Made by a program: the position numbers and the translations under genes | Notes under the pieces: generated by a model | Told to the model about the DNA's origin: nothing | What the model saw: only the letters and a program-made list of their open reading frames with translations | Databases searched by the model: none | Shown: in pieces, positions 1-64,000 of the stretch | Numbering within the stretch: the first letter of the stretch is position 1 | How the letters are laid out: every line of letters starts with the position of its first letter | NCBI RefSeq assembly: GCF_000730285.1 | Contig: NZ_CP007174.1 | Span: 744,001-808,000, forward strand | DNA: 64,000 bases | Direction of reading: 5' to 3' | Source: Candidatus Nitrososphaera evergladensis SR1 | GTDB lineage: Archaea; Thermoproteota; Nitrososphaeria; Nitrososphaerales; Nitrososphaeraceae

Positions 1-103
1 TCAACGTGTACACCGCGATCTTGTTTTCCAGCGCGTCGTTTGGAACTATCAAGTAGCCCTTCAGCTTTAGGCCCAGCGAGCCGTCTTCAAATGCGTGCCC
101 CAT
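1..103 (-). CDS. Hypothetical protein, 5' end only
   Basis: An open frame starts at an ATG at 103 and runs off the left edge, giving about 34 residues starting MGHAFEDGSLGLKLKGYLIV. Only the N-terminus is in the window, so no family can be assigned. The codons look coding and the AT-rich stretch just upstream (about 110-180) could hold its promoter. Confidence 0.5.
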   Translation of the reverse strand, partial: MGHAFEDGSLGLKLKGYLIVPNDALENKIAVYTL

Positions 104-304
104 GACACTGTCTTAATACATTTCCAATAATTAAGCATTGCTTAACTGAATAATCAAGTATATTTAGATTCCAAATGAATAATATAATTTTCTTAACAAA
201 GAAATGAGATTTTAGATAAATATTGTAATCTGTATTTTCGCGGACAATGGACTCTAGGCATCCTTGATGGCATCTCCGTGTGATAATAATCCGGATTTTG
301 AGAA

Positions 305-511
305 TCAGCGCGTAAATAGCTTTTTTTCCAGTTTTGGCATAAAAACGGGCTTGTAGTTGTCAAAATCATCGTATGCGCCACAATAGCCCGAAGCCTCTTC
401 ATCCGAATGGCAGGTCGCAGAGTTATCGTCGTAAAGCTTGCAAATGTGCGCATATCTGCACATTTCCGATTTCATGCATATCATGCAGATGGCATCGAAT
501 AACAGTAACAT
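305..511 (-). CDS. Small Cys-rich protein, possible metal binder
   Basis: A 68-residue protein with Cys spaced in clusters (CRYAHIC, then TCHSDEEASGYCG), an arrangement typical of small archaeal zinc- or cluster-binding proteins. The start is uncertain: ATG at 511 fits a T-rich TATA-like stretch about 25 nt upstream, but ATGs at 484 and 475 would also keep the Cys motif. No specific function is recognised. The gene stands alone, with no other convincing gene between 104 and 640. Confidence 0.5.
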   Translation of the reverse strand: MLLLFDAICMICMKSEMCRYAHICKLYDDNSATCHSDEEASGYCGAYDDFDNYKPVFMPKLEKKLFTR

Positions 512-642
512 GTTCAAAATCACGCAATAGCATGAAAAATAATCCCATGTTCTGTTATATCCTGTTGCATGGCGTGTATGAAAAAAATCTTTTTGGCAGA
601 GCTACAATACATGAACAAAAAAAGAAAGAAGGGAAAAAAGGC

Positions 643-1272
643 TTAGCCCTTTTTGTTCTCCTTTATGTCCCAGCCTCCGGTCATTGGCGCGCCCAGAGAG
701 CCGTCAGGGTTTGTGGGATAGTACGTGAACTCTATCTTGGCAAAGTTGAGCGAGAAGCTGTCTGTAGGAACCGCTCCTGAACTGCCTCCTTGCTGGTACG
801 AGGAGATGAGCACGTCTGTCAGCTTGATCTGGAGGAACTGCTGGCCCTTTTTGCCGCTCATTTCGCCTGTGAGTGTGACCTGCTTGATGTGCTGGCCTGT
901 AGCCGTTGCAAGCATCAGTTTTGGAGATGACTTGTCAATCACCTTGGTAAAACTGATGTCTTGGAACGACACCTTTCCCGCTCCCGCGCCGCCTCCTGCG
1001 CTTGCCGAGCCCGTGTTAGACGCACCCCAGCTGAACGATTCGATGTTTATCTCGCCCTTGTGCCTGTCGCTTGTTGATTCTCCTTCAATGCCGTCTATCT
1101 TTAGAAAATAGTCTACCGTGGCAGCATCAGCAGAAGGAATCCCGAGCAGCGCCTCGCTGGCCGAGATCTTTTGCGACGCAGAAGAAAAAGATGCCACTGC
1201 AACATACCCTGCAAGAATCGACGTGACAACCGCTACCGACGCTACTACCTGCATCTTGCCTAGGTTTGGCAT
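643..1272 (-). CDS. Hcp-family (T6SS tube-like) protein with N-terminal membrane/signal segment
   Basis: 209 residues. Residues about 52-195 match the Hcp1 fold of type VI secretion tube proteins: the opening DYFLKIDGIEGESTSDRHKG, then IESFSWGASN, a Gly/Ala-rich loop, VSFQDISFTKVIDKSSPKL, and the C-terminal strands LNFAKIEFTYYP. Typical Hcp is about 160-170 residues and lacks an export signal; here residues about 8-30 form a hydrophobic segment, so the protein is probably exported by Sec or membrane anchored. No other T6SS gene is present. ATG 1272 lies about 25 nt after a TATA-like GGTATATC, suggesting its own leaderless promoter. It follows the large gene at 1363-3627 on the same strand. 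The family call is firm; the role in an archaeon is unknown. Confidence 0.8.
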   Translation of the reverse strand: MPNLGKMQVVASVAVVTSILAGYVAVASFSSASQKISASEALLGIPSADAATVDYFLKIDGIEGESTSDRHKGEINIESFSWGASNTGSASAGGGAGAGKVSFQDISFTKVIDKSSPKLMLATATGQHIKQVTLTGEMSGKKGQQFLQIKLTDVLISSYQQGGSSGAVPTDSFSLNFAKIEFTYYPTNPDGSLGAPMTGGWDIKENKKG

Positions 1273-1362
1273 GGCGACGCATAAGGCAGTAAAGATATAC
1301 CTTTTCTGTAGTTTGGCTCTATAAGATAGATGGAAAAGAAGAAAGGGGGAAGAAGAGATGCC

Positions 1363-3627
1363 CTACTTGGGCAACTCTCTCTTTTCTGTTGCCGCCGCGA
1401 TCCTCGGGATGGATCCAAGGTCGACGCACGGCACCTGCTCCAGCGCGACTGCCGCAGTATCGGACGCGCCATAGCCCGTTATGATGCCAAAGCCGTTTGT
1501 GTGCTTGGGATACACTCTCAGTTCTATGGCAAACGAACACTTTTGATGCGCGCCGAGCATCTCGCCAAACGTCTTTTCGGCGGCCTTGGCATTTGCCGCA
1601 TTGAGCGGGCTTGGGATCGGCGGGACAGTCGAGGGGGCGTTTGCAGTGCCTGTCTCTATCGTCCCGCTTGTGTCGTTGAGCCCGCGCACGAACCACAGGT
1701 TGTAGCTGTGCATGAACTTGTTGACGTGGAACGCATAGAACCGCACCGTGAACTTGTCGCCAGAGCACCCTGTCAGGAAGAGGCAGCTTCCCTCTACAGG
1801 CGCGTCGTTCTTGCGCAGCGCAACAATGTCGCCATAGCAGGCGACGTTGTCTGCATGGAACATGTGTACGAGTGCGGCATAGTTCACCGCGTCGGTGGCA
1901 GTCTCTGTTGACCATCGCCTGAAGGTAAACGGCTTGTCGATCCCTGCTCCCGCTGCGCCCGCAGGCTTGATCCTGTTTCCAGCCCCGTCAAACACCTCGA
2001 CTATCACAAGGTGCTTGCCGTTGTCATGCATGGTCGTGTTCCATGACTGGTGGAACTGGAACCAGAGCCACCCGCCGTCTGGCGCATCGGATTCGTACGG
2101 GATGAGGTACAGCCCCGAATTGCTGCCGACCGCATTTGGACCAAGCGCGACTGCCTCTGTCTGCAATTGCGTCCCGACCCACTTCCAGCGGCTCCATGCG
2201 ACAGGGTCTGTCAGCACCTGCGGCACGCCATCCGGGTCGCCGGAAGAGTTTGCCCTGACCACGCTTACCCTGTAGTATTTTGCGCCTATCCCCTTCATTC
2301 CCTCGTGGAACTTGAGCCTGAAGCTGAGCGTCTGGCCCCAAGGCTGGCCAGTGTAGTTGTTGTTGACAAGTCCGTCGCCGGGGTTTGCCGATGAGACGCC
2401 AAGCTCGCTGTCCTGCGCAGGGCTTGCAAGCTTCCAGCTTGGGATGTAGCCAATGTTTTCCAGCATCACAAAGTTCGTTCCGGGATCGGGGACGTCGCTT
2501 CCCGGGTCACAGGCGCGCCCCTTCCAGGTGCGCAGGTGAGCATCGTCAGAGGCAGTAAAGTAGTCGTGCGTTGTCGAGCCGTCATAGATGTACACCCACT
2601 GGTTGTCCTGCCACTGCCTGACCTTGTAATAGTAGGTTATCCTGCACCCTGCCCTTACAAACGGCCGCCAGTAGCAAAAGCTGAACTCGCCGTCCTCGTT
2701 CACGGGCGTTTCGCCGACCTTTCTTGAACTGCACGTGCAAAAGATCGGGTAGAGGTAGTAATGGGCGTCAATGTATGCGAGTCTGTCCTGCAGCGGAAGT
2801 GACATCAGCATGTAATAGTCCTCTGCTAGTTTTTCAGGCGGGTTGCCAAGCGGCACCTTGGCGCCTGTTGCGCGCACAAGGCTTGCCGCCTTTTCCATCT
2901 GCCTTATTGGCACAGGGTCAGGACCGGGTCCCGGGATCGGAATAGGGCCTAGCTCTGGCCATGGGCTTATGGGCCCCGGATCCGGGTCAGGAATTGGAGG
3001 AACACGTTCTATCAAATCTTTGAGCCTGTCAAGTATGTCGTCTATGTCAAAGGGCGGTCGCAGCCTGCAGCAGCACGTCTTTTCATAGACTTCGACGACG
3101 GCGTTGCATATTGGCGCGCAGATGGTAGGCAGCGTCAATGACGGCGTGATTGTTGTTGCCTTTGATATTTCTGGCCTGAGCGTCAGAACGTCCGTAAATG
3201 TCGTTGTCTTTGCAAGGGCAATGTCTGCAAGCAGCCACGGCCTTGGCCTGCACCTGTGCACGTCGCCATGCACGCAGACTATGGGAAGAATCCAGTCGCG
3301 CCACTTGGGCGTAACCTCTATCACGCCTGTCCTGGACCACTCGGCGACTTTCTCCCTTGGCCTGAAGGTGACGAGCATTTCCCTTGTCACTTCTTTTTCG
3401 TCAATGTCTGGGCCAAACCCGTAGCTTGCCCCTTCCTTGACGTTGCGGGCTAGCTCTGAAAGCTGGATCTTGTTTCCTTGAATGGATCCGAGTTTTCTGA
3501 CAACGCCCTTTTCGACTGCAAAAAGTGCCACGCGTGGCGCTTGGTCTTTCTCAGTGCTTCCAAGAAACCGTAGTTCTAGCGTCTTGTCGCTATTGTTGTT
3601 GGTAGCAGGTATCCTTGAGGCTGCCAT
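1363..3627 (-). CDS. Large multi-region protein of unknown function, next to the Hcp-like gene
   Basis: 754 residues with no recognised catalytic motif. It has a beta-rich N-terminal region (about 1-120), a Cys-rich segment near residue 185 (EKTCCCRLRPP), a Pro/Gly/Asp linker (PPIPDPDPGPISPWPE) near 210-240, and a long Trp/Tyr-rich C-terminal part resembling fibronectin-type or carbohydrate-binding beta domains. There is no obvious signal peptide. I chose ATG 3627 over the upstream TTG at 3639 because a TATA-like TTTAATAAA lies about 24 nt upstream, fitting a leaderless start. The next gene on the strand is the Hcp-like protein, 90 nt downstream. A particle-associated or cargo protein is possible but only an inference. 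Confidence 0.7.
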   Translation of the reverse strand: MAASRIPATNNNSDKTLELRFLGSTEKDQAPRVALFAVEKGVVRKLGSIQGNKIQLSELARNVKEGASYGFGPDIDEKEVTREMLVTFRPREKVAEWSRTGVIEVTPKWRDWILPIVCVHGDVHRCRPRPWLLADIALAKTTTFTDVLTLRPEISKATTITPSLTLPTICAPICNAVVEVYEKTCCCRLRPPFDIDDILDRLKDLIERVPPIPDPDPGPISPWPELGPIPIPGPGPDPVPIRQMEKAASLVRATGAKVPLGNPPEKLAEDYYMLMSLPLQDRLAYIDAHYYLYPIFCTCSSRKVGETPVNEDGEFSFCYWRPFVRAGCRITYYYKVRQWQDNQWVYIYDGSTTHDYFTASDDAHLRTWKGRACDPGSDVPDPGTNFVMLENIGYIPSWKLASPAQDSELGVSSANPGDGLVNNNYTGQPWGQTLSFRLKFHEGMKGIGAKYYRVSVVRANSSGDPDGVPQVLTDPVAWSRWKWVGTQLQTEAVALGPNAVGSNSGLYLIPYESDAPDGGWLWFQFHQSWNTTMHDNGKHLVIVEVFDGAGNRIKPAGAAGAGIDKPFTFRRWSTETATDAVNYAALVHMFHADNVACYGDIVALRKNDAPVEGSCLFLTGCSGDKFTVRFYAFHVNKFMHSYNLWFVRGLNDTSGTIETGTANAPSTVPPIPSPLNAANAKAAEKTFGEMLGAHQKCSFAIELRVYPKHTNGFGIITGYGASDTAAVALEQVPCVDLGSIPRIAAATEKRELPK

Positions 3628-3737
3628 GGCCTCTTGCAAGTTCCCATTTATTAAAGAATAGTAGATATAGTTTCTAGTAAATAGTATCTTGCTACAAGGT
3701 TAGCCAATATGAGATAATAATGATAATAGATCACTTT

Positions 3738-4553
3738 TTACACGAAATCTGTTATCCTCGATGGTTTTCTGCGGATCTTACGTTCAATTCTTGTTATGGT
3801 CTTTTCCTGCATTTCGTCCAGCTCGCCTCTCATTGCCAGGAACTGAAGCGCATTGTGCGGCGCGCCAGCATTGTAGTGGTTGTTAAAGTAGGCGTACGTC
3901 ACCGGGACCTTAGCCTCCATCTCTTTTAGCTTGTCAACCCAAGGCATCAGCTCTTCTTCTGAATATGTATAGTCGTACCAGATGGGCTTGCCTCTGCCGT
4001 GCCACCTTACGTACGCGTGTGTTGATGAAGTCACGACGATCTTTGACAGAAACTCTATTGGGGATTCGGTTATCGTGTTTGCGACATTGTATTTCTTTAG
4101 CAGATCCCATGTTTCTTTTCTGTCCCACGATTCGTGCCGGAACTCGACTGCAAAATGGATGTAGGAAGGCAATAACTCTAAAAAGGATTCCAACACGTCT
4201 GCCTCGTCATAGGAAAAGCTGGGCGCAAGCTGCACAAGCAAGCACCCAAGCTTATCTGACTCTTCAAGCGGCTTGATGACGTCCAGAAACTTTGCCAAAT
4301 CGTCCTCTGCACCCTCCGTGAGGCGCTTGTCGTGGGTTATCGTCTTTGGCAGTTTCAGCGAAAACTTGAACAATGGGCCTGTCGCCTTTTCCCATCCTCT
4401 TACCATCATCTTTGTCGGCATACGGTAAAACGACGAATCAACCTCGACTGTGTCAAATACTTTGGCATAAAACGGGAGCTTGGCAACCCTGTTGTTTGGG
4501 TAGAAAAGCCCGACCCACTCCTGGTAGCTCCACCCGCAGGTGCCAAGAAGCAA
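3738..4553 (-). CDS. DUF72 (YecE-like) protein
   Basis: 271 residues of the DUF72 TIM-barrel family: N-terminal GTCGWSYQEWVGLFYP, then VEVDSSFYRMPT, FKFSLKLPKTITHDKRL, the FAVEFRHESW strand and, near the end, VTYAYFNNHYNAGAPHNAL. Full length for the family. The biochemical role of DUF72 is not established. It is the second gene of a probable two-gene unit, 33 nt after 4587-4952. Confidence 0.9.
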   Translation of the reverse strand: MLLGTCGWSYQEWVGLFYPNNRVAKLPFYAKVFDTVEVDSSFYRMPTKMMVRGWEKATGPLFKFSLKLPKTITHDKRLTEGAEDDLAKFLDVIKPLEESDKLGCLLVQLAPSFSYDEADVLESFLELLPSYIHFAVEFRHESWDRKETWDLLKKYNVANTITESPIEFLSKIVVTSSTHAYVRWHGRGKPIWYDYTYSEEELMPWVDKLKEMEAKVPVTYAYFNNHYNAGAPHNALQFLAMRGELDEMQEKTITRIERKIRRKPSRITDFV

Positions 4554-4586
4554 TGTATCTCTATTTCAGAACGCTAGGATATTTGT

Positions 4587-4952
4587 CTACTGCTGCCTCG
4601 GCTTTTTCAGAAACATCTTGGCCACTTCGGGCAGTGCAAATGCGTAGTGTATGTGGCTGCAGTCCTTGGACTCGCACAGCCCACAGTAGAGCGTCTTGTC
4701 CTTCAGGTAGACCTCTGCGGTCTTGCCGGCTTTGGCGTCGCGGATGAACAGTATGTTGTCCTGGTATCCAATCTTTGAGAAGTAGGGCGCGTAGCTCTGC
4801 AGGAACCTGTCGCGCTCTATGGCTTCAACAAGCACAGAGTTGATGTACTCCTTGGTGTTCCAGTGCATCTTTTCTGCAGTCGACTTCATGACGTCGTACG
4901 TCTGCTTGAAGATCTCGACCGTTATCACTTCCTTGCCGCCACGCTTGACCAT
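4587..4952 (-). CDS. Conserved small protein with Cys/His cluster
   Basis: 121 residues from ATG 4952 (an in-frame ATG at 4964 overlaps the palindrome). The N-terminal half (VEIFKQTYDVMKSTAEKM, then NTKEYINSVLVEAI) resembles ribbon-helix-helix proteins; the C-terminal half carries a CGLCESKDCSHIHYAF cluster likely to bind a metal. Function unknown. A TATA-like TGATATAA lies at about 4980-4988 and a perfect palindrome lies between it and the start, so repression of this gene and of DUF72 behind it is likely. Confidence 0.7.
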   Translation of the reverse strand: MVKRGGKEVITVEIFKQTYDVMKSTAEKMHWNTKEYINSVLVEAIERDRFLQSYAPYFSKIGYQDNILFIRDAKAGKTAEVYLKDKTLYCGLCESKDCSHIHYAFALPEVAKMFLKKPRQQ

Positions 4953-4962
4953 ATACAGTAAC

Positions 4963-4974
4963 ATGTTATAACAT
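4963..4974. promoter_or_regulatory. Perfect palindrome ATGTTATAACAT with a second imperfect copy
   Basis: ATGTTATAACAT is a perfect 12-bp dyad; with flanks it reads ACATGTTATAACATGC. A related GCATGTTATGTCATGT lies at 5004-5019, 41 bp away. The first sits between TATA and the start codon of 4587-4952, the second upstream of TATA. This is what an operator for a dimeric repressor would look like. The protein that binds it is unknown. Confidence 0.55.
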
Positions 4975-5066
4975 GCTTCCTTATATCATTTCTGAATGTA
5001 AAAGCATGTTATGTCATGTACTTTTGATGCTCCTTCACCAAATCTTCCGGGATAAAATGTAAATTG

Positions 5067-5444
5067 TCACATACAACTCGTAGGGTCACTGTCACGCTGG
5101 CATTCAACAAATGTGAATCCATATCCGGGCATGCGAACGATAATGGCGAATGGGTTGCTCATGTCGTCAATAAACACATTGACACCTTTCCAGCCTTCTG
5201 GCAGCCAATCAAATGACTCTTCCTTCCTACTTCCTTTCCAGTGAACTTCGTACGCAATTTTGTCCGTATAGTCTACGACATCTGGATAATAGTCGCGTCC
5301 GTTCCGAAGCGGAGGGCCCTGCCTTTTGCGACGGTACTTTACGTTTGGCTCTATCGTGTGTAAAGGGTACTTTTCTTTGAGGCACCTTGCAAGTTTTGCA
5401 ACGACTCTGTCATGAGTGTCCTTCTCATTGTAATATGGTGACAT
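5067..5444 (-). CDS. Hypothetical protein, possible PD-(D/E)xK nuclease fold
   Basis: 125 residues. An Arg/Lys-rich start is followed by DYYPDVVDYTDKIAYEVHWKG, whose D...E.H.K spacing is compatible with a restriction-endonuclease-like core; this is only suggestive. It is the last gene of a tight cluster, starting 9 nt after 5454-5798 ends. Confidence 0.55.
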   Translation of the reverse strand: MSPYYNEKDTHDRVVAKLARCLKEKYPLHTIEPNVKYRRKRQGPPLRNGRDYYPDVVDYTDKIAYEVHWKGSRKEESFDWLPEGWKGVNVFIDDMSNPFAIIVRMPGYGFTFVECQRDSDPTSCM

Positions 5445-5453
5445 GGTTACTCT

Positions 5454-5798
5454 CTAGCTATCCTCTTTCTGTGCTACGAGCGTCCAGCTGGCCACACCAT
5501 CTGCATACCAAAAGTGGCAAACCTTTCCTTCGTCGTGGTCAACAGGATAAGCAAGCCTTCCCTTTGCCAAGATCTCTGTAATCGTCTTGGCGTCAATCTC
5601 GACGGGCATGTCCTTGCCATACTCTTGTTGGTAATGGTGTGCAAATGTGTCCATGTCTATCTTGAAGGCCCTTGGACCATTTTCACTCCTCTCTAGCAGG
5701 AGGGCTTTCCATGCATTGGCTATTTCACGCTCTCTTGTCCGCGGGCTCGAAATTACCCTCTCTACAGATGCTTGGATCTTTTCGCCAAAGATTTTCAT
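5454..5798 (-). CDS. Hypothetical protein
   Basis: 114 residues from ATG 5798, two nt after the stop of the upstream gene; a TTG at 5825 would overlap that gene. The soluble protein is helix-rich in its N-terminal half (KIFGEKIQASVERVI, then REREIANAWKALLLE), and a C-terminal strand region ends HFWYADGVASWTLVAQK. No family recognised. Its position in the middle of a three-gene unit suggests a joint function with its neighbours. Confidence 0.6.
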   Translation of the reverse strand: MKIFGEKIQASVERVISSPRTREREIANAWKALLLERSENGPRAFKIDMDTFAHHYQQEYGKDMPVEIDAKTITEILAKGRLAYPVDHDEGKVCHFWYADGVASWTLVAQKEDS

Positions 5799-5800
5799 GA

Positions 5801-6169
5801 TTATGCTACGCAACTGGTTTTCCAACTCTTCATAGAGTTGGCTTCCCTTGCAGCCCCCTTTGATGGTGCAAGTTGCAGGCCTTCGAGAGTTATGATGTCG
5901 ATTCTTGACGCTGCAAAGAGGGCTTGGATCCGACGAATGCTGTTGGAGATGTCCGATTCCTTAATGTCAACGCGCCTGATTCTCGCATAGTTTCCAGCAA
6001 TAGCCTGAAGTTCGTAAAGAGTGTATTTCTTCATGCCCGTGTAATTGACAGGCTTGTTGGCAATTACTGTGAGGATGTCGATATCCAGTTTTGCATGCTC
6101 CCTTTCACTCAGCTTGAGCAACCCCTCAAGCAACCTTGCGTTCAGCAGCTCTTCTTCTTTTCTTGGCAT
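5801..6169 (-). CDS. Hypothetical protein, first gene of a three-gene unit
   Basis: 122 residues, mostly alpha-helical (ELLNARLLEGLLKLSEREH, then YTLYELQAIAGNYARIRR, then ISNSIRRIQALFAAS), reminiscent of a winged-helix or helical DNA-associated protein but without a clear motif. It starts at ATG 6169 and leads the unit 5801/5454/5067. The 118-bp gap to 6288 holds its promoter and that of the divergent winged-helix gene. Confidence 0.6.
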   Translation of the reverse strand: MPRKEEELLNARLLEGLLKLSEREHAKLDIDILTVIANKPVNYTGMKKYTLYELQAIAGNYARIRRVDIKESDISNSIRRIQALFAASRIDIITLEGLQLAPSKGAAREANSMKSWKTSCVA

Positions 6170-6287
6170 CGGCTGGTGGGCACCACCGCGGGTTAATCTT
6201 GGAAATTATCAAGCCTTTAGTTCTTAGGTCTGCTCTACAATACGTGCGGTTACAACTTATTCAATAGGCTCTTAAATTACCGCATGT

Positions 6288-6593
6288 TTGCCGCAGGAGA
6301 GGGGTCCTCTTCAAGATCTGCTGAGAAAGATGTCCAAGAAGGGATTTTACGAGATTCTAAAATACATCGACAGTAGGGGGCCTCTGCATTACAATGACAT
6401 CCTACGTCACGCTCAAGGTACAAAGGTAGTAGATAGCCGCGGCCAAGTCAACATAATAGTGAATGGATTGACCTCCCTAGGTCTGTTAGATAGGGCAGTC
6501 TCTTTGGACAAGCCGGTGAGGACGAGCTACAGCATCAGCAAGAAAGGAAAGCTGGTATTGGAATTTCTAATGCGATTAGAAAAAGAAGCGTAA
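6288..6593 (+). CDS. Winged-helix DNA-binding protein
   Basis: Up to 101 residues. The layout is that of small archaeal winged-helix regulators: KKGFYEILKYID helix, PLHYNDILRHAQ, recognition helix QVNIIVNGLTSLGLLDRAV, then a wing ending SYSISKKGKLVLEFL. The start is doubtful: TTG 6288 gives the longest form and ATG 6330 (MSKKGF) keeps the whole domain and fits a TATA-like TTAAAT at about 6272. It diverges from the 5067-6169 unit, which it may regulate. Confidence 0.7.
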   Translation: MPQERGPLQDLLRKMSKKGFYEILKYIDSRGPLHYNDILRHAQGTKVVDSRGQVNIIVNGLTSLGLLDRAVSLDKPVRTSYSISKKGKLVLEFLMRLEKEA

Positions 6594-6695
6594 GGCTTGC
6601 GGGCAGCAAAGTCTGGCACACGTAGGATTCCTTTGACTCGCATGGTCTCTGGATGACGGCATCTACGCCGTGGCAGAAACCGACACGGAGAGTTT

Positions 6696-8060
6696 TTACG
6701 CCAGACCAATCGTCCTTGCTATCCTTTTACGTGATTCTTGAATTTCATATCTGACGTGATTTCTTTCTGGGAGACTGTCTGCCGCTAGCCCTAGTGCATA
6801 AACCAAGGCCGGCACTAATTTTCTGTTTTCAATTGCTTCGCCCATTGCAGCTTTGAGCAGAGGAACAAGTCTATCCTGCCGCGTGACATACCTGTTGAGA
6901 TACACATAGAGAGGCAGGTTTTTCGATATACTTTGGGCAAGCATAGAGACGATCTCGGTAAAGAATTCTCGGTATTCTCGTTCAACCGTCGCCCTCTTTA
7001 CCTCTAGCTCTTCAACTGAGGCTTGACATATCTGCCTCTCATCCCTCCATGCCTCAGTCTCTGCCATAACGCCAAGGCACTCGTCATTCTTTTCTTCAAG
7101 TTTCTGTTCTTGACATGCAAGCCATTTTTGAAAACCTACTATTGGCGAATAGTGCTCTTCGACATCATGTAGGAAACGCGGGAATGCAAGTTCTTTACTG
7201 ACGCCTCTTTGAATTGCTATTTGCGCTATCTTCTCTGCAAGGATTTCGATTTGATGTGGAAGCAAGCAACCCCTATTTGCAACACGCTGAAGCTCGATTG
7301 CCACGTTGGCCGATTCTAGTTCCTTGATCTTCTGCTCCGTTAACTTTTCAACCTCTGCAAGGTACTTCTTTGCCGCTGCTACTCTGGCATCGTAGTTTTC
7401 GACATCGGAGAGTTTTCCAACCATCTTCTTGGGGCTACAGCCATCCTTTTCATATTCGACAAACATTCTGGAAATTTCTGGTATGTCAGAGTAGTCTAGG
7501 TCATTCTTTGTAAGAAGTTTGTCAAATGCTTCTTTTTTGGCGAGCTGGTCTCTGGCTGCATTTTCCTGTCTCTGTACATCTTCTAGCTTGGCTAACCCGG
7601 CATCGATATCTGCTCTGATGTTTCGAAAAGTTTGAAGGTCCTCCTCGGCCTTTTTAGGAATCTCATCAAGTGGAAGATAAGGGTTGACGGTGTATTTCGC
7701 AGCTGTCCAACGCAGGGTGCTACCAAACGTCTTTCGGTTTACTTCTGGGCCCATAAGAGGCATCAAACCATCGGCAAATTCCTTGGCGTTATCCAGGCCC
7801 ACTTTTGCAAATGCCACCGCCGTTTCGTACCCCCACACTGCCTTGGACGGATGCATCTGACTTTGATTGTGGGTCTTGGCAAATTCCCTATGGGCCTTCA
7901 GACGGTCAGGGCCTCCTACGAACTTGGCGAACTTGCTTACTTTATTCTGGACGTTGGTTTCAGAGGTACTGCGTCTTTCAGCTATCTGCTTGCGAGGAAC
8001 GTTGTTTATGTGGTCAGCCAGTATTCCCATTGTAACGTCTTCTTCAGTTTGGGCTGTCAT
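6696..8060 (-). CDS. HTH plus coiled-coil protein beside an iteron array
   Basis: 454 residues from ATG 8060 (a TTG at 8132 is less likely, since a TATA-like CTTATTTA lies about 25 nt before 8060). The N-terminus holds an HTH-like stretch (MGILADHINNVPRKQIAERR then SETNVQNKVSKFAKF), followed by long charged coiled-coil helices through about residues 140-390 and a helical C-terminus. No known replication or partition family is recognised by eye. It lies immediately beside the direct repeats at 8173-8292, so it may bind them, either as an autoregulator or as an initiator. Confidence 0.65.
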   Translation of the reverse strand: MTAQTEEDVTMGILADHINNVPRKQIAERRSTSETNVQNKVSKFAKFVGGPDRLKAHREFAKTHNQSQMHPSKAVWGYETAVAFAKVGLDNAKEFADGLMPLMGPEVNRKTFGSTLRWTAAKYTVNPYLPLDEIPKKAEEDLQTFRNIRADIDAGLAKLEDVQRQENAARDQLAKKEAFDKLLTKNDLDYSDIPEISRMFVEYEKDGCSPKKMVGKLSDVENYDARVAAAKKYLAEVEKLTEQKIKELESANVAIELQRVANRGCLLPHQIEILAEKIAQIAIQRGVSKELAFPRFLHDVEEHYSPIVGFQKWLACQEQKLEEKNDECLGVMAETEAWRDERQICQASVEELEVKRATVEREYREFFTEIVSMLAQSISKNLPLYVYLNRYVTRQDRLVPLLKAAMGEAIENRKLVPALVYALGLAADSLPERNHVRYEIQESRKRIARTIGLA

Positions 8061-8136
8061 TTTTTTGACGGGTGCGGTAAAGGACGCATGTAAATAAGGT
8101 TTGCGCGTACTCTGGTATTTGTTGGGTAGCAAGTTT

Positions 8137-9204
8137 GGGGCCCCGGGAAATGTCTAGTATCCGATCCCGCGTGTCAGGTTTCTGCTTCAGGAAGTAAAGT
8201 ACTATGTCAGGTGCTTTTGAAAATATGTCAAGTGGGGGCGAAAAACCAGTCAAGTGGAGCGTCAAGTGCCATGTCAAGTACTATGTCAAGTGTGATCTGA
8301 GCGCAAAATCAGATACAAATTGCTGCGGCAATTTTTTCAGGCTTCCTCAAGCACAAAAAAGACATCGGGGCCCCGAAAGGAAAGACACAATGAGAGCGCG
8401 CCTAACTACACTGATATTAGCCTGAATTCTGCTAGGTTTGTGCAGGAATAGCCTTTCAGGAAGGAAATGAGGGCCCAAGCTAGCGGATCTTGTAAAGAGG
8501 AATCTAGGAGTCATAGAGAGGTACACAGAAAGAGGTAAGCATAGGCTTCGTACTTGACGTGACAAAACAGCCAACTTGACAGGATCTACAGAGGGTCCTT
8601 CTACTACGGCAGATAGCAAACATCTTTTGAGTTTGTCGGTGCATATTTTCTCCTCTTCTCAACCGACTGTCGCTTCCAAGGCGAGGGTCGGGGCCCCGTA
8701 AAAATGTCAACGCCAAGAATAAGACAAAAAGTTCGACAATTGTCCGGTCAATTTTTACGTCTGAAAGAAGCCGGCCATTTATCAGGTTTTATCAGTTTAT
8801 CAGTTTCACCCGTAAAAACCTGATGAATCCAGAAAAGTGATGACAGACTATTTTCCTAGCATTTTCATCAGTTCGTTGTCGGGGTCCTTTGCAAAGCATG
8901 CCTGGCAATTCCTGATAAATAATGGCTCATATTTTTTTGGCGGGGCCCCGTTTTGCACCTAGCTGCAAAAACGAGAGGTCAGCAATTTCCTGTATAATCA
9001 TAATGCTCAGGGGCCCCTACCCACTTCTGCAAAACAAGTAGAAAGCCAGCGCTCGTCAATAAAGAAACAAAAGTCGCAGCAAAAGCATGGCTCTTGCAAT
9101 CACGGTTGTTTGAGCAAGAATTCTACTGCCTCTTCGGGGCCCTTCACACAAATGTCTCCAAAATCACGCGTTCTCGCGTACGAGTGGAATATAGAAGGGC
9201 CCCG
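8137..9204. repeat. Cluster of GGGCCC-centred palindromes in a gene-free stretch
   Basis: Palindromes occur at 8137 (GGGGCCCC), 8366 (CGGGGCCCCG), 8471 (GGGCCC), 8689 (CGGGGCCCCG), 8941 (CGGGGCCCCG), 9010 (GGGGCCCC), 9135 (CGGGGCCC) and 9197 (GGGCCCCG). Between 8133 and 9310 I see no convincing gene. The same stretch has an AT-rich inverted repeat at 8781-8790/8815-8824 (ATCAGGTTTT and its complement) with three TTATCAG copies (8779, 8789, 8797). Together with the iterons this resembles a replication or partition locus, but that is inference. Confidence 0.5.
8173..8292 (+). repeat. Iteron-like direct repeats GTCAAGTG
   Basis: Seven copies of GTCARGTN: GTCAGGTT 8173, GTCAGGTG 8206, GTCAAGTG 8227, 8249 and 8261, GTCAAGTA 8273, GTCAAGTG 8285. 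The last four begin exactly 12 bp apart, about one helical turn each, as in iterons of plasmid origins or cooperative operator arrays. They lie upstream of the HTH/coiled-coil gene. Confidence 0.6.
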
Positions 9205-9310
9205 ACAATTTGCTGACACCAGCAAGTTCGGACGCATCAAGACTGGACTAATTGAAGGCAGGAACAGATGTCGACAACTTTAATAATATCTAAAATTTAG
9301 CCTGTGCACC

Positions 9311-9656
9311 TTGAGCAATATCGAGGAATCAGTTCCAAACTTGTCCTCTCTAATGGAAGATCTGGCTATGGCAGAGCCAGCGAAAAGGCATGCAATGGTC
9401 TTGCAGTACACTTCCGACAAGACAGACCAAATGGTCTTTTTGACCGTTCTTTCAAGGAGAACTTGTCGAGCCAATCGATCTTCCTAACGGAGGCCACGGA
9501 GAGCGACACTTTCTGACAAGGGATGAGTTTGATGAAATGTTCTTGAAACTTCATCGAGATCCCCGCTGGGAAATCTGCTACATCGATTGGGATTCTGAAG
9601 GCAACAGATTAGGCTATGGGCGAGCGGTCCAAAAAAATAACGATAAACTTGATTAG
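9311..9656 (+). pseudogene. Frameshifted small gene, unknown family
   Basis: Two consecutive coding-like frames join into one protein. Frame one (from TTG 9311 or ATG 9353) reads LSSLMEDLAMAEPAKRHAM, then QYTSDKTDQMVFLTV. Near 9440 the sense continues one frame on as FFQGELVEPIDLPNGGHGER, HFLTRDEFDEMFLKLH, then WEICYIDWDSEGNRLGYGRA, to TAG 9656. A single-base length change near 9440-9450 would restore about 114 residues. A TATA-like TTTAATAATAT at about 9279-9290 precedes it. No family recognised. Confidence 0.5.
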
Positions 9657-9815
9657 ATTAGCGTATGCCTAGTTCGAGCTTATTTGCATCCAAATACACT
9701 GATAGAAACTTAGGTTGTTCTTCCAAATCACTCCAGTCCTTGATATTATGTCTACAAAATGCAAGTGCGATTCCTGTTAGATTAGACTTCGTTACCCCTT
9801 ATACCCCATCGTCTT

Positions 9816-10211
9816 TCAGAGGCTCATGATAGTCGCTATCATGGACTTTATCCTAGACCTTATCTGCGCCTTTGGAGCTACTCCTCTGAACCCGTCTAGT
9901 AATTCTCCGTTCCTGAAAATTATGACAGTCGGGACGCTCTGTACTTCAAACAAGCTCGTAATCCTTGGATTCTCGTCTACGTTCAGCCTTCCAAAGACTG
10001 TTTTGCCTGCCATCTCTGAAGCCATCTGTTCTATTGTCGGCACAAGCATTCTACACGATCCGCACCATGGAGCAAAAAAATCCACTATGAGGAGAGGATA
10101 TTTTTGTAGAGCCTGTTCAAAGTTTGAGTCAGTCAGCGCAATAGGGGTGTCAATAGTCACTTCTTTGTTGTTGCCACTTCTTCCAAACTCCATCTTGTTG
10201 ACTCGGGCCAT
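9816..10211 (-). CDS. Thioredoxin-family protein
   Basis: 131 residues. Thioredoxin fold: ALTDSNFEQALQKYPLLIVD, active site APWCGSCRML (CGSC rather than the usual CGPC), LNVDENPRITSLF, and the cis-Pro loop SVPTVIIFRNG. It reduces disulfides in the cytoplasm; the Ser in place of Pro should raise its redox potential. I start it at ATG 10211, with a GGAGAG just upstream and a TATA-like TGTAATAAT at about 10236-10244; the longer frame to 10325 would translate through the operator. It diverges from a winged-helix regulator at 10362. Confidence 0.88.
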   Translation of the reverse strand: MARVNKMEFGRSGNNKEVTIDTPIALTDSNFEQALQKYPLLIVDFFAPWCGSCRMLVPTIEQMASEMAGKTVFGRLNVDENPRITSLFEVQSVPTVIIFRNGELLDGFRGVAPKAQIRSRIKSMIATIMSL

Positions 10212-10245
10212 CTCTCCTATCCTCAAGTCAGAGTTGCGATTATTA

Positions 10246-10282
10246 CATTGCACGGTATTGCATGCACCATGCAATACTGATA
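10246..10282 (-). promoter_or_regulatory. TGCA box and 9-bp inverted repeat between thioredoxin and regulator genes
   Basis: GTATTGCAT (10255-10263) and ATGCAATAC (10269-10277) form a perfect inverted repeat with a 5-nt spacer. Further GTATTG/CAATAC half-sites occur near 10296-10328. On the minus strand the overlapping GTGCATGCAATACCGTGCA directly abuts the thioredoxin TATA, matching the promoter box seen elsewhere in the window only loosely. It may combine the general box with an operator for the regulator at 10362. Confidence 0.5.
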
Positions 10283-10361
10283 GACCCTGCCTATTAAGTA
10301 TTGCGTTATTGCCAACACAGTACAATACCTTTAATAGTGAAATGCGGCAAGGGATGCACAG

Positions 10362-10763
10362 ATGCGAAATTCATCTCTGAGTGTAATAACAGCGGGTAAT
10401 GCAACATGTAAAGATCTTCTGTCTTGTATGTATGACCTTTCTTCCTCTGATATGGCATTGCTGGCATTATTGCTTAGGGAAGCAAAACCCCAGACTTTGG
10501 ATGAACTTGCCGATTCAATGGATCGAGATAGAGGCACCGCGTTCAGGTCGCTTCAGAGGCTAGTCAGCCTAGGCTTTTGTACAAAGCAGACTGTAAATCT
10601 GAAAGAGGGGGGTTACAAGCACCTCTACAGTTCTGCAGGTATTGAGCAGATTGAAAAGAATGCAGAACACCGTGTAAAAGAGATACGGTCTTCATTGAAT
10701 CGCTTGATGAAAAAGTTCCGTCAAGATATCCGATATATGGCTGCTGCTACTTCTGAGCAATGA
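10362..10763 (+). CDS. TrmB/MarR-like winged-helix regulator
   Basis: 133 residues. It has a winged-helix core: DMALLALLLREAKPQTLDEL, ADSMDRDRGTAFRSLQRLVS as recognition helix, then a wing GYKHLYSSAGIEQIEKN. A C-terminal helix follows (VKEIRSSLNRLMKKF), likely for dimerisation. Two Cys near the N-terminus (TCKDLLSCMYDL) and one in the wing (GFCTK) could sense redox state. ATG 10362 lies about 25 nt after TATA-like CTTTAATAG, so it is leaderless. It diverges from thioredoxin across an inverted repeat and probably controls both. Confidence 0.75.
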   Translation: MRNSSLSVITAGNATCKDLLSCMYDLSSSDMALLALLLREAKPQTLDELADSMDRDRGTAFRSLQRLVSLGFCTKQTVNLKEGGYKHLYSSAGIEQIEKNAEHRVKEIRSSLNRLMKKFRQDIRYMAAATSEQ

Positions 10764-10930
10764 CGACGATAAACAACTTTCGCCCTTCATTTGCAAACCT
10801 TTGGCAATTCTCAAAGAGAACAGCAAAAAGAAAAGAAGGAGGATGTTCAGGCTGAGAGAACTCCTTTTATTTCCTTTACCTTCTCAAGAACCATTTTCCT
10901 GACATTCATTTCCATTGTTCATTGAACTCT

Positions 10931-10949
10931 CTGCCATGCAGTGTACACC
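10931..10949 (+). promoter_or_regulatory. TGC-N2-TGCASTGYA box upstream of 10997
   Basis: CTGCCATGCAGTGTACACC, followed by a TATA-like GATAAGAAATA at about 10956 and the ATG at 10997. A clear match to the shared box. Confidence 0.6.
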
Positions 10950-10996
10950 TACTCGATAAGAAATACCACTACAATTGAAACACGAAGGTACAACAA

Positions 10997-11218
10997 ATGG
11001 GTAAGATTAACGGAGAAAATGTTGCAGGTGCTGCATTTCTACTATTTGCCAGTGTCTTCTTGGCAGCCGGAATGGTAAATCCTATAATTGCTTCAGTTGC
11101 AGTCGTCTTTTACTTCCTTGCTGCGGCGGGGGTTGCGCTAGTGTTTTTGGGGTATAGGACGCATCGCAATGAAATCTTGTCGTCTGGAACAACAGCCGTT
11201 CAACAACAACATCACTGA
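10997..11218 (+). CDS. Small two-helix membrane protein
   Basis: 73 residues with two hydrophobic helices (AAFLLFASVFLAAGMV and SVAVVFYFLAAAGVALVFL) and a polar, His-ended tail (VQQQHH). Function unknown. Its promoter carries the shared TGCA box, placing it with the stress genes. Confidence 0.65.
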   Translation: MGKINGENVAGAAFLLFASVFLAAGMVNPIIASVAVVFYFLAAAGVALVFLGYRTHRNEILSSGTTAVQQQHH

Positions 11219-11252
11219 ATTTCACTCCTTCCCTGCTCTAATTCTCCTTTAT

Positions 11253-11271
11253 TTGCCATGCACTGTGTACC
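11253..11271 (+). promoter_or_regulatory. TGCA box upstream of a 36-residue ORF
   Basis: TTGCCATGCACTGTGTACC, with a TATA-like CTTTAATG at about 11277. The next downstream start is ATG 11287; the UspA gene is over 300 bp away. Confidence 0.5.
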
Positions 11272-11286
11272 TGCTGCTTTAATGCA

Positions 11287-11397
11287 ATGACTCTTCTAAC
11301 ATCCTCACTCCAAACTACAGTCGAGATCCTTGGCTCATCTCCGCCCTGCGTTCATATCGGCATATGCTACTCTGTTGATGGTGGAGGTGAGCCATGA
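11287..11397 (+). CDS. Candidate 36-residue small protein
   Basis: ATG 11287 to TGA 11397, encoding MTLLTSSLQTTVEILG then SSPPCVHIGICYSVDGGGEP. It has two Cys close together and no hydrophobic helix. Support comes only from its position behind a boxed promoter; the start lies closer to TATA than usual, so a non-coding leader RNA is the alternative. The rest of 11398-11605 holds nothing else that I can support. Confidence 0.3.
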   Translation: MTLLTSSLQTTVEILGSSPPCVHIGICYSVDGGGEP

Positions 11398-11605
11398 CTG
11401 TTGTCGATAACGCGAATACTTGGCGGACTTGTCAAATGCATCTCTCTAGTGCATCTCTGATTTCTATCCTGTTTTCTGTATCATAAGTGCGACTTTTGCA
11501 TCAAGTCTCCAATGCTTCCAATCTACAGCAGTGATAGTCACAATACTGCTAACGTTCTTTCTCTGATAGAATAAAAAGATCTTATTGCCAAAAAAGCATA
11601 CACAT

Positions 11606-12079
11606 ATGTCCAGAGATATCAAAAGCAATAGAATAAGAAGGATTCTTGTTCCTGTAGATGGGTCTGAAAATGCATTTCGTGCGACTTCTTTTGCCATCGA
11701 CCTTGCCAAAAAATATGGTGCAGAGTTGGTAGTGATATACGCACTTCAACTGAATCAGAGCCTCTCTTACCTTGGCACCTATGGTATGCCTACGCCTCAA
11801 CATATTGCAGATATGATACAGGCTGCAAAGAAGGAAGCTGATCCTTGGTTTGACCGTATCAAGAAGGAAGCCGACGCCTCTACCGTAAAAGTGAAGAGTG
11901 AGGTTATCGAAGCACCGTTATCCATTGTTGGCGATATTGTAACGTATGCGGAAAATAACCAATTTGATATCATCGTGGTAGGAAGCAGAGGACGGACAGG
12001 TTTCAAGAAAATTTTGCTCGGCAGCATTGCATCGGGCATTGTGACCTATGCCCATTGTCCCGTCCTAGTGACAAAATAG
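11606..12079 (+). CDS. Universal stress protein (UspA family)
   Basis: 157 residues. RRILVPVDGSENAFRATSFA at the N-terminus and the nucleotide-binding signature VVGSRGRTGFKKILLGSIAS (G-x2-G-x9-G-S) near the C-terminus show the ATP-binding UspA type. ATG 11606 is preferred over the TTG-type start at 11585, since a TATA-like stretch lies at about 11575. Cytoplasmic; UspA proteins act in stress survival, generally without a defined reaction. One of five UspA genes in the window, and the only one in its immediate surroundings without a strong TGCA box. Confidence 0.9.
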   Translation: MSRDIKSNRIRRILVPVDGSENAFRATSFAIDLAKKYGAELVVIYALQLNQSLSYLGTYGMPTPQHIADMIQAAKKEADPWFDRIKKEADASTVKVKSEVIEAPLSIVGDIVTYAENNQFDIIVVGSRGRTGFKKILLGSIASGIVTYAHCPVLVTK

Positions 12080-12141
12080 TTGAACTCATTCTTTTCATCT
12101 CTTTGGAAAAGTGTTGACGGCCAGTCGTACCCGTCATATTG

Positions 12142-12708
12142 CTATTTCTGCATACTCTTCTTCTTTTCCTTCGCGTGCAAGAGTTCTCCGAGCTCTCTGC
12201 CAATTGTCTCAAAAAACTGTTTCATTTCTGGTTTGATGTTGGCCTGCGTTCTGGACTTCTCCTCACCTTCTATCTTCTTCTCTTCCCACACTACCGTTGC
12301 GGAGCTGTGCGGCCTAAGAATTTCAAGTCCATATGTTACAAGTTTCTTCTCGATATACTCGGCCGCACTTCCCGCCATTACGTCGTCAAGCCGCGTGTCA
12401 AAAGCAAAGCCATACTTGCCTTTTAAATCCAAGGCTCTCAATCGCTCCAGGAATTGCTTTATTGGCTTTGAGGCGGTAACGAATTGAGTTGGTGCGCCTA
12501 TTGCAATGAAGTCATAATTGGCGATCTTGGCAATGCTAGTATCCGTTATATTGGCGCAGTCTGCCTCGATGCCTGCTTCTCGCAACCCCTTTACAAGGGA
12601 GTTGCCTACCTTCTCGGTATTCCCAAAGAGTGTGTCAAAAAGGATTATTGCTTTCGTGCCTCTCTCACACCTTCTCCTAGTCTTTCTTGTAACTGATGCC
12701 GTTTTCAC
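12142..12708 (-). CDS. Flavodoxin-domain protein
   Basis: 188 residues. FMN-binding flavodoxin signature KAIILFDTLFGNTEKVGNSL near residue 18, then YDFIAIGAPTQFVTASKPI and GFAFDTRLDDVMAGSAAEYI typical of short-chain flavodoxins. It carries electrons in a redox pathway whose partners are unknown. A GTG start at 12708 overlaps the upstream gene by 32 nt, so it is translationally coupled at the end of the unit 13925-13314-12677-12142. A Lys/Glu-rich C-terminal tail (about 20 residues) is unusual for a flavodoxin. Confidence 0.85.
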   Translation of the reverse strand: MKTASVTRKTRRRCERGTKAIILFDTLFGNTEKVGNSLVKGLREAGIEADCANITDTSIAKIANYDFIAIGAPTQFVTASKPIKQFLERLRALDLKGKYGFAFDTRLDDVMAGSAAEYIEKKLVTYGLEILRPHSSATVVWEEKKIEGEEKSRTQANIKPEMKQFFETIGRELGELLHAKEKKKSMQK

Positions 12709-13303
12709 TAGCTTTCGTGCTACCCTGCCTCTGTGCTCTGCTATCTATCACTGTGATTATGGCTCCCACTATGAGAGCGATAATTCCAGCCGCAGCCAGG
12801 CCTCCTCCTGCGATTACCATGCCCAGTCCACCCTCTTCTCCTGCTATTGCATTGATATTGGGTTTTCCATCAGATCCCACAAATGACATATATCCAAATG
12901 CTCCACTGACACTGACTGGCTGGGTCCCGAGGTTTGACACGGTGACGGTATAGATCCCTGCTATTTGCGGATTGAAGCTGTTAAAGAAAGATTCTCCAAA
13001 TTCATGGCTGCTTACCACCTTCCCAGTGGGATCCGTTATCGTCTCTTTCAGCCTTATGTCTGAAAATGCCTGTTGTTGCTGTCCCGACTTGTCTATTCCA
13101 ATTGCCAGGGAAAGCGGTTTACCAAGTTGATTTACATTGGCCCTCGCGTCCACGGATCTTCCTGGCTCTATAGTCGTCTTTGCCACTATCGTATTCTCCT
13201 TAAGAAAAGAGCCAGCAAAGGAAATGCCCCATACTACAGATATTGTTATTCCTGTCACTAACAAGACGACACCAGAAATGAGTACAATATGTCCTCTTTT
13301 CAT
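12677..13303 (-). CDS. Membrane protein with extracytoplasmic beta domain
   Basis: 208 residues. An N-terminal membrane helix (HIVLISGVVLLVTGITISVV), an ectodomain of about 110 residues (IYTVTVSNLGTQPVSVSGAF resembles an Ig-like strand pair), and a second helix (GLAAAGIIALIVGAIITVI) before a short charged tail. No named family recognised; this architecture is common in ammonia-oxidising archaea. It lies 10 nt after the RDD gene and overlaps the flavodoxin gene. Confidence 0.75.
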   Translation of the reverse strand: MKRGHIVLISGVVLLVTGITISVVWGISFAGSFLKENTIVAKTTIEPGRSVDARANVNQLGKPLSLAIGIDKSGQQQQAFSDIRLKETITDPTGKVVSSHEFGESFFNSFNPQIAGIYTVTVSNLGTQPVSVSGAFGYMSFVGSDGKPNINAIAGEEGGLGMVIAGGGLAAAGIIALIVGAIITVIDSRAQRQGSTKASENGISYKKD

Positions 13304-13313
13304 TTTCTAGAAA

Positions 13314-13925
13314 TCACTCCCTCAGATATTTGGCAGTACTTTGTGTACTTCTATTGTCATCGTTTGTAGTTTTTATCACGATAGTTTTTGCAGCTCGGCT
13401 CAACAATCTCTGCCTTTTGTCATTTGTAAATATCCATCCGAAGAAAACATCTATTGGCAGAAGAAATGCTTTTCCAAAGCTAGAGATTGCGATGCTTGTC
13501 GTATCTGCTTGATTGCCTTCCAGGTTTGTTGTCCTGATGTGCAAAAGCATCTTTCCTATCGATCGACCCTCGTGTCTTGATTCCATGTATGTCCAATACG
13601 CAAAAAACACCAGACTGCTTATGGCAAAGCTAAAAGGCCCACCAAAGCCGCCGTTCCACCACCATTCCCCACCGATATACGGTAGTGATGAAGTCATCAT
13701 CCCTCTTGTCATCATGATCATTCCTGGATTCGTAAATCCATAAAGCCACATTGGCATTGATAGCAAGCCAAACAGTACTGCTAGAGCGACATTTACCACC
13801 ATGAAATCAACAAGCCACGCCCAGAATCTTGTACTCCACTTTGCCAAAATTATCTCTGGATTCTGCGTAGGGGGCCGATCGCCACCGGCAGCGCCATTAG
13901 GTTGATTCTTTGGATTCATGGACAT
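13314..13925 (-). CDS. RDD-family membrane protein
   Basis: 203 residues. A polar N-terminus precedes the RDD domain: WSTRFWAWLVDFMVVNVALA, a Met-rich loop (NPGMIMMTRGMMTSS), a second helix, and SRHEGRSIGKMLLHIRTTNL characteristic of RDD proteins. RDD proteins are integral membrane proteins of mostly unknown transport or stress function. It is the first gene of a four-gene-length unit ending with flavodoxin, driven from a boxed promoter. Confidence 0.85.
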   Translation of the reverse strand: MSMNPKNQPNGAAGGDRPPTQNPEIILAKWSTRFWAWLVDFMVVNVALAVLFGLLSMPMWLYGFTNPGMIMMTRGMMTSSLPYIGGEWWWNGGFGGPFSFAISSLVFFAYWTYMESRHEGRSIGKMLLHIRTTNLEGNQADTTSIAISSFGKAFLLPIDVFFGWIFTNDKRQRLLSRAAKTIVIKTTNDDNRSTQSTAKYLRE

Positions 13926-13971
13926 GAATGTATGTGTCTTTCCACTTTATCATATTAGAATACATGGATTT

Positions 13972-13989
13972 CACTGCAATGCACTGCAG
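13972..13989 (-). promoter_or_regulatory. TGCA box upstream of the RDD operon
   Basis: Minus strand CTGCAGTGCATTGCAGTG, followed by the TATA-like TATTCTAATATG at 13951-13962 and then the RDD start at 13925. This controls RDD, the membrane protein and flavodoxin together. Confidence 0.65.
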
Positions 13990-14018
13990 ACTTGATGTGG
14001 TATCTTAAGTCGAACTCC

Positions 14019-14444
14019 TCAAGGTTTGTGTGGATGCTCTGGTGGAATGAACGTCCCAGTATCAAATCTCTGCATAACCTTTTCAATTATGTCTTGCTCT
14101 GTCTGGCAGCCTTTGAGGCAGTCCAAAAGATAGAGTCCCAATTCTGTTAGCCGAGCCTTACTGAACAGAAATTCCTGGAAATAAACGTCTCCTGCAATGG
14201 CAAACAAAGCCTCGGTACTATATTCACCAAGCTCAGGACTGGACTCTTTTGCCTTGTTCAGCTCTATTACGCCGTTAACCATGGCATGGTTGACATCCTT
14301 CCTAGTCAGACCGTATTCAAACAGTTCAAGAACCGAGAGGCTGGCAATGTCCAGAACTGTTACTATCCTCACTATAATTGGATCTCTCAGAAGTCTCTTT
14401 AGCTCTTGTGTGTCAACTTGCTTCTTTTGTGTTTTCTTACTCAC
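14019..14444 (-). CDS. Predicted winged-helix regulator
   Basis: 141 residues from GTG 14444. I reject the longer frame to 14648 because a TATA box (TTTATAATT, 14472-14480) and the shared box lie inside it, about 30 and 40-60 nt upstream of the GTG. The protein has helix ELKRLLRDPIIVRIVTVLDI, then LSVLELFEYGLTRKDVNHAM followed by NGVIELNK, a plausible winged-helix core, and a helical C-terminus with CLKGC. Likely a DNA-binding protein. Confidence 0.65.
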   Translation of the reverse strand: MSKKTQKKQVDTQELKRLLRDPIIVRIVTVLDIASLSVLELFEYGLTRKDVNHAMVNGVIELNKAKESSPELGEYSTEALFAIAGDVYFQEFLFSKARLTELGLYLLDCLKGCQTEQDIIEKVMQRFDTGTFIPPEHPHKP

Positions 14445-14482
14445 AGGCGTACCCTCAGATCGTGATTGAAAATTATAAACGT

Positions 14483-14504
14483 CATGCATTACACTGCATT
14501 GCAG
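14483..14504 (-). promoter_or_regulatory. TGCA box directly upstream of the 14444 promoter
   Basis: Minus strand CTGCAATGCAGTGTAATGCA, only a few nt from the TATA TTTATAATT. This close arrangement is the clearest example that the box abuts the core promoter. Confidence 0.65.
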
Positions 14505-14629
14505 AATTGGGCCCATCTCCACCGATCGACGGCGTAGATATGCCGATAATTGCAGCGGCAGAGATGGACACACAGCCCGCTTCTTTTTCGAACTATCAAT
14601 ACCGTCCGCGTTTTTTGCTATATTGACTA

Positions 14630-14649
14630 GGTGTACACTGCATCGCAAA
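14630..14649 (-). promoter_or_regulatory. Second TGCA box, minus strand
   Basis: Minus strand TTTGCGATGCAGTGTACACC, followed by CAATATAGC at about 14618. It could drive a longer transcript of the regulator at 14019-14444 or a short ORF of 36 codons beginning with TTG about 14596; neither is certain. Confidence 0.4.
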
Positions 14650-14846
14650 AATCAAGCTGTTGTGACAAGTTCGAGTCAATATGGAAGCCCGGATCAAACA
14701 TCGGAGCATCGAATAGGCAGGTATTTGCTGTTTGACAGTCAGGCGCCCTGCATGAGAAAGTCGCTCATCGTTAATTTTACAAGGTCGGTCACACGTAGGG
14801 TATTGCAGTGGCAGAAAGTGTGGCTATTGTTTCTTTTATCAGAATT

Positions 14847-14867
14847 CACTGCACGGCACTGTACTCT
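14847..14867 (+). promoter_or_regulatory. TGCA box upstream of 14907
   Basis: CACTGCACGGCACTGTACTC, followed by TATA-like CTTAATTAT at 14871-14879. An almost identical copy lies at 32150-32170 in front of a degraded copy of the same gene. Confidence 0.65.
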
Positions 14868-14906
14868 CTCTTCTTAATTATGAACTGGTCAAAATTACTC
14901 ACAGAT

Positions 14907-15296
14907 ATGTCAGAAACAAAGTTAGTTGCTCTCGAAGATGTTAGGAGCCAATTTACAAAGCTAAGAGAAACATATGAAAAGGTACTTCCGAAGGTGGACC
15001 CTGCCCTTCTCAATGACTTTTTGGAAAGAGAAGGTGTAACCAGCGACCCAAAATCCTACACAATCGAAGTATTTACAAGGGAAGGCGTCGACGTAGAGAC
15101 AGCTCGTCAATACATCCTTGCTAAAACAGGCATGGCTCCGGCCATTTTTGACAATGGCACACACTACGTTACCAATCAGAAGCTGACCTTGGAGATGCTC
15201 AAGGAGATATCTGACTCGGAAGACGTGGTAGAAGTCAGAGGAAACTATTGTGGCGGATTGGGAATGAAAGGCGCTTATTTTGAGAGGCGGTCATAA
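14907..15296 (+). CDS. Hypothetical soluble protein with a degraded paralogue at 32.2 kb
   Basis: 129 residues from ATG 14907, placed about 30 nt after TATA; the alternative ATG 14881 overlaps the promoter. The N-terminal half is helical and charged (EDVRSQFTKLRETYEKVLPK, LLNDFLEREGVTSDPKS); the C-terminal half (TARQYILAKTGMAPAIFDNG, then TLEMLKEISDSEDVVEVRGN) resembles a small alpha/beta domain with one Cys (NYCGG). No family recognised. Confidence 0.65.
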   Translation: MSETKLVALEDVRSQFTKLRETYEKVLPKVDPALLNDFLEREGVTSDPKSYTIEVFTREGVDVETARQYILAKTGMAPAIFDNGTHYVTNQKLTLEMLKEISDSEDVVEVRGNYCGGLGMKGAYFERRS

Positions 15297-15442
15297 TCGG
15301 GTTTTATTCCCTTCCTCCCGACCCCCACCCTTTTCTTTCGTCTTTTCTCCAAAAATCTACTTCCGTCGAACATCAATGAAAAGACTCTCCCCTTTTTCAC
15401 GCTCGGAGTTGTGCAACGTTTTTAGTCGTTGATCAATTGTAC

Positions 15443-15462
15443 AATGCGTGGCAGTGCAATCC
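15443..15462 (+). promoter_or_regulatory. Partial TGCA box upstream of the DUF998 gene
   Basis: AATGCGTGGCAGTGCAATCC, about 85 bp upstream of the DUF998 frame, with another half-like ATGGACAATGCAATCC near 15498. The box is present but no convincing TATA lies at the usual spacing. Confidence 0.35.
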
Positions 15463-15545
15463 CTCCCCTTGTAGTCAACGAGCCCCTCTTGTGAGGTATG
15501 GACAATGCAATCCAGATGGAGACTAGAACGACATTATGAAAGGTC

Positions 15546-16253
15546 TTGCTTATTTGTGGCATCATTGCTCCTCCACTTTACGCTGGTACTGACATACTCG
15601 CGGGAACTCTATATCCTGACTACAGCTTCACTGATCAAGCTGTAAGCGAGCTGTTTGCAATCGACGCTGCGACAAGCGGCCTTGTAGTTTCACTTTTCAC
15701 TGTATATTCTCTCCTTATGTTCACATTTGCGTTAGGCGTTTGGCTCTCGACTGGTCGGAATCGCGCTCGCCGGCACATGCTGGCTTTTATGCTGATTGCA
15801 AACGCGGTCAACGGGCTGGTGTTGTGGAATTTCTTCCCACTGCACATGCGTGGCGCCGAGATGACGTTCACCGATACAATGCATGTGATTCTCGCAGCAA
15901 TGGGCGGCATCTTTGGTTCGCTGGCCATAGGATTTGGGGCAGTTACATTTGGAAAGCGGTTCCTGTTCTACTCTGTAGCGGCAGTCGTGATGCTCTTTGC
16001 GCCTACCATTCTGGCATTCTCGTTCGTACCGCAAGTAGCCGCAAACTTCTCCGTGGTTAGGGCTCTTGGAGCGTATCGCATTTGCGGGCTATATGCAATG
16101 GCAGATAGTACTATCTGTCGTTCTTTTGCGCGAGAAGAGTGGTCGTCCACAACCTCGTATAGGGGGACTTCCAAAGAGGCCCAATGAGGAGGCAATCTCC
16201 CTTCTTTTGTGCGGGAGTTGTACGCATAATGCAAGCAGTGATCAGAAAAAATG
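15546..16253 (+). pseudogene. DUF998 membrane protein gene, frameshifted near its 3' end
   Basis: The main frame from TTG 15546 matches DUF998: LICGIIAPPLYAGTDILAGT, YPDYSFTDQAVSELFAIDAA, and four to five membrane helices. Near 16060 the sense moves to another frame, which continues LLERIAFAGYMQWQIVLSVV then LLREKSGRP, the expected last helix, up to TGA 16253. The original frame instead gives an unrelated Ser/Arg-rich tail to 16187. The family is usually about 200-220 residues. The ATG at 15536 is out of frame, so the 5' end may be damaged too. A sequencing error is possible. Confidence 0.65.
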
Positions 16254-16389
16254 AGGGCACGTCTCCGCTGTTTTAATCAGAACTTGTTCGCTTCTTCACC
16301 CAAGAAGCTAGATGAAACGCAGCAGCAATTGCAATATTGGACAGCATATCTTCGTTTTCATAGTATTCCCCTACAGCAACTCGTAATAT

Positions 16390-16908
16390 CTAGTGCACTA
16401 TCATAACCGGACAAGGTGCTCTTTCGCTGACCCCTCTTGAAACACTGCCAAGAGTCTTCAGCTTTGATACCCCGCTCAACCCTACATTACCAATGACAAT
16501 GAGATCTACATTTTCACTTGCCGCCTGCTCTACTATCTTGTTCGCGACAGGATCACCAATTATTACAACTGTCCTAACTGTCGTGCCCCTGTTTTCTAAG
16601 AAGGTTTCAATTTCTTTCTTTTTCTTTTCCAGCATTTCTGCCGCATGAACTTTCATCTCTGCATACAGTCGCCTAACGTATTCTGACAATGGAATATGCT
16701 CGCCTTTACTTGTGCTCATTGGCCGTTCAATGAAAACCGGAGATGCGGGAATTTCGGGCACGACATGCAGAAGAATAATCTCACAGCCAGCAACGTCATC
16801 ATCAGCATAGCTGTTACGTGAAATGGCCTTGGCAAGATCCATCGCATATCTGGTAGCCTTGTCTGCTGGTTTTGAGCCATCGTATGGCACAAGAATTTTC
16901 TTGAACAT
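16390..16908 (-). CDS. Universal stress protein (UspA family)
   Basis: 172 residues. KKILVPYDGSKPADKATRYA at the N-terminus and VIGNVGLSGVSKLKTLGSVS near the C-terminus show the ATP-binding UspA type. A longer than usual middle insert (residues about 30-85, PEIPASPVFIERPMSTSKGE) extends it beyond the 140-150 residue norm. ATG 16908 lies about 25 nt after a TATA-like CTTTTTAATG. No strong TGCA box at its promoter. Confidence 0.9.
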   Translation of the reverse strand: MFKKILVPYDGSKPADKATRYAMDLAKAISRNSYADDDVAGCEIILLHVVPEIPASPVFIERPMSTSKGEHIPLSEYVRRLYAEMKVHAAEMLEKKKKEIETFLENRGTTVRTVVIIGDPVANKIVEQAASENVDLIVIGNVGLSGVSKLKTLGSVSRGVSERAPCPVMIVH

Positions 16909-17030
16909 ATTCTCTTAGCAGAAGGGTGCGAGTGCATCATTAAAAAGATTACATTGGCATTTCTGCGTATATGCTTCTCCTGCTTCGCAATCTATTCTTC
17001 GCAGGTCTATTTCGATTCGAAGAGTACACG

Positions 17031-17050
17031 CACTGCGCTGCAGTGCAGTC
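17031..17050 (+). promoter_or_regulatory. TGCA box upstream of the alcohol dehydrogenase
   Basis: CACTGCGCTGCAGTGCAGTC, then TATA-like GAAATAGT at about 17058, then ATG 17089. This spacing supports a leaderless start. Confidence 0.6.
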
Positions 17051-17088
17051 CATTTCTTGAAATAGTATGTGTGTGCTTACAGCACAGT

Positions 17089-18150
17089 ATGACCCAGACC
17101 ATGCTTTCTGCAAGGCTCCATGAGTATCAAAAACCCTTGATAGTGGAAAACGTCAAAGTTCCAAATGCGCTAGGAGAAGGCGTAGTAGTAAAAGTTGGTG
17201 GCGCAGGATTGTGCCATAGTGACCTGCACTTGATAAATGGCGAATGGAAGAATGCCATACCTCTTGCACTGCCAAAGACACCGGGGCACGAAGTTGCAGG
17301 CTGGGTAGAGGAGATGGGCAACTTGGTCCCCAAGGGAATGTTTGAGAGAGGCGATCTAGTTGCAGTGTTTGGCGGCTGGGGATGTGGTTCCTGCCTCGCA
17401 TGTAAAAGGGGTGACGAGCAGATGTGCCTCATTGCAAAATGGCCAGGGTTGTCGCAACACGATGGAGGCTACTCGCAGTACATCGCAGTGCCTTCGTACA
17501 GATTTTTAATAAAAGTGGAGGGTTCAAGGCTGAGACCTGAAGAGATTGCACCGCTGACAGATGCAGGTCTTACTCCGTACCGCGCAATCAGAAGATTTCG
17601 CCACGTACTTGTGCCTGGAACTGCAATTGCGGTAATAGGTATTGGAGGGCTAGGCTCGTACGGGATCCAGTATGCCAAGATGCTTGCGCCAAATTCAACC
17701 ACAATAGCCGTCGACAGAAGTGACAAAAAACTAAGGTTCGCAAAAAATCTTGGAGCAGAGCACGCAATCAAGTTGTCAGAAAACACGAGAAAAGAAGTGA
17801 TGGAGATAACTCAAGGCCGCGGGGTTGATGTCGTTGTCGATTGCGTAGGTGCAGAAAATACTATTTCTGCCTCCGTGGCTCTTCTTGCAAAGGGCGGCGC
17901 GCTTACGCTAGTCGGCCTTTTTGGTACTAAAATATGTGCGCCATTGATGTCTACCGTAATAAACGAATATCAGATAACTGGCTCGCTATGGGGAAACTAT
18001 AACGAGCTTCGTGAAGTTATAGAGCTGGCAAAGCAGGGCAAAGTAAAGCATACGATTCAGACATTCAAGCTTGAGGACATCAACAATGCGATAAACCTGC
18101 TGAGGAACGGGCAAATAACAGGAAGGGCGGTCATCACGCCTAACCAGTAA
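17089..18150 (+). CDS. Zinc-dependent alcohol dehydrogenase (MDR family)
   Basis: 353 residues from ATG 17089 (the upstream frame to 16954 runs through the promoter). Catalytic zinc ligands in GAGLCHSDLHL and TPGHEVAG; structural zinc loop CGSCLACKRGDEQMC (C-x2-C-x2-C-x7-C); Rossmann motif GIGGLGSYGIQYAK; C-terminal cap GRAVITPNQ. It oxidises alcohols or reduces aldehydes with NAD(P); the substrate cannot be read from the sequence. Its 3' end overlaps the convergent CBS gene by 11 nt. Confidence 0.92.
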   Translation: MTQTMLSARLHEYQKPLIVENVKVPNALGEGVVVKVGGAGLCHSDLHLINGEWKNAIPLALPKTPGHEVAGWVEEMGNLVPKGMFERGDLVAVFGGWGCGSCLACKRGDEQMCLIAKWPGLSQHDGGYSQYIAVPSYRFLIKVEGSRLRPEEIAPLTDAGLTPYRAIRRFRHVLVPGTAIAVIGIGGLGSYGIQYAKMLAPNSTTIAVDRSDKKLRFAKNLGAEHAIKLSENTRKEVMEITQGRGVDVVVDCVGAENTISASVALLAKGGALTLVGLFGTKICAPLMSTVINEYQITGSLWGNYNELREVIELAKQGKVKHTIQTFKLEDINNAINLLRNGQITGRAVITPNQ

Positions 18151-18943
18151 GGCCCAAGCCTTTTATCACAAGGTCCCAAGGTGTTAATATCATGCCATCT
18201 GCAAAAAGACACGACGTTCCGATATCTGAGAAGAAATGCGCCATAGAGCCTGCGGCGCCCTTTGGATCTACGCGTATTCCCTTGATCGCGCCAAGGCCGC
18301 TTAGCTTCATGGTTGCAAGCACCTCAAAGCCCCTGCGTAACACAAGTTCTCTTGTTTGAGAGCGGAGCAGGTATGCAAGAAACTTTCTGTCGTTGATTAC
18401 ATACGGATGAATATCCTGCTCGAGAAAGACAAGGTTTCGTACGCCCTTTTCCACCATGAAGGAAAGTGCATCCAATACGCTTGCATCCTTATCAATGGTT
18501 AGGAGTGGAGACGCAAGCTTTTGTACCTCAACCTTTAGTCCCTTGGCATGATCTATCAAGTCCCTGAGAGACAGTGAAGCAACAATTCTGTCGTTGGATG
18601 CCACTGGCATGAATGCAAACTTTGTCTCCCTGAAAACCTGTAACGCCTTTCCAAGTGGGTCATTTTCCTGCAATGGACGCTCAAGAGCTTCCATTATTTC
18701 CGAGACTTCGCCGTCAAGCCACCTTTCCCTTGTTTTTAGAATGTGGCTTACAAGGGCGTATCCGCCTATTCTGCCTACAAGCTTCTTCTTGTTTTCTTCA
18801 ATCATGACCAGACCATCAACGTAGATCTGAGGACCTGTGGCTAGAAAGGTGGCGGCCTGAAGCACAGAGTCCGAAGGGTTTACGTACAGTAACGGCCTTT
18901 GAAAAATATGAGGCGCTACCTCCTTTATGGAGATATCTTGCAA
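18140..18943 (-). CDS. Four-CBS-domain protein
   Basis: 267 residues. Tandem CBS domains: LLYVNPSDSVLQAATFLATG (first), VSEIMEALERPLQENDPLGK (second), PLLTIDKDASVLDALSFMVE then KGVRNLVFL (third), and a degenerate fourth. CBS pairs bind adenosine nucleotides and act as energy or redox sensors. The effector and partner are unknown. It lies 15 nt after the small HTH gene, so both form an operon behind the palindrome and box at 19128-19196. Confidence 0.85.
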   Translation of the reverse strand: MQDISIKEVAPHIFQRPLLYVNPSDSVLQAATFLATGPQIYVDGLVMIEENKKKLVGRIGGYALVSHILKTRERWLDGEVSEIMEALERPLQENDPLGKALQVFRETKFAFMPVASNDRIVASLSLRDLIDHAKGLKVEVQKLASPLLTIDKDASVLDALSFMVEKGVRNLVFLEQDIHPYVINDRKFLAYLLRSQTRELVLRRGFEVLATMKLSGLGAIKGIRVDPKGAAGSMAHFFSDIGTSCLFADGMILTPWDLVIKGLGLTG

Positions 18944-18958
18944 TCCGAACTCCTCTGA

Positions 18959-19126
18959 TTACTCTGCAACAGCGTATCCTAGCAGTTCTAGAATCCTCTT
19001 TGCAGATCTTTCGCCAATGTCAAGCTGTTTGGAAATTTCCTGTATTGAAAGGCCGGACTCGTACATCCTTGCGAGTCGCTTGAGCATCCAAGGATCAACA
19101 TTGACAACTTTATTTTCTCTAGCCAT
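18959..19126 (-). CDS. Small HTH protein, likely autoregulator
   Basis: 55 residues from ATG 19126. The core is an HTH of resolvase/Hin type: DPWMLKRLARMYESGLSIQE, then ISKQLDIGERSAKRILELLG. It is too short for anything except DNA binding. A perfect inverted repeat lies two bases before its start codon, so it probably represses its own operon, which continues with the CBS protein. Confidence 0.75.
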   Translation of the reverse strand: MARENKVVNVDPWMLKRLARMYESGLSIQEISKQLDIGERSAKRILELLGYAVAE

Positions 19127-19127
19127 C

Positions 19128-19148
19128 GTATCTATCGTAAATAGATAC
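19128..19148. promoter_or_regulatory. Perfect inverted repeat between TATA and the small HTH gene
   Basis: GTATCTAT-CGTAA-ATAGATAC: 8-bp arms with a 5-nt spacer, positioned immediately upstream of ATG 19126 and downstream of TATA-like TACTTTATC at about 19161-19170. A repressor bound here would block initiation. Confidence 0.65.
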
Positions 19149-19177
19149 AATGATCAAAGGGATAAAGTACAAGACTT

Positions 19178-19196
19178 CAGTGCGTGGCAGTGCACT
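19178..19196 (-). promoter_or_regulatory. TGCA box upstream of the HTH/CBS operon
   Basis: Minus strand AGTGCACTGCCACGCACTG, about 10 nt upstream of the TATA. The region 19197-19386 holds no gene that I can see. Confidence 0.6.
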
Positions 19197-19386
19197 TGAA
19201 AGAAAAAATGCGGTGTCGTCGTAGTACGCAAAATCGAAATCCCAACAAAAGTGGTGCAATTGCGGCCCTGGCTGAAATTAGAATAACCAGCCCTGCGTAA
19301 TGAAAAGATCATAGTTTAGCCGCGCTGCAATGTCCATTATCATCATCCCCACCGTAATTGTCTACGATAAATTCTAGTGCGATGTT

Positions 19387-20769
19387 CTAATCTTTGCCGT
19401 TACGGCAGGGCAAGCGATATTTTCTCTTAAGGACCTCATAGGCCACAGCTCCTGAGACTGCTGCCCCTGTGCCTGCCACCACAGTGACTAAATCAAACTG
19501 AGTGAGCATTGCAATCGAAGTTACTATGCCAATACCAGCAAGCACTGGAAATTTCCCTATGCTCCAAGGTGAACGAAAAGGCCTTTTCATCTCCGGTTGT
19601 TTGTACCTGAGCCGTATCAGTGAAAGATTGACAAACACATAGACCATGAATATTCCAAACACTGCAACCTTGGCGACTGCGTCTATTCTTCCCGAAGATG
19701 TCGCCATGACTCCTATTGTAAGCACCATGATGGTGATTATGGCACGGAATGGTGTCTTGGTCCTTGGATGAATTTCAGACAGCGAGGAGGGAAGTGCATT
19801 GTCAGTTGCCATTCCGAACAGGATGCGTGACCCCGATATGAGCATCATTAGTACTGTGTTACTTGTAGCAAAAAGCGCTATTGACGACAGGATGACAGTT
19901 CCTGCCTTGCCAAACACCTTCTCCGCGGCAAACGTGAGAGGAGCATTTGTCGACGAAAGTCCTTCCCACCCTACAATTGCAACTGCTGATACTGCTACTA
20001 GTATGTAGATGCCAGTCGTAATTGCTATGGATACTACAAGCGCAATTGGAATGGCTTTGCGCGCATTCTTGGTTTCTTCTGATATGTTTGCCAAGTTTTC
20101 AAATCCAAAATAGGCAAAGAACGCAAGGCCTGCAGCGCTCACTATGGCAGCAAGAGCGAGTGGAAACGAAGAGGAGGGGGACGAAGAAGTTACTTCCGGT
20201 GGCATTTCAAAATAGTCCGTTGCCGCAGGAGAGGCTAGAAACAGGCCGGCGCATATGATTATGGCGAGACCTGCAATCTCTATTAGGGCAAATGTGGTGT
20301 TCATCCACATCGATTCGCGAATTCCAACAAAGTTTACGCCAGAAAGCACAGCAACAAGCAATATTGCAGAGACAGACCGGTCAAGTCCTGGCAAAAGGGC
20401 GTCAAGATAACTGGAAAAGCCAATTGCTACTGCGGCTGCAGACACTACTGCAACAAATACTATGAGCCATCCGGAGACAAATGCCAACAAATTGTTGCCA
20501 AAAGCATTCTTGACAAACACATACTCTGCTGCGCTCTTTGGAAAAATTGAAGTCATCTCTGCATAGCTAAGCCCGGTAAAGGTGGCAATCGCCGCGGCCA
20601 AAGCAAACGAGATCCACATTGCATTGCCTGCGATGCCTGCGACATCGCCTATCAGAACATATATTCCAGCACCAAGGATTAGGCCAGTGCCATACATTAT
20701 CGCCTGAAAAAGGCTTATACTCTGCTTCAGGCGCAAGTCGCTAGTCTTTTTCAATTCGATCCCTGTCAT
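19387..20769 (-). CDS. APC-family amino-acid permease
   Basis: 460 residues with about 12 membrane helices. Family signatures: QAIMYGTGLILGAGIYVLIG in helix 1, FTGLSYAEMTSIFPKSAAEY, the AFFAYFGFENLANISEETKN helix 6 loop, and RSPWSIGKFPVLAGIG in the cytoplasmic connection. It imports amino acids or polyamines. The start codon overlaps the stop of the UspA gene by 4 nt; with the CBS and UspA genes it forms a three-gene operon, suggesting that the sensors tune the transporter. Confidence 0.92.
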   Translation of the reverse strand: MTGIELKKTSDLRLKQSISLFQAIMYGTGLILGAGIYVLIGDVAGIAGNAMWISFALAAAIATFTGLSYAEMTSIFPKSAAEYVFVKNAFGNNLLAFVSGWLIVFVAVVSAAAVAIGFSSYLDALLPGLDRSVSAILLVAVLSGVNFVGIRESMWMNTTFALIEIAGLAIIICAGLFLASPAATDYFEMPPEVTSSSPSSSFPLALAAIVSAAGLAFFAYFGFENLANISEETKNARKAIPIALVVSIAITTGIYILVAVSAVAIVGWEGLSSTNAPLTFAAEKVFGKAGTVILSSIALFATSNTVLMMLISGSRILFGMATDNALPSSLSEIHPRTKTPFRAIITIMVLTIGVMATSSGRIDAVAKVAVFGIFMVYVFVNLSLIRLRYKQPEMKRPFRSPWSIGKFPVLAGIGIVTSIAMLTQFDLVTVVAGTGAAVSGAVAYEVLKRKYRLPCRNGKD

Positions 20770-21200
20770 TTGGTGATCAGGACAGAAATCTTGGAGCTGT
20801 GCACTACGGCATTTGAAACGCTTCCAAGGAAAAGTTCCTTGACGCCTCCGAGTCCCCTGCTGCCCATGACTATCAAGTCTGCATTCATTGCCTTTGCTGC
20901 ATTTAGTATCGCTTTGGCAGGACTGCCCTCTCTGAGAAGGATATCAGCCTTGATTCCGTGTAACTCGACCTCGCGTTGTTGTTCCGCAAGAAAGGCCTTT
21001 GCATCTCTTCTGTAGAAGAGCAGGATCTCTGGGGTAAGCTTCTTTCCAAAGCCAACAGTCCTTGGAATCTGAAGAACGTGTATGATTGTAAGGGAGCCAT
21101 TGGATGCCTTGACAATCTTTATGGCTGACTCTAACGCCTTTCTCGCACACTCTGATCCATCCGTCGCGACAAGCACCTTTGAATACACTTCTTTTCTCAT
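20766..21200 (-). CDS. Universal stress protein (UspA family)
   Basis: 144 residues. SKVLVATDGSECARKALESA and the nucleotide-binding VMGSRGLGGVKELFLGSVSN mark the ATP-binding type. It lies between, and overlaps by 4 nt with, a two-CBS protein and an APC permease, so all three are made together. UspA-transporter partnerships are known elsewhere; direct regulation here is an inference. Confidence 0.92.
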   Translation of the reverse strand: MRKEVYSKVLVATDGSECARKALESAIKIVKASNGSLTIIHVLQIPRTVGFGKKLTPEILLFYRRDAKAFLAEQQREVELHGIKADILLREGSPAKAILNAAKAMNADLIVMGSRGLGGVKELFLGSVSNAVVHSSKISVLITK

Positions 21201-21700
21201 CTGCCACCCTGCGGTTGGTATATCTCACTCAGCATGAATTCCGAAAGCCTTTCGTAGATTGGCCTATACTCGATGAGCACGCTGTCACCTATTGTGCTTG
21301 ATACCAATTCTTGGCTCTTTAATATGGCACGGAAAATATCCTTGTCAGTTACAATGCCAACCATCTTGCCCTTTTCAACGACGGGCAATCTACGAATATT
21401 TTTGGACTGCATCGTCTGTAGGGCATCCTTTAACGACATCATCGTATCAGCCGTTACGACTGGCTTTTTCATCACGCTTTTTGCAGCCGCTGCGAATGAT
21501 GTTTTGGGAGAACCTACAAGCCGAACTATGTCGCGCTCTGTGATTATGCCTGATGGGGAGCCTTTGTTGTCTACAATCACGACGCTTCCAATGTCGTTCT
21601 TGTCCATAATCTCTACTACGGTCCTTAGGGTCTGACCCTCGCCTGCCGTCCTAACTTCTTTGGTCATAATACTCGATATTGGTATGGTCTCTATGCTCAT
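21197..21700 (-). CDS. CBS-pair protein
   Basis: 167 residues with two CBS domains: ISSIMTKEVRTAGEGQTLRT followed by GIITERDIVRLVG, and SVMKKPVVTADTMMSLKDAL followed by GIVTDKDIFRAIL. About 40 residues of helical tail follow. First gene of the CBS-UspA-permease operon. ATG 21700 follows TATA-like GATATAAAATAT (21722-21733) with the shared box upstream. Confidence 0.9.
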   Translation of the reverse strand: MSIETIPISSIMTKEVRTAGEGQTLRTVVEIMDKNDIGSVVIVDNKGSPSGIITERDIVRLVGSPKTSFAAAAKSVMKKPVVTADTMMSLKDALQTMQSKNIRRLPVVEKGKMVGIVTDKDIFRAILKSQELVSSTIGDSVLIEYRPIYERLSEFMLSEIYQPQGGR

Positions 21701-21742
21701 AGGGCACGTTTGGCTCCGTAATATTTTATATCTAGGAATCTA

Positions 21743-21760
21743 GTGCATTGCACTGTATAC
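21743..21760. promoter_or_regulatory. TGCA box shared by two divergent operons
   Basis: GTGCATTGCACTGTATAC (near-palindromic core) lies between a minus-strand TATA at 21722-21733 and a plus-strand TATA-like CAATATATC at about 21767-21775. One site therefore serves the CBS-UspA-permease operon to the left and the CBS/zinc-finger-UspA-RHH operon to the right. Confidence 0.75.
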
Positions 21761-21796
21761 ACGCACAATATATCGCTCCCTCATGTTAGTTAGGCC

Positions 21797-22351
21797 ATGC
21801 AGGCCGATCTTGAAAGAAAGGTTGGAGAGCTGGCGACTCCGGAAATTCTTGTGATGGACGAGTTGTCTACAGTTGCGCAAGCAGCAAAGGCAATGAAGAA
21901 AAAGGACTCTTCGAGCGTATTTGTATCTCGAGGAAGTACAAAAGATCTAGTGGGAATTATTACCGAGAGGGATATACTTTATAGAGTAGTTGCAGAAAAC
22001 ATGGGGCCCTTCAAGACAACCTTGAAAGAGGTCATGAGCGCTCCGCTTATCATAATCGATTATTCTGCAACTGTGCTAGAGGCGATCCTTCTCATGAGAA
22101 AGGAAGGAATAAGGAGGCTTCCTGTTAGAAGAGATGGAGGTATAGTCGGTGTTGTAACGCTTTTATCGATCACGGGCAACATCCCAAGCAAGAGTGTTGA
22201 GGCAGGACAGGTTGAGACAAGTCTGGGCAGCAGTGGCATAGCCTGCCCATACTGTGGATCAGGCTTTGAGAGCAAAAAGGATCTCTCAAAGCACATCGAT
22301 AGGCTGCACATTGGAAGCGGCCTTCTGGAAGGCGACCTGAGGCAGATCTGA
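21797..22351 (+). CDS. CBS-pair protein fused to a C2H2 zinc finger
   Basis: 184 residues: two CBS domains (LVMDELSTVAQAAKAMKKKD with GIITERDILYRVV; VMSAPLIIIDYSATVLEAIL with VGVVTLLSI) followed by a zinc finger CPYCGSGFESKKDLSKHIDR ending LH. The finger suggests DNA or protein binding under nucleotide control. Leaderless ATG 21797. The next gene, UspA, starts 7 nt after its stop. Confidence 0.9.
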   Translation: MQADLERKVGELATPEILVMDELSTVAQAAKAMKKKDSSSVFVSRGSTKDLVGIITERDILYRVVAENMGPFKTTLKEVMSAPLIIIDYSATVLEAILLMRKEGIRRLPVRRDGGIVGVVTLLSITGNIPSKSVEAGQVETSLGSSGIACPYCGSGFESKKDLSKHIDRLHIGSGLLEGDLRQI

Positions 22352-22357
22352 GCAAAA

Positions 22358-22807
22358 ATGTATCGCAAGATACTCGTTCCGTACGAAGGTTCACAGTTCT
22401 CTGAAAGAGCGGCAGAACACGCGGCATACCTTGCGAAGTTGTCAGGTGCAAAGGTTACGTTTCTTACCGTCACGGCGCTTCCTTCTCTTATCTATACATA
22501 CAATGAGGCCGTAAACGCAGCAATAAGCGAAGCCGCGGAGCTTCTCATCATGTCATCTGAATCGCCTGTCGTCAGATCATTAAAGTCGCGAGTAGAAAAA
22601 TGCAAAAAACGGGGTATAGATGCGAAGCTCGTACATACCGTTGGCGACCCTGCAATGCTAGTGTTAGAGACCGCAAGAAAAGAAGGGACCGACCTAATAG
22701 TTTTGGGAAGCAAGGGCCTCAAAGGTGTGTCAAAGCTCAAGGTGTTCGGAAGCGTTGCGCGTAAAGTTACAGAGCTCTTAGTATGTCCGGTTCTCCTAGT
22801 GCATTGA
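22358..22807 (+). CDS. Universal stress protein (UspA family)
   Basis: 149 residues. YRKILVPYEGSQFSERAAEH and VLGSKGLKGVSKLKVFGSVA mark the ATP-binding UspA type. Second gene of the operon led by the CBS/zinc-finger protein. Confidence 0.92.
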   Translation: MYRKILVPYEGSQFSERAAEHAAYLAKLSGAKVTFLTVTALPSLIYTYNEAVNAAISEAAELLIMSSESPVVRSLKSRVEKCKKRGIDAKLVHTVGDPAMLVLETARKEGTDLIVLGSKGLKGVSKLKVFGSVARKVTELLVCPVLLVH

Positions 22808-22854
22808 AAAAAGGCTTTTTAGGGCGAGTTTCACAGCTGACACTGTATACACAT

Positions 22855-23466
22855 ATGTCCGGAGACTCTGTAGGCCCAGAAGCTTCCTCTTCCTATCAGT
22901 CAAAAAAGACTCGCAGTGTCACATTCAGGATCGACTCTTCCGTAATAGATGAGCTGCAGGGCGAGGCGGACACGCGTGAAATTTCACTCAACGTCCTTGT
23001 CAACCAGGTGCTCAAGCGCTATGCAGAGTGGGACAGGTACGAGAGCAAGATTGGAATGATGCCAGTGCCAAAACTGATGCTTTCGACACTTATTGACAAG
23101 GCGATATCTTCTGCGAAGGCAGGAGGTATAAAGGAGGTGGAAGTGTATCGAGACCTTATTGTAAAGGAGGCTGCACAGATCGCCTTTAACCTGATGAAAG
23201 ATTCGGTGCTTTTCATGAAGAAGCACTATAATCTATGGGTAGTACTCTCGGTTCTTGAAGAGTACATGAAGGTCTCAGGCATAAAGGCAGATCATAGGAT
23301 AGAAGGATCAAGCAAGCATGTCTTTGTGGTTCAGCACGAGCTTGGTGAGAACTGGTCCCTCTTTACAAAGGAGCTCCTTACTCTCATATTTCAGAACCTT
23401 GCAAAGGTAAGGGCAGACATTCATGTCACGCCAAATACCACTGTCGCAGAGGTTATTTTGAGGTAG
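22855..23466 (+). CDS. RHH-type N-terminus with conserved C-terminal domain (paralogue at 32.3 kb)
   Basis: 203 residues from ATG 22855, preferred over 22783, which would overlap the UspA gene. Residues about 16-60 (RSVTFRIDSSVIDELQGEAD, then ISLNVLVNQVLKRYAEW) look like a ribbon-helix-helix DNA-binding domain. The C-terminal domain has KHVFVVQHELGENWSLFTKE, conserved in the paralogue as HIFVIQHNMGENWSHYMGRL. A putative regulator. A CTGACACTGTATACACAT sequence immediately precedes the start and resembles half of the shared box. Confidence 0.7.
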   Translation: MSGDSVGPEASSSYQSKKTRSVTFRIDSSVIDELQGEADTREISLNVLVNQVLKRYAEWDRYESKIGMMPVPKLMLSTLIDKAISSAKAGGIKEVEVYRDLIVKEAAQIAFNLMKDSVLFMKKHYNLWVVLSVLEEYMKVSGIKADHRIEGSSKHVFVVQHELGENWSLFTKELLTLIFQNLAKVRADIHVTPNTTVAEVILR

Positions 23467-23479
23467 ATGTCGAGATAAA

Positions 23480-23498
23480 CTGCAATGCACTGCAATCC
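23480..23498 (+). promoter_or_regulatory. TGCA box upstream of 23543
   Basis: CTGCAATGCACTGCAATCC, followed by TATA-like GGTTATTTATC at 23503-23513. An excellent match. Confidence 0.65.
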
Positions 23499-23542
23499 GA
23501 CAGGTTATTTATCGATGCGTCGTATTGTTGGCAAAGGTGAAC

Positions 23543-23941
23543 ATGTATACTGTGATGCCTAAAAGCAATGTCAAAGGTTCTGACGGCCGAGAGGGCATCG
23601 TGTACAGGTTCTTCAAGCTGATAGAGGACAAAGACATAGATGGACTTCTTGACCTGTTTGACTGCGACGCGACAGTTTACGAACCCTTCAGTAAAACCCA
23701 AGGACTGCATGGCCGGTCATTAATCGAGCCGTTTCTCAAGGTGGCCATGATGGCAAACAACAATATGCGTCACAAGATCAAGATACCTGATTCAGGGAAG
23801 AGTCATCTGGATGGCCAGTTGACCGCCCTTGTTACCTTTGAGCTAGGTGACAGAGCAAAGGCGCGCTTTATTTTTGACCTCGAGCCGGACGAGCAAAAAG
23901 CGTGGAAGATAAAAACCCTCCACATCAACTTCCTAACATAA
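23543..23941 (+). CDS. SnoaL/NTF2-like protein
   Basis: 132 residues from ATG 23543 (TTG 23525 lies before the expected transcript start). The SnoaL-like pattern is clear: YRFFKLIEDKDIDGLLDLFD, then ATVYEPFSKTQGLHGRSLIE, and the final strand KAWKIKTLHINF. Such folds form dimers and act as isomerases, hydrolases or binding proteins; no catalytic residues can be assigned. It stands alone behind a boxed promoter. Confidence 0.8.
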   Translation: MYTVMPKSNVKGSDGREGIVYRFFKLIEDKDIDGLLDLFDCDATVYEPFSKTQGLHGRSLIEPFLKVAMMANNNMRHKIKIPDSGKSHLDGQLTALVTFELGDRAKARFIFDLEPDEQKAWKIKTLHINFLT

Positions 23942-24118
23942 TAATAAGAAAACCAGTGTATTATCATAGCAGGTCAATCTTCTATTTCTAATACCTATCT
24001 TACGACGTTTCCAAGACCCCTCCTATCTCTGCTCTTGAAAACTGTTCCATCGTAGGGCACCAGAACTCTTAAACCACCATCATAATCGAGAGCGCGGTAT
24101 CTACGAGAAATGACTATA

Positions 24119-24137
24119 CTGCAATGCACTGCATGCC
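24119..24137 (+). promoter_or_regulatory. TGCA box upstream of 24172
   Basis: CTGCAATGCACTGCATGCC, then TATA-like GCTTAACTATG at about 24142, then the leaderless ATG 24172. Confidence 0.65.
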
Positions 24138-24171
24138 TGAAGCTTAACTATGACGGGTTGCAGCTAATATC

Positions 24172-24477
24172 ATGCTCCTTGGAAAAGAACGAAGGGCAGA
24201 GGAATCACCAGAAAGCCAAGTCCTGCCTCATGAGGATCTGAATTCAAGACAACGGAAGATTACAGGTGAGAATTTCCCCGATACTGTACTTGAATTTTGC
24301 GACTCTTGTCATTGGTGTGCAACCTGCATGAATGGGAAACGGATGCAAGTAACCTGTCCTATATGCAGAAGGCGAACTTCTAGAATTCCAATGACTATGG
24401 ACGAAACATGCGTACTTGAAAAGGATGAAAAACGCGGCATCACGCTCCGCTTTGTTAGAAGGCTTCCGCTCCGATAA
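24172..24477 (+). CDS. Small zinc-ribbon protein
   Basis: 101 residues. A polar N-terminus, then FCDSCHWCATC and TCPICRRRTSRIP, five or six Cys suited to one or two zinc sites. No family name recognised. It precedes another small Cys-rich gene with its own boxed promoter. Confidence 0.65.
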   Translation: MLLGKERRAEESPESQVLPHEDLNSRQRKITGENFPDTVLEFCDSCHWCATCMNGKRMQVTCPICRRRTSRIPMTMDETCVLEKDEKRGITLRFVRRLPLR

Positions 24478-24568
24478 CTATAGTGAGGCCATTTCTAGCT
24501 TGATTTGGTATTATTCGTGCATGCAAAAGATTTTTTCAAATATTTTGAAACGGCAGAGTGCATATGCA

Positions 24569-24587
24569 TTGCCATGCACTGCATACC
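24569..24587 (+). promoter_or_regulatory. TGCA box upstream of 24664
   Basis: TTGCCATGCACTGCATACC, then TATA-like CTTTGAAATAGG at about 24591. Box and TATA lie inside the longest open frame (from 24505), arguing that translation starts further downstream. Confidence 0.55.
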
Positions 24588-24663
24588 AGACTTTGAAATA
24601 GGAAGATTTCATCAAACTGCTTGTGGCACAATCCAACACGTATCACAATGGCAAAGAACTTCA

Positions 24664-24915
24664 TTGGACAAAAGTGATAAACGGTATTTTGACGAGAAGG
24701 CTGTCAAAAAAAGCGATGTTAAAGTCAAAAAACGACTGTGCGATAAGGAGGGAACTAATTTGACCAGAATGCGACAACCCCACAGCTTTCACGAAGTAAA
24801 GATACACAACCCTGAGACTATATGCATCAAGTGTGGCACGGCGACTCCAAATGTTTGTGAGTGGTGTGGGGCATGTCAGGCATGCCATACAGGTACAAAA
24901 AGAGACCCTTACTAA
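24664..24915 (+). CDS. Small Cys-rich (zinc-ribbon-like) protein, start uncertain
   Basis: 83 residues if TTG 24664 is used; ATG 24769 would leave a 48-residue protein with the complete metal motif; a frame from 24505 passes through the promoter. The C-terminus has CIKCGTATPNVCEWCGACQA followed by CH, which suits one or two zinc or cluster sites. The N-terminal part is Lys/Asp-rich. Function unknown. Confidence 0.5.
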   Translation: MDKSDKRYFDEKAVKKSDVKVKKRLCDKEGTNLTRMRQPHSFHEVKIHNPETICIKCGTATPNVCEWCGACQACHTGTKRDPY

Positions 24916-24937
24916 GAGAGATGCACACATAGACTTA

Positions 24938-25375
24938 CTATAGTTCAAGTGCGTCCCCAAGTGAGCGGTAACGACTATAGTCGTCTGCAAGAATTTTAGC
25001 TAGCCTTCTGGTGATATCAGTTGCAGACATCATGCCGACAAGCGAACCGCCAGTTTCTACAACTGGCAGTCTTTTTATTTTGTTCTTTGTCATAGCTTGG
25101 GCAGCAGTATCGACAGAATCGTATGCCTTGACGGTTATTAGGGGCGATGACATGATACTCTTGGCAGATATTTCCTTTGGCTTTTTGTTTTGAGCTGAGA
25201 CCTTTTTAAGAACATCTCTCTCTGTAATTATGCCCACTGGTCTTCTTTTTTCCAAGATTATTATGGCACCTTCCTTGTGCTTAACCATTGCTTCTACGAC
25301 ATCAAGCACGGAGGGGTCTGAGTCGGCGTCAACAGTTACAATCTTTGAGGACATTATTTCGCTTACTGCACTCAT
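24938..25375 (-). CDS. CBS-pair protein
   Basis: 145 residues: VSEIMSSKIVTVDADSDPSV with GIITERDVLKKV, then SIMSSPLITVKAYDSVDTAA with VGMMSATDITRRL. A stand-alone nucleotide-sensing module, with no enzyme attached. TATA-like ATCTATTAAG lies at about 25408; only a weak box-like sequence is upstream. Confidence 0.9.
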   Translation of the reverse strand: MSAVSEIMSSKIVTVDADSDPSVLDVVEAMVKHKEGAIIILEKRRPVGIITERDVLKKVSAQNKKPKEISAKSIMSSPLITVKAYDSVDTAAQAMTKNKIKRLPVVETGGSLVGMMSATDITRRLAKILADDYSRYRSLGDALEL

Positions 25376-25848
25376 GTTTCAATCGTTTTGGATATTTCCT
25401 CCTCTTAATAGATATGTTTGCAGCGCGATGTATTCTGTCCCCCTCCCTTTCTCTCTGAGTATATGTATCTCCGTTACTAATAATGACGATGAAGGTTGAT
25501 GATGCATGATCGTCCAATCCAGCGAGGGACTTTAAGCCATTCTTTAGATATGTGGAATGCAGTTACGGACTTGCTTGCTTGGAGAAAAGCAGATTGTGCC
25601 GCCACATTTTCACTATTTCAAGACCTTCGATAAAATACACGCTCGTGAATAGAGTAATACAACAACAATAAGGGCCTGAATAGAAGCATGCAGGAAAGGA
25701 GATGATGGCAATGAAAAGAAGCACTTTGAAATCCTAAGGGAAGTTCGAGAATTGGTGGTCCATTCAATCAGGATGTTGGAAGCTGTGTAATTTCAGCACG
25801 GTATAATGCAAATACTTTATCACATACCCGATTTGAAATAAAATATGT
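25376..25848. other. Gap with gene remnants only
   Basis: No intact gene. A 27-codon ORF (ATG 25551, MWNAVTDLLAWRKADCAATF) follows a TATA-like GACTTTAAG, and a coding-like fragment without a start, EKKHFEILREVRELVVHSIR, ends at a TAA near 25790. They may be parts of one decayed gene. Confidence 0.3.
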
Positions 25849-26193
25849 ATGAACAAGCTTGATATAATCATCCCTCAAGAGCGCCTACCCAGGCTTAACA
25901 AGCTACTACACAAACACAAGGTTGGCGGAATGTCCTTTTATGATATCAAGGGAGGAGGGCGCACAATACAGGAACGAGTGACTGTTGGAAGAGGCGTCAT
26001 GACTTATGTACCAGAGTTTGGCTTCCGCACCAAGGTTCAGGTACTAGTGCCTGACGCTTTAAGTTAAAAGATTATTGACGACGTCCTCAGAACCTTTGGC
26101 GTTGGTACTTCTGCGATTGGCAAGATCTTCGTCTATGACGTGGTGGAGGCCTATGACCTTGGCACCAAGGAGAAGGGAGATAGTGCTCTATAG
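25849..26193 (+). pseudogene. glnK: PII nitrogen regulator interrupted by an in-frame stop
   Basis: PII (GlnB/GlnK) fold: MNKLDIIIPQERLPRLNKLL, the conserved VGGMSFYDIKGGGR, T-loop region, and KVQVLVPDALS. A TAA at 26065-26067 interrupts the frame exactly where the family usually has Glu (S-E/D-x-I-I), then the same frame continues KIIDDVLRTFGVGTSAIGKI, FVYDVVEAYDLGTKEKGDSA, L and a proper stop at 26193. One base change (GAA to TAA) would explain it. The C-terminal part forms part of the ATP/2-oxoglutarate site, so the 72-residue product should not work. No amt gene is adjacent. Confidence 0.8.
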
Positions 26194-26409
26194 TACTTGC
26201 GTCAAAAAAGTCTCTGCATATCAGCCATTTGCTCAAGAAACTGGAGTGAGAGGTACTTCAAGACAGATATGAGAGATTAAAAATTAATGACTCTATTCTC
26301 TGCACTCTGCCTCTGATCTGGGTAGACCTAGCGACACCAATACGATCGGATGGTAAGCTTTTGCCGGCTGTAGTGGCCAATTGGTTATGTCTGTCTACGT
26401 TAGCCTGTT

Positions 26410-27867
26410 TTACTCAACAATCACCGTTCCTTTCATCCAAGGGTGAAGCATGCAGTAGTAATCGAACTTGCCTTCCTCCTTGAACGCATGCTGCCACTTT
26501 GCTCCAGCCTGTACGAAGCCTGAATCAAAGATGTTGTTCACTTCTGTCACTGTGTGGATCGCATTATCATCGTTTGTCCATGTGACCGTAGTTCCTTCGT
26601 GAACACTTACGGCCGCGGGCACAAACGGCTTTGTAATATCAGGAGTCGAAGATCCTTTCACAATTGTTACCGCATCTGCCTTGACTGCAGTCACGTTTCC
26701 AGCAGCGTTTTCCTCAGCATTATTGCTGCCGCCATGATGATTGGAGTGCATGGATGATGGCGGCATTGATGCTTGGCCAAGGTTATCATATTCAGTCAGC
26801 TTTGCCTTTTCAAGACTCTCTATGCGTTGTTCTTGCCATTCGATCATGGACTTACTTTGCGGCATGTTGCTTGGCTTTTCAAGCGCCTTCAGTTGCGTGT
26901 CATTGTCAAGCACGTCTAGAAATGCCATTGAGCCTCTCTCTTCCTGTATTCCATGAACATGAAAGAGGTATCTGCCCGGCTCATCCCATTTAGCTTCAAT
27001 TATTGCCGTGTCGCCATTAGCAACAAGGTGTGTCTGCGCCCAGTGCGGAGCGTTCCACAATATTCCCGATTGCCATACTTTGAATAATGTACTGTGGATG
27101 TGGAAGGGCGACTGAAGAACGCCACCAATTCCTATTACGTAGAATCTTGCAGTTTCGTTCTTTACTACCCGGATTGGTTCTTCCATGTACTGGTCTGCAT
27201 AACCGTTAATGGGGTAGAACTGCGTAAAGTTTGCAAGAGCGTTAGTAGGATCAAGCTCGCTCAGGACAAACAGGTATTCCCTTGCAGGTTGCATTGGATG
27301 GTGAACAGGATCAATGATCATGGCTCCGTACATTCCCATTCTGACGTGCTCTGTTGTAGGAAACGCGTGGCAGTGATACATAAACAGACCCGCTTCTTCT
27401 GCAGTGAAATTGTAGACGTATTGCTGTCCCGGCAACACTTGTGGAATTACACCATCGTTGGCTGAATTGTGGGAGCCGTGAAAATGGAGTGTGTGAGAGT
27501 ATGGAGTCTTGTTGATGAACTTGACTGTAACGCTGTCGCCTTCATTAAATCTCAGTGTGGGCGCCGGAACTGTGCCATTGTACGTCCAGACCTTTGCTTT
27601 TACGCTCTTGGCTACTTCGATCTCTGCGTTCTGCGCTATCAGTGTATATTCTCTATGTTGAGGATTTGGATTGCTGGCCTTGGGATAAACATCATTTGCG
27701 GTGATATATGCACCGGATGATATAGGGGAAACGGTGCTTAGCTGTTCTTGTTGTTGCTGCTGAGCCTGAGAAATAAATCGAGTCTCAAAGATGAATACAA
27801 AGACCATACTCAAAGTAATGCCCATAACTAGTCCTGCTACGAGGTACCAGATTGCAGGTCTTTTCAC
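26410..27867 (-). CDS. Two-domain multicopper oxidase with C-terminal plastocyanin-like domain
   Basis: 485 residues. N-terminal signal/anchor helix (AIWYLVAGLVMGITLSMVFV). Domain 1: TLHFHGSHN and MYHCHAFPTTEHVRMGM (type 1 Cys/His/Met and His pairs); domain 2: PFHIHSTLFKVW and LFHVHGIQEERG. A linker (residues about 345-390) with Met/His-rich stretches leads to a cupredoxin: IHTVTEVNNIFDSGF and FDYYCMLHPWMKG (Cys-x2-His-x2-Met). It probably oxidises a substrate or reduces nitrite/O2 outside the cell, with the extra domain as electron donor; NirK versus blue oxidase cannot be decided from sequence alone. The GTG start at 27867 has GGTGAGG just upstream. Confidence 0.9.
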   Translation of the reverse strand: MKRPAIWYLVAGLVMGITLSMVFVFIFETRFISQAQQQQQEQLSTVSPISSGAYITANDVYPKASNPNPQHREYTLIAQNAEIEVAKSVKAKVWTYNGTVPAPTLRFNEGDSVTVKFINKTPYSHTLHFHGSHNSANDGVIPQVLPGQQYVYNFTAEEAGLFMYHCHAFPTTEHVRMGMYGAMIIDPVHHPMQPAREYLFVLSELDPTNALANFTQFYPINGYADQYMEEPIRVVKNETARFYVIGIGGVLQSPFHIHSTLFKVWQSGILWNAPHWAQTHLVANGDTAIIEAKWDEPGRYLFHVHGIQEERGSMAFLDVLDNDTQLKALEKPSNMPQSKSMIEWQEQRIESLEKAKLTEYDNLGQASMPPSSMHSNHHGGSNNAEENAAGNVTAVKADAVTIVKGSSTPDITKPFVPAAVSVHEGTTVTWTNDDNAIHTVTEVNNIFDSGFVQAGAKWQHAFKEEGKFDYYCMLHPWMKGTVIVE

Positions 27868-28047
27868 AAATCCTCACCTGGTCTAAGAGCTATTAAATCA
27901 AAACCTATTTTCATTTTGAATTTATCCTCTTTGTTATCTCGCAAACATGACATTGCATTTGCATCTCACAGATTCTAATTCCAATAGAGATCATTTCTTG
28001 GTCGAACCAAAATGACCGCGAATCAGTTCTTAACCCCTATGTATGCA

Positions 28048-28065
28048 CCGCCATGCACTGTACCC
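28048..28065 (+). promoter_or_regulatory. TGCA box upstream of 28107
   Basis: CCGCCATGCACTGTACCC, then TATA-like GGATAATAG at about 28073. The multicopper oxidase diverges 180 bp away and is not obviously served by it. Confidence 0.55.
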
Positions 28066-28106
28066 TTTGTGGATAATAGCCAGATTTCCTATTAGGATAA
28101 TAGTCT

Positions 28107-28721
28107 ATGACGGCAGGACCAATGTCCAGAGTTGGAAACGAGAAGGATAAGTGGACCAAAAGGTTTATGGCAGCAGCTATCGTCCAAGGGGCAATTGTTG
28201 CGGGGTTAACAATCTTTCTGCTGCTAAGTCAGATATCGTTTCTAAAACCAGAAATATCCAGAGTTATTGCAGGAGGTGGTGCAGGAACATGGTTTACTTT
28301 CGGTTACGTTATGTATATCATCATCGGCGTCATTGGCGTAGCGGTATCTGCGTTGTTTTATCATTATCTTGAAAACGTAGTGGGAAAGCGCATGCAAAAG
28401 GGTGCAGATGTCTTGGCTTGGGTCCACCTCATTCTGATGAACATAGGAACTGTCGCCACAATGGGCATGCTGATGTACGCTGGGTACATTGGAGGAGCGT
28501 CAATGCTGCCACAAAGCGTTGGAGGGAAGGGCTATAACGCGGGACAAGCCCACGAGATTCTAGCACCCTTTGTCGAGCCCATATCGGCAACTGTAATCAT
28601 GATCGTGATAGGAGTCATAGCAGGTGGGGCGGGCTTTCTTCTCACTTATAGCTCCACATCATCTGGCAGAGAGTCTTTTTCCGAAAGGAGAAGAGGAAAG
28701 GGCGCTACGGAGGCTGCGTGA
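28107..28721 (+). CDS. Four-helix membrane protein of unknown function
   Basis: 204 residues with four predicted membrane helices (IVQGAIVAGLTIFLLLSQIS, FGYVMYIIIGVIGVAVSALF, HLILMNIGTVATMGMLMYAG, PISATVIMIVIGVIAGGAGF). His residues near helix ends (FYHYLEN, LAWVHLIL) recall the heme-copper oxidase fold but are too few to claim it. It faces the multicopper oxidase, so a respiratory or copper role is conceivable. Arg-rich cytoplasmic C-terminus. Confidence 0.6.
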   Translation: MTAGPMSRVGNEKDKWTKRFMAAAIVQGAIVAGLTIFLLLSQISFLKPEISRVIAGGGAGTWFTFGYVMYIIIGVIGVAVSALFYHYLENVVGKRMQKGADVLAWVHLILMNIGTVATMGMLMYAGYIGGASMLPQSVGGKGYNAGQAHEILAPFVEPISATVIMIVIGVIAGGAGFLLTYSSTSSGRESFSERRRGKGATEAA

Positions 28722-29068
28722 AAGTATATGCCGGTCTTGGCTGACAAAAGAAGGAGATGAGAACAAGGTTAGTACGGCTCATCTACATTCTCATTCCGAT
28801 CTTTTGTACTGAAGAAAGTAGATAATAGCTAATGACTGTCGTCATTATTATTACTCCCATCCCTGCGCGTGGATGTTGTGACGAGGATTTTGACCCAATC
28901 GTGTTGACATTAATTTTAGGCTGAGGGCCCCTCCCTAATGTCTTGCCAACATGCAAAGCAAGAAATACACAATGAAACACAGTGGAGCTCTTTGAGCATA
29001 GCTATCAATATCGATTGATAGTAAAGAATAAATGAATTGTCAAGGGTCCGACAGTCCTCCAAGGAGAA
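28722..29068. other. Gap with no gene seen
   Basis: No ORF with convincing coding character. A TATA-like TAAAGAATAAATG at about 29022-29034 and an AAGGAGA at 29059-29065 belong to the next gene. Confidence 0.4.
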
Positions 29069-29353
29069 ATGTTGACACTTCTTACCAAGAACAAAAAGGT
29101 AGTACAAAACACTGGGATGTTCTTCCTAGTTTTGGGCACTTCCATACATGCATTCAATGTTGCAAACCTTATGACTCCGGGTCTAAGTCACACATGGTCT
29201 GCTATTGCAATTATGGGTTTTGTTCCTACTGCAGGAAGCCAAGTTGGTGGCAAGATCCGAAAGCAAGCGGCTAATGTAAGAAGAAGGAAGCGACTCTACT
29301 CCAAACTGTCTATGTTGGGGAGCGAAGACAGAAACGTGGTTCCTCTACCATAG
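29069..29353 (+). CDS. Small membrane protein
   Basis: 94 residues: two hydrophobic segments (TGMFFLVLGTSIHAFNVANL and HTWSAIAIMGFVPTAGSQVG), then a strongly basic tail (KIRKQAANVRRRKRLYSKL). One of the few genes here with a clear Shine-Dalgarno (AAGGAGA) before its ATG. No family recognised. Confidence 0.6.
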   Translation: MLTLLTKNKKVVQNTGMFFLVLGTSIHAFNVANLMTPGLSHTWSAIAIMGFVPTAGSQVGGKIRKQAANVRRRKRLYSKLSMLGSEDRNVVPLP

Positions 29354-29474
29354 ACTCTTTCATGTCGTTTTCATGTCGTTGTTTGTCCGTTTTTGTCTGT
29401 CTTTCTGTCCGTAGCAGATTTTTTAGCTATAAAGGAAGTAATAAAGTAATTTCGGAGCAGTATTTTTTTTGTTT

Positions 29475-30161
29475 TCATGACACTAGATGATTGAGTATGT
29501 AACCAACTAGGAATGCAACAGCCGCGGCAATTCCGCCCAGCGCAAGCGTGCCAAGACCCGACCTCGCAAGCGACTTGCCCAGTATCCTTCCTTTTACTGC
29601 ACCAATAATAAAAAATGCTATAGCGGTAAAGACGCTAGAATAAACAAATGCTTCCTGCGATATTGTTATCGTGCCCGCCGCATATATTGCTACAAAGGGC
29701 AAAAGCGGTATCACGCCTATTGCGTTGAAGGCCGCAAATGTTGTAACTGCTGTATCAATTGGTCTTCTCCTATCCTCGATTAGACCGAGCTCTTCTTTCA
29801 TCATCGTGTCGAGCCACACCTTGCGCCTTGAAGTAATTATGCGTACAATTTCCTCGAGCAGCTCATCCTTGAAGCCCTTCTTCGCGTAAATGTCACGAAT
29901 TTCCTGCTTTTCCTGATCTGCAAGGTGGTCAATCTCCCATTCTTCGCGCTGACGTGCTCTTTCAATGGCTTCTTTTTGCGACTTGGTCGCAAGATAGTTC
30001 CCGACAGCCATGGAAAAGCCATCTGCAAAGAGATTGGCAAATCCGAGAATAAGCACGATGGCAGGAGAAAGCGATGCTCCCACTACACCTGCAACGACAG
30101 CGAAGGTGGTAACCGCGCCATCAGTTGCGCCATACACAAAATCCTCTAGCGACCATCTCAT
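29475..30161 (-). CDS. VIT1/CCC1-family iron/manganese transporter
   Basis: 228 residues. WSLEDFVYGATDGAVTTFAV then VAGVVGASL in helix 1 and FANLFADGFSMAVGNYLATK in helix 2 are family hallmarks; a charged cytoplasmic domain of about 80 residues (REEWEIDHLADQEKQEIRDI) binds metals in relatives, followed by three more helices. It exports Fe2+/Mn2+ or sequesters it. The expected proton/metal Asp and Glu residues are present. Single gene. Confidence 0.9.
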   Translation of the reverse strand: MRWSLEDFVYGATDGAVTTFAVVAGVVGASLSPAIVLILGFANLFADGFSMAVGNYLATKSQKEAIERARQREEWEIDHLADQEKQEIRDIYAKKGFKDELLEEIVRIITSRRKVWLDTMMKEELGLIEDRRRPIDTAVTTFAAFNAIGVIPLLPFVAIYAAGTITISQEAFVYSSVFTAIAFFIIGAVKGRILGKSLARSGLGTLALGGIAAAVAFLVGYILNHLVS

Positions 30162-30613
30162 TTTCTACGTGTTTAGAGCTTTTGCTTTGATATGTAGTTT
30201 TTATCGATAGCCTTGATGCCCCTCAAAAAGGGTGGTAGAGCCAAAAAGAAATCTCGTCGGATGCCGCAAATGCTTTAGTAAAGGCAAGCGGAGTTTCAAT
30301 TCCTCTCCCCCTGCCCATATTTTACAGGAAATAATAATTCACAATCGTCGTCTGTACCCTGCTAGTAAACACCGCAAAAAGGATTGAAACTATAATACGT
30401 TTGTGCAGGGCGTTTTAAGCTGCCTTTCATACATACTACTGACTGCAAGAGTATTTCCTTTCTTTTTGGCCTTGACTTGCGGCATATTTTTTTGGGCAGA
30501 TGCCTCTCCCCTCCCCTCTGCTACAGAAGGTAGCAATAACGGAGACGAATAATAGTTCGGCACCATAACCGTTCTGCTTTTAACTCTCTGTGAAATAGCA
30601 AAAGTGAGAAAAA
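30162..30613. other. Gap with no gene seen
   Basis: Intergenic between divergent genes. A TATA-like GCTTTTAACTC at about 30577 serves the UspA gene. No TGCA box. I see no other feature. Confidence 0.4.
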
Positions 30614-31069
30614 GTGGTAGAGATAAGCAGGTTCAAGAAAATTCTTACACCAGTCGATGGTTCTAAAGAGTCCCTGCGAGCCGTTGATGTCGCCATCTCG
30701 ATAGCAAGAAAATACGACTCGTGGTTAACTGCCCTTTACATTGTACACATACCTTTTGGAGAAAATCGTTCTTCTTATCCTAGGACAATGTGGTACAAGG
30801 AGTTCGCGGACGATGTCAAGGAGGACACTCGCAAATGGTTTGAAGAAATTCAAAAGAAGGGAAAAGAAAACAAGTTAGAGATAGAGATGAAAATGACAGA
30901 AACCATCAAGTCCGTTCCATCCGAAATAGTAAGATTTGCTGAAGTGGACAAAACCGACTTGATTGTAATTGGGTCACGAGGAAGATCCGGCGTCAAAAAA
31001 TTATTACTTGGCAGCGTTGCATCAGGCGTTCTGACCTATGCTCCTTGCCCAGTAATGGTCGTAAGATAA
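30614..31069 (+). CDS. Universal stress protein (UspA family)
   Basis: 151 residues from GTG 30614. FKKILTPVDGSKESLRAVDV and VIGSRGRSGVKKLLLGSVAS; closest within the window to the UspA gene at 11606 (RSGVKKLLLGSVASGVLTYA versus RTGFKKILLGSIASGIVTYA), so the two are likely duplicates. Confidence 0.92.
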   Translation: MVEISRFKKILTPVDGSKESLRAVDVAISIARKYDSWLTALYIVHIPFGENRSSYPRTMWYKEFADDVKEDTRKWFEEIQKKGKENKLEIEMKMTETIKSVPSEIVRFAEVDKTDLIVIGSRGRSGVKKLLLGSVASGVLTYAPCPVMVVR

Positions 31070-31281
31070 CAAGAATTGAGCCTCTTTCTGCTAGTGAAAA
31101 CCTCCAAGGTTGTGCACAATGTATTTGACCTTTTGTGCTTGTCATGATTTGTCGTGATTCCAGCGATTAAAACTACGTTAGAACGTAAAATCGCCAAGAC
31201 GTTATCTGCCCCATGCTAACAACATTATTTTTGTGTGTGTACGACGCAGAACGTAGTAGATGGTTCTTTTGACCCTTCTTA

Positions 31282-31304
31282 TGCAGTGCATGACAGTGTA
31301 CTCT
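31282..31304 (+). promoter_or_regulatory. TGCA box upstream of 31340
   Basis: TGCAGTGCATGACAGTGTAC with TATA-like GCTAATAGG at about 31309. The downstream GTG 31340 fits the leaderless spacing. Confidence 0.6.
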
Positions 31305-31339
31305 CCCTGCTAATAGGTGTGTTATGTGAAAACCATGTT

Positions 31340-31801
31340 GTGTCTCAAATACCGCCACTGAGAATAAGTGATGGCAAGTTAGTATTGATCGCGCTAGTGG
31401 GAACGATAGCTGCATTTGGCATATTGCTAGTACTTGTAAGTGGCGGCGCGGTGAGGCACGTCGCCATATTCCTGCCCGAAAAGACGGAAGATACAATAGC
31501 CTTCAGGAATATCGATGGTGAGGTACAGGTAATGGGCGTCAAAGGGATCGCAGGCGTAAACCCTACTTTGCTCACAAGAACAGGGGACTATGTACTTGAA
31601 CTTACTGTCATAAATGAGGATGACAGAGTTCACGTGCTCTATATTGATGGAGGAATTCATACTAAAGTACTCAGGCCAGGAGACAGCGATGTGATAACAT
31701 TTCATTCAAAAGATGAGGCAACGTACAACTATTATGATTGGGGTTCAGGTAGAGGTCCACTCGGTCAGATACAGGCGATCAAAGTGACCATGTATGAATA
31801 G
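31340..31801 (+). CDS. Membrane-anchored cupredoxin-like protein lacking copper ligands
   Basis: 153 residues from GTG 31340. An N-terminal anchor (KLVLIALVGTIAAFGILLVL) is followed by a beta-sandwich pattern of cupredoxin type (GIAGVNPTLLTRTGDYVLEL, DDRVHVLYIDGG, KDEATYNYYDWGSGRGPLGQ). The usual Cys and Met ligands are replaced (YNYYDW where C-x2-H is expected), so it may not bind copper. Extracytoplasmic. The longer frame to 31235 passes through the boxed promoter. Confidence 0.65.
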   Translation: MSQIPPLRISDGKLVLIALVGTIAAFGILLVLVSGGAVRHVAIFLPEKTEDTIAFRNIDGEVQVMGVKGIAGVNPTLLTRTGDYVLELTVINEDDRVHVLYIDGGIHTKVLRPGDSDVITFHSKDEATYNYYDWGSGRGPLGQIQAIKVTMYE

Positions 31802-31841
31802 ATGAAAGAAGAGGAAGAGTGGCAGCCCATTATCTATTCAC

Positions 31842-32117
31842 TTACAGGGGATATTCTTCATAGTTGAATTGCGGCGATGCCATTAATGATGAACTTGACC
31901 TTGTAAGCACGATTGTTATCAATGTCGTTCTCTTGAACTTTGCTTGGTCTATTCTGCCTACAATCTTGCGGCCAACAAAGGAACCTGCAAGAATGCAGCC
32001 TCCAATATGCAGCCAGTTGCTATTGGTCCTGTGATAAAGCCCGATATTCTGCCGCCAAGAATCAAGGACTTTGTGCTTGCAGGAAAAGCAAGTTTTTGCT
32101 AGGAAGAAGGAACGCAA
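31842..32117 (-). pseudogene. Remnant of a TauE/SafE-type transporter
   Basis: One frame reads HIGGCILAGSFVGRKIVGRI then DQAKFKRTTLITIVL, like the end of a TauE/SafE repeat; the overlapping frame upstream reads SLILGGRISGFITGPIATGC, like its beginning. The pieces do not form one frame and the flanking helices are absent. Probably a decayed fragment; the family assignment is tentative. Confidence 0.4.
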
Positions 32118-32149
32118 TTGATAGCGTAATCAAAAATTTCTTTGGATTT

Positions 32150-32170
32150 CACTGCACGGCACTGTACTCT
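32150..32170 (+). promoter_or_regulatory. TGCA box, duplicate of the 14847 site
   Basis: CACTGCACGGCACTGTACTC, identical to 14847-14866 including adjacent bases, followed by TATA-like CTTAATAC at about 32176. It now precedes a degraded gene copy and the gene at 32319. Confidence 0.6.
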
Positions 32171-32194
32171 CAGGTCTTAATACTCATCTAGCCT

Positions 32195-32385
32195 GGATTA
32201 TGGCTATGTTAGAAATAATCCTGTTAATCGTGCACCAAGACGTTAAAGGTCAGTTTACAAAACCAAAAGAAACGTATCAGGAGAAAGTACAGCAAAAAGG
32301 AGGATCCCCTGCTTCTCCATGACCATCTGGAAAGAGAAGGTGTATCTGGCAAGCCAAAATCACACACAACAGAGGTATCACAGAC
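32195..32385 (+). pseudogene. Degraded copy of the 14907 gene
   Basis: The DNA aligns with 14907-15065: for example GGAAAGAGAAGGTGTA occurs in both, AGTTTACAAAACCAAAAGAA matches AATTTACAAAGCTAAGAGAA, and CCAAAATCACACACAA matches CCAAAATCCTACACAA. The copy has frame breaks and stops after a few dozen codons, and its 3' half is replaced by the 32319 gene. Confidence 0.65.
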
Positions 32386-32936
32386 CTCGACACTTGGCTT
32401 ATCCTACAGAGGCTGCCACATTCAGGTTTGACAAAAAGCTTCTGGCTCAACTCAGGCTAGAATCTAAGGAGAAGCGAATCAATCTTAACACAGTGTTAAA
32501 TCAGATTGTAAGATCTCATATCGAATGGCATGCAAATGCAGCAAAAGCTGGATTTATGCCAATTAGAAAAGCGCTAATCAAAAGGCTGTTTGATCCGATG
32601 ACCAAAGAACAGATAGATGCTCTGGCGGCTGATGTCTCGCGAGGCTTAATAGAAGAGACCATGATGATTATTATGACAAGCCAGCGTACAGAAGAACCAG
32701 TCTTTGAACTATTGGAGAGGTGGATAAGAGTATCTGGCTTTAACTATCGTCACGAAGTGACTGACGATAGTCATATCTTTGTAATTCAGCACAATATGGG
32801 AGAGAACTGGTCGCATTATATGGGTCGATTGTTTGAAGAAGCTGCATCAGAATTCATGAGAGTCAAACCAGATACCCAAGTTACAGAAAATGCACTTTTC
32901 ATTAGGATTAGAGAGGTTTACGACAAAGACCTGTGA
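32319..32936 (+). CDS. RHH-type protein, paralogue of 22855-23466
   Basis: Up to 205 residues; the first about 25 derive from the degraded copy upstream, so the true N-terminus is unclear. The RHH-like region ATFRFDKKLLAQLRLESKEK then RINLNTVLNQIVRSHIEW is followed by the conserved C-terminal domain with HIFVIQHNMGENWSHYMGRL. Overall similarity with 22855-23466 is obvious across its length. It seems to have been fused to the promoter and 5' part of another gene. Confidence 0.65.
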   Translation: MTIWKEKVYLASQNHTQQRYHRPRHLAYPTEAATFRFDKKLLAQLRLESKEKRINLNTVLNQIVRSHIEWHANAAKAGFMPIRKALIKRLFDPMTKEQIDALAADVSRGLIEETMMIIMTSQRTEEPVFELLERWIRVSGFNYRHEVTDDSHIFVIQHNMGENWSHYMGRLFEEAASEFMRVKPDTQVTENALFIRIREVYDKDL

Positions 32937-33206
32937 GATCGTGGAAGAAATAATCATGCCTAGATGACAGACACTTCCGTCTTTGTAGAGATGATCACTA
33001 CTTGCCAATAGAAATGGGGATATTTCTCCGTTTAGGCAGGAAAATCTGCTGGTCTGTAATAAACTGCAAAGCTTGGCAGCTGATAAAACCTGCTAGCTTT
33101 CACCAAACATGATTCCCAAGAAGAACCATTACAACGTCAAGTTGCTGTGAGTGTATGAATGCTCAGCTAAGCAAAGAGCGACTCTCCACGCCCACCTCTT
33201 CCCGAA

Positions 33207-33429
33207 TCACAATCCCTCAGCCAGAATGATGGGGAGCAGAACGTAGATGGCAATAAACCAAGCGCTGACCAGCATGAAATCGTGTAAGTTAAACGGCAGA
33301 TATGGTAGCAAAGACTGCAACCCCGTTGTTTTTCGAGGGATCACCAAGAAGTATCGCACCGCAGTTTATCGATGTGAAAGCAAGGAAAATCTCAACCAGC
33401 GCTGCGACCTTAATGCCTAGGGATCTCAC
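33207..33429 (-). pseudogene. Frameshifted small two-helix membrane protein
   Basis: GTG 33429 reads RSLGIKVAALVEIFLAFTSI, NCGAILLGDPSKNNG, then stops at 33289. Dropping one G from the GGGG run just after NNG continues LQSLLPYLPFNLHDFMLVSA then WFIAIYVLLPIILAEGL to TGA 33207, giving about 73 residues with two hydrophobic helices. It lies 9 nt after 33438-33707 in the same operon. A sequencing error in a G run, or slippage-based switching, are alternatives. Confidence 0.55.
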
Positions 33430-33437
33430 AATTCAAC

Positions 33438-33707
33438 CTAGTCTGATCTAGGATCGCCTCTCTTACTTCCCCATGCTCGCTGCTGCTTCATACCCCAAGA
33501 GACCCAAGTGGCCCCCATTATTGCCATAAAGCCTATGAGAATCACAACAACGACTGCAATATTCTGATAAACGTTAAAGTTCTCGGCGTAGAAAAACAGC
33601 CACAGAATGATGCCAATTACAGAACCGAAAAATGTGAGGATAGATAGAGCTATTCTCCAACCCATTCCTTGAGAGGTATTAGTATTATTATTTGCTGTCG
33701 TTTCCAT
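33438..33707 (-). CDS. Small two-helix membrane protein
   Basis: 89 residues: Asn/Thr-rich start, helices WRIALSILTFFGSVIGIILW and NIAVVVVILIGFMAIMGATW, and a charged tail. No family recognised. ATG 33707 follows TATA-like CTATATTGTTG with the shared box upstream. Confidence 0.65.
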   Translation of the reverse strand: METTANNNTNTSQGMGWRIALSILTFFGSVIGIILWLFFYAENFNVYQNIAVVVVILIGFMAIMGATWVSWGMKQQRAWGSKRGDPRSD

Positions 33708-33747
33708 GCAAAACTATCTTCCTTTTTCAACAATATAGGTAGTAGGT

Positions 33748-33765
33748 TTGCACTGCCATGCAAAC
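33748..33765. promoter_or_regulatory. TGCA box between two divergent small genes
   Basis: TTGCACTGCCATGCAAAC on the plus strand. TATA-like sequences lie on both sides (minus at about 33729-33738, plus TGTATTTTG at 33770-33778). It serves 33707 to the left and 33810 to the right, the second divergent arrangement after 21743. Confidence 0.65.
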
Positions 33766-33809
33766 AAAATGTATTTTGACTGGGGAAAAATCCTTGGCTT
33801 CTCATTGTC

Positions 33810-33956
33810 ATGAATATATACACTCTTCTTGGATATGCACTTTATCTTTCATGCGTAATAATCAGCATATCCTATTTAGCTAGAATGACTATGCAGTGCA
33901 ATAGAAATTGTAGCAATCAGAATATTCTCCTCTCATGCCGAGCAAAGCTAAGTTAG
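33810..33956 (+). CDS. Small membrane protein with Cys-rich tail
   Basis: 48 residues: MNIYTLLGYALYLSCVIISI then SYLARMTMQCNRNCSNQNIL and LSCRAKLS. One membrane helix and a tail with three Cys. Not previously obvious because of its size; its boxed promoter on the shared divergent site supports it. Confidence 0.5.
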   Translation: MNIYTLLGYALYLSCVIISISYLARMTMQCNRNCSNQNILLSCRAKLS

Positions 33957-33974
33957 TCTTTACAAACAATGAAG

Positions 33975-34571
33975 TTATTTGCTGCGTTTCGGTACTTGGT
34001 CTTTAGGTCTTGAATTTCTGTCTATCCTTGATTCTCTTAATGCCTGTCTTTGAAAGCTTGACTTGCGCTTTGGCCTGTTGTATTTGTTCAGTTTGGCTTC
34101 CCTGTTGCGTATTGCCTTCTTGCGGATTTTTTCGCCCTTTGGGACGCGCTTTTGACTTGGGGTGACGGTGCTTGGACCGTGGTACGGAGGAGAGATTCCA
34201 AGTGCAATGGAATCCAGCCGCAAGAGGCTTCCATGTGAAGCCAGCCACTCTATCTGTCCGCTAACTGATTTTGCCATCTCTTCATTTTCGGTGACCAAGT
34301 ATATCTTGTCCATGCCGCTTCTAAGCCCTCGCATAGCGGCTTCTTCCACCTTGCGTATGGAGAATTGATTGTCCTGCGTATCTTGGTCGCCGCCTTCACT
34401 TGCTCCCATCAGCACAAAACCGCACTTTATTTCCGGGAGGCTGGGGTGCACGGGTATTTTCCAGACGACGTCTATGGGTCCTGCCCCATAGTCTTGTCCA
34501 CTCTCTACTTCAAACCCTTTGGCAAGGCCGGATTCTGAAAGCAGTTGCGTAGCTTCGTCAAGCTTTTGCAC
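33975..34571 (-). CDS. Nuclease-like hypothetical protein, tandem paralogue
   Basis: 198 residues from GTG 34571, preceded by GGAGGTG, four nt after the upstream stop. N-terminal domain similar to its neighbour (GFEVESGQDYGAGPIDVVWK versus GYEVIENHDLGAGSVHAVWN), a pattern seen in endonuclease-like folds. The last about 60 residues are very basic (KRVPKGEKIRKKAIRNREAK), suited to nucleic-acid binding. No catalytic site can be claimed. Confidence 0.65.
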   Translation of the reverse strand: MQKLDEATQLLSESGLAKGFEVESGQDYGAGPIDVVWKIPVHPSLPEIKCGFVLMGASEGGDQDTQDNQFSIRKVEEAAMRGLRSGMDKIYLVTENEEMAKSVSGQIEWLASHGSLLRLDSIALGISPPYHGPSTVTPSQKRVPKGEKIRKKAIRNREAKLNKYNRPKRKSSFQRQALRESRIDRNSRPKDQVPKRSK

Positions 34572-34575
34572 GATA

Positions 34576-35037
34576 TCAGAGCACCTCCGTGGCACTGTCT
34601 CTGCTCTGGATCTCGCTCTTTGACACAAGGGTCGATGGCGTCAGAACCGTGATGTATTTACGCAATTGCAAAATACTCCTGTCTGGCATGGACTCTATCG
34701 CGTCTTTTACCTGCTTTGTCATGGCTTCTGATGGGACTATCAGGACCAATTTGTCAACCAGGTTTAGCATCGCACGCGCAATTGCCTCGTTAATGACAAA
34801 TGCCGAGGTGTCTGTCAGACATATGAATCCAAGACGCAAGTCAGGGATGGACTCGGAGCCGTGTTTAAAGTTCCAAACTGCATGAACGGATCCTGCGCCC
34901 AGATCATGGTTCTCGATTACCTCGTACCCACGATCCTTTCCCATCTGAATTACTGAAGCTATTAAGGACCTGATCATCTCTTTATCGCTGACAATACTAT
35001 TTTCGTTTGGTTGTTCAAGATTCACATTGGCAGCCAT
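34576..35037 (-). CDS. Nuclease-like hypothetical protein, tandem paralogue
   Basis: 153 residues, sharing the core layout of its downstream neighbour: helix IRSLIASVIQMGKDRGYEVI, GAGSVHAVWNFKHG, LRLGFICLTD, and NLVDKLVLIVPSEAMTKQVK. It lacks the basic tail, so the pair may form a hetero-oligomer in which the other subunit binds nucleic acid. First gene of the pair. Confidence 0.65.
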   Translation of the reverse strand: MAANVNLEQPNENSIVSDKEMIRSLIASVIQMGKDRGYEVIENHDLGAGSVHAVWNFKHGSESIPDLRLGFICLTDTSAFVINEAIARAMLNLVDKLVLIVPSEAMTKQVKDAIESMPDRSILQLRKYITVLTPSTLVSKSEIQSRDSATEVL

Positions 35038-35257
35038 ATTGGTGTACTACGTTTTCAAATCTTAAATGACCTTCTGAATTTCCAGTCAGCGACACTCAAA
35101 ACACGGTGTTAATTGAGATGGCTAAATAGAACATGATTGCGTTCTGCCTAAAAGACATTAAAGAAAGTGGCCTATCTTACGATAAATTTCAATAGATCTT
35201 CTACACCCAATTTCTTAAAAAGACCCCCTCCCTCCCCTCAAGGTCTCTATTCTTAAT

Positions 35258-36751
35258 ATGCTGTTTTGGTGGAGGCTCCATTCCATGATGAAAACAAAAG
35301 CAAATGATGATGGTCATCCTAATCTAAAGACTCAAAAAATAATCTTTACTTCGGCCTTTGACCTGCTTCGCAATCCCCTTGCAAATGATGATGCCATCAT
35401 TATCAAGAACGAGAATCCTCAGCCTCCAAGTGACCTTTGCCAAGAAAAAGAAAAGAAAGAAGGCATTGGTGAATTCAGGCGCCATCATCTTTTGCCCTCA
35501 CAGTACGGAGGGCCTGCTATCAAGTCCCTGCACTTTCCTTTTGCTCTAAAGCCTGACCAGATCAAGGCAGTGGAAGCATGGATGGCAAATGGGCAAAGAG
35601 GGTCATTGATCTACAGCAGCGGAACAGGCAAGACTGAAATTGCATTTGAATGCGCAAGGCAGGCGGCTGACCGTTCAGGGAAACAACATTTCCGCGTTCT
35701 TTTAATTTTGCCTAGGATTGTCTTGATAGAGCAGAACTATCGTAGGCTAGTCAACTACGGCATTTCAAAGGAAAAGATAGGCAGGTACTTTGGCGAGCAG
35801 AAGGAAATCCGGGAGATAACGCTCAGTACATACCACAGCGTAGCAAATGCGTTCAGCTTGGTACGAGATGCTGACATGATAATCTTTGACGAGGTCCATC
35901 TTGCAAGTAACACTGCACGCGCATTCAGCAGGATATTTGACATCGTATCAAAAAAGGAGAACGGCAACAAGGCTCTGCTTGGGCTTACTGCTACCATAGA
36001 TGAAGATGATCCGCGCAACTTTACTATTCTGACTGTTCTGCCGCCTGTCAGAAAATACCTGATAAAAGATGCAGTTCTAGATGGGCGCCTGGCCAGGCCG
36101 GTCATAGTTCCGATAAGAGTAACGCTGACGGAAAGGGAGCAAAAAACCTATGATGCATGCAGCGACAAAATCAAGAGAATCTCGTCTAGATTTCACAGGC
36201 ACGACCCTCAGAGTATGATGAAACTATTGAAGGCGGGCGGGTTTCCAAGCTGGCAGGCCAGAGCGTGGTTTCTAAACGTAAGAAAAAGAAAGACGCTTCT
36301 TGCCTCTGCCGATAACAAGCTATCAAGAGCCGCAGAACTGATCGCAGAAAAACAGCGCAACAAGCAGAAGGTGATGGTTTTTAGCGAGACCCTGGAGTCT
36401 GTCCGAAAGCTAAAGCAAATGCTCAAGGAGAATGAAATAGACTCTATGATCATCGACAGCAGCATGCCATCGTTCAAGAGGCAACGGATATTGTCGCAGT
36501 GGGGAACCAAGTTTTACCCTCTGCTATCTGTCCATACCTTGGAAATCGGCTACGACGTGCCCGAAGTAGACGTGGAGATAATCCTTGCGTCGACGTCTAA
36601 CATGAACCAAGTCGTCCAGAGGATTGGCAGGGTGATCCGAAAATTTAGAGGCAAGGAACACGCCTTTGTGTATGTCGTCTACGTGGCTGATACCAAGGAT
36701 GACTACATGTTCTCAACGTTCAAAAGGGCAATAAACTCGGCGGCTTGTTAG
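35258..36751 (+). CDS. SF2 DEAD/DEAH-box helicase
   Basis: 497 residues. Motif I SLIYSSGTGKTEIAFE (about residue 115), motif Ia VLLILPRIVLIEQNY, motif II DMIIFDEVHLA (DEVH), motif III LLGLTATI, and C-terminal motifs KVMVFSETLESVRKLK, VHTLEIGYDVPEVDV and QVVQRIGRVIRKFRGKEH (motif VI). It is of the ERCC3/ComF-like branch, with helix-rich inserts. A DNA or RNA helicase, probably in repair. The first 60 residues are variable. Confidence 0.92.
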   Translation: MLFWWRLHSMMKTKANDDGHPNLKTQKIIFTSAFDLLRNPLANDDAIIIKNENPQPPSDLCQEKEKKEGIGEFRRHHLLPSQYGGPAIKSLHFPFALKPDQIKAVEAWMANGQRGSLIYSSGTGKTEIAFECARQAADRSGKQHFRVLLILPRIVLIEQNYRRLVNYGISKEKIGRYFGEQKEIREITLSTYHSVANAFSLVRDADMIIFDEVHLASNTARAFSRIFDIVSKKENGNKALLGLTATIDEDDPRNFTILTVLPPVRKYLIKDAVLDGRLARPVIVPIRVTLTEREQKTYDACSDKIKRISSRFHRHDPQSMMKLLKAGGFPSWQARAWFLNVRKRKTLLASADNKLSRAAELIAEKQRNKQKVMVFSETLESVRKLKQMLKENEIDSMIIDSSMPSFKRQRILSQWGTKFYPLLSVHTLEIGYDVPEVDVEIILASTSNMNQVVQRIGRVIRKFRGKEHAFVYVVYVADTKDDYMFSTFKRAINSAAC

Positions 36752-36761
36752 GATGGCAGTA

Positions 36762-37112
36762 TTATAGTTCCTCTTCTTCTCTCACCTGAAGATATTGCTC
36801 AAGTTGCGTCCTTAGCGCCTTCATGTCCGCGTGGCGCTTTTTTTCTACCTTGCCTTCTGGTTTTCCAAGGACTATAATTTTCCCTTCCAGCTCGACTACA
36901 ACACGCTCTATCGTTTCTTGAGAAAATCCGTCCAGCGTATCCCATAGTTTCATCAAAGTGATGGCATATTCGTTGGCCTTGCGGCTTTTGTTGCTAACAA
37001 CTCCTTTGGCTCTTATGTGGTAGTCCAATGCGGCGTACTTCCAGATGCCTTCTAGGCGCCAGATGAGGTCCTCGATGGCTGTTGTTGTCGTCACATAACA
37101 TATAGAGTGCAT
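36762..37112 (-). CDS. Small helical hypothetical protein
   Basis: 116 residues from ATG 37112, preferred over 37202 because a TATA-like CTTAATATG lies at about 37145. Helices AIEDLIWRLEGIWKYAALDY, KANEYAITLMKLWDTLDGFS, and a charged C-terminus (KKRHADMKALRTQLEQYL). No family recognised. Convergent with the helicase. Confidence 0.55.
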   Translation of the reverse strand: MHSICYVTTTTAIEDLIWRLEGIWKYAALDYHIRAKGVVSNKSRKANEYAITLMKLWDTLDGFSQETIERVVVELEGKIIVLGKPEGKVEKKRHADMKALRTQLEQYLQVREEEEL

Positions 37113-37224
37113 ATTTCTTTTGCAAATACAACCTTTACAAAAACAGCATATTAAGAAAGGTGGAGCTGAGGGGAGGGGGGAGAGGCAGGACCGAGACACC
37201 ACTGCTATAGTGCATAGTAGTAGT

Positions 37225-38034
37225 TTACGCCTTGGCTTGCGGCGTTTCTTTTACTAGCTGGTATTTTGACGTGTAGCCCCGCGGGTTTATCATCATGCCC
37301 TTGTAGTTGTAGGTCGACGAGTTGCCCACAATGACGGTTGTTATCATGCCAAGCATGTCTTGGTGCTCAAGCATCTCGTCAATAGTTGTAATGACCACCT
37401 GCTGGGTCTCCCTGTACGCACCCTTGATTATGGCTACCGGGGTTTCCGGCTTTCTGTATTTTAGAAAAATGTCGCGGGTGTCGCGCAGCTGGTGCACCCG
37501 CTTTTTGCTTGCAGGGTTGTAAATGACGGTGACATAATCGCCAAGCGCGGCCGCTTCGACCCTCTTTACTATCATGTCCCACGGGACCAAAAGGTCGCTC
37601 ATGCTGACGACCGCAAAGTCTGTCATCAGAGGCGACCCGACAAGGGCTGCGCAAGAGTTTAGAGACGAGACTCCCGGAACGCACTCGACATAGATGCCTG
37701 AATCCTTGTCCCAGCCCTTTTCTGCAAGGATTTCGTAAATGAGCCCGACCATGCCATAGATGCCCGGGTCGCCGGATGAAACAAGCGAAACGATCCTTCC
37801 TTTTTCTGCAAACCCGATTGCCTGGTTTGCCCTGTCCACTTCCTGCGTCATAGCATAACGGTACACTTCCTTGCCCTGTATCAGGTCTTCCACTAGGCCG
37901 ACGTACGTTTCATACCCAACAATGACTTCGCTTTCCTCGATGACCTGCTTTGCCCTGTACGTCATATGGTCGTGGTGACCGGGGCCTACGCCTACCACGT
38001 ACAGCTTGCCTTTATTTGCAGGTTCACTTGTCAT
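37225..38034 (-). CDS. cobJ: Precorrin-3B/cobalt-factor III C17-methyltransferase
   Basis: 269 residues of the tetrapyrrole methyltransferase family: GKLYVVGVGPGHHDHMTYRA at the N-terminus, IVSLVSSGDPGIYGMVGLIY (SAM loop), VECVPGVSSLNSCAALVGSP, and the CbiH/CobJ-like DFAVVSMSDLLVPWDMIVKR. It methylates C17 with ring contraction in cobalamin synthesis, a pathway characteristic of ammonia-oxidising archaea. No other cob genes are within the window. Confidence 0.9.
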   Translation of the reverse strand: MTSEPANKGKLYVVGVGPGHHDHMTYRAKQVIEESEVIVGYETYVGLVEDLIQGKEVYRYAMTQEVDRANQAIGFAEKGRIVSLVSSGDPGIYGMVGLIYEILAEKGWDKDSGIYVECVPGVSSLNSCAALVGSPLMTDFAVVSMSDLLVPWDMIVKRVEAAALGDYVTVIYNPASKKRVHQLRDTRDIFLKYRKPETPVAIIKGAYRETQQVVITTIDEMLEHQDMLGMITTVIVGNSSTYNYKGMMINPRGYTSKYQLVKETPQAKA

Positions 38035-38120
38035 TTGGCAGTTGAGGTGCCAAAATACAATTTATCTCTTTCCGGACTGTCCGCAAACAATATCAACATC
38101 CAGCATCATATCCCGATGAT

Positions 38121-38549
38121 ATGGCCAGAGGGTCAACAACAGGTGGAAGAAAAACAAACGGCATCGTCATAAAAGCAAAGGTCACATCTTCAAGGATTCT
38201 TGAGATAGGGCAGAACGGGGTCAAGACCGAATTTTCTGACAAGGGCACAATGAGCGGCAAGTATCGCGGAGTTCACTGGGATACTGTAGAGACACAAATG
38301 AACATCGACGGGACATCGAGCTGGCGCGTCAAGTTTATCCAGATGACCAACAAGGGAGACATGCTTGTGGGAGAAGGGGAAGGAACAGGTGAGGCTCCAA
38401 ATTCTAAAGGGGTTGCAAAACTAAAAGGCGAAGGAACAATAATGACGGCTTCTGAAAAGCTGGCAGAGCTAAATGGCAAGAAATGGGTCTGCGAAGTAGA
38501 CAACAATATCGCTGCCGGCTCTGCGACAGTGCGTGTGACTTTTCAGTAA
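38121..38549 (+). CDS. Conserved hypothetical beta-rich protein
   Basis: 142 residues. A basic start followed by beta strands (ARITSSRILEIG-type repeats; GKYRGVHWDTVETQMNIDGT; GDMLVGEGEGTGEAPNSKGV; KKWVCEVDNNIAAGSATVRV), compatible with a small lipocalin- or allene-oxide-cyclase-like barrel. No signal peptide. Function unknown. Divergent from cobJ. Confidence 0.6.
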   Translation: MARGSTTGGRKTNGIVIKAKVTSSRILEIGQNGVKTEFSDKGTMSGKYRGVHWDTVETQMNIDGTSSWRVKFIQMTNKGDMLVGEGEGTGEAPNSKGVAKLKGEGTIMTASEKLAELNGKKWVCEVDNNIAAGSATVRVTFQ

Positions 38550-38565
38550 GTGGTGCCTCTCTGCC

Positions 38566-38589
38566 TTTCTTTTTTGTTAATTTTTTACC
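38566..38589 (+). terminator. T-rich run after 38121-38549
   Basis: CTTTCTTTTTTGTTAATTTT continuing into TTACC, about 20 nt after the stop. Poly-T tracts of this kind terminate archaeal transcription. Confidence 0.4.
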
Positions 38590-38646
38590 TTATCTTATAA
38601 AAAAGTACAATGCATTTGGGTTGAAAAGGGAAAAAGAAAGAGATGG

Positions 38647-39351
38647 CTAGGCTTGGAAGCCCATGCCCATCATCGGACCTTCTGAGGTCTCGTTGCCCGA
38701 TGGCGGTTGCATCATTTCTGGTGGCGGTTGCATCATCATTTGGCTGCCTGGACCGCCTCCGCCAAACATTCCACCGTGGGGACCCATCATCATGCCTCCA
38801 TGCATAGCAGCAAGCTCAGCAAGCGATATTGCCTGCGAGGCAAGTACGCTTCCATTACCCGCGTCAACGATTACATTGTGTATGATTTCGTTGTTTATGT
38901 CAACTACGATTACTCTGTATACCAAGAAGCCCTGCACTACATCAAGATGTGCTGCAACTGTTGTTCCGTTGGCAACCTGAGCTTCTGCTGTTGCTATTGC
39001 GTCGCCAAGTGTTACGTTCAGATTGTCAGTTAGGAAATCCTTTATGGCTTGCTTGACATTGATGCTGCCATTCATCTGACCCGGCATTTGAGCACCTTGT
39101 TCTGGAGTCATGGTCTGATTGCCATTAAGCTGCACATTGACTATGCTGTTGCTGCCTGGAAAAGCGACCGGCTGGGTGCTATTGCCTCCCGGCGTCGTTT
39201 GATTTCCACCCGGCATCGTCTGATTGCCTCCCGGGCTGGTGGTGTTTTGTGCAAACGCTGCCGGCACAATCATAACCGACGATGCGACTGCAAAGCCCAT
39301 CACCAACAGGGAAAGAGAAAACACTGTCTTACTTCCTGTTAGACTTGACAT
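38647..39351 (-). CDS. Exported PepSY-domain protein (MSSLTGN family)
   Basis: 234 residues from ATG 39351. N-terminus MSSLTGSKTVFSLSLLVMGF with a signal peptide ending near AFAQN, then repeats GGNQTMPGGNQTTPGGN, and a PepSY-like domain (NVKQAIKDFLTDNLNVTLGD, then VLASQAISLA). A Met/Gly/His/Pro-rich tail (MHGGMMMGPHGGMFGGGGPG and MMMQPPPEMMQPP) could bind copper. The frame upstream to 39411 lies in the promoter. Extracytoplasmic. Two further members occur at 45.5 and 46.0 kb. Confidence 0.8.
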   Translation of the reverse strand: MSSLTGSKTVFSLSLLVMGFAVASSVMIVPAAFAQNTTSPGGNQTMPGGNQTTPGGNSTQPVAFPGSNSIVNVQLNGNQTMTPEQGAQMPGQMNGSINVKQAIKDFLTDNLNVTLGDAIATAEAQVANGTTVAAHLDVVQGFLVYRVIVVDINNEIIHNVIVDAGNGSVLASQAISLAELAAMHGGMMMGPHGGMFGGGGPGSQMMMQPPPEMMQPPSGNETSEGPMMGMGFQA

Positions 39352-39359
39352 TATTCCAA

Positions 39360-39415
39360 ATGTCGCAGTTATCATTTTAAAGAGTTGAGCAAGAATGATA
39401 GGTAATGGCATTACC
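39360..39415 (-). promoter_or_regulatory. Promoter shared with the 45.5 and 46.0 kb paralogues
   Basis: Minus strand TACCTATCATTCTTGCTCAA, then CTTTAAAATGAT (TATA). Nearly the same sequence (TACCTATCATTTTTGCTCAA) precedes 45504-45761, and a looser version precedes 46035-46754. A palindrome GTTACCTGGTAAC lies further upstream at 39447-39459. Confidence 0.5.
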
Positions 39416-39517
39416 GGAAATATGTAAGGTAGAACTAGGAGCTTATGTTACCTGGTAACGTGAAGTTGACAAAAGCCTTGTTGTTTCAAGATTTAGAACA
39501 ATAAAATACGAAAAAAT

Positions 39518-39564
39518 GAGGTTTCGTGAACCCTAGGTCGTGGGTCCGAATCCCGCCTAGGGCT
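39518..39564 (+). other. 3' fragment of a tRNA gene (probable attachment-site relic)
   Basis: The sequence follows a tRNA from the anticodon arm to the end: loop TTCGTGA (anticodon CGT would be Thr), T-stem GTGGG/CCCGC with loop TCCGAAT, and the acceptor strand CTAGGGC. The 5' half and the matching acceptor GCCCTAG are absent, and T55 of the T-loop is changed to C. A tRNA 3' end without its 5' half is the classic product of site-specific integration. Confidence 0.55.
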
Positions 39565-39757
39565 TCTTTCCCATTTGTCTCATTGTTTACTACACTCTCA
39601 CTCCACCAGGCTGCAGCTACTAATATCTCTCATAACCTTTCGATACCTGTTCTTCACCCTTCAGCCAAGCAAGTTCAGAGGAGGTAAGAAAGGTCATCGA
39701 TACAACACTGCGGGCTGCCGTTAATTAGGTTTGGGTTCAAAAACAGAGGAGGGGGAT

Positions 39758-39895
39758 CTATTTAGTGCTCTGCACTGGTGTCTTGTGCAGCAACTGACGG
39801 ATTTTAGACCCCGCTACGACGTATGCCAACGTTATTCCTAACCCCGCTATTGCCACATACATTATAGGAAAGGCGAATGTTGAAAAGTCAACCAT
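39758..39895 (-). CDS. Small membrane protein
   Basis: 45 residues: MVDFSTFAFPIMYVAIAGLG, ITLAYVVAGSKIRQLLHKTP, VQSTK. One hydrophobic helix with a basic tail. Too short for a family call. A TGCTCTGCACTGGTG sequence at its 3' end is part of the coding region. Confidence 0.45.
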   Translation of the reverse strand: MVDFSTFAFPIMYVAIAGLGITLAYVVAGSKIRQLLHKTPVQSTK

Positions 39896-40226
39896 TTGTT
39901 GTCACTATACTTACCCTGTTCGCGCTCTTTAAGCACACTTGTCTTTGTTAAGCAATGCTAACATTCAGGTCGGAAAAACTGACATCCAGTGTAGCAAAGC
40001 TCGCGTCAGGTCGCTAGTCGAGGAAAGATAATCAAGAATTGAAGTTTCGAATGGGTTAGACCGATGCCATCAAATGAACCCAAGTCCCAGATAGCTTCAG
40101 CTTCTACATGTCTTTTTGAGGCATGCAGTTACTGTTTTTCGGATATAACCCACGTCTTCTATAAATCCCAACTATTTACGTCTTAGACAAATCTGGCTGA
40201 AATTAGAAGTGCGGAGTAGGCCATAG
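39896..40226. other. Gap with no gene seen
   Basis: AT/GC-mixed stretch with stops in all frames. Nothing that I can support as a feature. Confidence 0.3.
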
Positions 40227-40322
40227 ATGTCAAGCCTTACAGGAAACGACAAGTTGCCATTTAATCAGCAAAATGGCGTTTCATGTAAAAAAGCCTACCC
40301 CGCGAGCAAACCTCTGCAATAG
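40227..40322 (+). pseudogene. N-terminal fragment of the MSSLTGN family
   Basis: A 31-codon ORF starts MSSLTGNDKLPFNQQNG. The first eight residues match the start of the exported proteins at 38647, 45504 and 46035, but the signal helix and PepSY domain are missing. Orientation is opposite to those genes. Probably a leftover from duplication or rearrangement. Confidence 0.45.
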
Positions 40323-40510
40323 CCGAATATCTGCTTATCTTCATGAGAAGGATTGTGTGGTAGAACGAAGCAGCTCAAGTCTCAGTCTCTACTAGACCTA
40401 AATCTGATAGAAACTTGGCAGTTTACGTACTTGCGTACGACGACTGCTTTCGACTTTTGCTGCAATGCCATATTCCCAACCGGTGCATATACGCATATTG
40501 CCCAAGGGTG

Positions 40511-40639
40511 TCAGTTTTGGTAGCGCCAGAGCAGGAAGGCTTGACGACGACGGTTCACTAAATGAGCAACCACAGTCACCACAAGGACAAGATATGTCCA
40601 GGTTAGGAACGCAATGCTATCGACATCATCAGCCGCCAT
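40511..40639 (-). CDS. Small membrane protein
   Basis: 42 residues: MAADDVDSIAFLTWTYLVLV, VTVVAHLVNRRRQAFLLWRY, QN. One membrane helix preceded by acidic and followed by Arg-rich residues. A TATA-like GACTTTAAAG at about 40687-40697 lies some 50 nt upstream. Too short for family assignment. Confidence 0.5.
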   Translation of the reverse strand: MAADDVDSIAFLTWTYLVLVVTVVAHLVNRRRQAFLLWRYQN

Positions 40640-41179
40640 CCTATTATTGTTGTCCAGCTCTGGCTTCCAGTCCTATCCGACATGCTTTAAAGTCATTGCA
40701 GAGCTCTTTAACGGGGCATTTTCCAAGAAGGCGGATTTGATCAGGTAAATTGGCACGCCTCATTGGTTAGTTCTCAACAATATCGTTTTTGATTGATCTA
40801 ATAGTCGGCCTTCCGCACCTACGGCAGCTTCCCTCCCTATGTTCGTCTGCTGACCTATTGCAGGAAAAGCAGGTCTAGCAAAGAACATGGCAGGGCGGTA
40901 TTACAATGGAAGGAGCTCAGGTGTGTGTAGGTGCATATCAAAGATACTGCACATTCTGTAAATCCAAAGCCCTTTTCGACTCTTTTTAATGGATAACGAA
41001 ATTCTTTTTTTTGCGCAAGCTTCAAAATCTTTTTGCAATTGAAGTTCAGAATATTGTATCGTCATTCAGCGAAAATCCCCTTTACTCGCTCTTTATTCAG
41101 ATGTTATTGCACAAAGCACTGTTCACAAAATCTGCAAAGGGTGTAGAGTGTTCTTCCTTTTCTCTGATTACCTCTATGC
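40640..41179. other. Gap with no gene seen
   Basis: Several short frames exist but none has convincing composition or promoter. It probably belongs to the decayed element between 39.5 and 45.2 kb. Confidence 0.3.
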
Positions 41180-41197
41180 TTGCACTTGCAGTGCAAC
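41180..41197 (+). promoter_or_regulatory. Weak TGCA box upstream of 41302
   Basis: TTGCACTTGCAGTGCAAC, resembling the shared box but about 100 bp upstream of the start and not adjacent to the TATA-like TGTTTAATTTC at about 41269. Weak support. Confidence 0.3.
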
Positions 41198-41301
41198 ATC
41201 TACAGTACGGCGGCGGAACGTATTTTTGCATCACTAAACAGCATACATCTGACGGAGCTAGCTGCAACTGTTTAATTTCATGATTGGCCGGTACTCTTTT
41301 G

Positions 41302-41688
41302 ATGGCAAAGGAAGACAAACCTGAGCCGCGCACGATAAAGACGCGGACGGGACCGACGGAAAAACAGAATAATACTACTACTAGGTTCATCTGCAAGGTC
41401 TGCGGCGACACTTTTGACGATCAGGATGTTCTCAGGCGGCATGTTGACACGATGCACGAGCAAAAGAGGACGGTGACTGCCACCGAAGTCATCCGGAAGG
41501 CATTTGGCGGCAGGATAAACTTTCCAAAAACCAAAGCCGAGATTGTAAAGGAGGTAGAGGAAAACAAAGAGTCGCTGCCGCTTGAAGTCGTCGATGTCGT
41601 ACGGAACATGCCGGACAGGAGGTACAACGACGAGGCAGACTTTGTACGCGGAATAAAAGACTACACCGGCGGCTCAATTGCAGAATAA
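41302..41688 (+). CDS. C2H2 zinc finger fused to a DUF2795 domain
   Basis: 128 residues from ATG 41302. Residues about 30-55 hold the zinc finger FICKVCGDTFDDQDVLRRHV followed by DTMH; the C-terminus (AEIVKEVEENKESLPLEVVD, then NMPDRRYNDEADFVRGI) matches DUF2795, a small helical domain of unknown function. Probable DNA- or protein-binding protein. A finger of the same kind ends the CBS protein at 21797. Confidence 0.8.
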   Translation: MAKEDKPEPRTIKTRTGPTEKQNNTTTRFICKVCGDTFDDQDVLRRHVDTMHEQKRTVTATEVIRKAFGGRINFPKTKAEIVKEVEENKESLPLEVVDVVRNMPDRRYNDEADFVRGIKDYTGGSIAE

Positions 41689-41840
41689 CGGCCGGCTGCA
41701 TGCATGCTAATAACGTCATTATGGCGAAGGTGATGACTACGCAAATTTATCCCCTAAATCCTAGCAAGTGATGTTGCTGCCGTAATTGTCGCTGCAATAA
41801 CCAAACGTGATTATAGAATATTGGAGGAATCTACTGAGCT

Positions 41841-41906
41841 TGATGGCCCCGCCGGGTGATGAAAACCTAAAGTTCTAGGGAGAATGACCCCGGCGGAGCC
41901 TGACTT
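41841..41906 (+). ncRNA. Candidate structured RNA with C/D-like boxes
   Basis: CCGCCGGG (41849-41856) pairs perfectly with CCCGGCGG (41889-41896). TGATGA (C-box sequence) follows the left arm at 41857-41862 and CTGA (D-box sequence) follows the right arm at 41900-41903. A box C/D guide RNA normally pairs outside the boxes, so this layout is not canonical; a stand-alone hairpin or terminator is possible. Confidence 0.3.
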
Positions 41907-41911
41907 CATTA

Positions 41912-42247
41912 TTGCAAGCTACACACCGCCATTATTTCTTAAAAAAGTATACACAGCAAGCAGATGCAAAACTCATTAAGATAACGGAATCGGAAGTTCA
42001 ACAGAAACTTTGTTTGGCTTGTCGTAACATCTGCCAAAGACATCCTGATGCTACACAAAAGCTTGCACATTATTCTAGAGGATGGTGGTGCAGGCTATGT
42101 GAGAGATCTTTTACCATAGGACCGCGCTGTCCATGCTGTGGAATGTTAATGAGAGCAGCCACGCGACGTGCCAAAGGAAAGGTGAAAGACCATGTGCCAG
42201 ATATCTTGCGGACCATGTCTACACAGCGATTCAGCGTGGCGGCCTAG
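41912..42247 (+). CDS. Zinc-ribbon hypothetical protein, start uncertain
   Basis: 111 residues if TTG 41912 is used; a TATA-like CTTAAAAAAG lies at about 41938, inside the frame, so the true start may be further on, and no ATG in frame is close. Cys pairs LCLACRNICQRH and WCRLCERSFTIGPRCPCCG suggest two zinc sites. A C-terminal basic stretch (ATRRAKGKVKDHVP) follows. Function unknown. Confidence 0.5.
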   Translation: MQATHRHYFLKKYTQQADAKLIKITESEVQQKLCLACRNICQRHPDATQKLAHYSRGWWCRLCERSFTIGPRCPCCGMLMRAATRRAKGKVKDHVPDILRTMSTQRFSVAA

Positions 42248-42454
42248 CTCAGGTATAAGCAAGCAAATCAAAGAATTCTGGCCCATCCCCGTCGACTAAT
42301 GGAGGCATACTGAGGATAAACTTATGGCGGGAATGGACCTCCATTGCAGGCTGTTGACGTCTGTCGGCATAGTACCTTCGTCTGGCTATCCTTAAAGAAT
42401 TTTGTATACAGTGCAAACTGTACCAGTTAAGGACACAACAAGATAGCTAAGGAA

Positions 42455-42691
42455 TCAAGGCAAAATCCATTCTCTACCTTGATTCATAGGTCCTGCTCTT
42501 TCTTTAGCAATCCTTTGTGCTTTTCTTGGATGGATGTATGTTATCCCTTTCAATAGGTCTCGTGCTTGAACCTCATTCAGGCGCTTAACAAAGTCCACAC
42601 TTACGCCCATCTCTATCAGCGTTGTCCTGGGAGAATCATCATCCTTGTTGGTCGTAGAGGCTAGTAACTCGGTACTTCGTGACTTTGGCAT
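42455..42691 (-). CDS. Small hypothetical protein
   Basis: 78 residues. A polar N-terminal third, then helices IEMGVSVDFVKRLNEVQARD and LLKGITYIHPRKAQRIAKER; may bind nucleic acid or protein. ATG 42691 has GAGGAG just upstream and a TATA-like CATATACATAAG at about 42737, so both signals agree. Confidence 0.55.
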   Translation of the reverse strand: MPKSRSTELLASTTNKDDDSPRTTLIEMGVSVDFVKRLNEVQARDLLKGITYIHPRKAQRIAKERAGPMNQGREWILP

Positions 42692-42980
42692 CTCCTCTTT
42701 CTCTCTCTTTCTCTCATCGACGGGAGACTACTCTTATGTATATGAGGCTAAGAGTTCTACTAGACGTAGCTTACTATAAAAAATACCAGAAAAAGGGGAT
42801 ATGCTTGGCAACCTATGAGATAATGCACCAAGGCAGCTAATCAGCTCGGTTCTGTTGCAAAGGCGACTGATTTCGGGGCGCGTTGCAATTCGACTGATGA
42901 CAAGCCAACTTAGAGCCAGAATTGGCAATATCCAAACGTTTGGACAAACTCCTATATCTTTGGCGACCACGTAGAGAACT

Positions 42981-43763
42981 ATGCGCATTGGTAGGACAGT
43001 CGGCACAATATCCTTAGTAGTCATAGTATTGACAGGAGCGACAGTATTAGTTTTATTATCGACATGGAACATCGCAGAGAGCGGCTCTGCCTTTGCCTCT
43101 GAAATGACTGACATACAAACGGAATCAAACGATGAGGAAAAAGTGCCTACAAGTGTCAATGAGTTTTATCCGGTTATCACAGAAAGATGGACTGGTCCTA
43201 ACGTTACCGCCGTAACCAATGAAATGGAAGCAACGTACACAGCTAATTTTGATGTAAAGTTTCCAAGAGAGATGCCATCAAGCAATTACAAACTTCAGCT
43301 TGGACTTGTTAGTCATGAATATGGTAATCATAACTACGATGACAACAACCATGTGTTTCTCTTTTACTCTGAGGAGCGTATTACAAATAAACTGACATTG
43401 AACCAATTCTGGGAGCAGGGTGGAATCTGGGTTGTTTACAACAAGAATCTTACAATGGTTCAAAACAATTTTCCAGAATCTAAAGGCTCTGAAAATTATG
43501 GCGAATGGAACCCGACATGGTTCAATTTGACAGACACGCTTATTGCAGCCAAAGAATCAGGGATGGATGTCTATGAGACTGAGATTAATGGACACTACGT
43601 AGTTGCCATAGAAGCTCAGGATAGAGAGTTTCAGGGATTTACTGTCCATGACCCTGCTCAGGTGGAGTTTATGGCTGGAAACACGCATGTCATGCTGCGA
43701 GGATACCAAGATACTGAAGAGCTGATAGAAATAGCGGAGTCGATGTGGTTTGATCCAAGTTGA
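42981..43763 (+). CDS. Membrane-anchored extracytoplasmic protein, DUF4367-like C-terminus
   Basis: 260 residues. Anchor helix VGTISLVVIVLTGATVLVLL, then a polar ectodomain with several N-glycosylation-type sites (NVTAVTNE, NLTMVQNNF, NLTDTL). The end, GNTHVMLRGYQDTEELIEIA followed by ESMW, resembles the closing helix of DUF4367. No catalytic motif. Stands alone. Confidence 0.65.
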   Translation: MRIGRTVGTISLVVIVLTGATVLVLLSTWNIAESGSAFASEMTDIQTESNDEEKVPTSVNEFYPVITERWTGPNVTAVTNEMEATYTANFDVKFPREMPSSNYKLQLGLVSHEYGNHNYDDNNHVFLFYSEERITNKLTLNQFWEQGGIWVVYNKNLTMVQNNFPESKGSENYGEWNPTWFNLTDTLIAAKESGMDVYETEINGHYVVAIEAQDREFQGFTVHDPAQVEFMAGNTHVMLRGYQDTEELIEIAESMWFDPS

Positions 43764-44329
43764 CCTTCGCCATCATGAATGGCTCTAGCTATCCTTTTTC
43801 TCTTTCGCCGCCAATCGCATGAGGGCTTCGGGTTATCATTTATTTCGTCGTGAAATAGAACAATCTCCAAAAGTGCTTTAGCATTATCATAATAAACAAA
43901 CCCAACGAAGGTACACCAACGTCTTCTGTGTTCATCATACCCGCGCCTGACATCTATTGGCTAGGACTCTTAAGGGGAGGATGTTGGCGCGGGTAATTAT
44001 ACTCTTCAACAAGAAATCAGAAAGGTCAGGGTTGGCTGGCGCAAATTGCAAGCCAATGCCTGCAGTCCAGCCCGTGCCTGACCCCACAAATGGAGTTTGT
44101 TGTACTCTCTCAGCTTCGCATTCATGCATTTAAGGAAAGAGTCTAAGAAATTGAGACCGTCGCGATAGTGAATCTAAACACTTGTAGATACAAGCTTTGA
44201 TGGCATAACAAGGTTAATCGAGTGTTTTATAATGCTGCTTCGAAGAAGGAATACTACATATACCCCATGTTAGCGGTCTTGCCCCTGACTGCTAGTGCTG
44301 TGGTTTTCATTGTCGGAGAGACAGGACCA
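43764..44329. other. Gap with no gene seen
   Basis: Several short frames without convincing composition. It lies directly downstream of the decayed integrase, so it may be leftover element DNA. Confidence 0.35.
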
Positions 44330-45095
44330 TTAAACAATCTGCGTCATCAAGGCTTCAACCAAATTCCTAACCCTTTCTGTATTCTTGTCGAAATCTGGCC
44401 TGAAATAATGCCGGGCAAAAACAGTCTTTGGTATTCTACCTTGAAGCAGGTCAATAAGCTCAGACTCGATGCCATTCATGCGAAGATAGGTGGAGAATAT
44501 CTTGCGACAATAGCCCATGTTCAATGAAGTCTCTCCTCTTTAGCATTAGCCTAAATGCATTATATCCGCAGTCAGGTGAGTCTTTCGCCAGCTTGAGTAT
44601 TTCCTCTGTTACGAGGCTGATGAAAGCCTTCTTTGTACGGCGTACGAAGATTGAAGGATATTGGAAGTGCTCCAAAGTCAGGCGGCCTTTGTTTAGGTAC
44701 TTGGCGGGATCATTTTGGATAAGATGGATGCTCTGAAATGCTTCATCAAGACGCAAACCGGTCAGCGTACAAAAGCGAAGGATATTGGCATAGTCAGAAG
44801 GAATCGTCCTGCAAGTATCCGAAAGCCACGTAAGCATGATTTCCTACTTGTTCTTTCCACCATAGATTTCATTGAATGCATATAGCCCATCATCAATCGA
44901 CCATTTCAGTTGGTACTGTTCTTTGATAGTCTTCCAGTCAGCATAACAGCCATAGTATTTTGACAGGTTAGCCAACGCTCGCATGGCATGTTGTCTATTC
45001 TTTGGTGTCAATGTCAGAAGCTCCGAAGCATTTCCAATTTGCAGAATGTATTCGTACTTCCTTGCAAATCTGATTAGTCGACTAGCTATTCCTTT
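44330..45095 (-). pseudogene. Decayed archaeal tyrosine recombinase (SSV-type integrase)
   Basis: Three pieces. N-terminal: RLIRFARKYEYILQIGNASE, NRQHAMRALANLSKYYGCYA, ending with an in-frame TAG near 44846-44850. Middle: TGLRLDEAFQSIHLI (catalytic Arg), HFQYPSIFVRRTKKAFISLV. A frameshift near 44524 leads to YCRKIFSTYLRMNGIESELI, then DLLQGRIPKTVFARHYFRPD with the Tyr nucleophile. The gene is dead, but the core order R-K-R-H/Y is recognisable. Confidence 0.75.
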
Positions 45096-45135
45096 TCATC
45101 TCTCTTTGTTTATCCAATTCTGAAATCCATCAAAA

Positions 45136-45158
45136 CTAGGTGGGATTCGGAGACACGA
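45136..45158 (-). other. Second tRNA 3'-end-like fragment beside the integrase 5' end
   Basis: The minus strand sequence starting TCGTGTCTCCGAATCCCACC matches 20 of 23 positions of the tRNA fragment at 39538-39560. It lies about 40 bp upstream of the decayed integrase N-terminus, where SSV-type integrase genes carry their attachment site. Orientation is opposite to the 39.5 kb copy. Confidence 0.5.
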
Positions 45159-45503
45159 GCTGCCATTACTGGTGGGTTTCAAAGATCCGGCGATTTAGGT
45201 TCCTAGGACTCAAGAGCAGCACGATGGTTCTGTCAGCCATAGGTATGGAATCTGTGACCCTTGAAATCACATGCAAGGCTGGCTGAATTATTATTGAATT
45301 AGCCATCATAGAAATATGTCCCATAATCAAGTGGGGATGGGGGTACAAAATGCAGCTGCATTACCAACAGCAGAACTCAAGATGAATAATTTTTTTTAAA
45401 AAGGTTAGAAAAAAGAAAAAGAGAAGGTGCCCACCCCTCATCATCTGTTTGACGTTTGTGGGCTTTATTGTCTGCGCGATCGCTCTAGGTCGTTACCTCG
45501 TTC
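45159..45503. other. Gap with no gene seen
   Basis: No convincing gene. An A/T-run (TTTTTTTTAAAAAGG) at about 45390-45404 and a G/A-rich tract follow it, possibly the end of the next transcript. Confidence 0.3.
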
Positions 45504-45761
45504 TTAACTAGTCATGTTTCCGCCAGTCTGGTTTCCGCCGGTCATGTTTCCACCTGGAGCTGGAGGTGCTGGAGGCGGTGCTTGGTCTGGATTTCCTTCA
45601 AATGCTGTTGAGGTTGTGTTTCCGCCAGTCTGGTTTCCACCCGGCATTGTCGCGTTTTGAGCAAAAGCAACCGGTGTTGCTATCGCCAGTGATACGACGA
45701 CAAAGCCTGCAGCTAGCAACGCAAAGGTGAATGCCTTTTTGTTTCCTGTTAGACTTGACAT
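45504..45761 (-). CDS. Short exported MSSLTGN-family protein, Gly/Asn/Pro-rich
   Basis: 85 residues from ATG 45761. Begins MSSLTGNKKAFTFALLAAGF, signal peptide ending near AFAQN, then a low-complexity body (GGNQTGGNTTSTAFEGNPDQ, APPPAPPAPGGN, GGNMTGGNQT). It has lost or never had the PepSY domain of its relatives. Many N-x-T sequences suggest glycosylation. Promoter nearly identical to that at 39.36 kb. Confidence 0.65.
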   Translation of the reverse strand: MSSLTGNKKAFTFALLAAGFVVVSLAIATPVAFAQNATMPGGNQTGGNTTSTAFEGNPDQAPPPAPPAPGGNMTGGNQTGGNMTS

Positions 45762-46034
45762 CGCTGAAATATTCAACAATACTGATTATAAAGGCTTGAG
45801 CAAAAATGATAGGTATCGAGATTATGAGGAACATTTAGGGCAAAATTTGTAAATCATTATTTTGACTGTAATATGTCTGGAAGCTTTTCCGGCCTTATTT
45901 TTCCATTTGATGCAACTTTGTGTATGTTTTTTGCAATCCTGCGCAACTATGGAGATTCGGCACGAGAAAAATGAACGCAAACAGTTTGAAAAAAAGAGAG
46001 AGAAATAAAAAAGGGGGGAAAGATTAAAACCGCG

Positions 46035-46754
46035 TCAAAAAACGCCTCCGATCCCAAGATCGCCCATGGGCGTGCCTTCCGAAGTGGTAAGTATGCTTCC
46101 TGTTCTTGGGTCCACAACTACCTGAAAGAGCATTCCATCGTTTACATTGACCACGGTGATATTGTACACTGGATTGCCCTGCATCACCTCAAAGCTGCCT
46201 GCAATTGCTGCGCCGTTGGCAAATTGCCCTTCTGCAGTGCTGGCAGCGTCCACAAGCGTCGCAGTCAAGTTTCCGGCATTTGACAAATTCTCTCCTACTT
46301 GACCGATTGTGCTTAGAGGTCTTGCTTCAGAAGTACCAAGTACCCTTCCATTGCTTGGATCGATGAACACGCTGTAGACAGTGCTATTGTCCAAGTTGGC
46401 TACTGTGGTGTTGTAAACTAGAAAGCTCTGCACTACATCAAGATGACCCGAGACTACGGTTCCGTTGGCGACCTGATTCTCTGCCGTATCTGATGCATCG
46501 ACAAACGTTGCGTTCAGGTTTTCATTCAAGAAATCCTTTGCTGCCTGCTTGGCGTTTATAGTGCCGTTTGTCTGAAGAGAAAATGATGATGTTTGCTGCG
46601 TGGCATTACCTTCTGTCGGATTGACTGGAACTTGTGCAGAAGCAGAAGGCATAGTTACTACTACTGCTGCCAATGATGCAACTGCAAAGCCAATAGCCGA
46701 CAACAGAGCGGGAATAAACAACCTCTTCTTTTCGTTTCCTGTTAGGCCTGACAT
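46035..46754 (-). CDS. Exported protein with two PepSY-like domains
   Basis: 239 residues. MSGLTGNEKKRLFIPALLSA start and a signal peptide ending near ASAQV; then two PepSY-like repeats, NAKQAAKDFLNENLNATFVD with GRVLGTSEARPL, and NLTATLVDAASTAEGQFANG with GSILTTSEGTPM. The first repeat resembles that of 38647-39351. PepSY domains often inhibit or bind peptidases; here none is nearby. Extracytoplasmic. Confidence 0.75.
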   Translation of the reverse strand: MSGLTGNEKKRLFIPALLSAIGFAVASLAAVVVTMPSASAQVPVNPTEGNATQQTSSFSLQTNGTINAKQAAKDFLNENLNATFVDASDTAENQVANGTVVSGHLDVVQSFLVYNTTVANLDNSTVYSVFIDPSNGRVLGTSEARPLSTIGQVGENLSNAGNLTATLVDAASTAEGQFANGAAIAGSFEVMQGNPVYNITVVNVNDGMLFQVVVDPRTGSILTTSEGTPMGDLGIGGVF

Positions 46755-46860
46755 TACTACATTCTTGTAGCTATGATTTTAAAGAATTGAGAAAAAATAG
46801 TAGTTAAGAAAATTACTGAAAACTCTGCTAGAATCTACCGGTTGCTTTGCCGTATTGTTA

Positions 46861-47316
46861 TTATCTGTTATTGCTACTATTGTTGTTATTATTATTTGCA
46901 GGTTCGTCCTCGTCAAATTTCTTGTCAATTTCCTCTTGGAGCTTTTTGTACCTGTCGTATTTCTTGGTCCACTTGGAAAGCACAAGCCACTGCCTTATGC
47001 CAATTCCAAGCCACACTATGGACACTATCCATGGAAGCTGCCTGAGAAATACCCTTTCCTGGTGTATCTCACGAAATCCTCCCGGGCCCGGCATGAAAGG
47101 CTCTGTAAGGGCGTTTACAATCAGAAACGTCAAAGGCGGCACTATCATCCCTGTCAGGACCATGACGATGAACAGCCGCTTTGTCCTGTTGAGCTCAAAA
47201 ATTATGCCGTCTATTATCTTGAAGAGGTTCTCGCTCTTGTGGCTTTTACCTTCGTCACTAGACAATTCCCGGATTGCCCTCCTCAATTGATGTGCAAACA
47301 GAAAACTTTTCTTCAA
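46861..47316 (-). CDS. Membrane protein with coiled-coil tail
   Basis: 151 residues. Helical N-terminus, two membrane helices (TKRLFIVMVLTGMIVPPLTF and VFLRQLPWIVSIVWLGIGIR), then a coiled coil (KYDRYKKLQEEIDKKFDE) and an Asn tract (NNNNNNSSNN). The start codon overlaps the stop of the wHTH gene by 4 nt, so the two are coupled; the pair may be a sensor and its regulator. Confidence 0.65.
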   Translation of the reverse strand: MKKSFLFAHQLRRAIRELSSDEGKSHKSENLFKIIDGIIFELNRTKRLFIVMVLTGMIVPPLTFLIVNALTEPFMPGPGGFREIHQERVFLRQLPWIVSIVWLGIGIRQWLVLSKWTKKYDRYKKLQEEIDKKFDEDEPANNNNNNSSNNR

Positions 47317-47612
47317 TCATTTGTTGTGGTATCGCCCCTTGGAAACAGTTCTTCGTACGGCTCTAGGACCGCCCTGAGTATCTCCTTTCCTTTTTCAGAG
47401 ACGCTGTATTTTATTATCATCTTGCTCCCCCACGGCTCTTCTTTTCTGTTTATCATGCCCTTGTTGACCATCTCGTCAAGTATTTCCCTGTGCTTTGCGT
47501 TGTTGAGGCCACAGTAGCTCATGAGTTTACTCTGGTTCAACTCTCCATGCTCGTACAGCTTGAGTATGATGTCCTTCCTGATGTAGATCCTTTCTCGATA
47601 TTCATGCACCAA
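47313..47612 (-). CDS. Winged-helix transcriptional regulator
   Basis: 99 residues. IYIRKDIILKLYEHGELNQS, then LMSYCGLNNAKHREILDEMV (recognition helix) and a wing ending IIKYSVSEKGKEILRAV, characteristic of archaeal one-domain winged-helix proteins. Coupled to the membrane protein that follows. Confidence 0.8.
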   Translation of the reverse strand: MVHEYRERIYIRKDIILKLYEHGELNQSKLMSYCGLNNAKHREILDEMVNKGMINRKEEPWGSKMIIKYSVSEKGKEILRAVLEPYEELFPRGDTTTND

Positions 47613-47843
47613 TTCAACTCATGCAGTAATTGCCTATTCTCTTCATTCTGCCTTGTTTGCTCTCTATATAAATAAGTGATCATGCTTTCTGTTTCTTCTC
47701 TCAGAAGCGAGATGACGACAATAGCGCAATTCATGGATCAAAAAATGTCTTTCTTGCATCCTAAAAAGTACAAAGGTAACTATGTTACTTGTCATTTGTA
47801 AACAACGCTTATTACAAAACTTTCTTACATTTTTCTTCTGGGT

Positions 47844-48266
47844 ATGGCAATGGCTACAAAAAGAGTATTGTATTATGCTGCAGCCGCTGCCACTGCAGTA
47901 GGGGGCATCCTTCACCTCATTCTTGCTCCAAACATGCTTGGGTTCAACATTAACACGGGCCTATTTTTCCTCATAGGCGGGATTGCCCAGCTCTTCTGGG
48001 TCGTGCCGATGGTGAAAAGGTGGGGCAGACCGTGGTACGCAATAGGCATTGGCGGCACCGCGGTCTTGGTGGCGGTGTACTTTATCACGAGAATGCCGGG
48101 AAACCCGATCACCGGCAGGGGAGGCGGCGTGAATTCGATGGCAATTGCAGTCGAGGTCGCGCAGCTGGTGTTCATCGGCCTGTGCATTGCGATTCTTGCA
48201 ATGGCCGGGAAAAAGAAAGAAGAAGAGGAAGAAGAGGTCAACAAAAATGACAAAGCCGGAATCTGA
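47844..48266 (+). CDS. Four-helix membrane protein at the head of an ABC operon
   Basis: 140 residues with four helices (VLYYAAAAATAVGGILHLIL, TGLFFLIGGIAQLFWVVPMV, WYAIGIGGTAVLVAVYFITR, MAIAVEVAQLVFIGLCIAIL) and a Glu/Lys-rich tail. Overlaps the start of the ATPase gene by 20 nt. Possibly an auxiliary subunit of the exporter. Confidence 0.65.
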   Translation: MAMATKRVLYYAAAAATAVGGILHLILAPNMLGFNINTGLFFLIGGIAQLFWVVPMVKRWGRPWYAIGIGGTAVLVAVYFITRMPGNPITGRGGGVNSMAIAVEVAQLVFIGLCIAILAMAGKKKEEEEEEVNKNDKAGI

Positions 48267-48987
48267 CAAAGCGCAAGACATCACAGCAGTCCAGACTAAC
48301 GATATAGCGCTGGAAGCAAGGGACCTGTACAAAGTGTTTGACTCGGCCGCCGGCAAAGTGGTAGCCCTCAAGCACGCGACGTTTACAGTGCACAAAGGCG
48401 AGTTTGTGGCCATAGTCGGGCCTTCCGGAAGCGGCAAGTCCACTCTGCTCAACCTGCTCGGAGCCCTTGACAGGCCCACTTCGGGCAAGGTGATTATAAA
48501 CGGAGTAGACATTTTTTCGCTTGATGATCAGGAAATAGCTACGATGAGGAACAAGCTCATCGGCTTTATCTTCCAGTCGTACAACCTGATAAACAGGACA
48601 ACGGTCCTCAGAAACGTCGAGCTTCCCGCAATCGTGATGGAGATAGACAAGGAAGAAAGGCGCAACAGGGCGCTAAAAGTGCTTGAAGTGCTGGGAATAA
48701 AGGACAAGGCAAACTTCAAGCCAACGAACCTGAGTGGCGGCCAGCAGCAGCGAGTCGCCATTGCAAGATCGCTTATGAACAACCCTGCAATACTGCTTGC
48801 GGACGAGCCGACAGGAAACCTTGACACCAAGACTGGAAACGAGGTTTTTGCACTCTTGAAGATGTTGTCGCACAAGTTCCGCATGACCATAGTCATGGTG
48901 ACGCACAACCCCGAGCTGGCAGCGGCAACTGACCGGGCCATCTACGTCAGGGACGGCGGCATTGAAAAGGAGGTTCGAAACCTATGA
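48247..48987 (+). CDS. MacB/LolD-type ABC transporter ATPase
   Basis: 246 residues from ATG 48247; the longer frame to 48145 overlaps the membrane protein. Walker A AIVGPSGSGKSTLLNLLGAL, Q-loop LIGFIFQSYNLINRTTVLRN, signature LSGGQQQRVAIARSL, Walker B ILLADEPTGNLDTKTGNEVF, and H-loop VTHNPELAAATD. It powers the permease two genes on. Its stop overlaps the next start. Confidence 0.93.
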   Translation: MTKPESDKAQDITAVQTNDIALEARDLYKVFDSAAGKVVALKHATFTVHKGEFVAIVGPSGSGKSTLLNLLGALDRPTSGKVIINGVDIFSLDDQEIATMRNKLIGFIFQSYNLINRTTVLRNVELPAIVMEIDKEERRNRALKVLEVLGIKDKANFKPTNLSGGQQQRVAIARSLMNNPAILLADEPTGNLDTKTGNEVFALLKMLSHKFRMTIVMVTHNPELAAATDRAIYVRDGGIEKEVRNL

Positions 48988-51089
48988 TGTCATCCTATAC
49001 TGGCAAGAGGAACACTGGCGCGCAGATCCTGTCGATTTTATTGATCGGAACTCTGCTCTTTTCCCTTTCATCCGCTCTGAAAAACGCAAGCGCGGAGGGT
49101 GATCTGCCGCAACCATCCGAGAGGCAGATCATCGACGGTTCAGTGAGCGGCCCCGCATTTCTAAACGCGTACTGGACCGACCGTAGCGCAAGCACCTCGA
49201 CCGCGGATGTCAGAAAGGAAGTCGGGCCAGGAGATGGCGCATCGACTCTGGCCGTGGTAATGGTGAACAGGGGATTCTCTGCAATCACAGGCATTACCGG
49301 TTCGCTCACCCTGCCGCAGGGGTTCTCGTCCAACGGGCGGGCTTCTTCTAGCGACACTGCCGTTGCCACCGTTGACAGCGTGGTAGACGCAGGCCAGACG
49401 TTTATCCTGTACTTTGACCTTGACGTCTCTGACAGCACCCGCGTTGGGACGTACAACACGGCGCTAAAGGTGGAATACCAGAGGTTGTATGAAACCGGGA
49501 GCCCGCGGACCAGCGAGGACACAATCCCATTCAGGTTGACGGGTAAGGTCATCCTTGACCCAGTCGCAGTAACCCATAACCTGGTCCCAGGCGTGTCAAA
49601 CAACGTCGACATTGCGATAAGGAACACGGGCAGCGCGCCTGCGACCGGCGTGATAGTATCAATGACCGGCATCAGCATAAACGGCGGGTCGACAAGCACC
49701 ATTGAAAGCTCCTCGGGATCAACAATCCGGCCGCAGATAACCAACTTTGGGACAAACACCTTTACCATCGGCACCATACCGGCAAGATCAAACGCCACGT
49801 TTACCACCGCTCTCTTTCCCAACATATCTGCAGGCGGAAACACTGCTGGCATACAATTGCAAATCACGTACAACGACGCTACAGGCAGTGCCAAGACCCT
49901 GACCCCTGCGGTAGGCGTCATCGTGCTGCAAAATGCGCCTTCTATCATTGCCGTGAGGGCTTCGTCAGGAGAGAACCAGACTGATAACCGCATAGTTGCC
50001 GGCAAGGCAGACAACTTTGTCCTTGAAATCGCAAACAAGGGCACCAGCCTGATAACAAATGCGGTCGTGACCATGCAGTCATCATCGACTTCGTTGAACA
50101 TACTTGGCGATTCAAAGTGGGCTGTAGATCAAATCGAACCTGGCTCGCAGGCCAAGCTTGAAACTCAGGTGTTTGCATCAACCTCGCTTATCGGCAACCC
50201 TGCAACGTTTGACGTAACGATTGACTATATTCTGGACGGGTCGCCCAAGACGGAAAAGTACGTCCTTGGGACATATGTTGACGGCGAAATATCGCTCCGC
50301 ATCTATGATTTGTCAATTAACTACGTCGGAGCAACGCCTACCCTCGTCGGCAACATACTCAATGAGGGCAACACTGCGGCATTTTTCACAACCATCGAGC
50401 TGGTGCAAACACCTGGACAAAACCAGCTTGCCACGCGGGGCAACTTTACCGGCGCCGGCGAGTTCAATCCGCAACAACAACCGCAGCAGAACAACAACTC
50501 GCCAGGCGGCAACGGGCAATCCAATCCACTCGGTTCCCTGTTCCCACAACAACAGAACAATGCCGCGAACAATAACAATGGCAACGGCAATGGGGGCGGA
50601 CAATTCCGCAGAAACAACAACAACACTGCCTTTGCTCCTCCTGCCCCGCAGTACCTCGGCGACCTGACTGCAAACTCACCACTTCCATTCAGCATACCGC
50701 TGAACATCCAGCGCGCTGAACCTGGCACTTTGTATCCAGTAACTGTCAAGATTACCTACAAGGATAACCTGAGGAACTCCCACGAGTTTGTGACCAGCGG
50801 AAACGCCGTTGTCGCATCGCAGCAGCAGGTGGCGAACATAACTCTTGGCGGGCGGACCCAGAACCCTGTCGGAGGTCCATTATTCATGCTGATAATAGTA
50901 GGTGCCGCGATTGGCGCAGCTACAGCCGCCTTCTTTGTCATCAGGAAAAAGCGTGCAAAAAACAAGAAGAAGCTAAACACCCCGGGAAACGGTCCTGACA
51001 AGCGAAAGAACATCGAAGACATACTTGAAAACCCTGCCGCCACTGACGTAGCAAAGACGAAGGATGATCCGTCAACAACAACAAAGTGA
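48984..51089 (+). CDS. Large exported protein with C-terminal membrane anchor (COG1361-like)
   Basis: 701 residues. Signal peptide near residues 12-32, then beta-sandwich domains of about 100 residues (NRGFSAITGITGSLTLPQGF, NTGSAPATGVIVSMTGISIN, NKGTSLITNAVVTMQSSSTS, LNEGNTAAFFTTIELVQTPG) like archaeal S-layer/NEW3 proteins. An Asn/Gln/Gly linker (residues about 495-555) precedes a last domain, a membrane helix (GPLFMLIIVGAAIGAATAAF) and a basic tail. Between the ATPase and the permease, it plays the part that MacA has in bacteria. Confidence 0.8.
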   Translation: MMSSYTGKRNTGAQILSILLIGTLLFSLSSALKNASAEGDLPQPSERQIIDGSVSGPAFLNAYWTDRSASTSTADVRKEVGPGDGASTLAVVMVNRGFSAITGITGSLTLPQGFSSNGRASSSDTAVATVDSVVDAGQTFILYFDLDVSDSTRVGTYNTALKVEYQRLYETGSPRTSEDTIPFRLTGKVILDPVAVTHNLVPGVSNNVDIAIRNTGSAPATGVIVSMTGISINGGSTSTIESSSGSTIRPQITNFGTNTFTIGTIPARSNATFTTALFPNISAGGNTAGIQLQITYNDATGSAKTLTPAVGVIVLQNAPSIIAVRASSGENQTDNRIVAGKADNFVLEIANKGTSLITNAVVTMQSSSTSLNILGDSKWAVDQIEPGSQAKLETQVFASTSLIGNPATFDVTIDYILDGSPKTEKYVLGTYVDGEISLRIYDLSINYVGATPTLVGNILNEGNTAAFFTTIELVQTPGQNQLATRGNFTGAGEFNPQQQPQQNNNSPGGNGQSNPLGSLFPQQQNNAANNNNGNGNGGGQFRRNNNNTAFAPPAPQYLGDLTANSPLPFSIPLNIQRAEPGTLYPVTVKITYKDNLRNSHEFVTSGNAVVASQQQVANITLGGRTQNPVGGPLFMLIIVGAAIGAATAAFFVIRKKRAKNKKKLNTPGNGPDKRKNIEDILENPAATDVAKTKDDPSTTTK

Positions 51090-51095
51090 TGCGCA

Positions 51096-52385
51096 GTGAA
51101 AATAGACGACATCTACTATCTCTCCTTTGAAGCTCTCCGGGACAGAAAGGTCCGCTCTGCCCTGACTATACTGATGGTAGTCGTCGGAAGCTCCCTCATG
51201 GTCGCACTCAATGGACTTACTGCAGGATTTGGAGTATTTATCGAAAAGCAATTCAGCAACCTGGCAAGCAATGTCCTCACCCTGACCAACTCCGGCGGAG
51301 GCGGCAATTTTGGTGGCGGCGGTGGCGGAGGAGGCGTTGTCATTTCTGCCGGCGGCCAGCCGCAATCATCCGGCACCATAGTCAACTTTAACGCCGCAGT
51401 CGTCACAAAGGTAAAGACGCTCCCGCTTGTAAACGACGTTATACCGACGTACCAGGGACGCGTAACTCTAGAGTCGCAGGGCAAGTCGAGGGGCGTTTCT
51501 GTGTTTGCCATAGCTCCTGAGAAACTGACGACCATTGCGCCTACGATACAATACAAAGAGGGCGCTGAACTGAAGGCAAACGACCCCACGGGGATGGTCG
51601 TGGCAGACCTAATCGCCAACCCTGAAGGCCAGCCGACCCCCTTTCTCGTAGTCGGCCAGACAGTCAAGGCGTCGTACTCATTTACTGATCCGTATACAGG
51701 CGAGGACAAGCAAGAGTCAAGGTCGTTCATAATAAGAGGCATAATGGCCCAGACGGGAAACCCGAACATCGACAGGGCCATCATAATAAGCCCTGAAATC
51801 GCAAACTCGCTCCTTCACAAGAACGGGAGGTATGACTCGCTCATGGTGGTCGTGCCGTCGCCGGACGATGTCAGCACGGTGCAGGATGAAATCCGCGTGA
51901 TCTATGGCAACGGAGTCGGCATCAGCACCCCGCAGGCAGTGCTGCAGGCAAGGCAGCAGTTCACGTCCGGCTTTAGCTCCTTTATCCTTGCCATAGCTCT
52001 TGTCGCGCTGGTCGTAGGCGCAGTCGGCATCGTGACTACGCTCTACACTTCAGTGACAGAGAGGATCCGCGAAATCGGCACGATAAAGGCAATCGGAGCC
52101 CTCAACAAGGACATACTCTTGATTTTCATAAGCGAGGCCTCGATAATAGGAGTCATGGGAGCCACGCTCGGGCTGGTATTTGGGATTGCCACAGGGTCCC
52201 TCCTGACAGGCGCATTCAGTTTTGGACCAAGACCAGGCGGCGGCCAGGACATTTCGCCGGTGTATCTGCCAACCGACCTTCTGTACGTGTGGGGTCTGTC
52301 GGTAGGGCTGAGCCTTCTGGCCGGCATTTATCCTGCATGGAAGGCATCGCGGCTAGAGCCTATTGTGGCATTGAGGCGGGACTGA
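51096..52385 (+). CDS. FtsX/MacB-type ABC permease
   Basis: 429 residues from GTG 51096. Helix 1 ALTILMVVVGSSLMVALNGL, a long ectodomain with a Gly-rich loop (GGGGNFGGGGGGGG), and the three C-terminal FtsX helices (ILAIALVALVVGAVGIVTTL, ERIREIGTIKAIGALNKDIL, LLAGIYPAWKASRLEPIVAL). It exports or extracts a substrate with the ATPase; substrate unknown. Full length. Confidence 0.92.
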   Translation: MKIDDIYYLSFEALRDRKVRSALTILMVVVGSSLMVALNGLTAGFGVFIEKQFSNLASNVLTLTNSGGGGNFGGGGGGGGVVISAGGQPQSSGTIVNFNAAVVTKVKTLPLVNDVIPTYQGRVTLESQGKSRGVSVFAIAPEKLTTIAPTIQYKEGAELKANDPTGMVVADLIANPEGQPTPFLVVGQTVKASYSFTDPYTGEDKQESRSFIIRGIMAQTGNPNIDRAIIISPEIANSLLHKNGRYDSLMVVVPSPDDVSTVQDEIRVIYGNGVGISTPQAVLQARQQFTSGFSSFILAIALVALVVGAVGIVTTLYTSVTERIREIGTIKAIGALNKDILLIFISEASIIGVMGATLGLVFGIATGSLLTGAFSFGPRPGGGQDISPVYLPTDLLYVWGLSVGLSLLAGIYPAWKASRLEPIVALRRD

Positions 52386-52416
52386 GATAATAATGGCTGC
52401 GCCCTGACATGCCTCT

Positions 52417-52599
52417 TTATTGCTTATACACGGGCTTGTCAGATGGCACAAACTTGTCAAGGATTCTCTGCGCGCGCTCTGGCTCGGTGCGCAGCACCTC
52501 TCTGATAATTTTTTGCACTTGCTCAAGGGTGTAAAAGTAGTCTCCCTTGCGAAACCAGACATCATCTCCCTTGAGGCCAAATAGCTCGTGCAGTTCCAT
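52417..52599 (-). CDS. Small conserved hypothetical protein
   Basis: 60 residues. DDVWFRKGDYFYTLEQVQKI then REVLRTEPERAQRILDKFVP: a short alpha/beta protein without metal or membrane motifs. Downstream and convergent with the permease. Confidence 0.55.
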   Translation of the reverse strand: MELHELFGLKGDDVWFRKGDYFYTLEQVQKIIREVLRTEPERAQRILDKFVPSDKPVYKQ

Positions 52600-52697
52600 C
52601 GTCTGCAGCTTGAAGATGGATTCTGCAATATTGAATACTTGCTAGTTTTCTCACTTGCGAGAATCGTTACACAAGGTATGTGTGTGTATAGCTAGCT

Positions 52698-54110
52698 TTA
52701 TTTGCGCACCCTTGTTTTTCCTAGTCCAAATTCGTCGTGCAGGGCGTTTACTGCGCCCTCGCAGTCGCTGTCGTTTACTACAAAAGCGAGGTTAAGCTCC
52801 GACGAGCCCTGCGCTATCATTATGACGTTTATCTTGCGCTTTGCAACTGCGCCAAACACCTTTGCCGCCACCCCTTTTATCCCGCGCATACCAGAGCCTA
52901 CCACCGCAATTACCGCAACGTCGTCGCTCACGTTCACCTGCTTTATCACCTTGCCAAGCAGGTTCAGTTCAAGCGTGGTAGTCGCCTTGTCAAGGTCGCT
53001 CTTGCGCACCACCATTGATATGCTCGATTCCGACGGGCTCTGAGATATCATCATGATGTTCACCCTGTTCTTGGCAAGCGTGTCAAAGATCTTGGCCGCA
53101 GTCCCGGGCGCACCCACCATGCCGCCTCCGCTCACGTCGATTAGCGCGGTGTGGCGTATTGCGCTTACCGACTTTACTATCTTTTGCGAGTCGCGGCTAG
53201 GGTTTTGCGTGATTACCGTGCCGGGATGCTTGACGTTGAACGTGTTGCGTATGCGTATTGGGATCTTGGTGTCCATGACAGGTTCAAGGGCCCTTGGGTG
53301 CATGTACTTGGCTCCAAAGAGCGCCATCTCCATCGCCTCTGCAAACGAGACCTCTTTTAGAACCTGCGCGCCTTTCACTATCTTGGGGTCGGCAGTCATC
53401 AGGCCGTCAACGTCGCTCCACAGCCACACCTCGCTTGCGCCAATGCTTGCCGCGACTATGGTTGCGGTATAGTCAGAGCCCCCGCGCCCTATAGTAGTCG
53501 TGTTGCCGTGCTGGTCGGCGCCGATAAAGCCGGTTATCACCGGCACCGCTCCGCGCTTTGTTACCGGGCCCAGCCTGTGGCTTACGCGCAGTTTTGTAGT
53601 ATCCATGAGCGGACGGGCCTCGCCAAAATTGGAATCTGTCACGATGCCGGCCTCCTTGCCGGTGAGGTATTCCGAGTCGACGCCCATGTCTGCAAGTGCG
53701 TACGCGACTATGGGTGTGGATAGGCGCTCGCCAAACGACATCAGGTAGTCAAGGGACTTGGGAGTCACCTCGCCCAGAAGGACGATTCCTCCAAGCACGT
53801 CTTCAAGCTCGCCGATGGTTTTTTTCATGCTTGCAAGCGCATCCTCCCTCAATTTCTTGTCGGATATTGCGCCGTTTACAATGTCAGTGTGAGTCTTTAA
53901 CGACTTTTTTACGAAATCCTCGATTGAGGTGCGGTCGCCACGCCTCACGCTGTCTGCTATTGACAAGAGTCCGTCGGTCATGCCCCTGACTGCCGAGACG
54001 ACGCAAACAACGTCGTTTCCCGCCTTGTGGGATTTTATCAGCTGCGCCACATGCCGGACCTTGTCTGGCGAGTCCACCGCCGTCCCGCCAAACTTCATCA
54101 CGATTATCAT
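52698..54110 (-). CDS. lysC: Aspartate kinase with two ACT domains
   Basis: 470 residues from ATG 54110. Kinase motif VMKFGGTAVDSPDKVRHVAQ, SFGERLSTPIVAYALADMGV, and GFIGADQHGNTTTIGRGGSD; ACT domains near residues 325-395 and 405-465 (VNIMMISQSPSESSISMVVR; INVIMIAQGSSELNLAFVVN) bind the feedback amino acid. First step of the Lys/Thr/Met route. Starts 7 nt after the PCNA stop, so both are likely cotranscribed. Confidence 0.93.
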   Translation of the reverse strand: MIIVMKFGGTAVDSPDKVRHVAQLIKSHKAGNDVVCVVSAVRGMTDGLLSIADSVRRGDRTSIEDFVKKSLKTHTDIVNGAISDKKLREDALASMKKTIGELEDVLGGIVLLGEVTPKSLDYLMSFGERLSTPIVAYALADMGVDSEYLTGKEAGIVTDSNFGEARPLMDTTKLRVSHRLGPVTKRGAVPVITGFIGADQHGNTTTIGRGGSDYTATIVAASIGASEVWLWSDVDGLMTADPKIVKGAQVLKEVSFAEAMEMALFGAKYMHPRALEPVMDTKIPIRIRNTFNVKHPGTVITQNPSRDSQKIVKSVSAIRHTALIDVSGGGMVGAPGTAAKIFDTLAKNRVNIMMISQSPSESSISMVVRKSDLDKATTTLELNLLGKVIKQVNVSDDVAVIAVVGSGMRGIKGVAAKVFGAVAKRKINVIMIAQGSSELNLAFVVNDSDCEGAVNALHDEFGLGKTRVRK

Positions 54111-54117
54111 TACAAAG

Positions 54118-54870
54118 TCAGTCCTGTACACGGGGTGCCAGGTAGAAATGTATGCGGCCGACGTTTGCTATCTTGAACTCTAGCCTGAGGGGCATCTTGC
54201 TCGAATATTCTGCAGCGACAGAGCCTCCCATCGCAATGACTGCCTTTGTTATCTTGCTTAGGTAATCAAGGCTGTACGTCGCCTTGCTGTCCTCCTTGAC
54301 TGCAAGCTCTTCAAGCCCCTCGTTTCCTGCTTCAAGCGTCACACTTGCCTCGCCCGAGTCGCCCTTGCCTGCAAAGTTTATCCTGCCAGACTTGCTCTCA
54401 AGGGAGATGAACTCTGACACCACCTGGACGTCTGACAGCACCTTGTCAAACGCTACCGCCGAAAGCACCGCCTTTGAGTTAAAGTTGAGCTTTGGCAGCG
54501 GCGTCGAGCTGGCCGAGCTCTCTATGAGCCGGGTCTTGTACTCGCGCTTGTAGCCGTTCTGCATCCTTACATGCAGCATGCTGTCGTCGCTCAGCAGTAT
54601 CTCGACAGTGTCCTTCTTGTCCGCCCTCTTGACCAGCTTTGAGAATTCGTCTACGCGGATCCCAAACTTGACTGCGCTGTCGCACTCGTACTTTTCAAAG
54701 GCCGCAGCAGGCCAAAAGATGTCGATAAGCGCGATGTGAGACGGGTCCATCCCGCGAAAAGAGATACCCTCTGCTGTCGCTTCAAACGTGGCCTCATCAA
54801 CCAGCGTCGAGATTGCAGACGCAACGGCTTTCCACTCATCGGGAGACTTTGTCTTGGCTACAAATACCAA
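54118..54870 (-). CDS. pcn: DNA sliding clamp PCNA
   Basis: 250 residues of the archaeal PCNA fold: VDEATFEATAEGISFRGMDP, SHIALIDIFWPAAAFEKYEC, the second domain starting near residue 125, and the C-terminal RLEFKIANVGRIHFYLAPRV. It forms a ring that tethers polymerases and repair enzymes to DNA. Leads a unit with aspartate kinase. Confidence 0.95.
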   Translation of the reverse strand: MVFVAKTKSPDEWKAVASAISTLVDEATFEATAEGISFRGMDPSHIALIDIFWPAAAFEKYECDSAVKFGIRVDEFSKLVKRADKKDTVEILLSDDSMLHVRMQNGYKREYKTRLIESSASSTPLPKLNFNSKAVLSAVAFDKVLSDVQVVSEFISLESKSGRINFAGKGDSGEASVTLEAGNEGLEELAVKEDSKATYSLDYLSKITKAVIAMGGSVAAEYSSKMPLRLEFKIANVGRIHFYLAPRVQD

Positions 54871-55082
54871 ATTAATACTACGGTAGTATGTGGCAGCATA
54901 TACCGATTTTAAACATTGCTATCCATGCGCCCCTGTCTTGGGCACAAAAAGATCTTGTGGGCTTTTTTAAAAAACCAGCTATAGATCTGCAAGCGTGTTT
55001 GCAAATGTTGCAACCTTTTCCAACTCTTAAATATGATGATCTCGATAGTTATCTTGTCAAGTTATTGGACGATCCTTTCGCT

Positions 55083-56063
55083 GTGGATGTCCAGCATGGC
55101 AGTCCAACAGCAGCCGAAACCGCAAGAAGTAGCAGTAGTAGCAGTAGCATGTCAGAGGGCCTGAAAGCAGGCCAGCAGATAGCCAAGATTTCTGTGATAA
55201 CGCTGGTTGCCATAGGCATAGTCGAACTTGTCGTAGGGCAGATAAGCGGGAGCATTGTTGCAACGGCAGACGGCATTGACTCGCTGTCCGACGCAATGAT
55301 ATCCCTTATCGTTTTTGTTGGGTTGTACCTTGCGACTAGGCCTGCCAACAAGAGATTCCCGTTTGGATATTACAAGGTGGAAAGCTTTGCCGCCCTGCTT
55401 GCGGCCATTGGTATGGTTGCAATAGGTGCATTCATACTCTATCACTCGTACGAGTCGTTTGTAAATCCCCACAGGATAGAGCAACCGGTTTTGACCATGG
55501 TGGTGCTGGCATCTGCTGGTGGCGTGTCTCTTCACCGGGCGCTTCAGATGAGAAAGATAGCGCGAAAATACGACCTGCTTTCGCTCAAGACGGACGCCAA
55601 GAACTCGATAAAGGACGGCTCGGCGTCGATAATTGGTTTTGTCAGCGTGCTTGTCGCCTCGCAATTTGGGTTCCTCCAGATGGACGCAATAGGCGGTATG
55701 ATAATAGCAGGCTACATTTTCTCTGTCGCGTATTTCTCACTGAGGCAGTCGTCTCTTACTCTCGTTGACGCATGGCAGAACCCTGGGACGTCTGACAAGG
55801 TAAAACAGCTTATCGAGTCCAAGTTCCAGGCAGAGCCGGTGAAGGTCAGGTCGGTGTTTCTGAGGCCAACCGGCATGATGGCACATGCAGAAGTGCACCT
55901 TGAGGTTGACGGAGACAAGAAACTGCAAGATTTCGAATCGCTATCCTTCCAGGTCCAGAGCCTCATCCGTTCCAAGTTCAGGCTGATTGACAGGATATCC
56001 GTGATACCGCACCCTCTGACTTTTGACGGCGGCGGAAAAAAGAAGGGCACGACAACGGCCTAG
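55083..56063 (+). CDS. Cation diffusion facilitator (CDF) transporter
   Basis: 326 residues if GTG 55083 is used; ATG 55149 (MSEGLKAGQQ) is the alternative. The longer frame to 54888 contains the TATA-like TCTTAAATATG. Family features: helix 2 ATADGIDSLSDAMISLIVFV, helix 5 KTDAKNSIKDGSASIIGFVS (two metal-binding D-x3-D type motifs), and a C-terminal cytoplasmic domain (RSVFLRPTGMMAHAEVHLEV). It exports Zn2+/Fe2+/Mn2+ by proton antiport. Confidence 0.9.
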   Translation: MDVQHGSPTAAETARSSSSSSSMSEGLKAGQQIAKISVITLVAIGIVELVVGQISGSIVATADGIDSLSDAMISLIVFVGLYLATRPANKRFPFGYYKVESFAALLAAIGMVAIGAFILYHSYESFVNPHRIEQPVLTMVVLASAGGVSLHRALQMRKIARKYDLLSLKTDAKNSIKDGSASIIGFVSVLVASQFGFLQMDAIGGMIIAGYIFSVAYFSLRQSSLTLVDAWQNPGTSDKVKQLIESKFQAEPVKVRSVFLRPTGMMAHAEVHLEVDGDKKLQDFESLSFQVQSLIRSKFRLIDRISVIPHPLTFDGGGKKKGTTTA

Positions 56064-56117
56064 AAGAAGAAAGGAAACAGAAAGTCTTTAACAAATGAGC
56101 TGTATCTTTTTTCCGTC

Positions 56118-57389
56118 GTGAAGTTTCTCTTCGTGTCGCCAGAAGCCCTGAGCCTTGACCTTGCATACCGAATAGTGCAGGAAGGGCACGAGGTAAAGTT
56201 CTGCGTGCAGAGCGAGACCGAAAAGGACGTGGGCGATGGCTTTGTGGAAAAGGCCGACAAATGGGAGGACCACGTTTTGTGGGCAGACGTCATAGTGTTT
56301 GACGACATTGGCTTTGGAAGGGCCGCAGAGAAGCTGCGCGCAGAAGGCAAGAAGGTAGTGGGCGGGAGCGCCTACACTGACAGGCTTGAAAGCGACAGGG
56401 AATTTGGCCAGAACGAGCTTGCCCGGGCCGGCGTCTCGACGCTTCAGGGCCGGACGTTTTCTGACTTTGAGGAGGCGATAAATTTCGTGCAGGCCAACCC
56501 GTCGCGGTACGTGATAAAGCCAAGCGGCAAGGCGCAGAACGATAAAGAGCTCCTGTTCGTGGGGCAGGAGGCCGACGGAAACGACGTGATAAACGTCCTT
56601 GCGCACTACAAGAAGCACTGGTCAAGCAAGATACGGGTCTTTCAGATCCAGCAGTTTGCCTCCGGAGTCGAAGTTGCAGTCGGCGCGTTCTTCAACGGCA
56701 AGGACTTTGTCAAGCCGATAAACGTGAACTTTGAGCACAAGCGGCTGTTTCCCGGCGACATCGGGCCAAGCACGGGCGAGATGGGAACCTTGGTTTTCTG
56801 GACGCACCAGAGCAGGATCTTTGGCCTGACGCTTGAAAAGATGAAGCAGCAGCTGGTCGAGTCCGGCTACATCGGCTACATCGACATAAACTGCATCGCA
56901 AACGGGACTGCCATCTACCCGCTGGAGTTCACGTCGCGCTTTGGCTACCCGACAATATCGATACACATGGAAGGGATTACAGGCCAGTGGGGCCAGTTCC
57001 TCTACTCGATTGCAAGCGGCCAGAGCGTTGAGCTTGAGGCAAAGAAGGGCTTTCAGATCGGGGTGGTGATCGCCGTGCCTCCGTTTCCATTTACAGACGA
57101 CAAGACGTTTCGCAAGTTTTCCGAAGACGCGACCGTGCTGTTCAAACAGCCGGACATGGCCGGCGTGCACCTTGGCGAGATAAAAAAGGATGGAAGCGAC
57201 TGGCGTATTGCAGGGCGCTCCGGTTATGCGCTTGTGGTGACAGGATCTGGCATAACAACGGAAGAGGCGCGCAGGCAGGCGTATAGCAGAGTTGCAAACA
57301 TCATGATACCAAACATGTTTTACCGCACTGACATTGGGGCAAAGTGGATAAAGGACAGCGACCTGCTTCTTTCGCTTGGATACCTCTAG
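56118..57389 (+). CDS. PurD-like ATP-grasp protein
   Basis: 423 residues from GTG 56118. ATP-grasp enzyme resembling phosphoribosylamine-glycine ligase: Rossmann-like start, SDREFGQNELARAGVSTLQG, RYVIKPSGKAQNDKELLFVG, FASGVEVAVGAFFNGKDFVK, NFEHKRLFPGDIGPSTGEMG, and the C-terminal SGYALVVTGSGITTEEARRQ. The N-terminal glycine loop of PurD is replaced by FVSPEALSLDLA, so purine synthesis is likely but not certain. Confidence 0.85.
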   Translation: MKFLFVSPEALSLDLAYRIVQEGHEVKFCVQSETEKDVGDGFVEKADKWEDHVLWADVIVFDDIGFGRAAEKLRAEGKKVVGGSAYTDRLESDREFGQNELARAGVSTLQGRTFSDFEEAINFVQANPSRYVIKPSGKAQNDKELLFVGQEADGNDVINVLAHYKKHWSSKIRVFQIQQFASGVEVAVGAFFNGKDFVKPINVNFEHKRLFPGDIGPSTGEMGTLVFWTHQSRIFGLTLEKMKQQLVESGYIGYIDINCIANGTAIYPLEFTSRFGYPTISIHMEGITGQWGQFLYSIASGQSVELEAKKGFQIGVVIAVPPFPFTDDKTFRKFSEDATVLFKQPDMAGVHLGEIKKDGSDWRIAGRSGYALVVTGSGITTEEARRQAYSRVANIMIPNMFYRTDIGAKWIKDSDLLLSLGYL

Positions 57390-57646
57390 GCAAGCGCGCT
57401 TATGCCGTCGTTTGTGACGACCATCGTTATGGTCGACCGGATGTCGTCTATCTTGCGCAGTTTTGACGATATTATCTCTTTGACCTTGTCCGGGTCGGGG
57501 GCTTCTATCTTGACCAGTATGTCATAGACCCCGCGAACCTTGTAGACTTCTTTTACTCCCTCTATCTTGCGCAGCTCTTCTGCAACGTGGCCGTCGGTTC
57601 CAAGGCTGGTGTTGACCAGAACAATGACTTTGCGCACAATTATCAT
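57386..57646 (-). CDS. Stand-alone Lrp/AsnC ligand-binding (RAM) domain
   Basis: 86 residues from ATG 57646. RKVIVLVNTSLGTDGHVAEE, LRKIEGVKEVYKVRGVYDIL, VKIEAPDPDKVKEIISSKLR: one RAM/ACT-like domain without any DNA-binding part. It should bind amino acids and join other Lrp-type proteins. Overlaps the end of the convergent PurD-like gene by 4 nt. Confidence 0.85.
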   Translation of the reverse strand: MIIVRKVIVLVNTSLGTDGHVAEELRKIEGVKEVYKVRGVYDILVKIEAPDPDKVKEIISSKLRKIDDIRSTITMVVTNDGISALA

Positions 57647-57817
57647 AACACAGTCCAAGGATTTAAACTCCCTCTGCGAATCTATACCAAGATTCTATAC
57701 TTGTATAATGTACTCAAAACATACTTTTCCATTTCTGGAGTAGAGACTTGTACTTGAAAGTACTACCATATAGTCTTGCTTCCTTGTGCACTGTTGTTGC
57801 ATTTCTACGGCAGCTGA

Positions 57818-59950
57818 CTAGGACCTTCTGAGCATTCTTGCCCTCAGGCTTTCTTCAAGCGGACTCCTGTCCATTTTTGCTATTGCCTCGTAGACTTTGC
57901 TATCCTTGCCCCCTTTTCGGACTATTAGCTTGTGAATTACGCTTAGGTCCTTTTCAATGGTGACTAGGCCAATGTTGTTGTCTGAAATTATCAGCGGAGA
58001 CAATGGGGAGCCTGCTGTTCTTACTATTGCCCGCGCCTCGATCCAGTCAATGCGCCGAGCTCCACTATCGCTATTGCTGCCACCACCACCGTCGTCTATC
58101 ATTGCGTGACCCACACGGACTATTCGCTTGAAGGGAAACAACTGGCGAATCCTGCCCAAGATGTCACTGATAAACGCGATCTTGACCAGGCTCGTAGTCT
58201 TTAACGCACTGCTGGTCAATTGCGTCACGTTTATCGTTGTCGCCATGTCCTTGGGGTTTTCTTGCGAAAATGCAATAGCAGCTCTTGTGGTAAATCCAAA
58301 ATGGACGTCGCCGGACATGATGATGCAGCGCCGCGGCGCAAATTCTCGCGCCAAAAATGAAAGGAACCTTGTACGTACTTTTGTATTTGCATACCATGTC
58401 TCTAGGTCAAGCGCATAGATGCTAGTTGCCACTGCCAGCGCCTTTTGCAACGCCTCAAACAGGTAAAAGCCAAGGACGGGCGCGGCAGAGACGATGATGA
58501 TCGGGTCGCCCTTTTTGTAGCCGGCAAGCTGTGCGACTCTGGAAATTGCCGTCAGACCATCTTTGCCTATCAACTGTGGCGGTCCCCTAAAGCTGTCATA
58601 GTGCCTCTGCGTCCTGCTGTCTGTAAAGATTGCAAGCGGCTTGGTCGGCGCACCGAACGTCCAGCCGTGGAAATTCAAGAACAAGTCTTCAAACAACGTC
58701 TTTTCTTCTGCCGTTGCGTCGCCGTTTTTTCCAAGGTAATTGGAAATCCTGCCTATAAAGTCGGGGTCATACAGCGAAGGGTCGTTGCCCCATCCCTGAA
58801 AGACCCAGTATGCCAAAAGCGCGTTGGCAATGACTTGCTTTCCGCACTTGCTGTATTTTGCATTGTCGTGCCATTCTCTGGTGATGTTCCAATCGTCAGT
58901 TACATCGTGATCGTCAAAGATCATGTATGTGGGAATGTTTGCCAGAACCCGTCGCACCGCCGCAAGGTCCCTCCGCGCTTCTTCAAGGTGTTTGATCTGG
59001 TCGCGGTACTTTTCTTGCCTGTTGTCCGGGATAGATGCAATATCTGGAAACTCGACCGGCCAGTTCTCTTCGTTCCATGCCAGCATGTACATTGCGGCAA
59101 ACTCGCCAAAGGCAAGCAGGTGGTTCTCCGCTTGGCCCGAAGTAAATCCTGCATATTTCTCTACCAGCTTTTGCCGCGTTCCTGGTGCAATGTCTGATAT
59201 TTTTTCATCGACGCCGTCTATGCGCTCTTCCCATCCAAGGAGCGCAACGCCAAATTCTGTCAAGTAACGTGCAAGCGGCACTGCCACATCGTCAGCGTAT
59301 ATCTGATCGCCGGTGAGAAAGAGGGCGCTTGGCCTGTTGCCAATATCTGCAAATGACTTTGATATCACTTTGTCCGCCGCGGCAAAGCAGTCTTCGCCTT
59401 TGCCGTGCAGCTTTCTGCACGAACCATGAAGGAGATTCAGAGGGCCCTTGTCATCTCCCTTTATGAAAAAGGTCGGAAGCGAGCTGTCCTGCAAGTAATA
59501 GGATATGGAGTTTTCGCCGCTTGCAAGTCCGAGGTCTGCCAACCTTTTGCCGGCAGCGGCTATGCCGTCCTCTACTTCGGTAATAATTTCAAGATCGTAT
59601 GCCAATAGCGTATCGGTAGGGAAGAAGCTGGCGGCACTACCATGTTGTTCAGGTTGGGGTCGTGCGATTGCAAGGGCCGCGTGGAGACGTTTGCCTAGCC
59701 GTAGGGACTTGGTGACTCCAGATCCAATCACCGAAGGCTTCTTTGCATCCTGCTGCAAATCTGAGAACCGGAAAATTTCTGCCTTTACAGTTACGGGCTT
59801 ACTACAGGCAACCCAGACGCATACCTGATTGACATCCACCCTTCGCAGGATCGGGCCCAGCAGGATCGTTTGAGCGTCTAACCTGCAATTTAGATCCTGC
59901 AAAATCGTGCAACCGTGAAAAAGATTACTACACGACAATTTAAGCGCCAC
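57818..59950 (-). CDS. PhoD-like metallophosphatase
   Basis: 710 residues; GTG 59950 assumed, a TTG near 59899 is possible. The N-terminus (LGPILRRVDVNQVCVWVACS) is the PhoD Ig-like domain; the catalytic part has ALFLTGDQIYADDVAVPLAR, YMIFDDHDVTDDWNITREWH, and the late metal motif IIMSGDVHFGFTTRAAI. It hydrolyses phosphate diesters or esters. No signal peptide, so it may act inside the cell. Longer than bacterial PhoD (about 550 residues). Confidence 0.85.
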   Translation of the reverse strand: MALKLSCSNLFHGCTILQDLNCRLDAQTILLGPILRRVDVNQVCVWVACSKPVTVKAEIFRFSDLQQDAKKPSVIGSGVTKSLRLGKRLHAALAIARPQPEQHGSAASFFPTDTLLAYDLEIITEVEDGIAAAGKRLADLGLASGENSISYYLQDSSLPTFFIKGDDKGPLNLLHGSCRKLHGKGEDCFAAADKVISKSFADIGNRPSALFLTGDQIYADDVAVPLARYLTEFGVALLGWEERIDGVDEKISDIAPGTRQKLVEKYAGFTSGQAENHLLAFGEFAAMYMLAWNEENWPVEFPDIASIPDNRQEKYRDQIKHLEEARRDLAAVRRVLANIPTYMIFDDHDVTDDWNITREWHDNAKYSKCGKQVIANALLAYWVFQGWGNDPSLYDPDFIGRISNYLGKNGDATAEEKTLFEDLFLNFHGWTFGAPTKPLAIFTDSRTQRHYDSFRGPPQLIGKDGLTAISRVAQLAGYKKGDPIIIVSAAPVLGFYLFEALQKALAVATSIYALDLETWYANTKVRTRFLSFLAREFAPRRCIIMSGDVHFGFTTRAAIAFSQENPKDMATTINVTQLTSSALKTTSLVKIAFISDILGRIRQLFPFKRIVRVGHAMIDDGGGGSNSDSGARRIDWIEARAIVRTAGSPLSPLIISDNNIGLVTIEKDLSVIHKLIVRKGGKDSKVYEAIAKMDRSPLEESLRARMLRRS

Positions 59951-59999
59951 AGATTAATCTTCTATATATGCGTCGCAGCAGATGCTACTTGAAAACTTA

Positions 60000-60575
60000 C
60001 TAGTCCACGCGGTCATGCTTGCGAAACGCTCCATAGTAGGCAAGCGTGGCTATAGCCAGGGCAACAAGATACCAGTTTGGTATGACAAAACTTCCAAGGT
60101 CGATTGCGCCCAGATGCATCGAAGTCCAGTCGGTAAGCTGCATAAGCTTGCCTCCCTTGGGATCGTCTGCAAGGGGCATGAGCCACCTGTTGACAAACCA
60201 CGCAAAATCCTCGATGAGGATTGCCGCTACCAGATTTGCAACTCCAAGAAGTAGCGCCTTTTTCCTCTTGTGCTTGCCCAGCAGCTTGAACGCCATGTCG
60301 TCCCATAGGGCGACAAAACTGATGAGGATGAATATGAAGAGCATGGGAAAGAGGTGGTACTGGTACATGTTGCCGATGATGGGCTTGGTCTCCCTGCTGG
60401 CAAGACTTGCTGTTCCTTCGACCTTGCCGTTTGAGATCTGGAGCGCGGGGTCTTTGATGTAGTAATATTCAAGGTGTGCAAAACTGACTGCAAAGACAGC
60501 GCAGATTACTGCAGTGGCGATGAACTCGACCTTCCTTGCTCCCAGATGTGCCAGAATGTGCTCGCGGTAAGTCAG
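60000..60575 (-). CDS. Membrane protein, start codon unresolved
   Basis: The ATG at 60368 gives 122 residues with three helices (PMLFIFILISFVALWDDMAF, ALLLGVANLVAAILIEDFAW, SFVIPNWYLVALAIATLAYY). The same frame stays open upstream to about 60675 and looks coding: VEFIATAVICAVFAVSFAHL then EYYYIKDP is another helix. That extension contains no ATG, GTG or TTG; CTG 60575 is the likeliest start. No family recognised. Either an unusual start or a damaged 5' end. Confidence 0.55.
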   Translation of the reverse strand: MTYREHILAHLGARKVEFIATAVICAVFAVSFAHLEYYYIKDPALQISNGKVEGTASLASRETKPIIGNMYQYHLFPMLFIFILISFVALWDDMAFKLLGKHKRKKALLLGVANLVAAILIEDFAWFVNRWLMPLADDPKGGKLMQLTDWTSMHLGAIDLGSFVIPNWYLVALAIATLAYYGAFRKHDRVD

Positions 60576-60727
60576 GCCAGAATGATCTTGTTGTTCTTCT
60601 TCTTTGTCCTTGCGTTTTGATCTAGAGGGGCCTATGTGTGTATTGTAGGCTTGTTTTGGATAAAAGAGTTAAGGGCGGTTTTGTTTCTAAACGCCAGGCT
60701 GCAAAAGAATCATCTCGCATCTTGTTG

Positions 60728-60978
60728 TTATTGTTGCCTGGCCTTGGTGCTGGCTGCAGCTATTATCGTTGTAGTCGTACATGTCATCCCCGGCAGAGTC
60801 CTTATCTTGACTATGGTATCGCGCAGGGCCTCTTCAGACTTGGCATCAACCTTTATGATGATGTCGTATATCCCTGATGTCTCGTAAACGGCCGTGGCAT
60901 TTGAAACACTTTCTAGTTCGCTCTTGGCGGCCTGTACGAGCCTGGATCGCAGTTGGGAAATACAAATGCATACGTCAT
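60728..60978 (-). pseudogene. Stand-alone RAM domain, frameshifted
   Basis: From ATG 60978 the frame reads MTYAFVFPNCDPGS, the normal first strand of a RAM domain, then runs into a stop. In another frame it continues RLVQAAKSELESVSNATAVY, ETSGIYDIIIKVDAKSEEAL and TLPGMTCTTTIIAAAS to TAA 60728. A small length change near 60935-60950 would restore a protein like 57386-57646. Sequencing error not excluded. Confidence 0.6.
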
Positions 60979-60998
60979 TTTGGAATATGCACCTAGTG

Positions 60999-61088
60999 CT
61001 ACTTTTCCGCCCTGAGCAGGGAATACGCCAGCACTGCTGCTGAAACTACAAGCGACGCGACAAATATTGCAAGGGCCATGTCCACCAT
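60999..61088 (-). CDS. KdpF-like small membrane protein
   Basis: 29 residues: MVDMALAIFVASLVVSAAVL then AYSLLRAEK. A single helix as in KdpF, the small stabilising subunit of the KdpFABC potassium pump. Here it follows kdpC instead of preceding kdpA, 32 nt downstream. Too short for sequence proof; assigned by context and size. Confidence 0.5.
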   Translation of the reverse strand: MVDMALAIFVASLVVSAAVLAYSLLRAEK

Positions 61089-61120
61089 CTTGTTCTTTTT
61101 CCCTCCTTCTCCTTTTCCTC

Positions 61121-61603
61121 TTACCTGTCCCTCTGTCCTTCTCCGGGCAACTCTGCATAGACGTCAGGGTACTGCCTTGCAAGCTCGATGTTCAGCTCTA
61201 GCACGTTGACATATTCAGGGGCAAAAGCCACCAGGTTTGCCGACCTATTCCTCTCTATGTTGAGCTCTATCATCGTGACGAGGTAATTCTCCGGTATGCC
61301 CGTGGCCCGGCTTACGCCCTTTGCCTGCGAGTAGGCGTCGTCAGGGGTTATGTGGGGGTCAACCCCTGACGCTGTCTCTGCCGCAGGGCGGGGGTGGAAA
61401 AACTTGGGCGACGAAAATTCCTGCGCAATAAGCCGTGACCCGACCTCCTTTCCATTCAACTCTAGTATGCTCCCATTTGACTGGAAGGGAAGCACGCTCT
61501 GTCCTACCGCAACCAGCGCAAGCGGGTACGCTACTCCAGTTACGACCAGCATCAGCACGATCACCCTGATTGCGGGCTTTAGCGTTCCAGACTTGATCTC
61601 CAT
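61121..61603 (-). CDS. kdpC: Potassium-transporting ATPase subunit C
   Basis: 160 residues. N-terminal helix (AIRVIVLMLVVTGVAYPLAL), then IAQEFSSPKFFHPRPAAETA, SGVDPHITPDDAYSQAKGVS, and VNVLELNIELARQYPDVYAE. KdpC helps the Kdp pump bind ATP. Starts 8 nt after kdpB. Confidence 0.92.
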   Translation of the reverse strand: MEIKSGTLKPAIRVIVLMLVVTGVAYPLALVAVGQSVLPFQSNGSILELNGKEVGSRLIAQEFSSPKFFHPRPAAETASGVDPHITPDDAYSQAKGVSRATGIPENYLVTMIELNIERNRSANLVAFAPEYVNVLELNIELARQYPDVYAELPGEGQRDR

Positions 61604-61611
61604 TTCCTCCC

Positions 61612-63780
61612 TTATCTCATAAAGAGCGACAACAGGATGTCGATCCCCTTGATGGCCGCAAACGGCAGCACCGCCCCGCCTATGCCATAGATGAGCATGT
61701 TTCTCACAAACGTCTTTTGCGGGGGCTCCGGCTTGAACCGCGTCCCCTTTAGCGCCAGCGGTATGAGGAGCGGTATGATGATTGCGTTGAATATGAGGGT
61801 CGACAGCACCGCCGTCTCGGCGCTGTGCAGCTGCATTATGTTGAGCGCCTGCATCTTGGGGTTGCTCTCCATAAACATGGCCGGCAGCAGCGCAAAGTAC
61901 TTTGCCACGTCGTTTGCGATGCTGAACGTGGTTATGGCTCCTCTCGTCATGAGCAGCTGCTTGCCGAGCTTGACCACCTTCAGTATCTTTGACGGGTCAG
62001 AGTCAAGGTCGACCATGTTGGCAGCCTCCTTTGCAGCCGCAGTCCCGCTGTTCATGGCAAGGCCGACGTCTGCCTTGGCAAGCGCCGGCGCGTCGTTGGT
62101 GCCGTCGCCTACCATGCCTATGACGTGACCCCTGCCCTGCTCTTCTTCGACCTTTCTCAGCTTGTCGGTGGGCTTGGCCTCCGCTATCACTTGGTCAACG
62201 TTTGCCTCGCGCGCAATGACCTCCGCAGTCAGCCTGTTGTCCCCAGTTATCATGACCGTGCTTATCCCAGTAGCCCTGACCTCGTCGAGCTTTTGCCGGA
62301 TGTTTTCCTTGAGGTTGTCCTTTAGCGCAACGAGCCCTACGGCCGTCTTGTCAATCATCACGATGAGGGGCGTGCCGCCAGTCTTTGAGACTTCTTGGCA
62401 CTTCCACTTTAGCTCGGCCTCGTTCAGGTTGTTGCCTGCCGTCGAGAGCATGGCGTCTATTGAACCTTTTAGGATCTTGGCGTTCCTGTTGGTGCGGGAG
62501 ATCTCTTGCAGCATCGCCGCGACTTTGCAGCCGCTGCTTACCGGGCCGTTGAATGACTTGACTGTTTCCATTTTCTCAAGAGTCGCCCTCTTGCTCGGGA
62601 TGAGCTCTATTCCGCTGTACCTCGTCTCCGCGCTGAACTCGATTGGCCTTGCAGTGATTATCTTTTCCAAGAGTGGCGGCACGAATTTCTTTGCCTCCGC
62701 AAGGTCGATTATGGACTTGCCCTCGTGGGTGGTGTCGTGTATGGATGCCGCAAACGCCGCCTGGCCAATGTCCTCTTCTGTAAAGCCCTGCATCGGCACG
62801 AACGCGACCGCGCTCCTGCTTCCTTCGGTGATGGTGCCCGTCTTGTCAAGCACCAGGACGTCGCAGTCGCCAGCAGCCTCTATTCCCTTGCCGGATTTTG
62901 CAATGATGTTGTCGCGCCCAAGCCTGGTTATCCCGGCGACTCCGATTGCTGGAAGCAATGCCCCGATGGTGGTGGGCATCAGCGCCACCAAGAGCGCCAC
63001 GAGCGTCGCAATGTCCACAGGATATCCGAGGAAGCGGGCAAAGAACAGCAGGGTGCCAATTACCATGACAAATATTATCGACAGCCCTGCGAGGAGTATC
63101 GTCAGCGCGATTTCGTTCTTTGTCTTGGGCCTCGTCGCGCTTTCTATCAGGCCGACCATCTGGTCAAGAAAACTGCGTCCCATCTCTGACGTGATCTCTA
63201 TTAGCAGCTTGTCGCTTGCGACCCTTGTCCCTCCAATCACCCTGTCGCCCTTTTCCTTAAAGACGGGGTTTGATTCTCCAGTCATCATCGACTCGTCGAC
63301 AAACGCCTTGCCCTCGTTCACAAGACCGTCTCTGGGTATGACCTCTCCTGCGTGGACCATGACCTCGTCTCCCGGCTTTAGGATAGTTGAAGTAACCATC
63401 GTTTCCTTGTTGTTTGCCCACTTGCGCGCAGGAACTTCTTTTTCCAGGCTCCTAAGCGAGTCGACCCTTGCCCTTGCCTGGGCTTCAGAGAGCGACTCTG
63501 AAAACGTCGCAAACCACACCGTGAGGATGAGTATTACCGCGCTCTCTATGTAGAATGTTCTGCTCTGGTTCACGTATTCTTTGGATATGTCCGGAAACAC
63601 TGCAATCGCCAGGACCAGAAAGAACCCAACTTCAACTGCAAACATCACGGGGCTGTTTTTCGCCAGATAGTAAGGGCTCATTTTTGTGATTGAATCCAGG
63701 ATCACCCTGCCGCTTACCGCGGATCCCTTTTTTCCACGCGCTTTCTTTTCTGTCCGGATACTGTTGTTTTTGCTCATCAC
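61612..63780 (-). CDS. kdpB: Potassium-transporting P-type ATPase subunit B
   Basis: 722 residues. Actuator MMTGESNPVFKEKGDRVIGG, phosphorylation site VLVLDKTGTITEGSRSA, hinge MVGDGTNDAPALAKADVGLA, and seven helices including PTTIGALLPAIGVAGITRLG. ATP hydrolysis by KdpB drives K+ uptake through KdpA. Slightly longer than the bacterial norm at the N-terminus (about 40 residues, KKARGKKGSAVSGRV). Confidence 0.95.
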   Translation of the reverse strand: MMSKNNSIRTEKKARGKKGSAVSGRVILDSITKMSPYYLAKNSPVMFAVEVGFFLVLAIAVFPDISKEYVNQSRTFYIESAVILILTVWFATFSESLSEAQARARVDSLRSLEKEVPARKWANNKETMVTSTILKPGDEVMVHAGEVIPRDGLVNEGKAFVDESMMTGESNPVFKEKGDRVIGGTRVASDKLLIEITSEMGRSFLDQMVGLIESATRPKTKNEIALTILLAGLSIIFVMVIGTLLFFARFLGYPVDIATLVALLVALMPTTIGALLPAIGVAGITRLGRDNIIAKSGKGIEAAGDCDVLVLDKTGTITEGSRSAVAFVPMQGFTEEDIGQAAFAASIHDTTHEGKSIIDLAEAKKFVPPLLEKIITARPIEFSAETRYSGIELIPSKRATLEKMETVKSFNGPVSSGCKVAAMLQEISRTNRNAKILKGSIDAMLSTAGNNLNEAELKWKCQEVSKTGGTPLIVMIDKTAVGLVALKDNLKENIRQKLDEVRATGISTVMITGDNRLTAEVIAREANVDQVIAEAKPTDKLRKVEEEQGRGHVIGMVGDGTNDAPALAKADVGLAMNSGTAAAKEAANMVDLDSDPSKILKVVKLGKQLLMTRGAITTFSIANDVAKYFALLPAMFMESNPKMQALNIMQLHSAETAVLSTLIFNAIIIPLLIPLALKGTRFKPEPPQKTFVRNMLIYGIGGAVLPFAAIKGIDILLSLFMR

Positions 63781-63783
63781 TAT

Positions 63784-64000
63784 TCAACCTCCCATCGAAA
63801 ACGGCCCTATCGCCAGGAACGGAAAGAACGTCAGCGCAGTCAAAAGAAACGTCATCACGACCAGCACGGCTATGAACAGCGGCCCCTGCGTCTTGATGGG
63901 CTCGATGACTTCTTTTCTGTCCTTGACGGTGAACGAGCCTGCGATTGCCAGCATCAGGCCAATCGGGATGTACCTGCCAAGCAGCATCACGATTCCCGTT
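63784..64000 (-). CDS. kdpA: Potassium-transporting ATPase subunit A, 3' part
   Basis: The C-terminal about 72 residues only, running off the right end: MLLGRYIPIGLMLAIAGSFT, VKDRKEVIEPIKTQGPLFIA and the last helix VLVVMTFLLTALTFFPFLAI. KdpA forms the K+ channel of the pump. It precedes kdpB by 3 nt. No kdpD/kdpE genes appear downstream within the window. Confidence 0.9.
   Translation of the reverse strand, partial: TGIVMLLGRYIPIGLMLAIAGSFTVKDRKEVIEPIKTQGPLFIAVLVVMTFLLTALTFFPFLAIGPFSMGG

Follow-up and report, generated by a model that had tools for sequence, protein, structure and literature searches.

A 25-bp palindromic box in the spacer between two divergent stress operons was analysed in a window of 64,000 nucleotides (bases 744001-808000 of a single-contig genome of 2,954,373 bases; the host is an ammonia-oxidising archaeon from soil). 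With a probability of roughly two thirds, the box acts as an upstream activating site that would serve two core promoters, its most likely binder being RHH1, a putative regulator encoded in the right operon. The finding is considered real, and comparison between genomes lends good support to its central interpretation; from sequence, spacing, conservation and linkage we infer binding by RHH1, activation and a stress response. The coordinates of all features are listed in Table 1.

The earlier note on this DNA had described a CBS-Usp-permease operon on the left and a CBS/zinc finger-Usp-RHH-like operon on the right, and the Pfam matches agreed with these contents, the zinc finger of 21797-22351 being weak (zf-C2H2_4 at 4e-4, under the curated cut-off). 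The three reading frames of the left operon overlap. The spacer between the operons comprises 96 nt (21701-21796). As had been proposed, a TATA box is present on each side at a similar distance from the centre of the box (20 and 21 nt), and ATG codons are found at both predicted starts (21700 and 21797), each 28 nt beyond the aligned T of the TATA box. This is the spacing expected for leaderless transcripts, and by this measure both starts are probably leaderless.

The near-palindromic box that had been placed at 21743-21760 is real, but its extent was too short: the full box includes 7 nt more at the left. It was identified as a degenerate copy of GWWTGCASTGCAWTGCASTGCAWWC, in which four TGCA units follow each other 5 bp apart; the inner two units of the window's box are perfect and the outer two degenerate. 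GWWTGCASTGCAWTGCASTGCAWWC is the consensus of promoters of related genomes that were aligned on their TATA boxes, a 25-bp palindrome with an information content of 25.9 bits. The scoring matrix was trained on these relatives only, without the window. On this matrix the box reached 28.4 bits, compared with a best score of 21.6 in 60 shuffled windows. In the relatives the core of the spacer is retained as TTGTGCATTGCACTGCAAACAT, and the same motif was found in related genomes, another family included. Palindromes of the 6-1-6 size numbered 20 in the window versus 16.2 expected by shuffling, no notable excess. Symmetry alone of the core proves nothing, because such palindromes are common by chance; the significance of the box lies in the repeated motif and its conservation, not in the palindrome itself.

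No gap was needed to align the TATA-box-TATA arrangement of the spacer with that of seven other Nitrososphaera genomes (G005, G007, G011, G012, G014, G015 and G016), and both TATA boxes are clear in all of them. The spacing in the window was taken directly from the window sequence and is identical to that of the aligned relatives. In G008 the right side of the spacer aligns and the left TATA box is unclear. The earlier argument that a symmetric core explains action in both directions fits the palindromic motif, whose geometry is therefore identical towards either side. This alignment, together with the promoter geometry and the two-sided boxes described below, gives strong support to the view that one symmetric box serves two divergent, probably leaderless stress operons.

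The motif recurs in the window and in the genome. Three exact copies of the three-unit pattern TGCANTGCANTGCA were found in the window, with 0.005 expected from shuffles (the pattern read backward contains CpG and is hence a weak control). With up to one mismatch, 12 copies were counted versus 0.45 expected, and with up to two mismatches 34 versus 5.6. Sites scoring at least 12 bits on the relatives-only matrix numbered 16 in the window, versus 0.97 in shuffles. At least 14 boxes are located between 10.9 and 33.8 kb of the window, a wider regulon which the earlier note had overlooked. In the whole genome, 16 distinct sites with up to one mismatch were detected: 8 in a 20-kb stretch of the window, another 4 grouped in 5.5 kb near 2.92 Mb, and 4 isolated ones. 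The second four-box cluster (2921719-2927212 of the same genome) lies beside Usp and multicopper-oxidase genes.

Table 1. Features of the window, with positions counted from its first base and matrix scores of boxes in bits.
Feature	Position	Strand	Remarks
Palindromic box GAATCTAGTGCATTGCACTGTATAC	21736-21760		25 bp; centre 21748; read directly and by matrix score
Perfect 6-1-6 palindromic core AGTGCATTGCACT	21742-21754		centre 21748
TATA box of left promoter TATAAAATATT	21720-21730	-	aligned T 21728, 20 nt from box centre
TATA box of right promoter AATATATC	21767-21774	+	first T 21769, 21 nt from box centre
Left operon gene 1, two-CBS-domain protein	21197-21700	-	PF00571, 8e-32
Left operon gene 2, universal stress protein (Usp)	20766-21200	-	PF00582, 2e-34
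Left operon gene 3, amino-acid permease	19387-20769	-	PF13520, 2e-52
Right operon gene 1, CBS protein with C-terminal C2H2-like zinc finger	21797-22351	+	PF00571, 3e-21
Right operon gene 2, universal stress protein	22358-22807	+	PF00582, 6.5e-28
Right operon gene 3 (RHH1), ribbon-helix-helix-like, C-terminal sensor-like domain	22783-23466	+	
Outlying box	10924-10948		18.7 bits; no gene assigned to it
Box before RDD-family gene (13314-13925, -)	13967-13991		29.5 bits
Box before gene 14808-15296 (+)	14842-14866		23.4 bits; real start of the gene probably within the listed frame
Box before DUF998 gene (15546-16187)	15437-15461		16.5 bits
Box before zinc alcohol dehydrogenase gene	17026-17050		17.4 bits
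Box before small HTH gene and CBS gene 18140-18943 (-)	19173-19197		17.8 bits
Box before NTF2/SnoaL-like gene (23525-23941)	23473-23497		22.6 bits; perfect three-unit core
Box before RING-like gene 24172-24477	24112-24136		27.5 bits; perfect three-unit core
Box within or before 24505-24915	24562-24586		26.2 bits
Box before membrane protein gene 28107-28721	28041-28065		21.4 bits
Box before cupredoxin-like gene 31235-31801	31279-31303		19.7 bits; real start of the gene probably within the listed frame
Box before RHH paralogue 32319-32936	32145-32169		23.2 bits; 162 nt before the gene
Box named in the earlier note as 33748	33746-33770		15.3 bits; one-sided promoter for 33438-33707 (-)

Several features of the surrounding DNA were recorded in addition. 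The RING-like zinc protein, whose gene is preceded by a box, is kept in the island of the relatives. The frame 26410-27867 encodes a multicopper oxidase (NirK-like) with a fused C-terminal cupredoxin. Past 48 kb (48001-64000) the G+C content is higher, about 0.53 compared with about 0.44 before.

The motif was then used for an analysis of promoter geometry across genomes. A TATA-like hexamer starting 16-23 nt from the three-unit centre was present in 66 of 318 flanks (159 boxes), versus 16.9 +- 3.8 in shuffled flanks under the same test and 4-6 in control intervals. The ATG codons of the resulting 65 box promoters peaked 28-30 nt after the TATA T, i.e. at leaderless spacing, and in 50 of these promoters the frame so opened runs for 60 codons or more. 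The distance of the TATA box from the three-unit centre showed two peaks, at 17-18 and 22-23 nt. These correspond to a single four-unit array taken in two registers, with the array centre 20-21 nt from the TATA box. In family f9, the spacing of both TATA box and ATG was unchanged.

Two-sided use was assessed with a laxer TATA definition and with a start codon required on each side. By this test 22 of 184 boxes, from two families, were bidirectional. Their TATA boxes are located 18-22 nt away in both directions and most of their starts at 48-51 nt from the centre; the gene pairs served include CBS with CBS-zinc finger, Usp with RING-like and, in family f9, a multicopper-oxidase-like gene with another gene. 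The box at 21748 was the sole box of the window to pass. The earlier note had stated that the design recurs at 33748. A box with a TATA box and a start for 33438-33707 (-) does occur there, but on the plus side the TATA candidate is a poor TATTTT and the frame just 43 codons long; a two-sided promoter at this position was judged unconvincing, the box having failed the two-sided test. The plus-strand frame to the right of it (33813-33944, unlisted) possibly encodes a small membrane protein.

That the palindrome arose by chance or is non-regulatory (a hairpin or a dispersed mobile repeat), with two independent promoters, is most improbable. The chance frequency of 6-1-6 palindromes as such would agree with it; the ungapped conservation, the recurrence of the motif and the fixed promoter geometry across genomes and families refute it as far as sequence allows. 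A mobile repeat was rejected on the observation that the sites vary in sequence outside the TGCA units, yet stay in register with the TATA box.

For the box as an activating site, the following course is proposed. Its centre lies some two turns of the DNA away from either TATA box (20 and 21 nt) and slightly beyond the BRE position on each side, where a bound regulator could recruit TBP/TFB to either side. The symmetric site would present the same geometry in both directions. RHH1 probably binds the TGCA units as RHH dimers, and units 10 bp apart would lie on the same DNA face. RHH1 is made from the right operon, and the loop would therefore be autoregulated. The same code probably controls a stress regulon of Usp, CBS, multicopper oxidase/cupredoxin, permease and VIT1 genes, which is clustered in this island and common to related archaea of two families.

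Archaeal activator sites directly adjoin the BRE on its upstream side, and a distance of 21 bp from the primary site to the TATA box is critical (PMC7408454; cf. PMC6737238). Archaeal activators are typically tied to weak core promoters (PMC7408454). The BREs of box promoters were compared with those of promoters lacking a box. An A at BRE position -4, a position chosen after inspection of the profile, was present in 18 of 63 box promoters and in 16 of the 21 non-box promoters, a small comparison set (p = 2e-4). AA within -4 to -1 was found in 11/63 and 11/21, respectively (p = 0.003). The BRE signature is missing from box promoters, and activation is therefore favoured over repression, by about 3 to 1 in our estimate.

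Ribbon-helix-helix (RHH) proteins are repressors more often than activators, and those of the CopG/antitoxin type are usually autorepressors. The box might accordingly be an operator at which RHH1 silences both operons until its C-terminal domain senses stress, as is also suggested by the location of the RHH1 gene in an operon to be controlled and of the site near the core promoter. This is regarded as unlikely. The BRE and TATA box are left free and a fixed two-turn spacing is kept at every promoter studied, neither of which a steric repressor needs, and the BREs of box promoters are poor, as are those of activator-dependent promoters.

Three observations suggest that RHH1 belongs to the RHH regulators: its matches to RHH families, which are weak; the prediction of two successive helices; and the name given in the literature to an arCOG that accompanies stress genes of these kinds. 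The best Pfam match of the window's RHH1 was CopG_antitoxin at 0.005, with no curated RHH cut-off passed. In the RHH1 family the matches were all weak, PF12441 being found in 24 of 25 members (best 1.2e-4) and RHH_1 in 8. The best PDB sequence match was antitoxin EndoAI (E = 0.17). AlphaFold2 predicted helices at 27-39 and 44-64 (pLDDT mostly 86-90), with the strand unpaired in the monomer model. The C-terminal domain contains the invariant residues His146, His154, His160 and Trp166 (residues numbered as in row one of the RHH1-family alignment). In fold searches the C-terminal half gave weak V4R/TRAPP/H-NOX-like matches. Those obtained with Foldseek, TPC6/Bet3 and H-NOX (TM 0.4-0.6, high rmsd), rank below de novo designs and are too weak to name a fold.

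RHH1 is the most likely binder of the box, as judged by distribution and linkage. Nitrososphaera genomes with many boxes carry a close copy of RHH1 (E < 1e-90), and box-free ones carry none; G002, with a single box, has no close copy. In 300 genomes of the order, an RHH1-type gene (E <= 1e-25) was present in 73 of 83 perfect-box genomes versus 64 of 217 box-free ones, counts which were compiled by hand and in which ancestry inflates the test and RHH1 itself belongs to the regulon. Perfect boxes were confined to families f1 and f9 of these 300 genomes, and RHH1 relatives at the same threshold to the same two families, bar one genome each in f2 and f3. The linkage in f9 is more telling than this co-occurrence. 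Genomes of f9 have just one to four boxes each, and in 17 of 43 a box was located within 3.3 kb of the RHH gene, with 0.31 expected. The box typically precedes a CBS-CBS-RHH operon or is placed in a divergent spacer adjoining the RHH gene. The predicted DNA-contact strand is conserved between the two families (RSITFRL in f1, RSITYRL in f9). Exceptions are genera g2 and g26 of the host's own family, which have RHH1 at 50-60% identity and almost no perfect boxes, and G082, which has five boxes and no clear RHH1. About 19 RHH1 relatives are encoded in the genome of the host, including the RHH paralogue 32319-32936.

A real regulon site with another binder, whether its gene is part of the island or not (an HTH factor, say, or the CBS protein through its C2H2 finger), would leave RHH1 as a co-regulated passenger, and the linkage of gene and site would be expected of targets as well. 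This is considered somewhat unlikely. The boxes in G082 would suit it, as would a fragment of the C2H2 finger that has 70% identity and lies close to a box in G032; a full CBS-zinc finger relative is not strong in this box-bearing f9 genome, a TrmB-type factor is absent from most box-rich Nitrososphaera genomes, and in f9 it is RHH1 that repeatedly adjoins the boxes as a protein of DNA-binding type. Two candidates were rejected by name. The TrmB-like factor 10362-10763 is absent (E <= 1e-15) from the box-bearing genomes G007, G008, G011, G014, G015 and G016. Strong full-length relatives of the CBS-zinc finger protein fade beyond the genus, where boxes persist.

The box, read as an activating site of RHH1, was compared with known systems. 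Its closest precedent is the GvpE site of the divergent haloarchaeal gvpA/gvpD promoters, reported as two overlapping 20-nt activating sequences that share a spacer of 35 nt (PMC9501494, citing Bauer et al. 2008). Both systems have opposite archaeal promoters with a site adjoining the BRE and TATA box of both, and a regulator gene within one operon that is autoregulated (here RHH1, as proposed). At 21748 divergent genes, TATA boxes on both sides (with weak BREs) and a fixed 20/21-nt distance were found. Unlike the GvpE sites as described there, which are two and overlapping and are bound by a bZIP-like protein, the present site is one symmetric four-unit TGCA array, probably bound by an RHH protein, and it recurs over a stress-gene regulon.

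Ptr2 of M. jannaschii and Tar/TK0271 of T. kodakarensis likewise have a site directly upstream of the BRE/TATA, a spacing of about 21 bp and a recruitment model (PMC7408454, PMC6737238). Both differ in having other DNA-binding folds and were described at one-sided promoters. To our knowledge, the sequence of their sites is unrelated to the TGCA box. CopG is known to use TGCA half-sites, and MetJ short palindromes in tandem. RHH1 would resemble CopG, Arc and MetJ in its N-terminus, for which a strand-helix-helix order is tentatively predicted; unlike them, it is fused to a C-terminal domain of about 140 residues with invariant histidines, and it is a probable activator.

Thaumarchaeal integrated elements carry stress cargo comprising UspA, CBS, multicopper oxidase and CopG/RHH arCOG08805 (PMC6563490). 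The same gene families occur together here, but the present island is kept in conserved order across several Nitrososphaera species, unlike that cargo as presented in the accessible text of the source. Gene content of the elements is what this text reports; the shared cis-element is described here. In the searchable literature, outside which most subscription papers lie, no earlier description of the regulon or the site in these archaea was found, and the box apparently marks a large undescribed stress regulon.

Ammonia-oxidising archaea dominate nitrification in many soils and seas. We know of very few of their transcription regulators that have been matched to a binding site. As a tentative extension, an RHH protein with a small-molecule sensor (possibly of the H-NOX/V4R type) might be a global stress regulator of ammonia-oxidising archaea that uses a direction-free four-unit TGCA palindrome to activate Usp, CBS, multicopper-oxidase and cupredoxin genes; the arrangement might date to the ancestor of Nitrososphaeraceae and family f9. 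The analysis yields a precise site together with a fixed promoter geometry, a target list and a candidate regulator. It also provides a clear example of one symmetric archaeal site, proposed to be activating, for two promoters, and natural replicates of it exist in each of two families.
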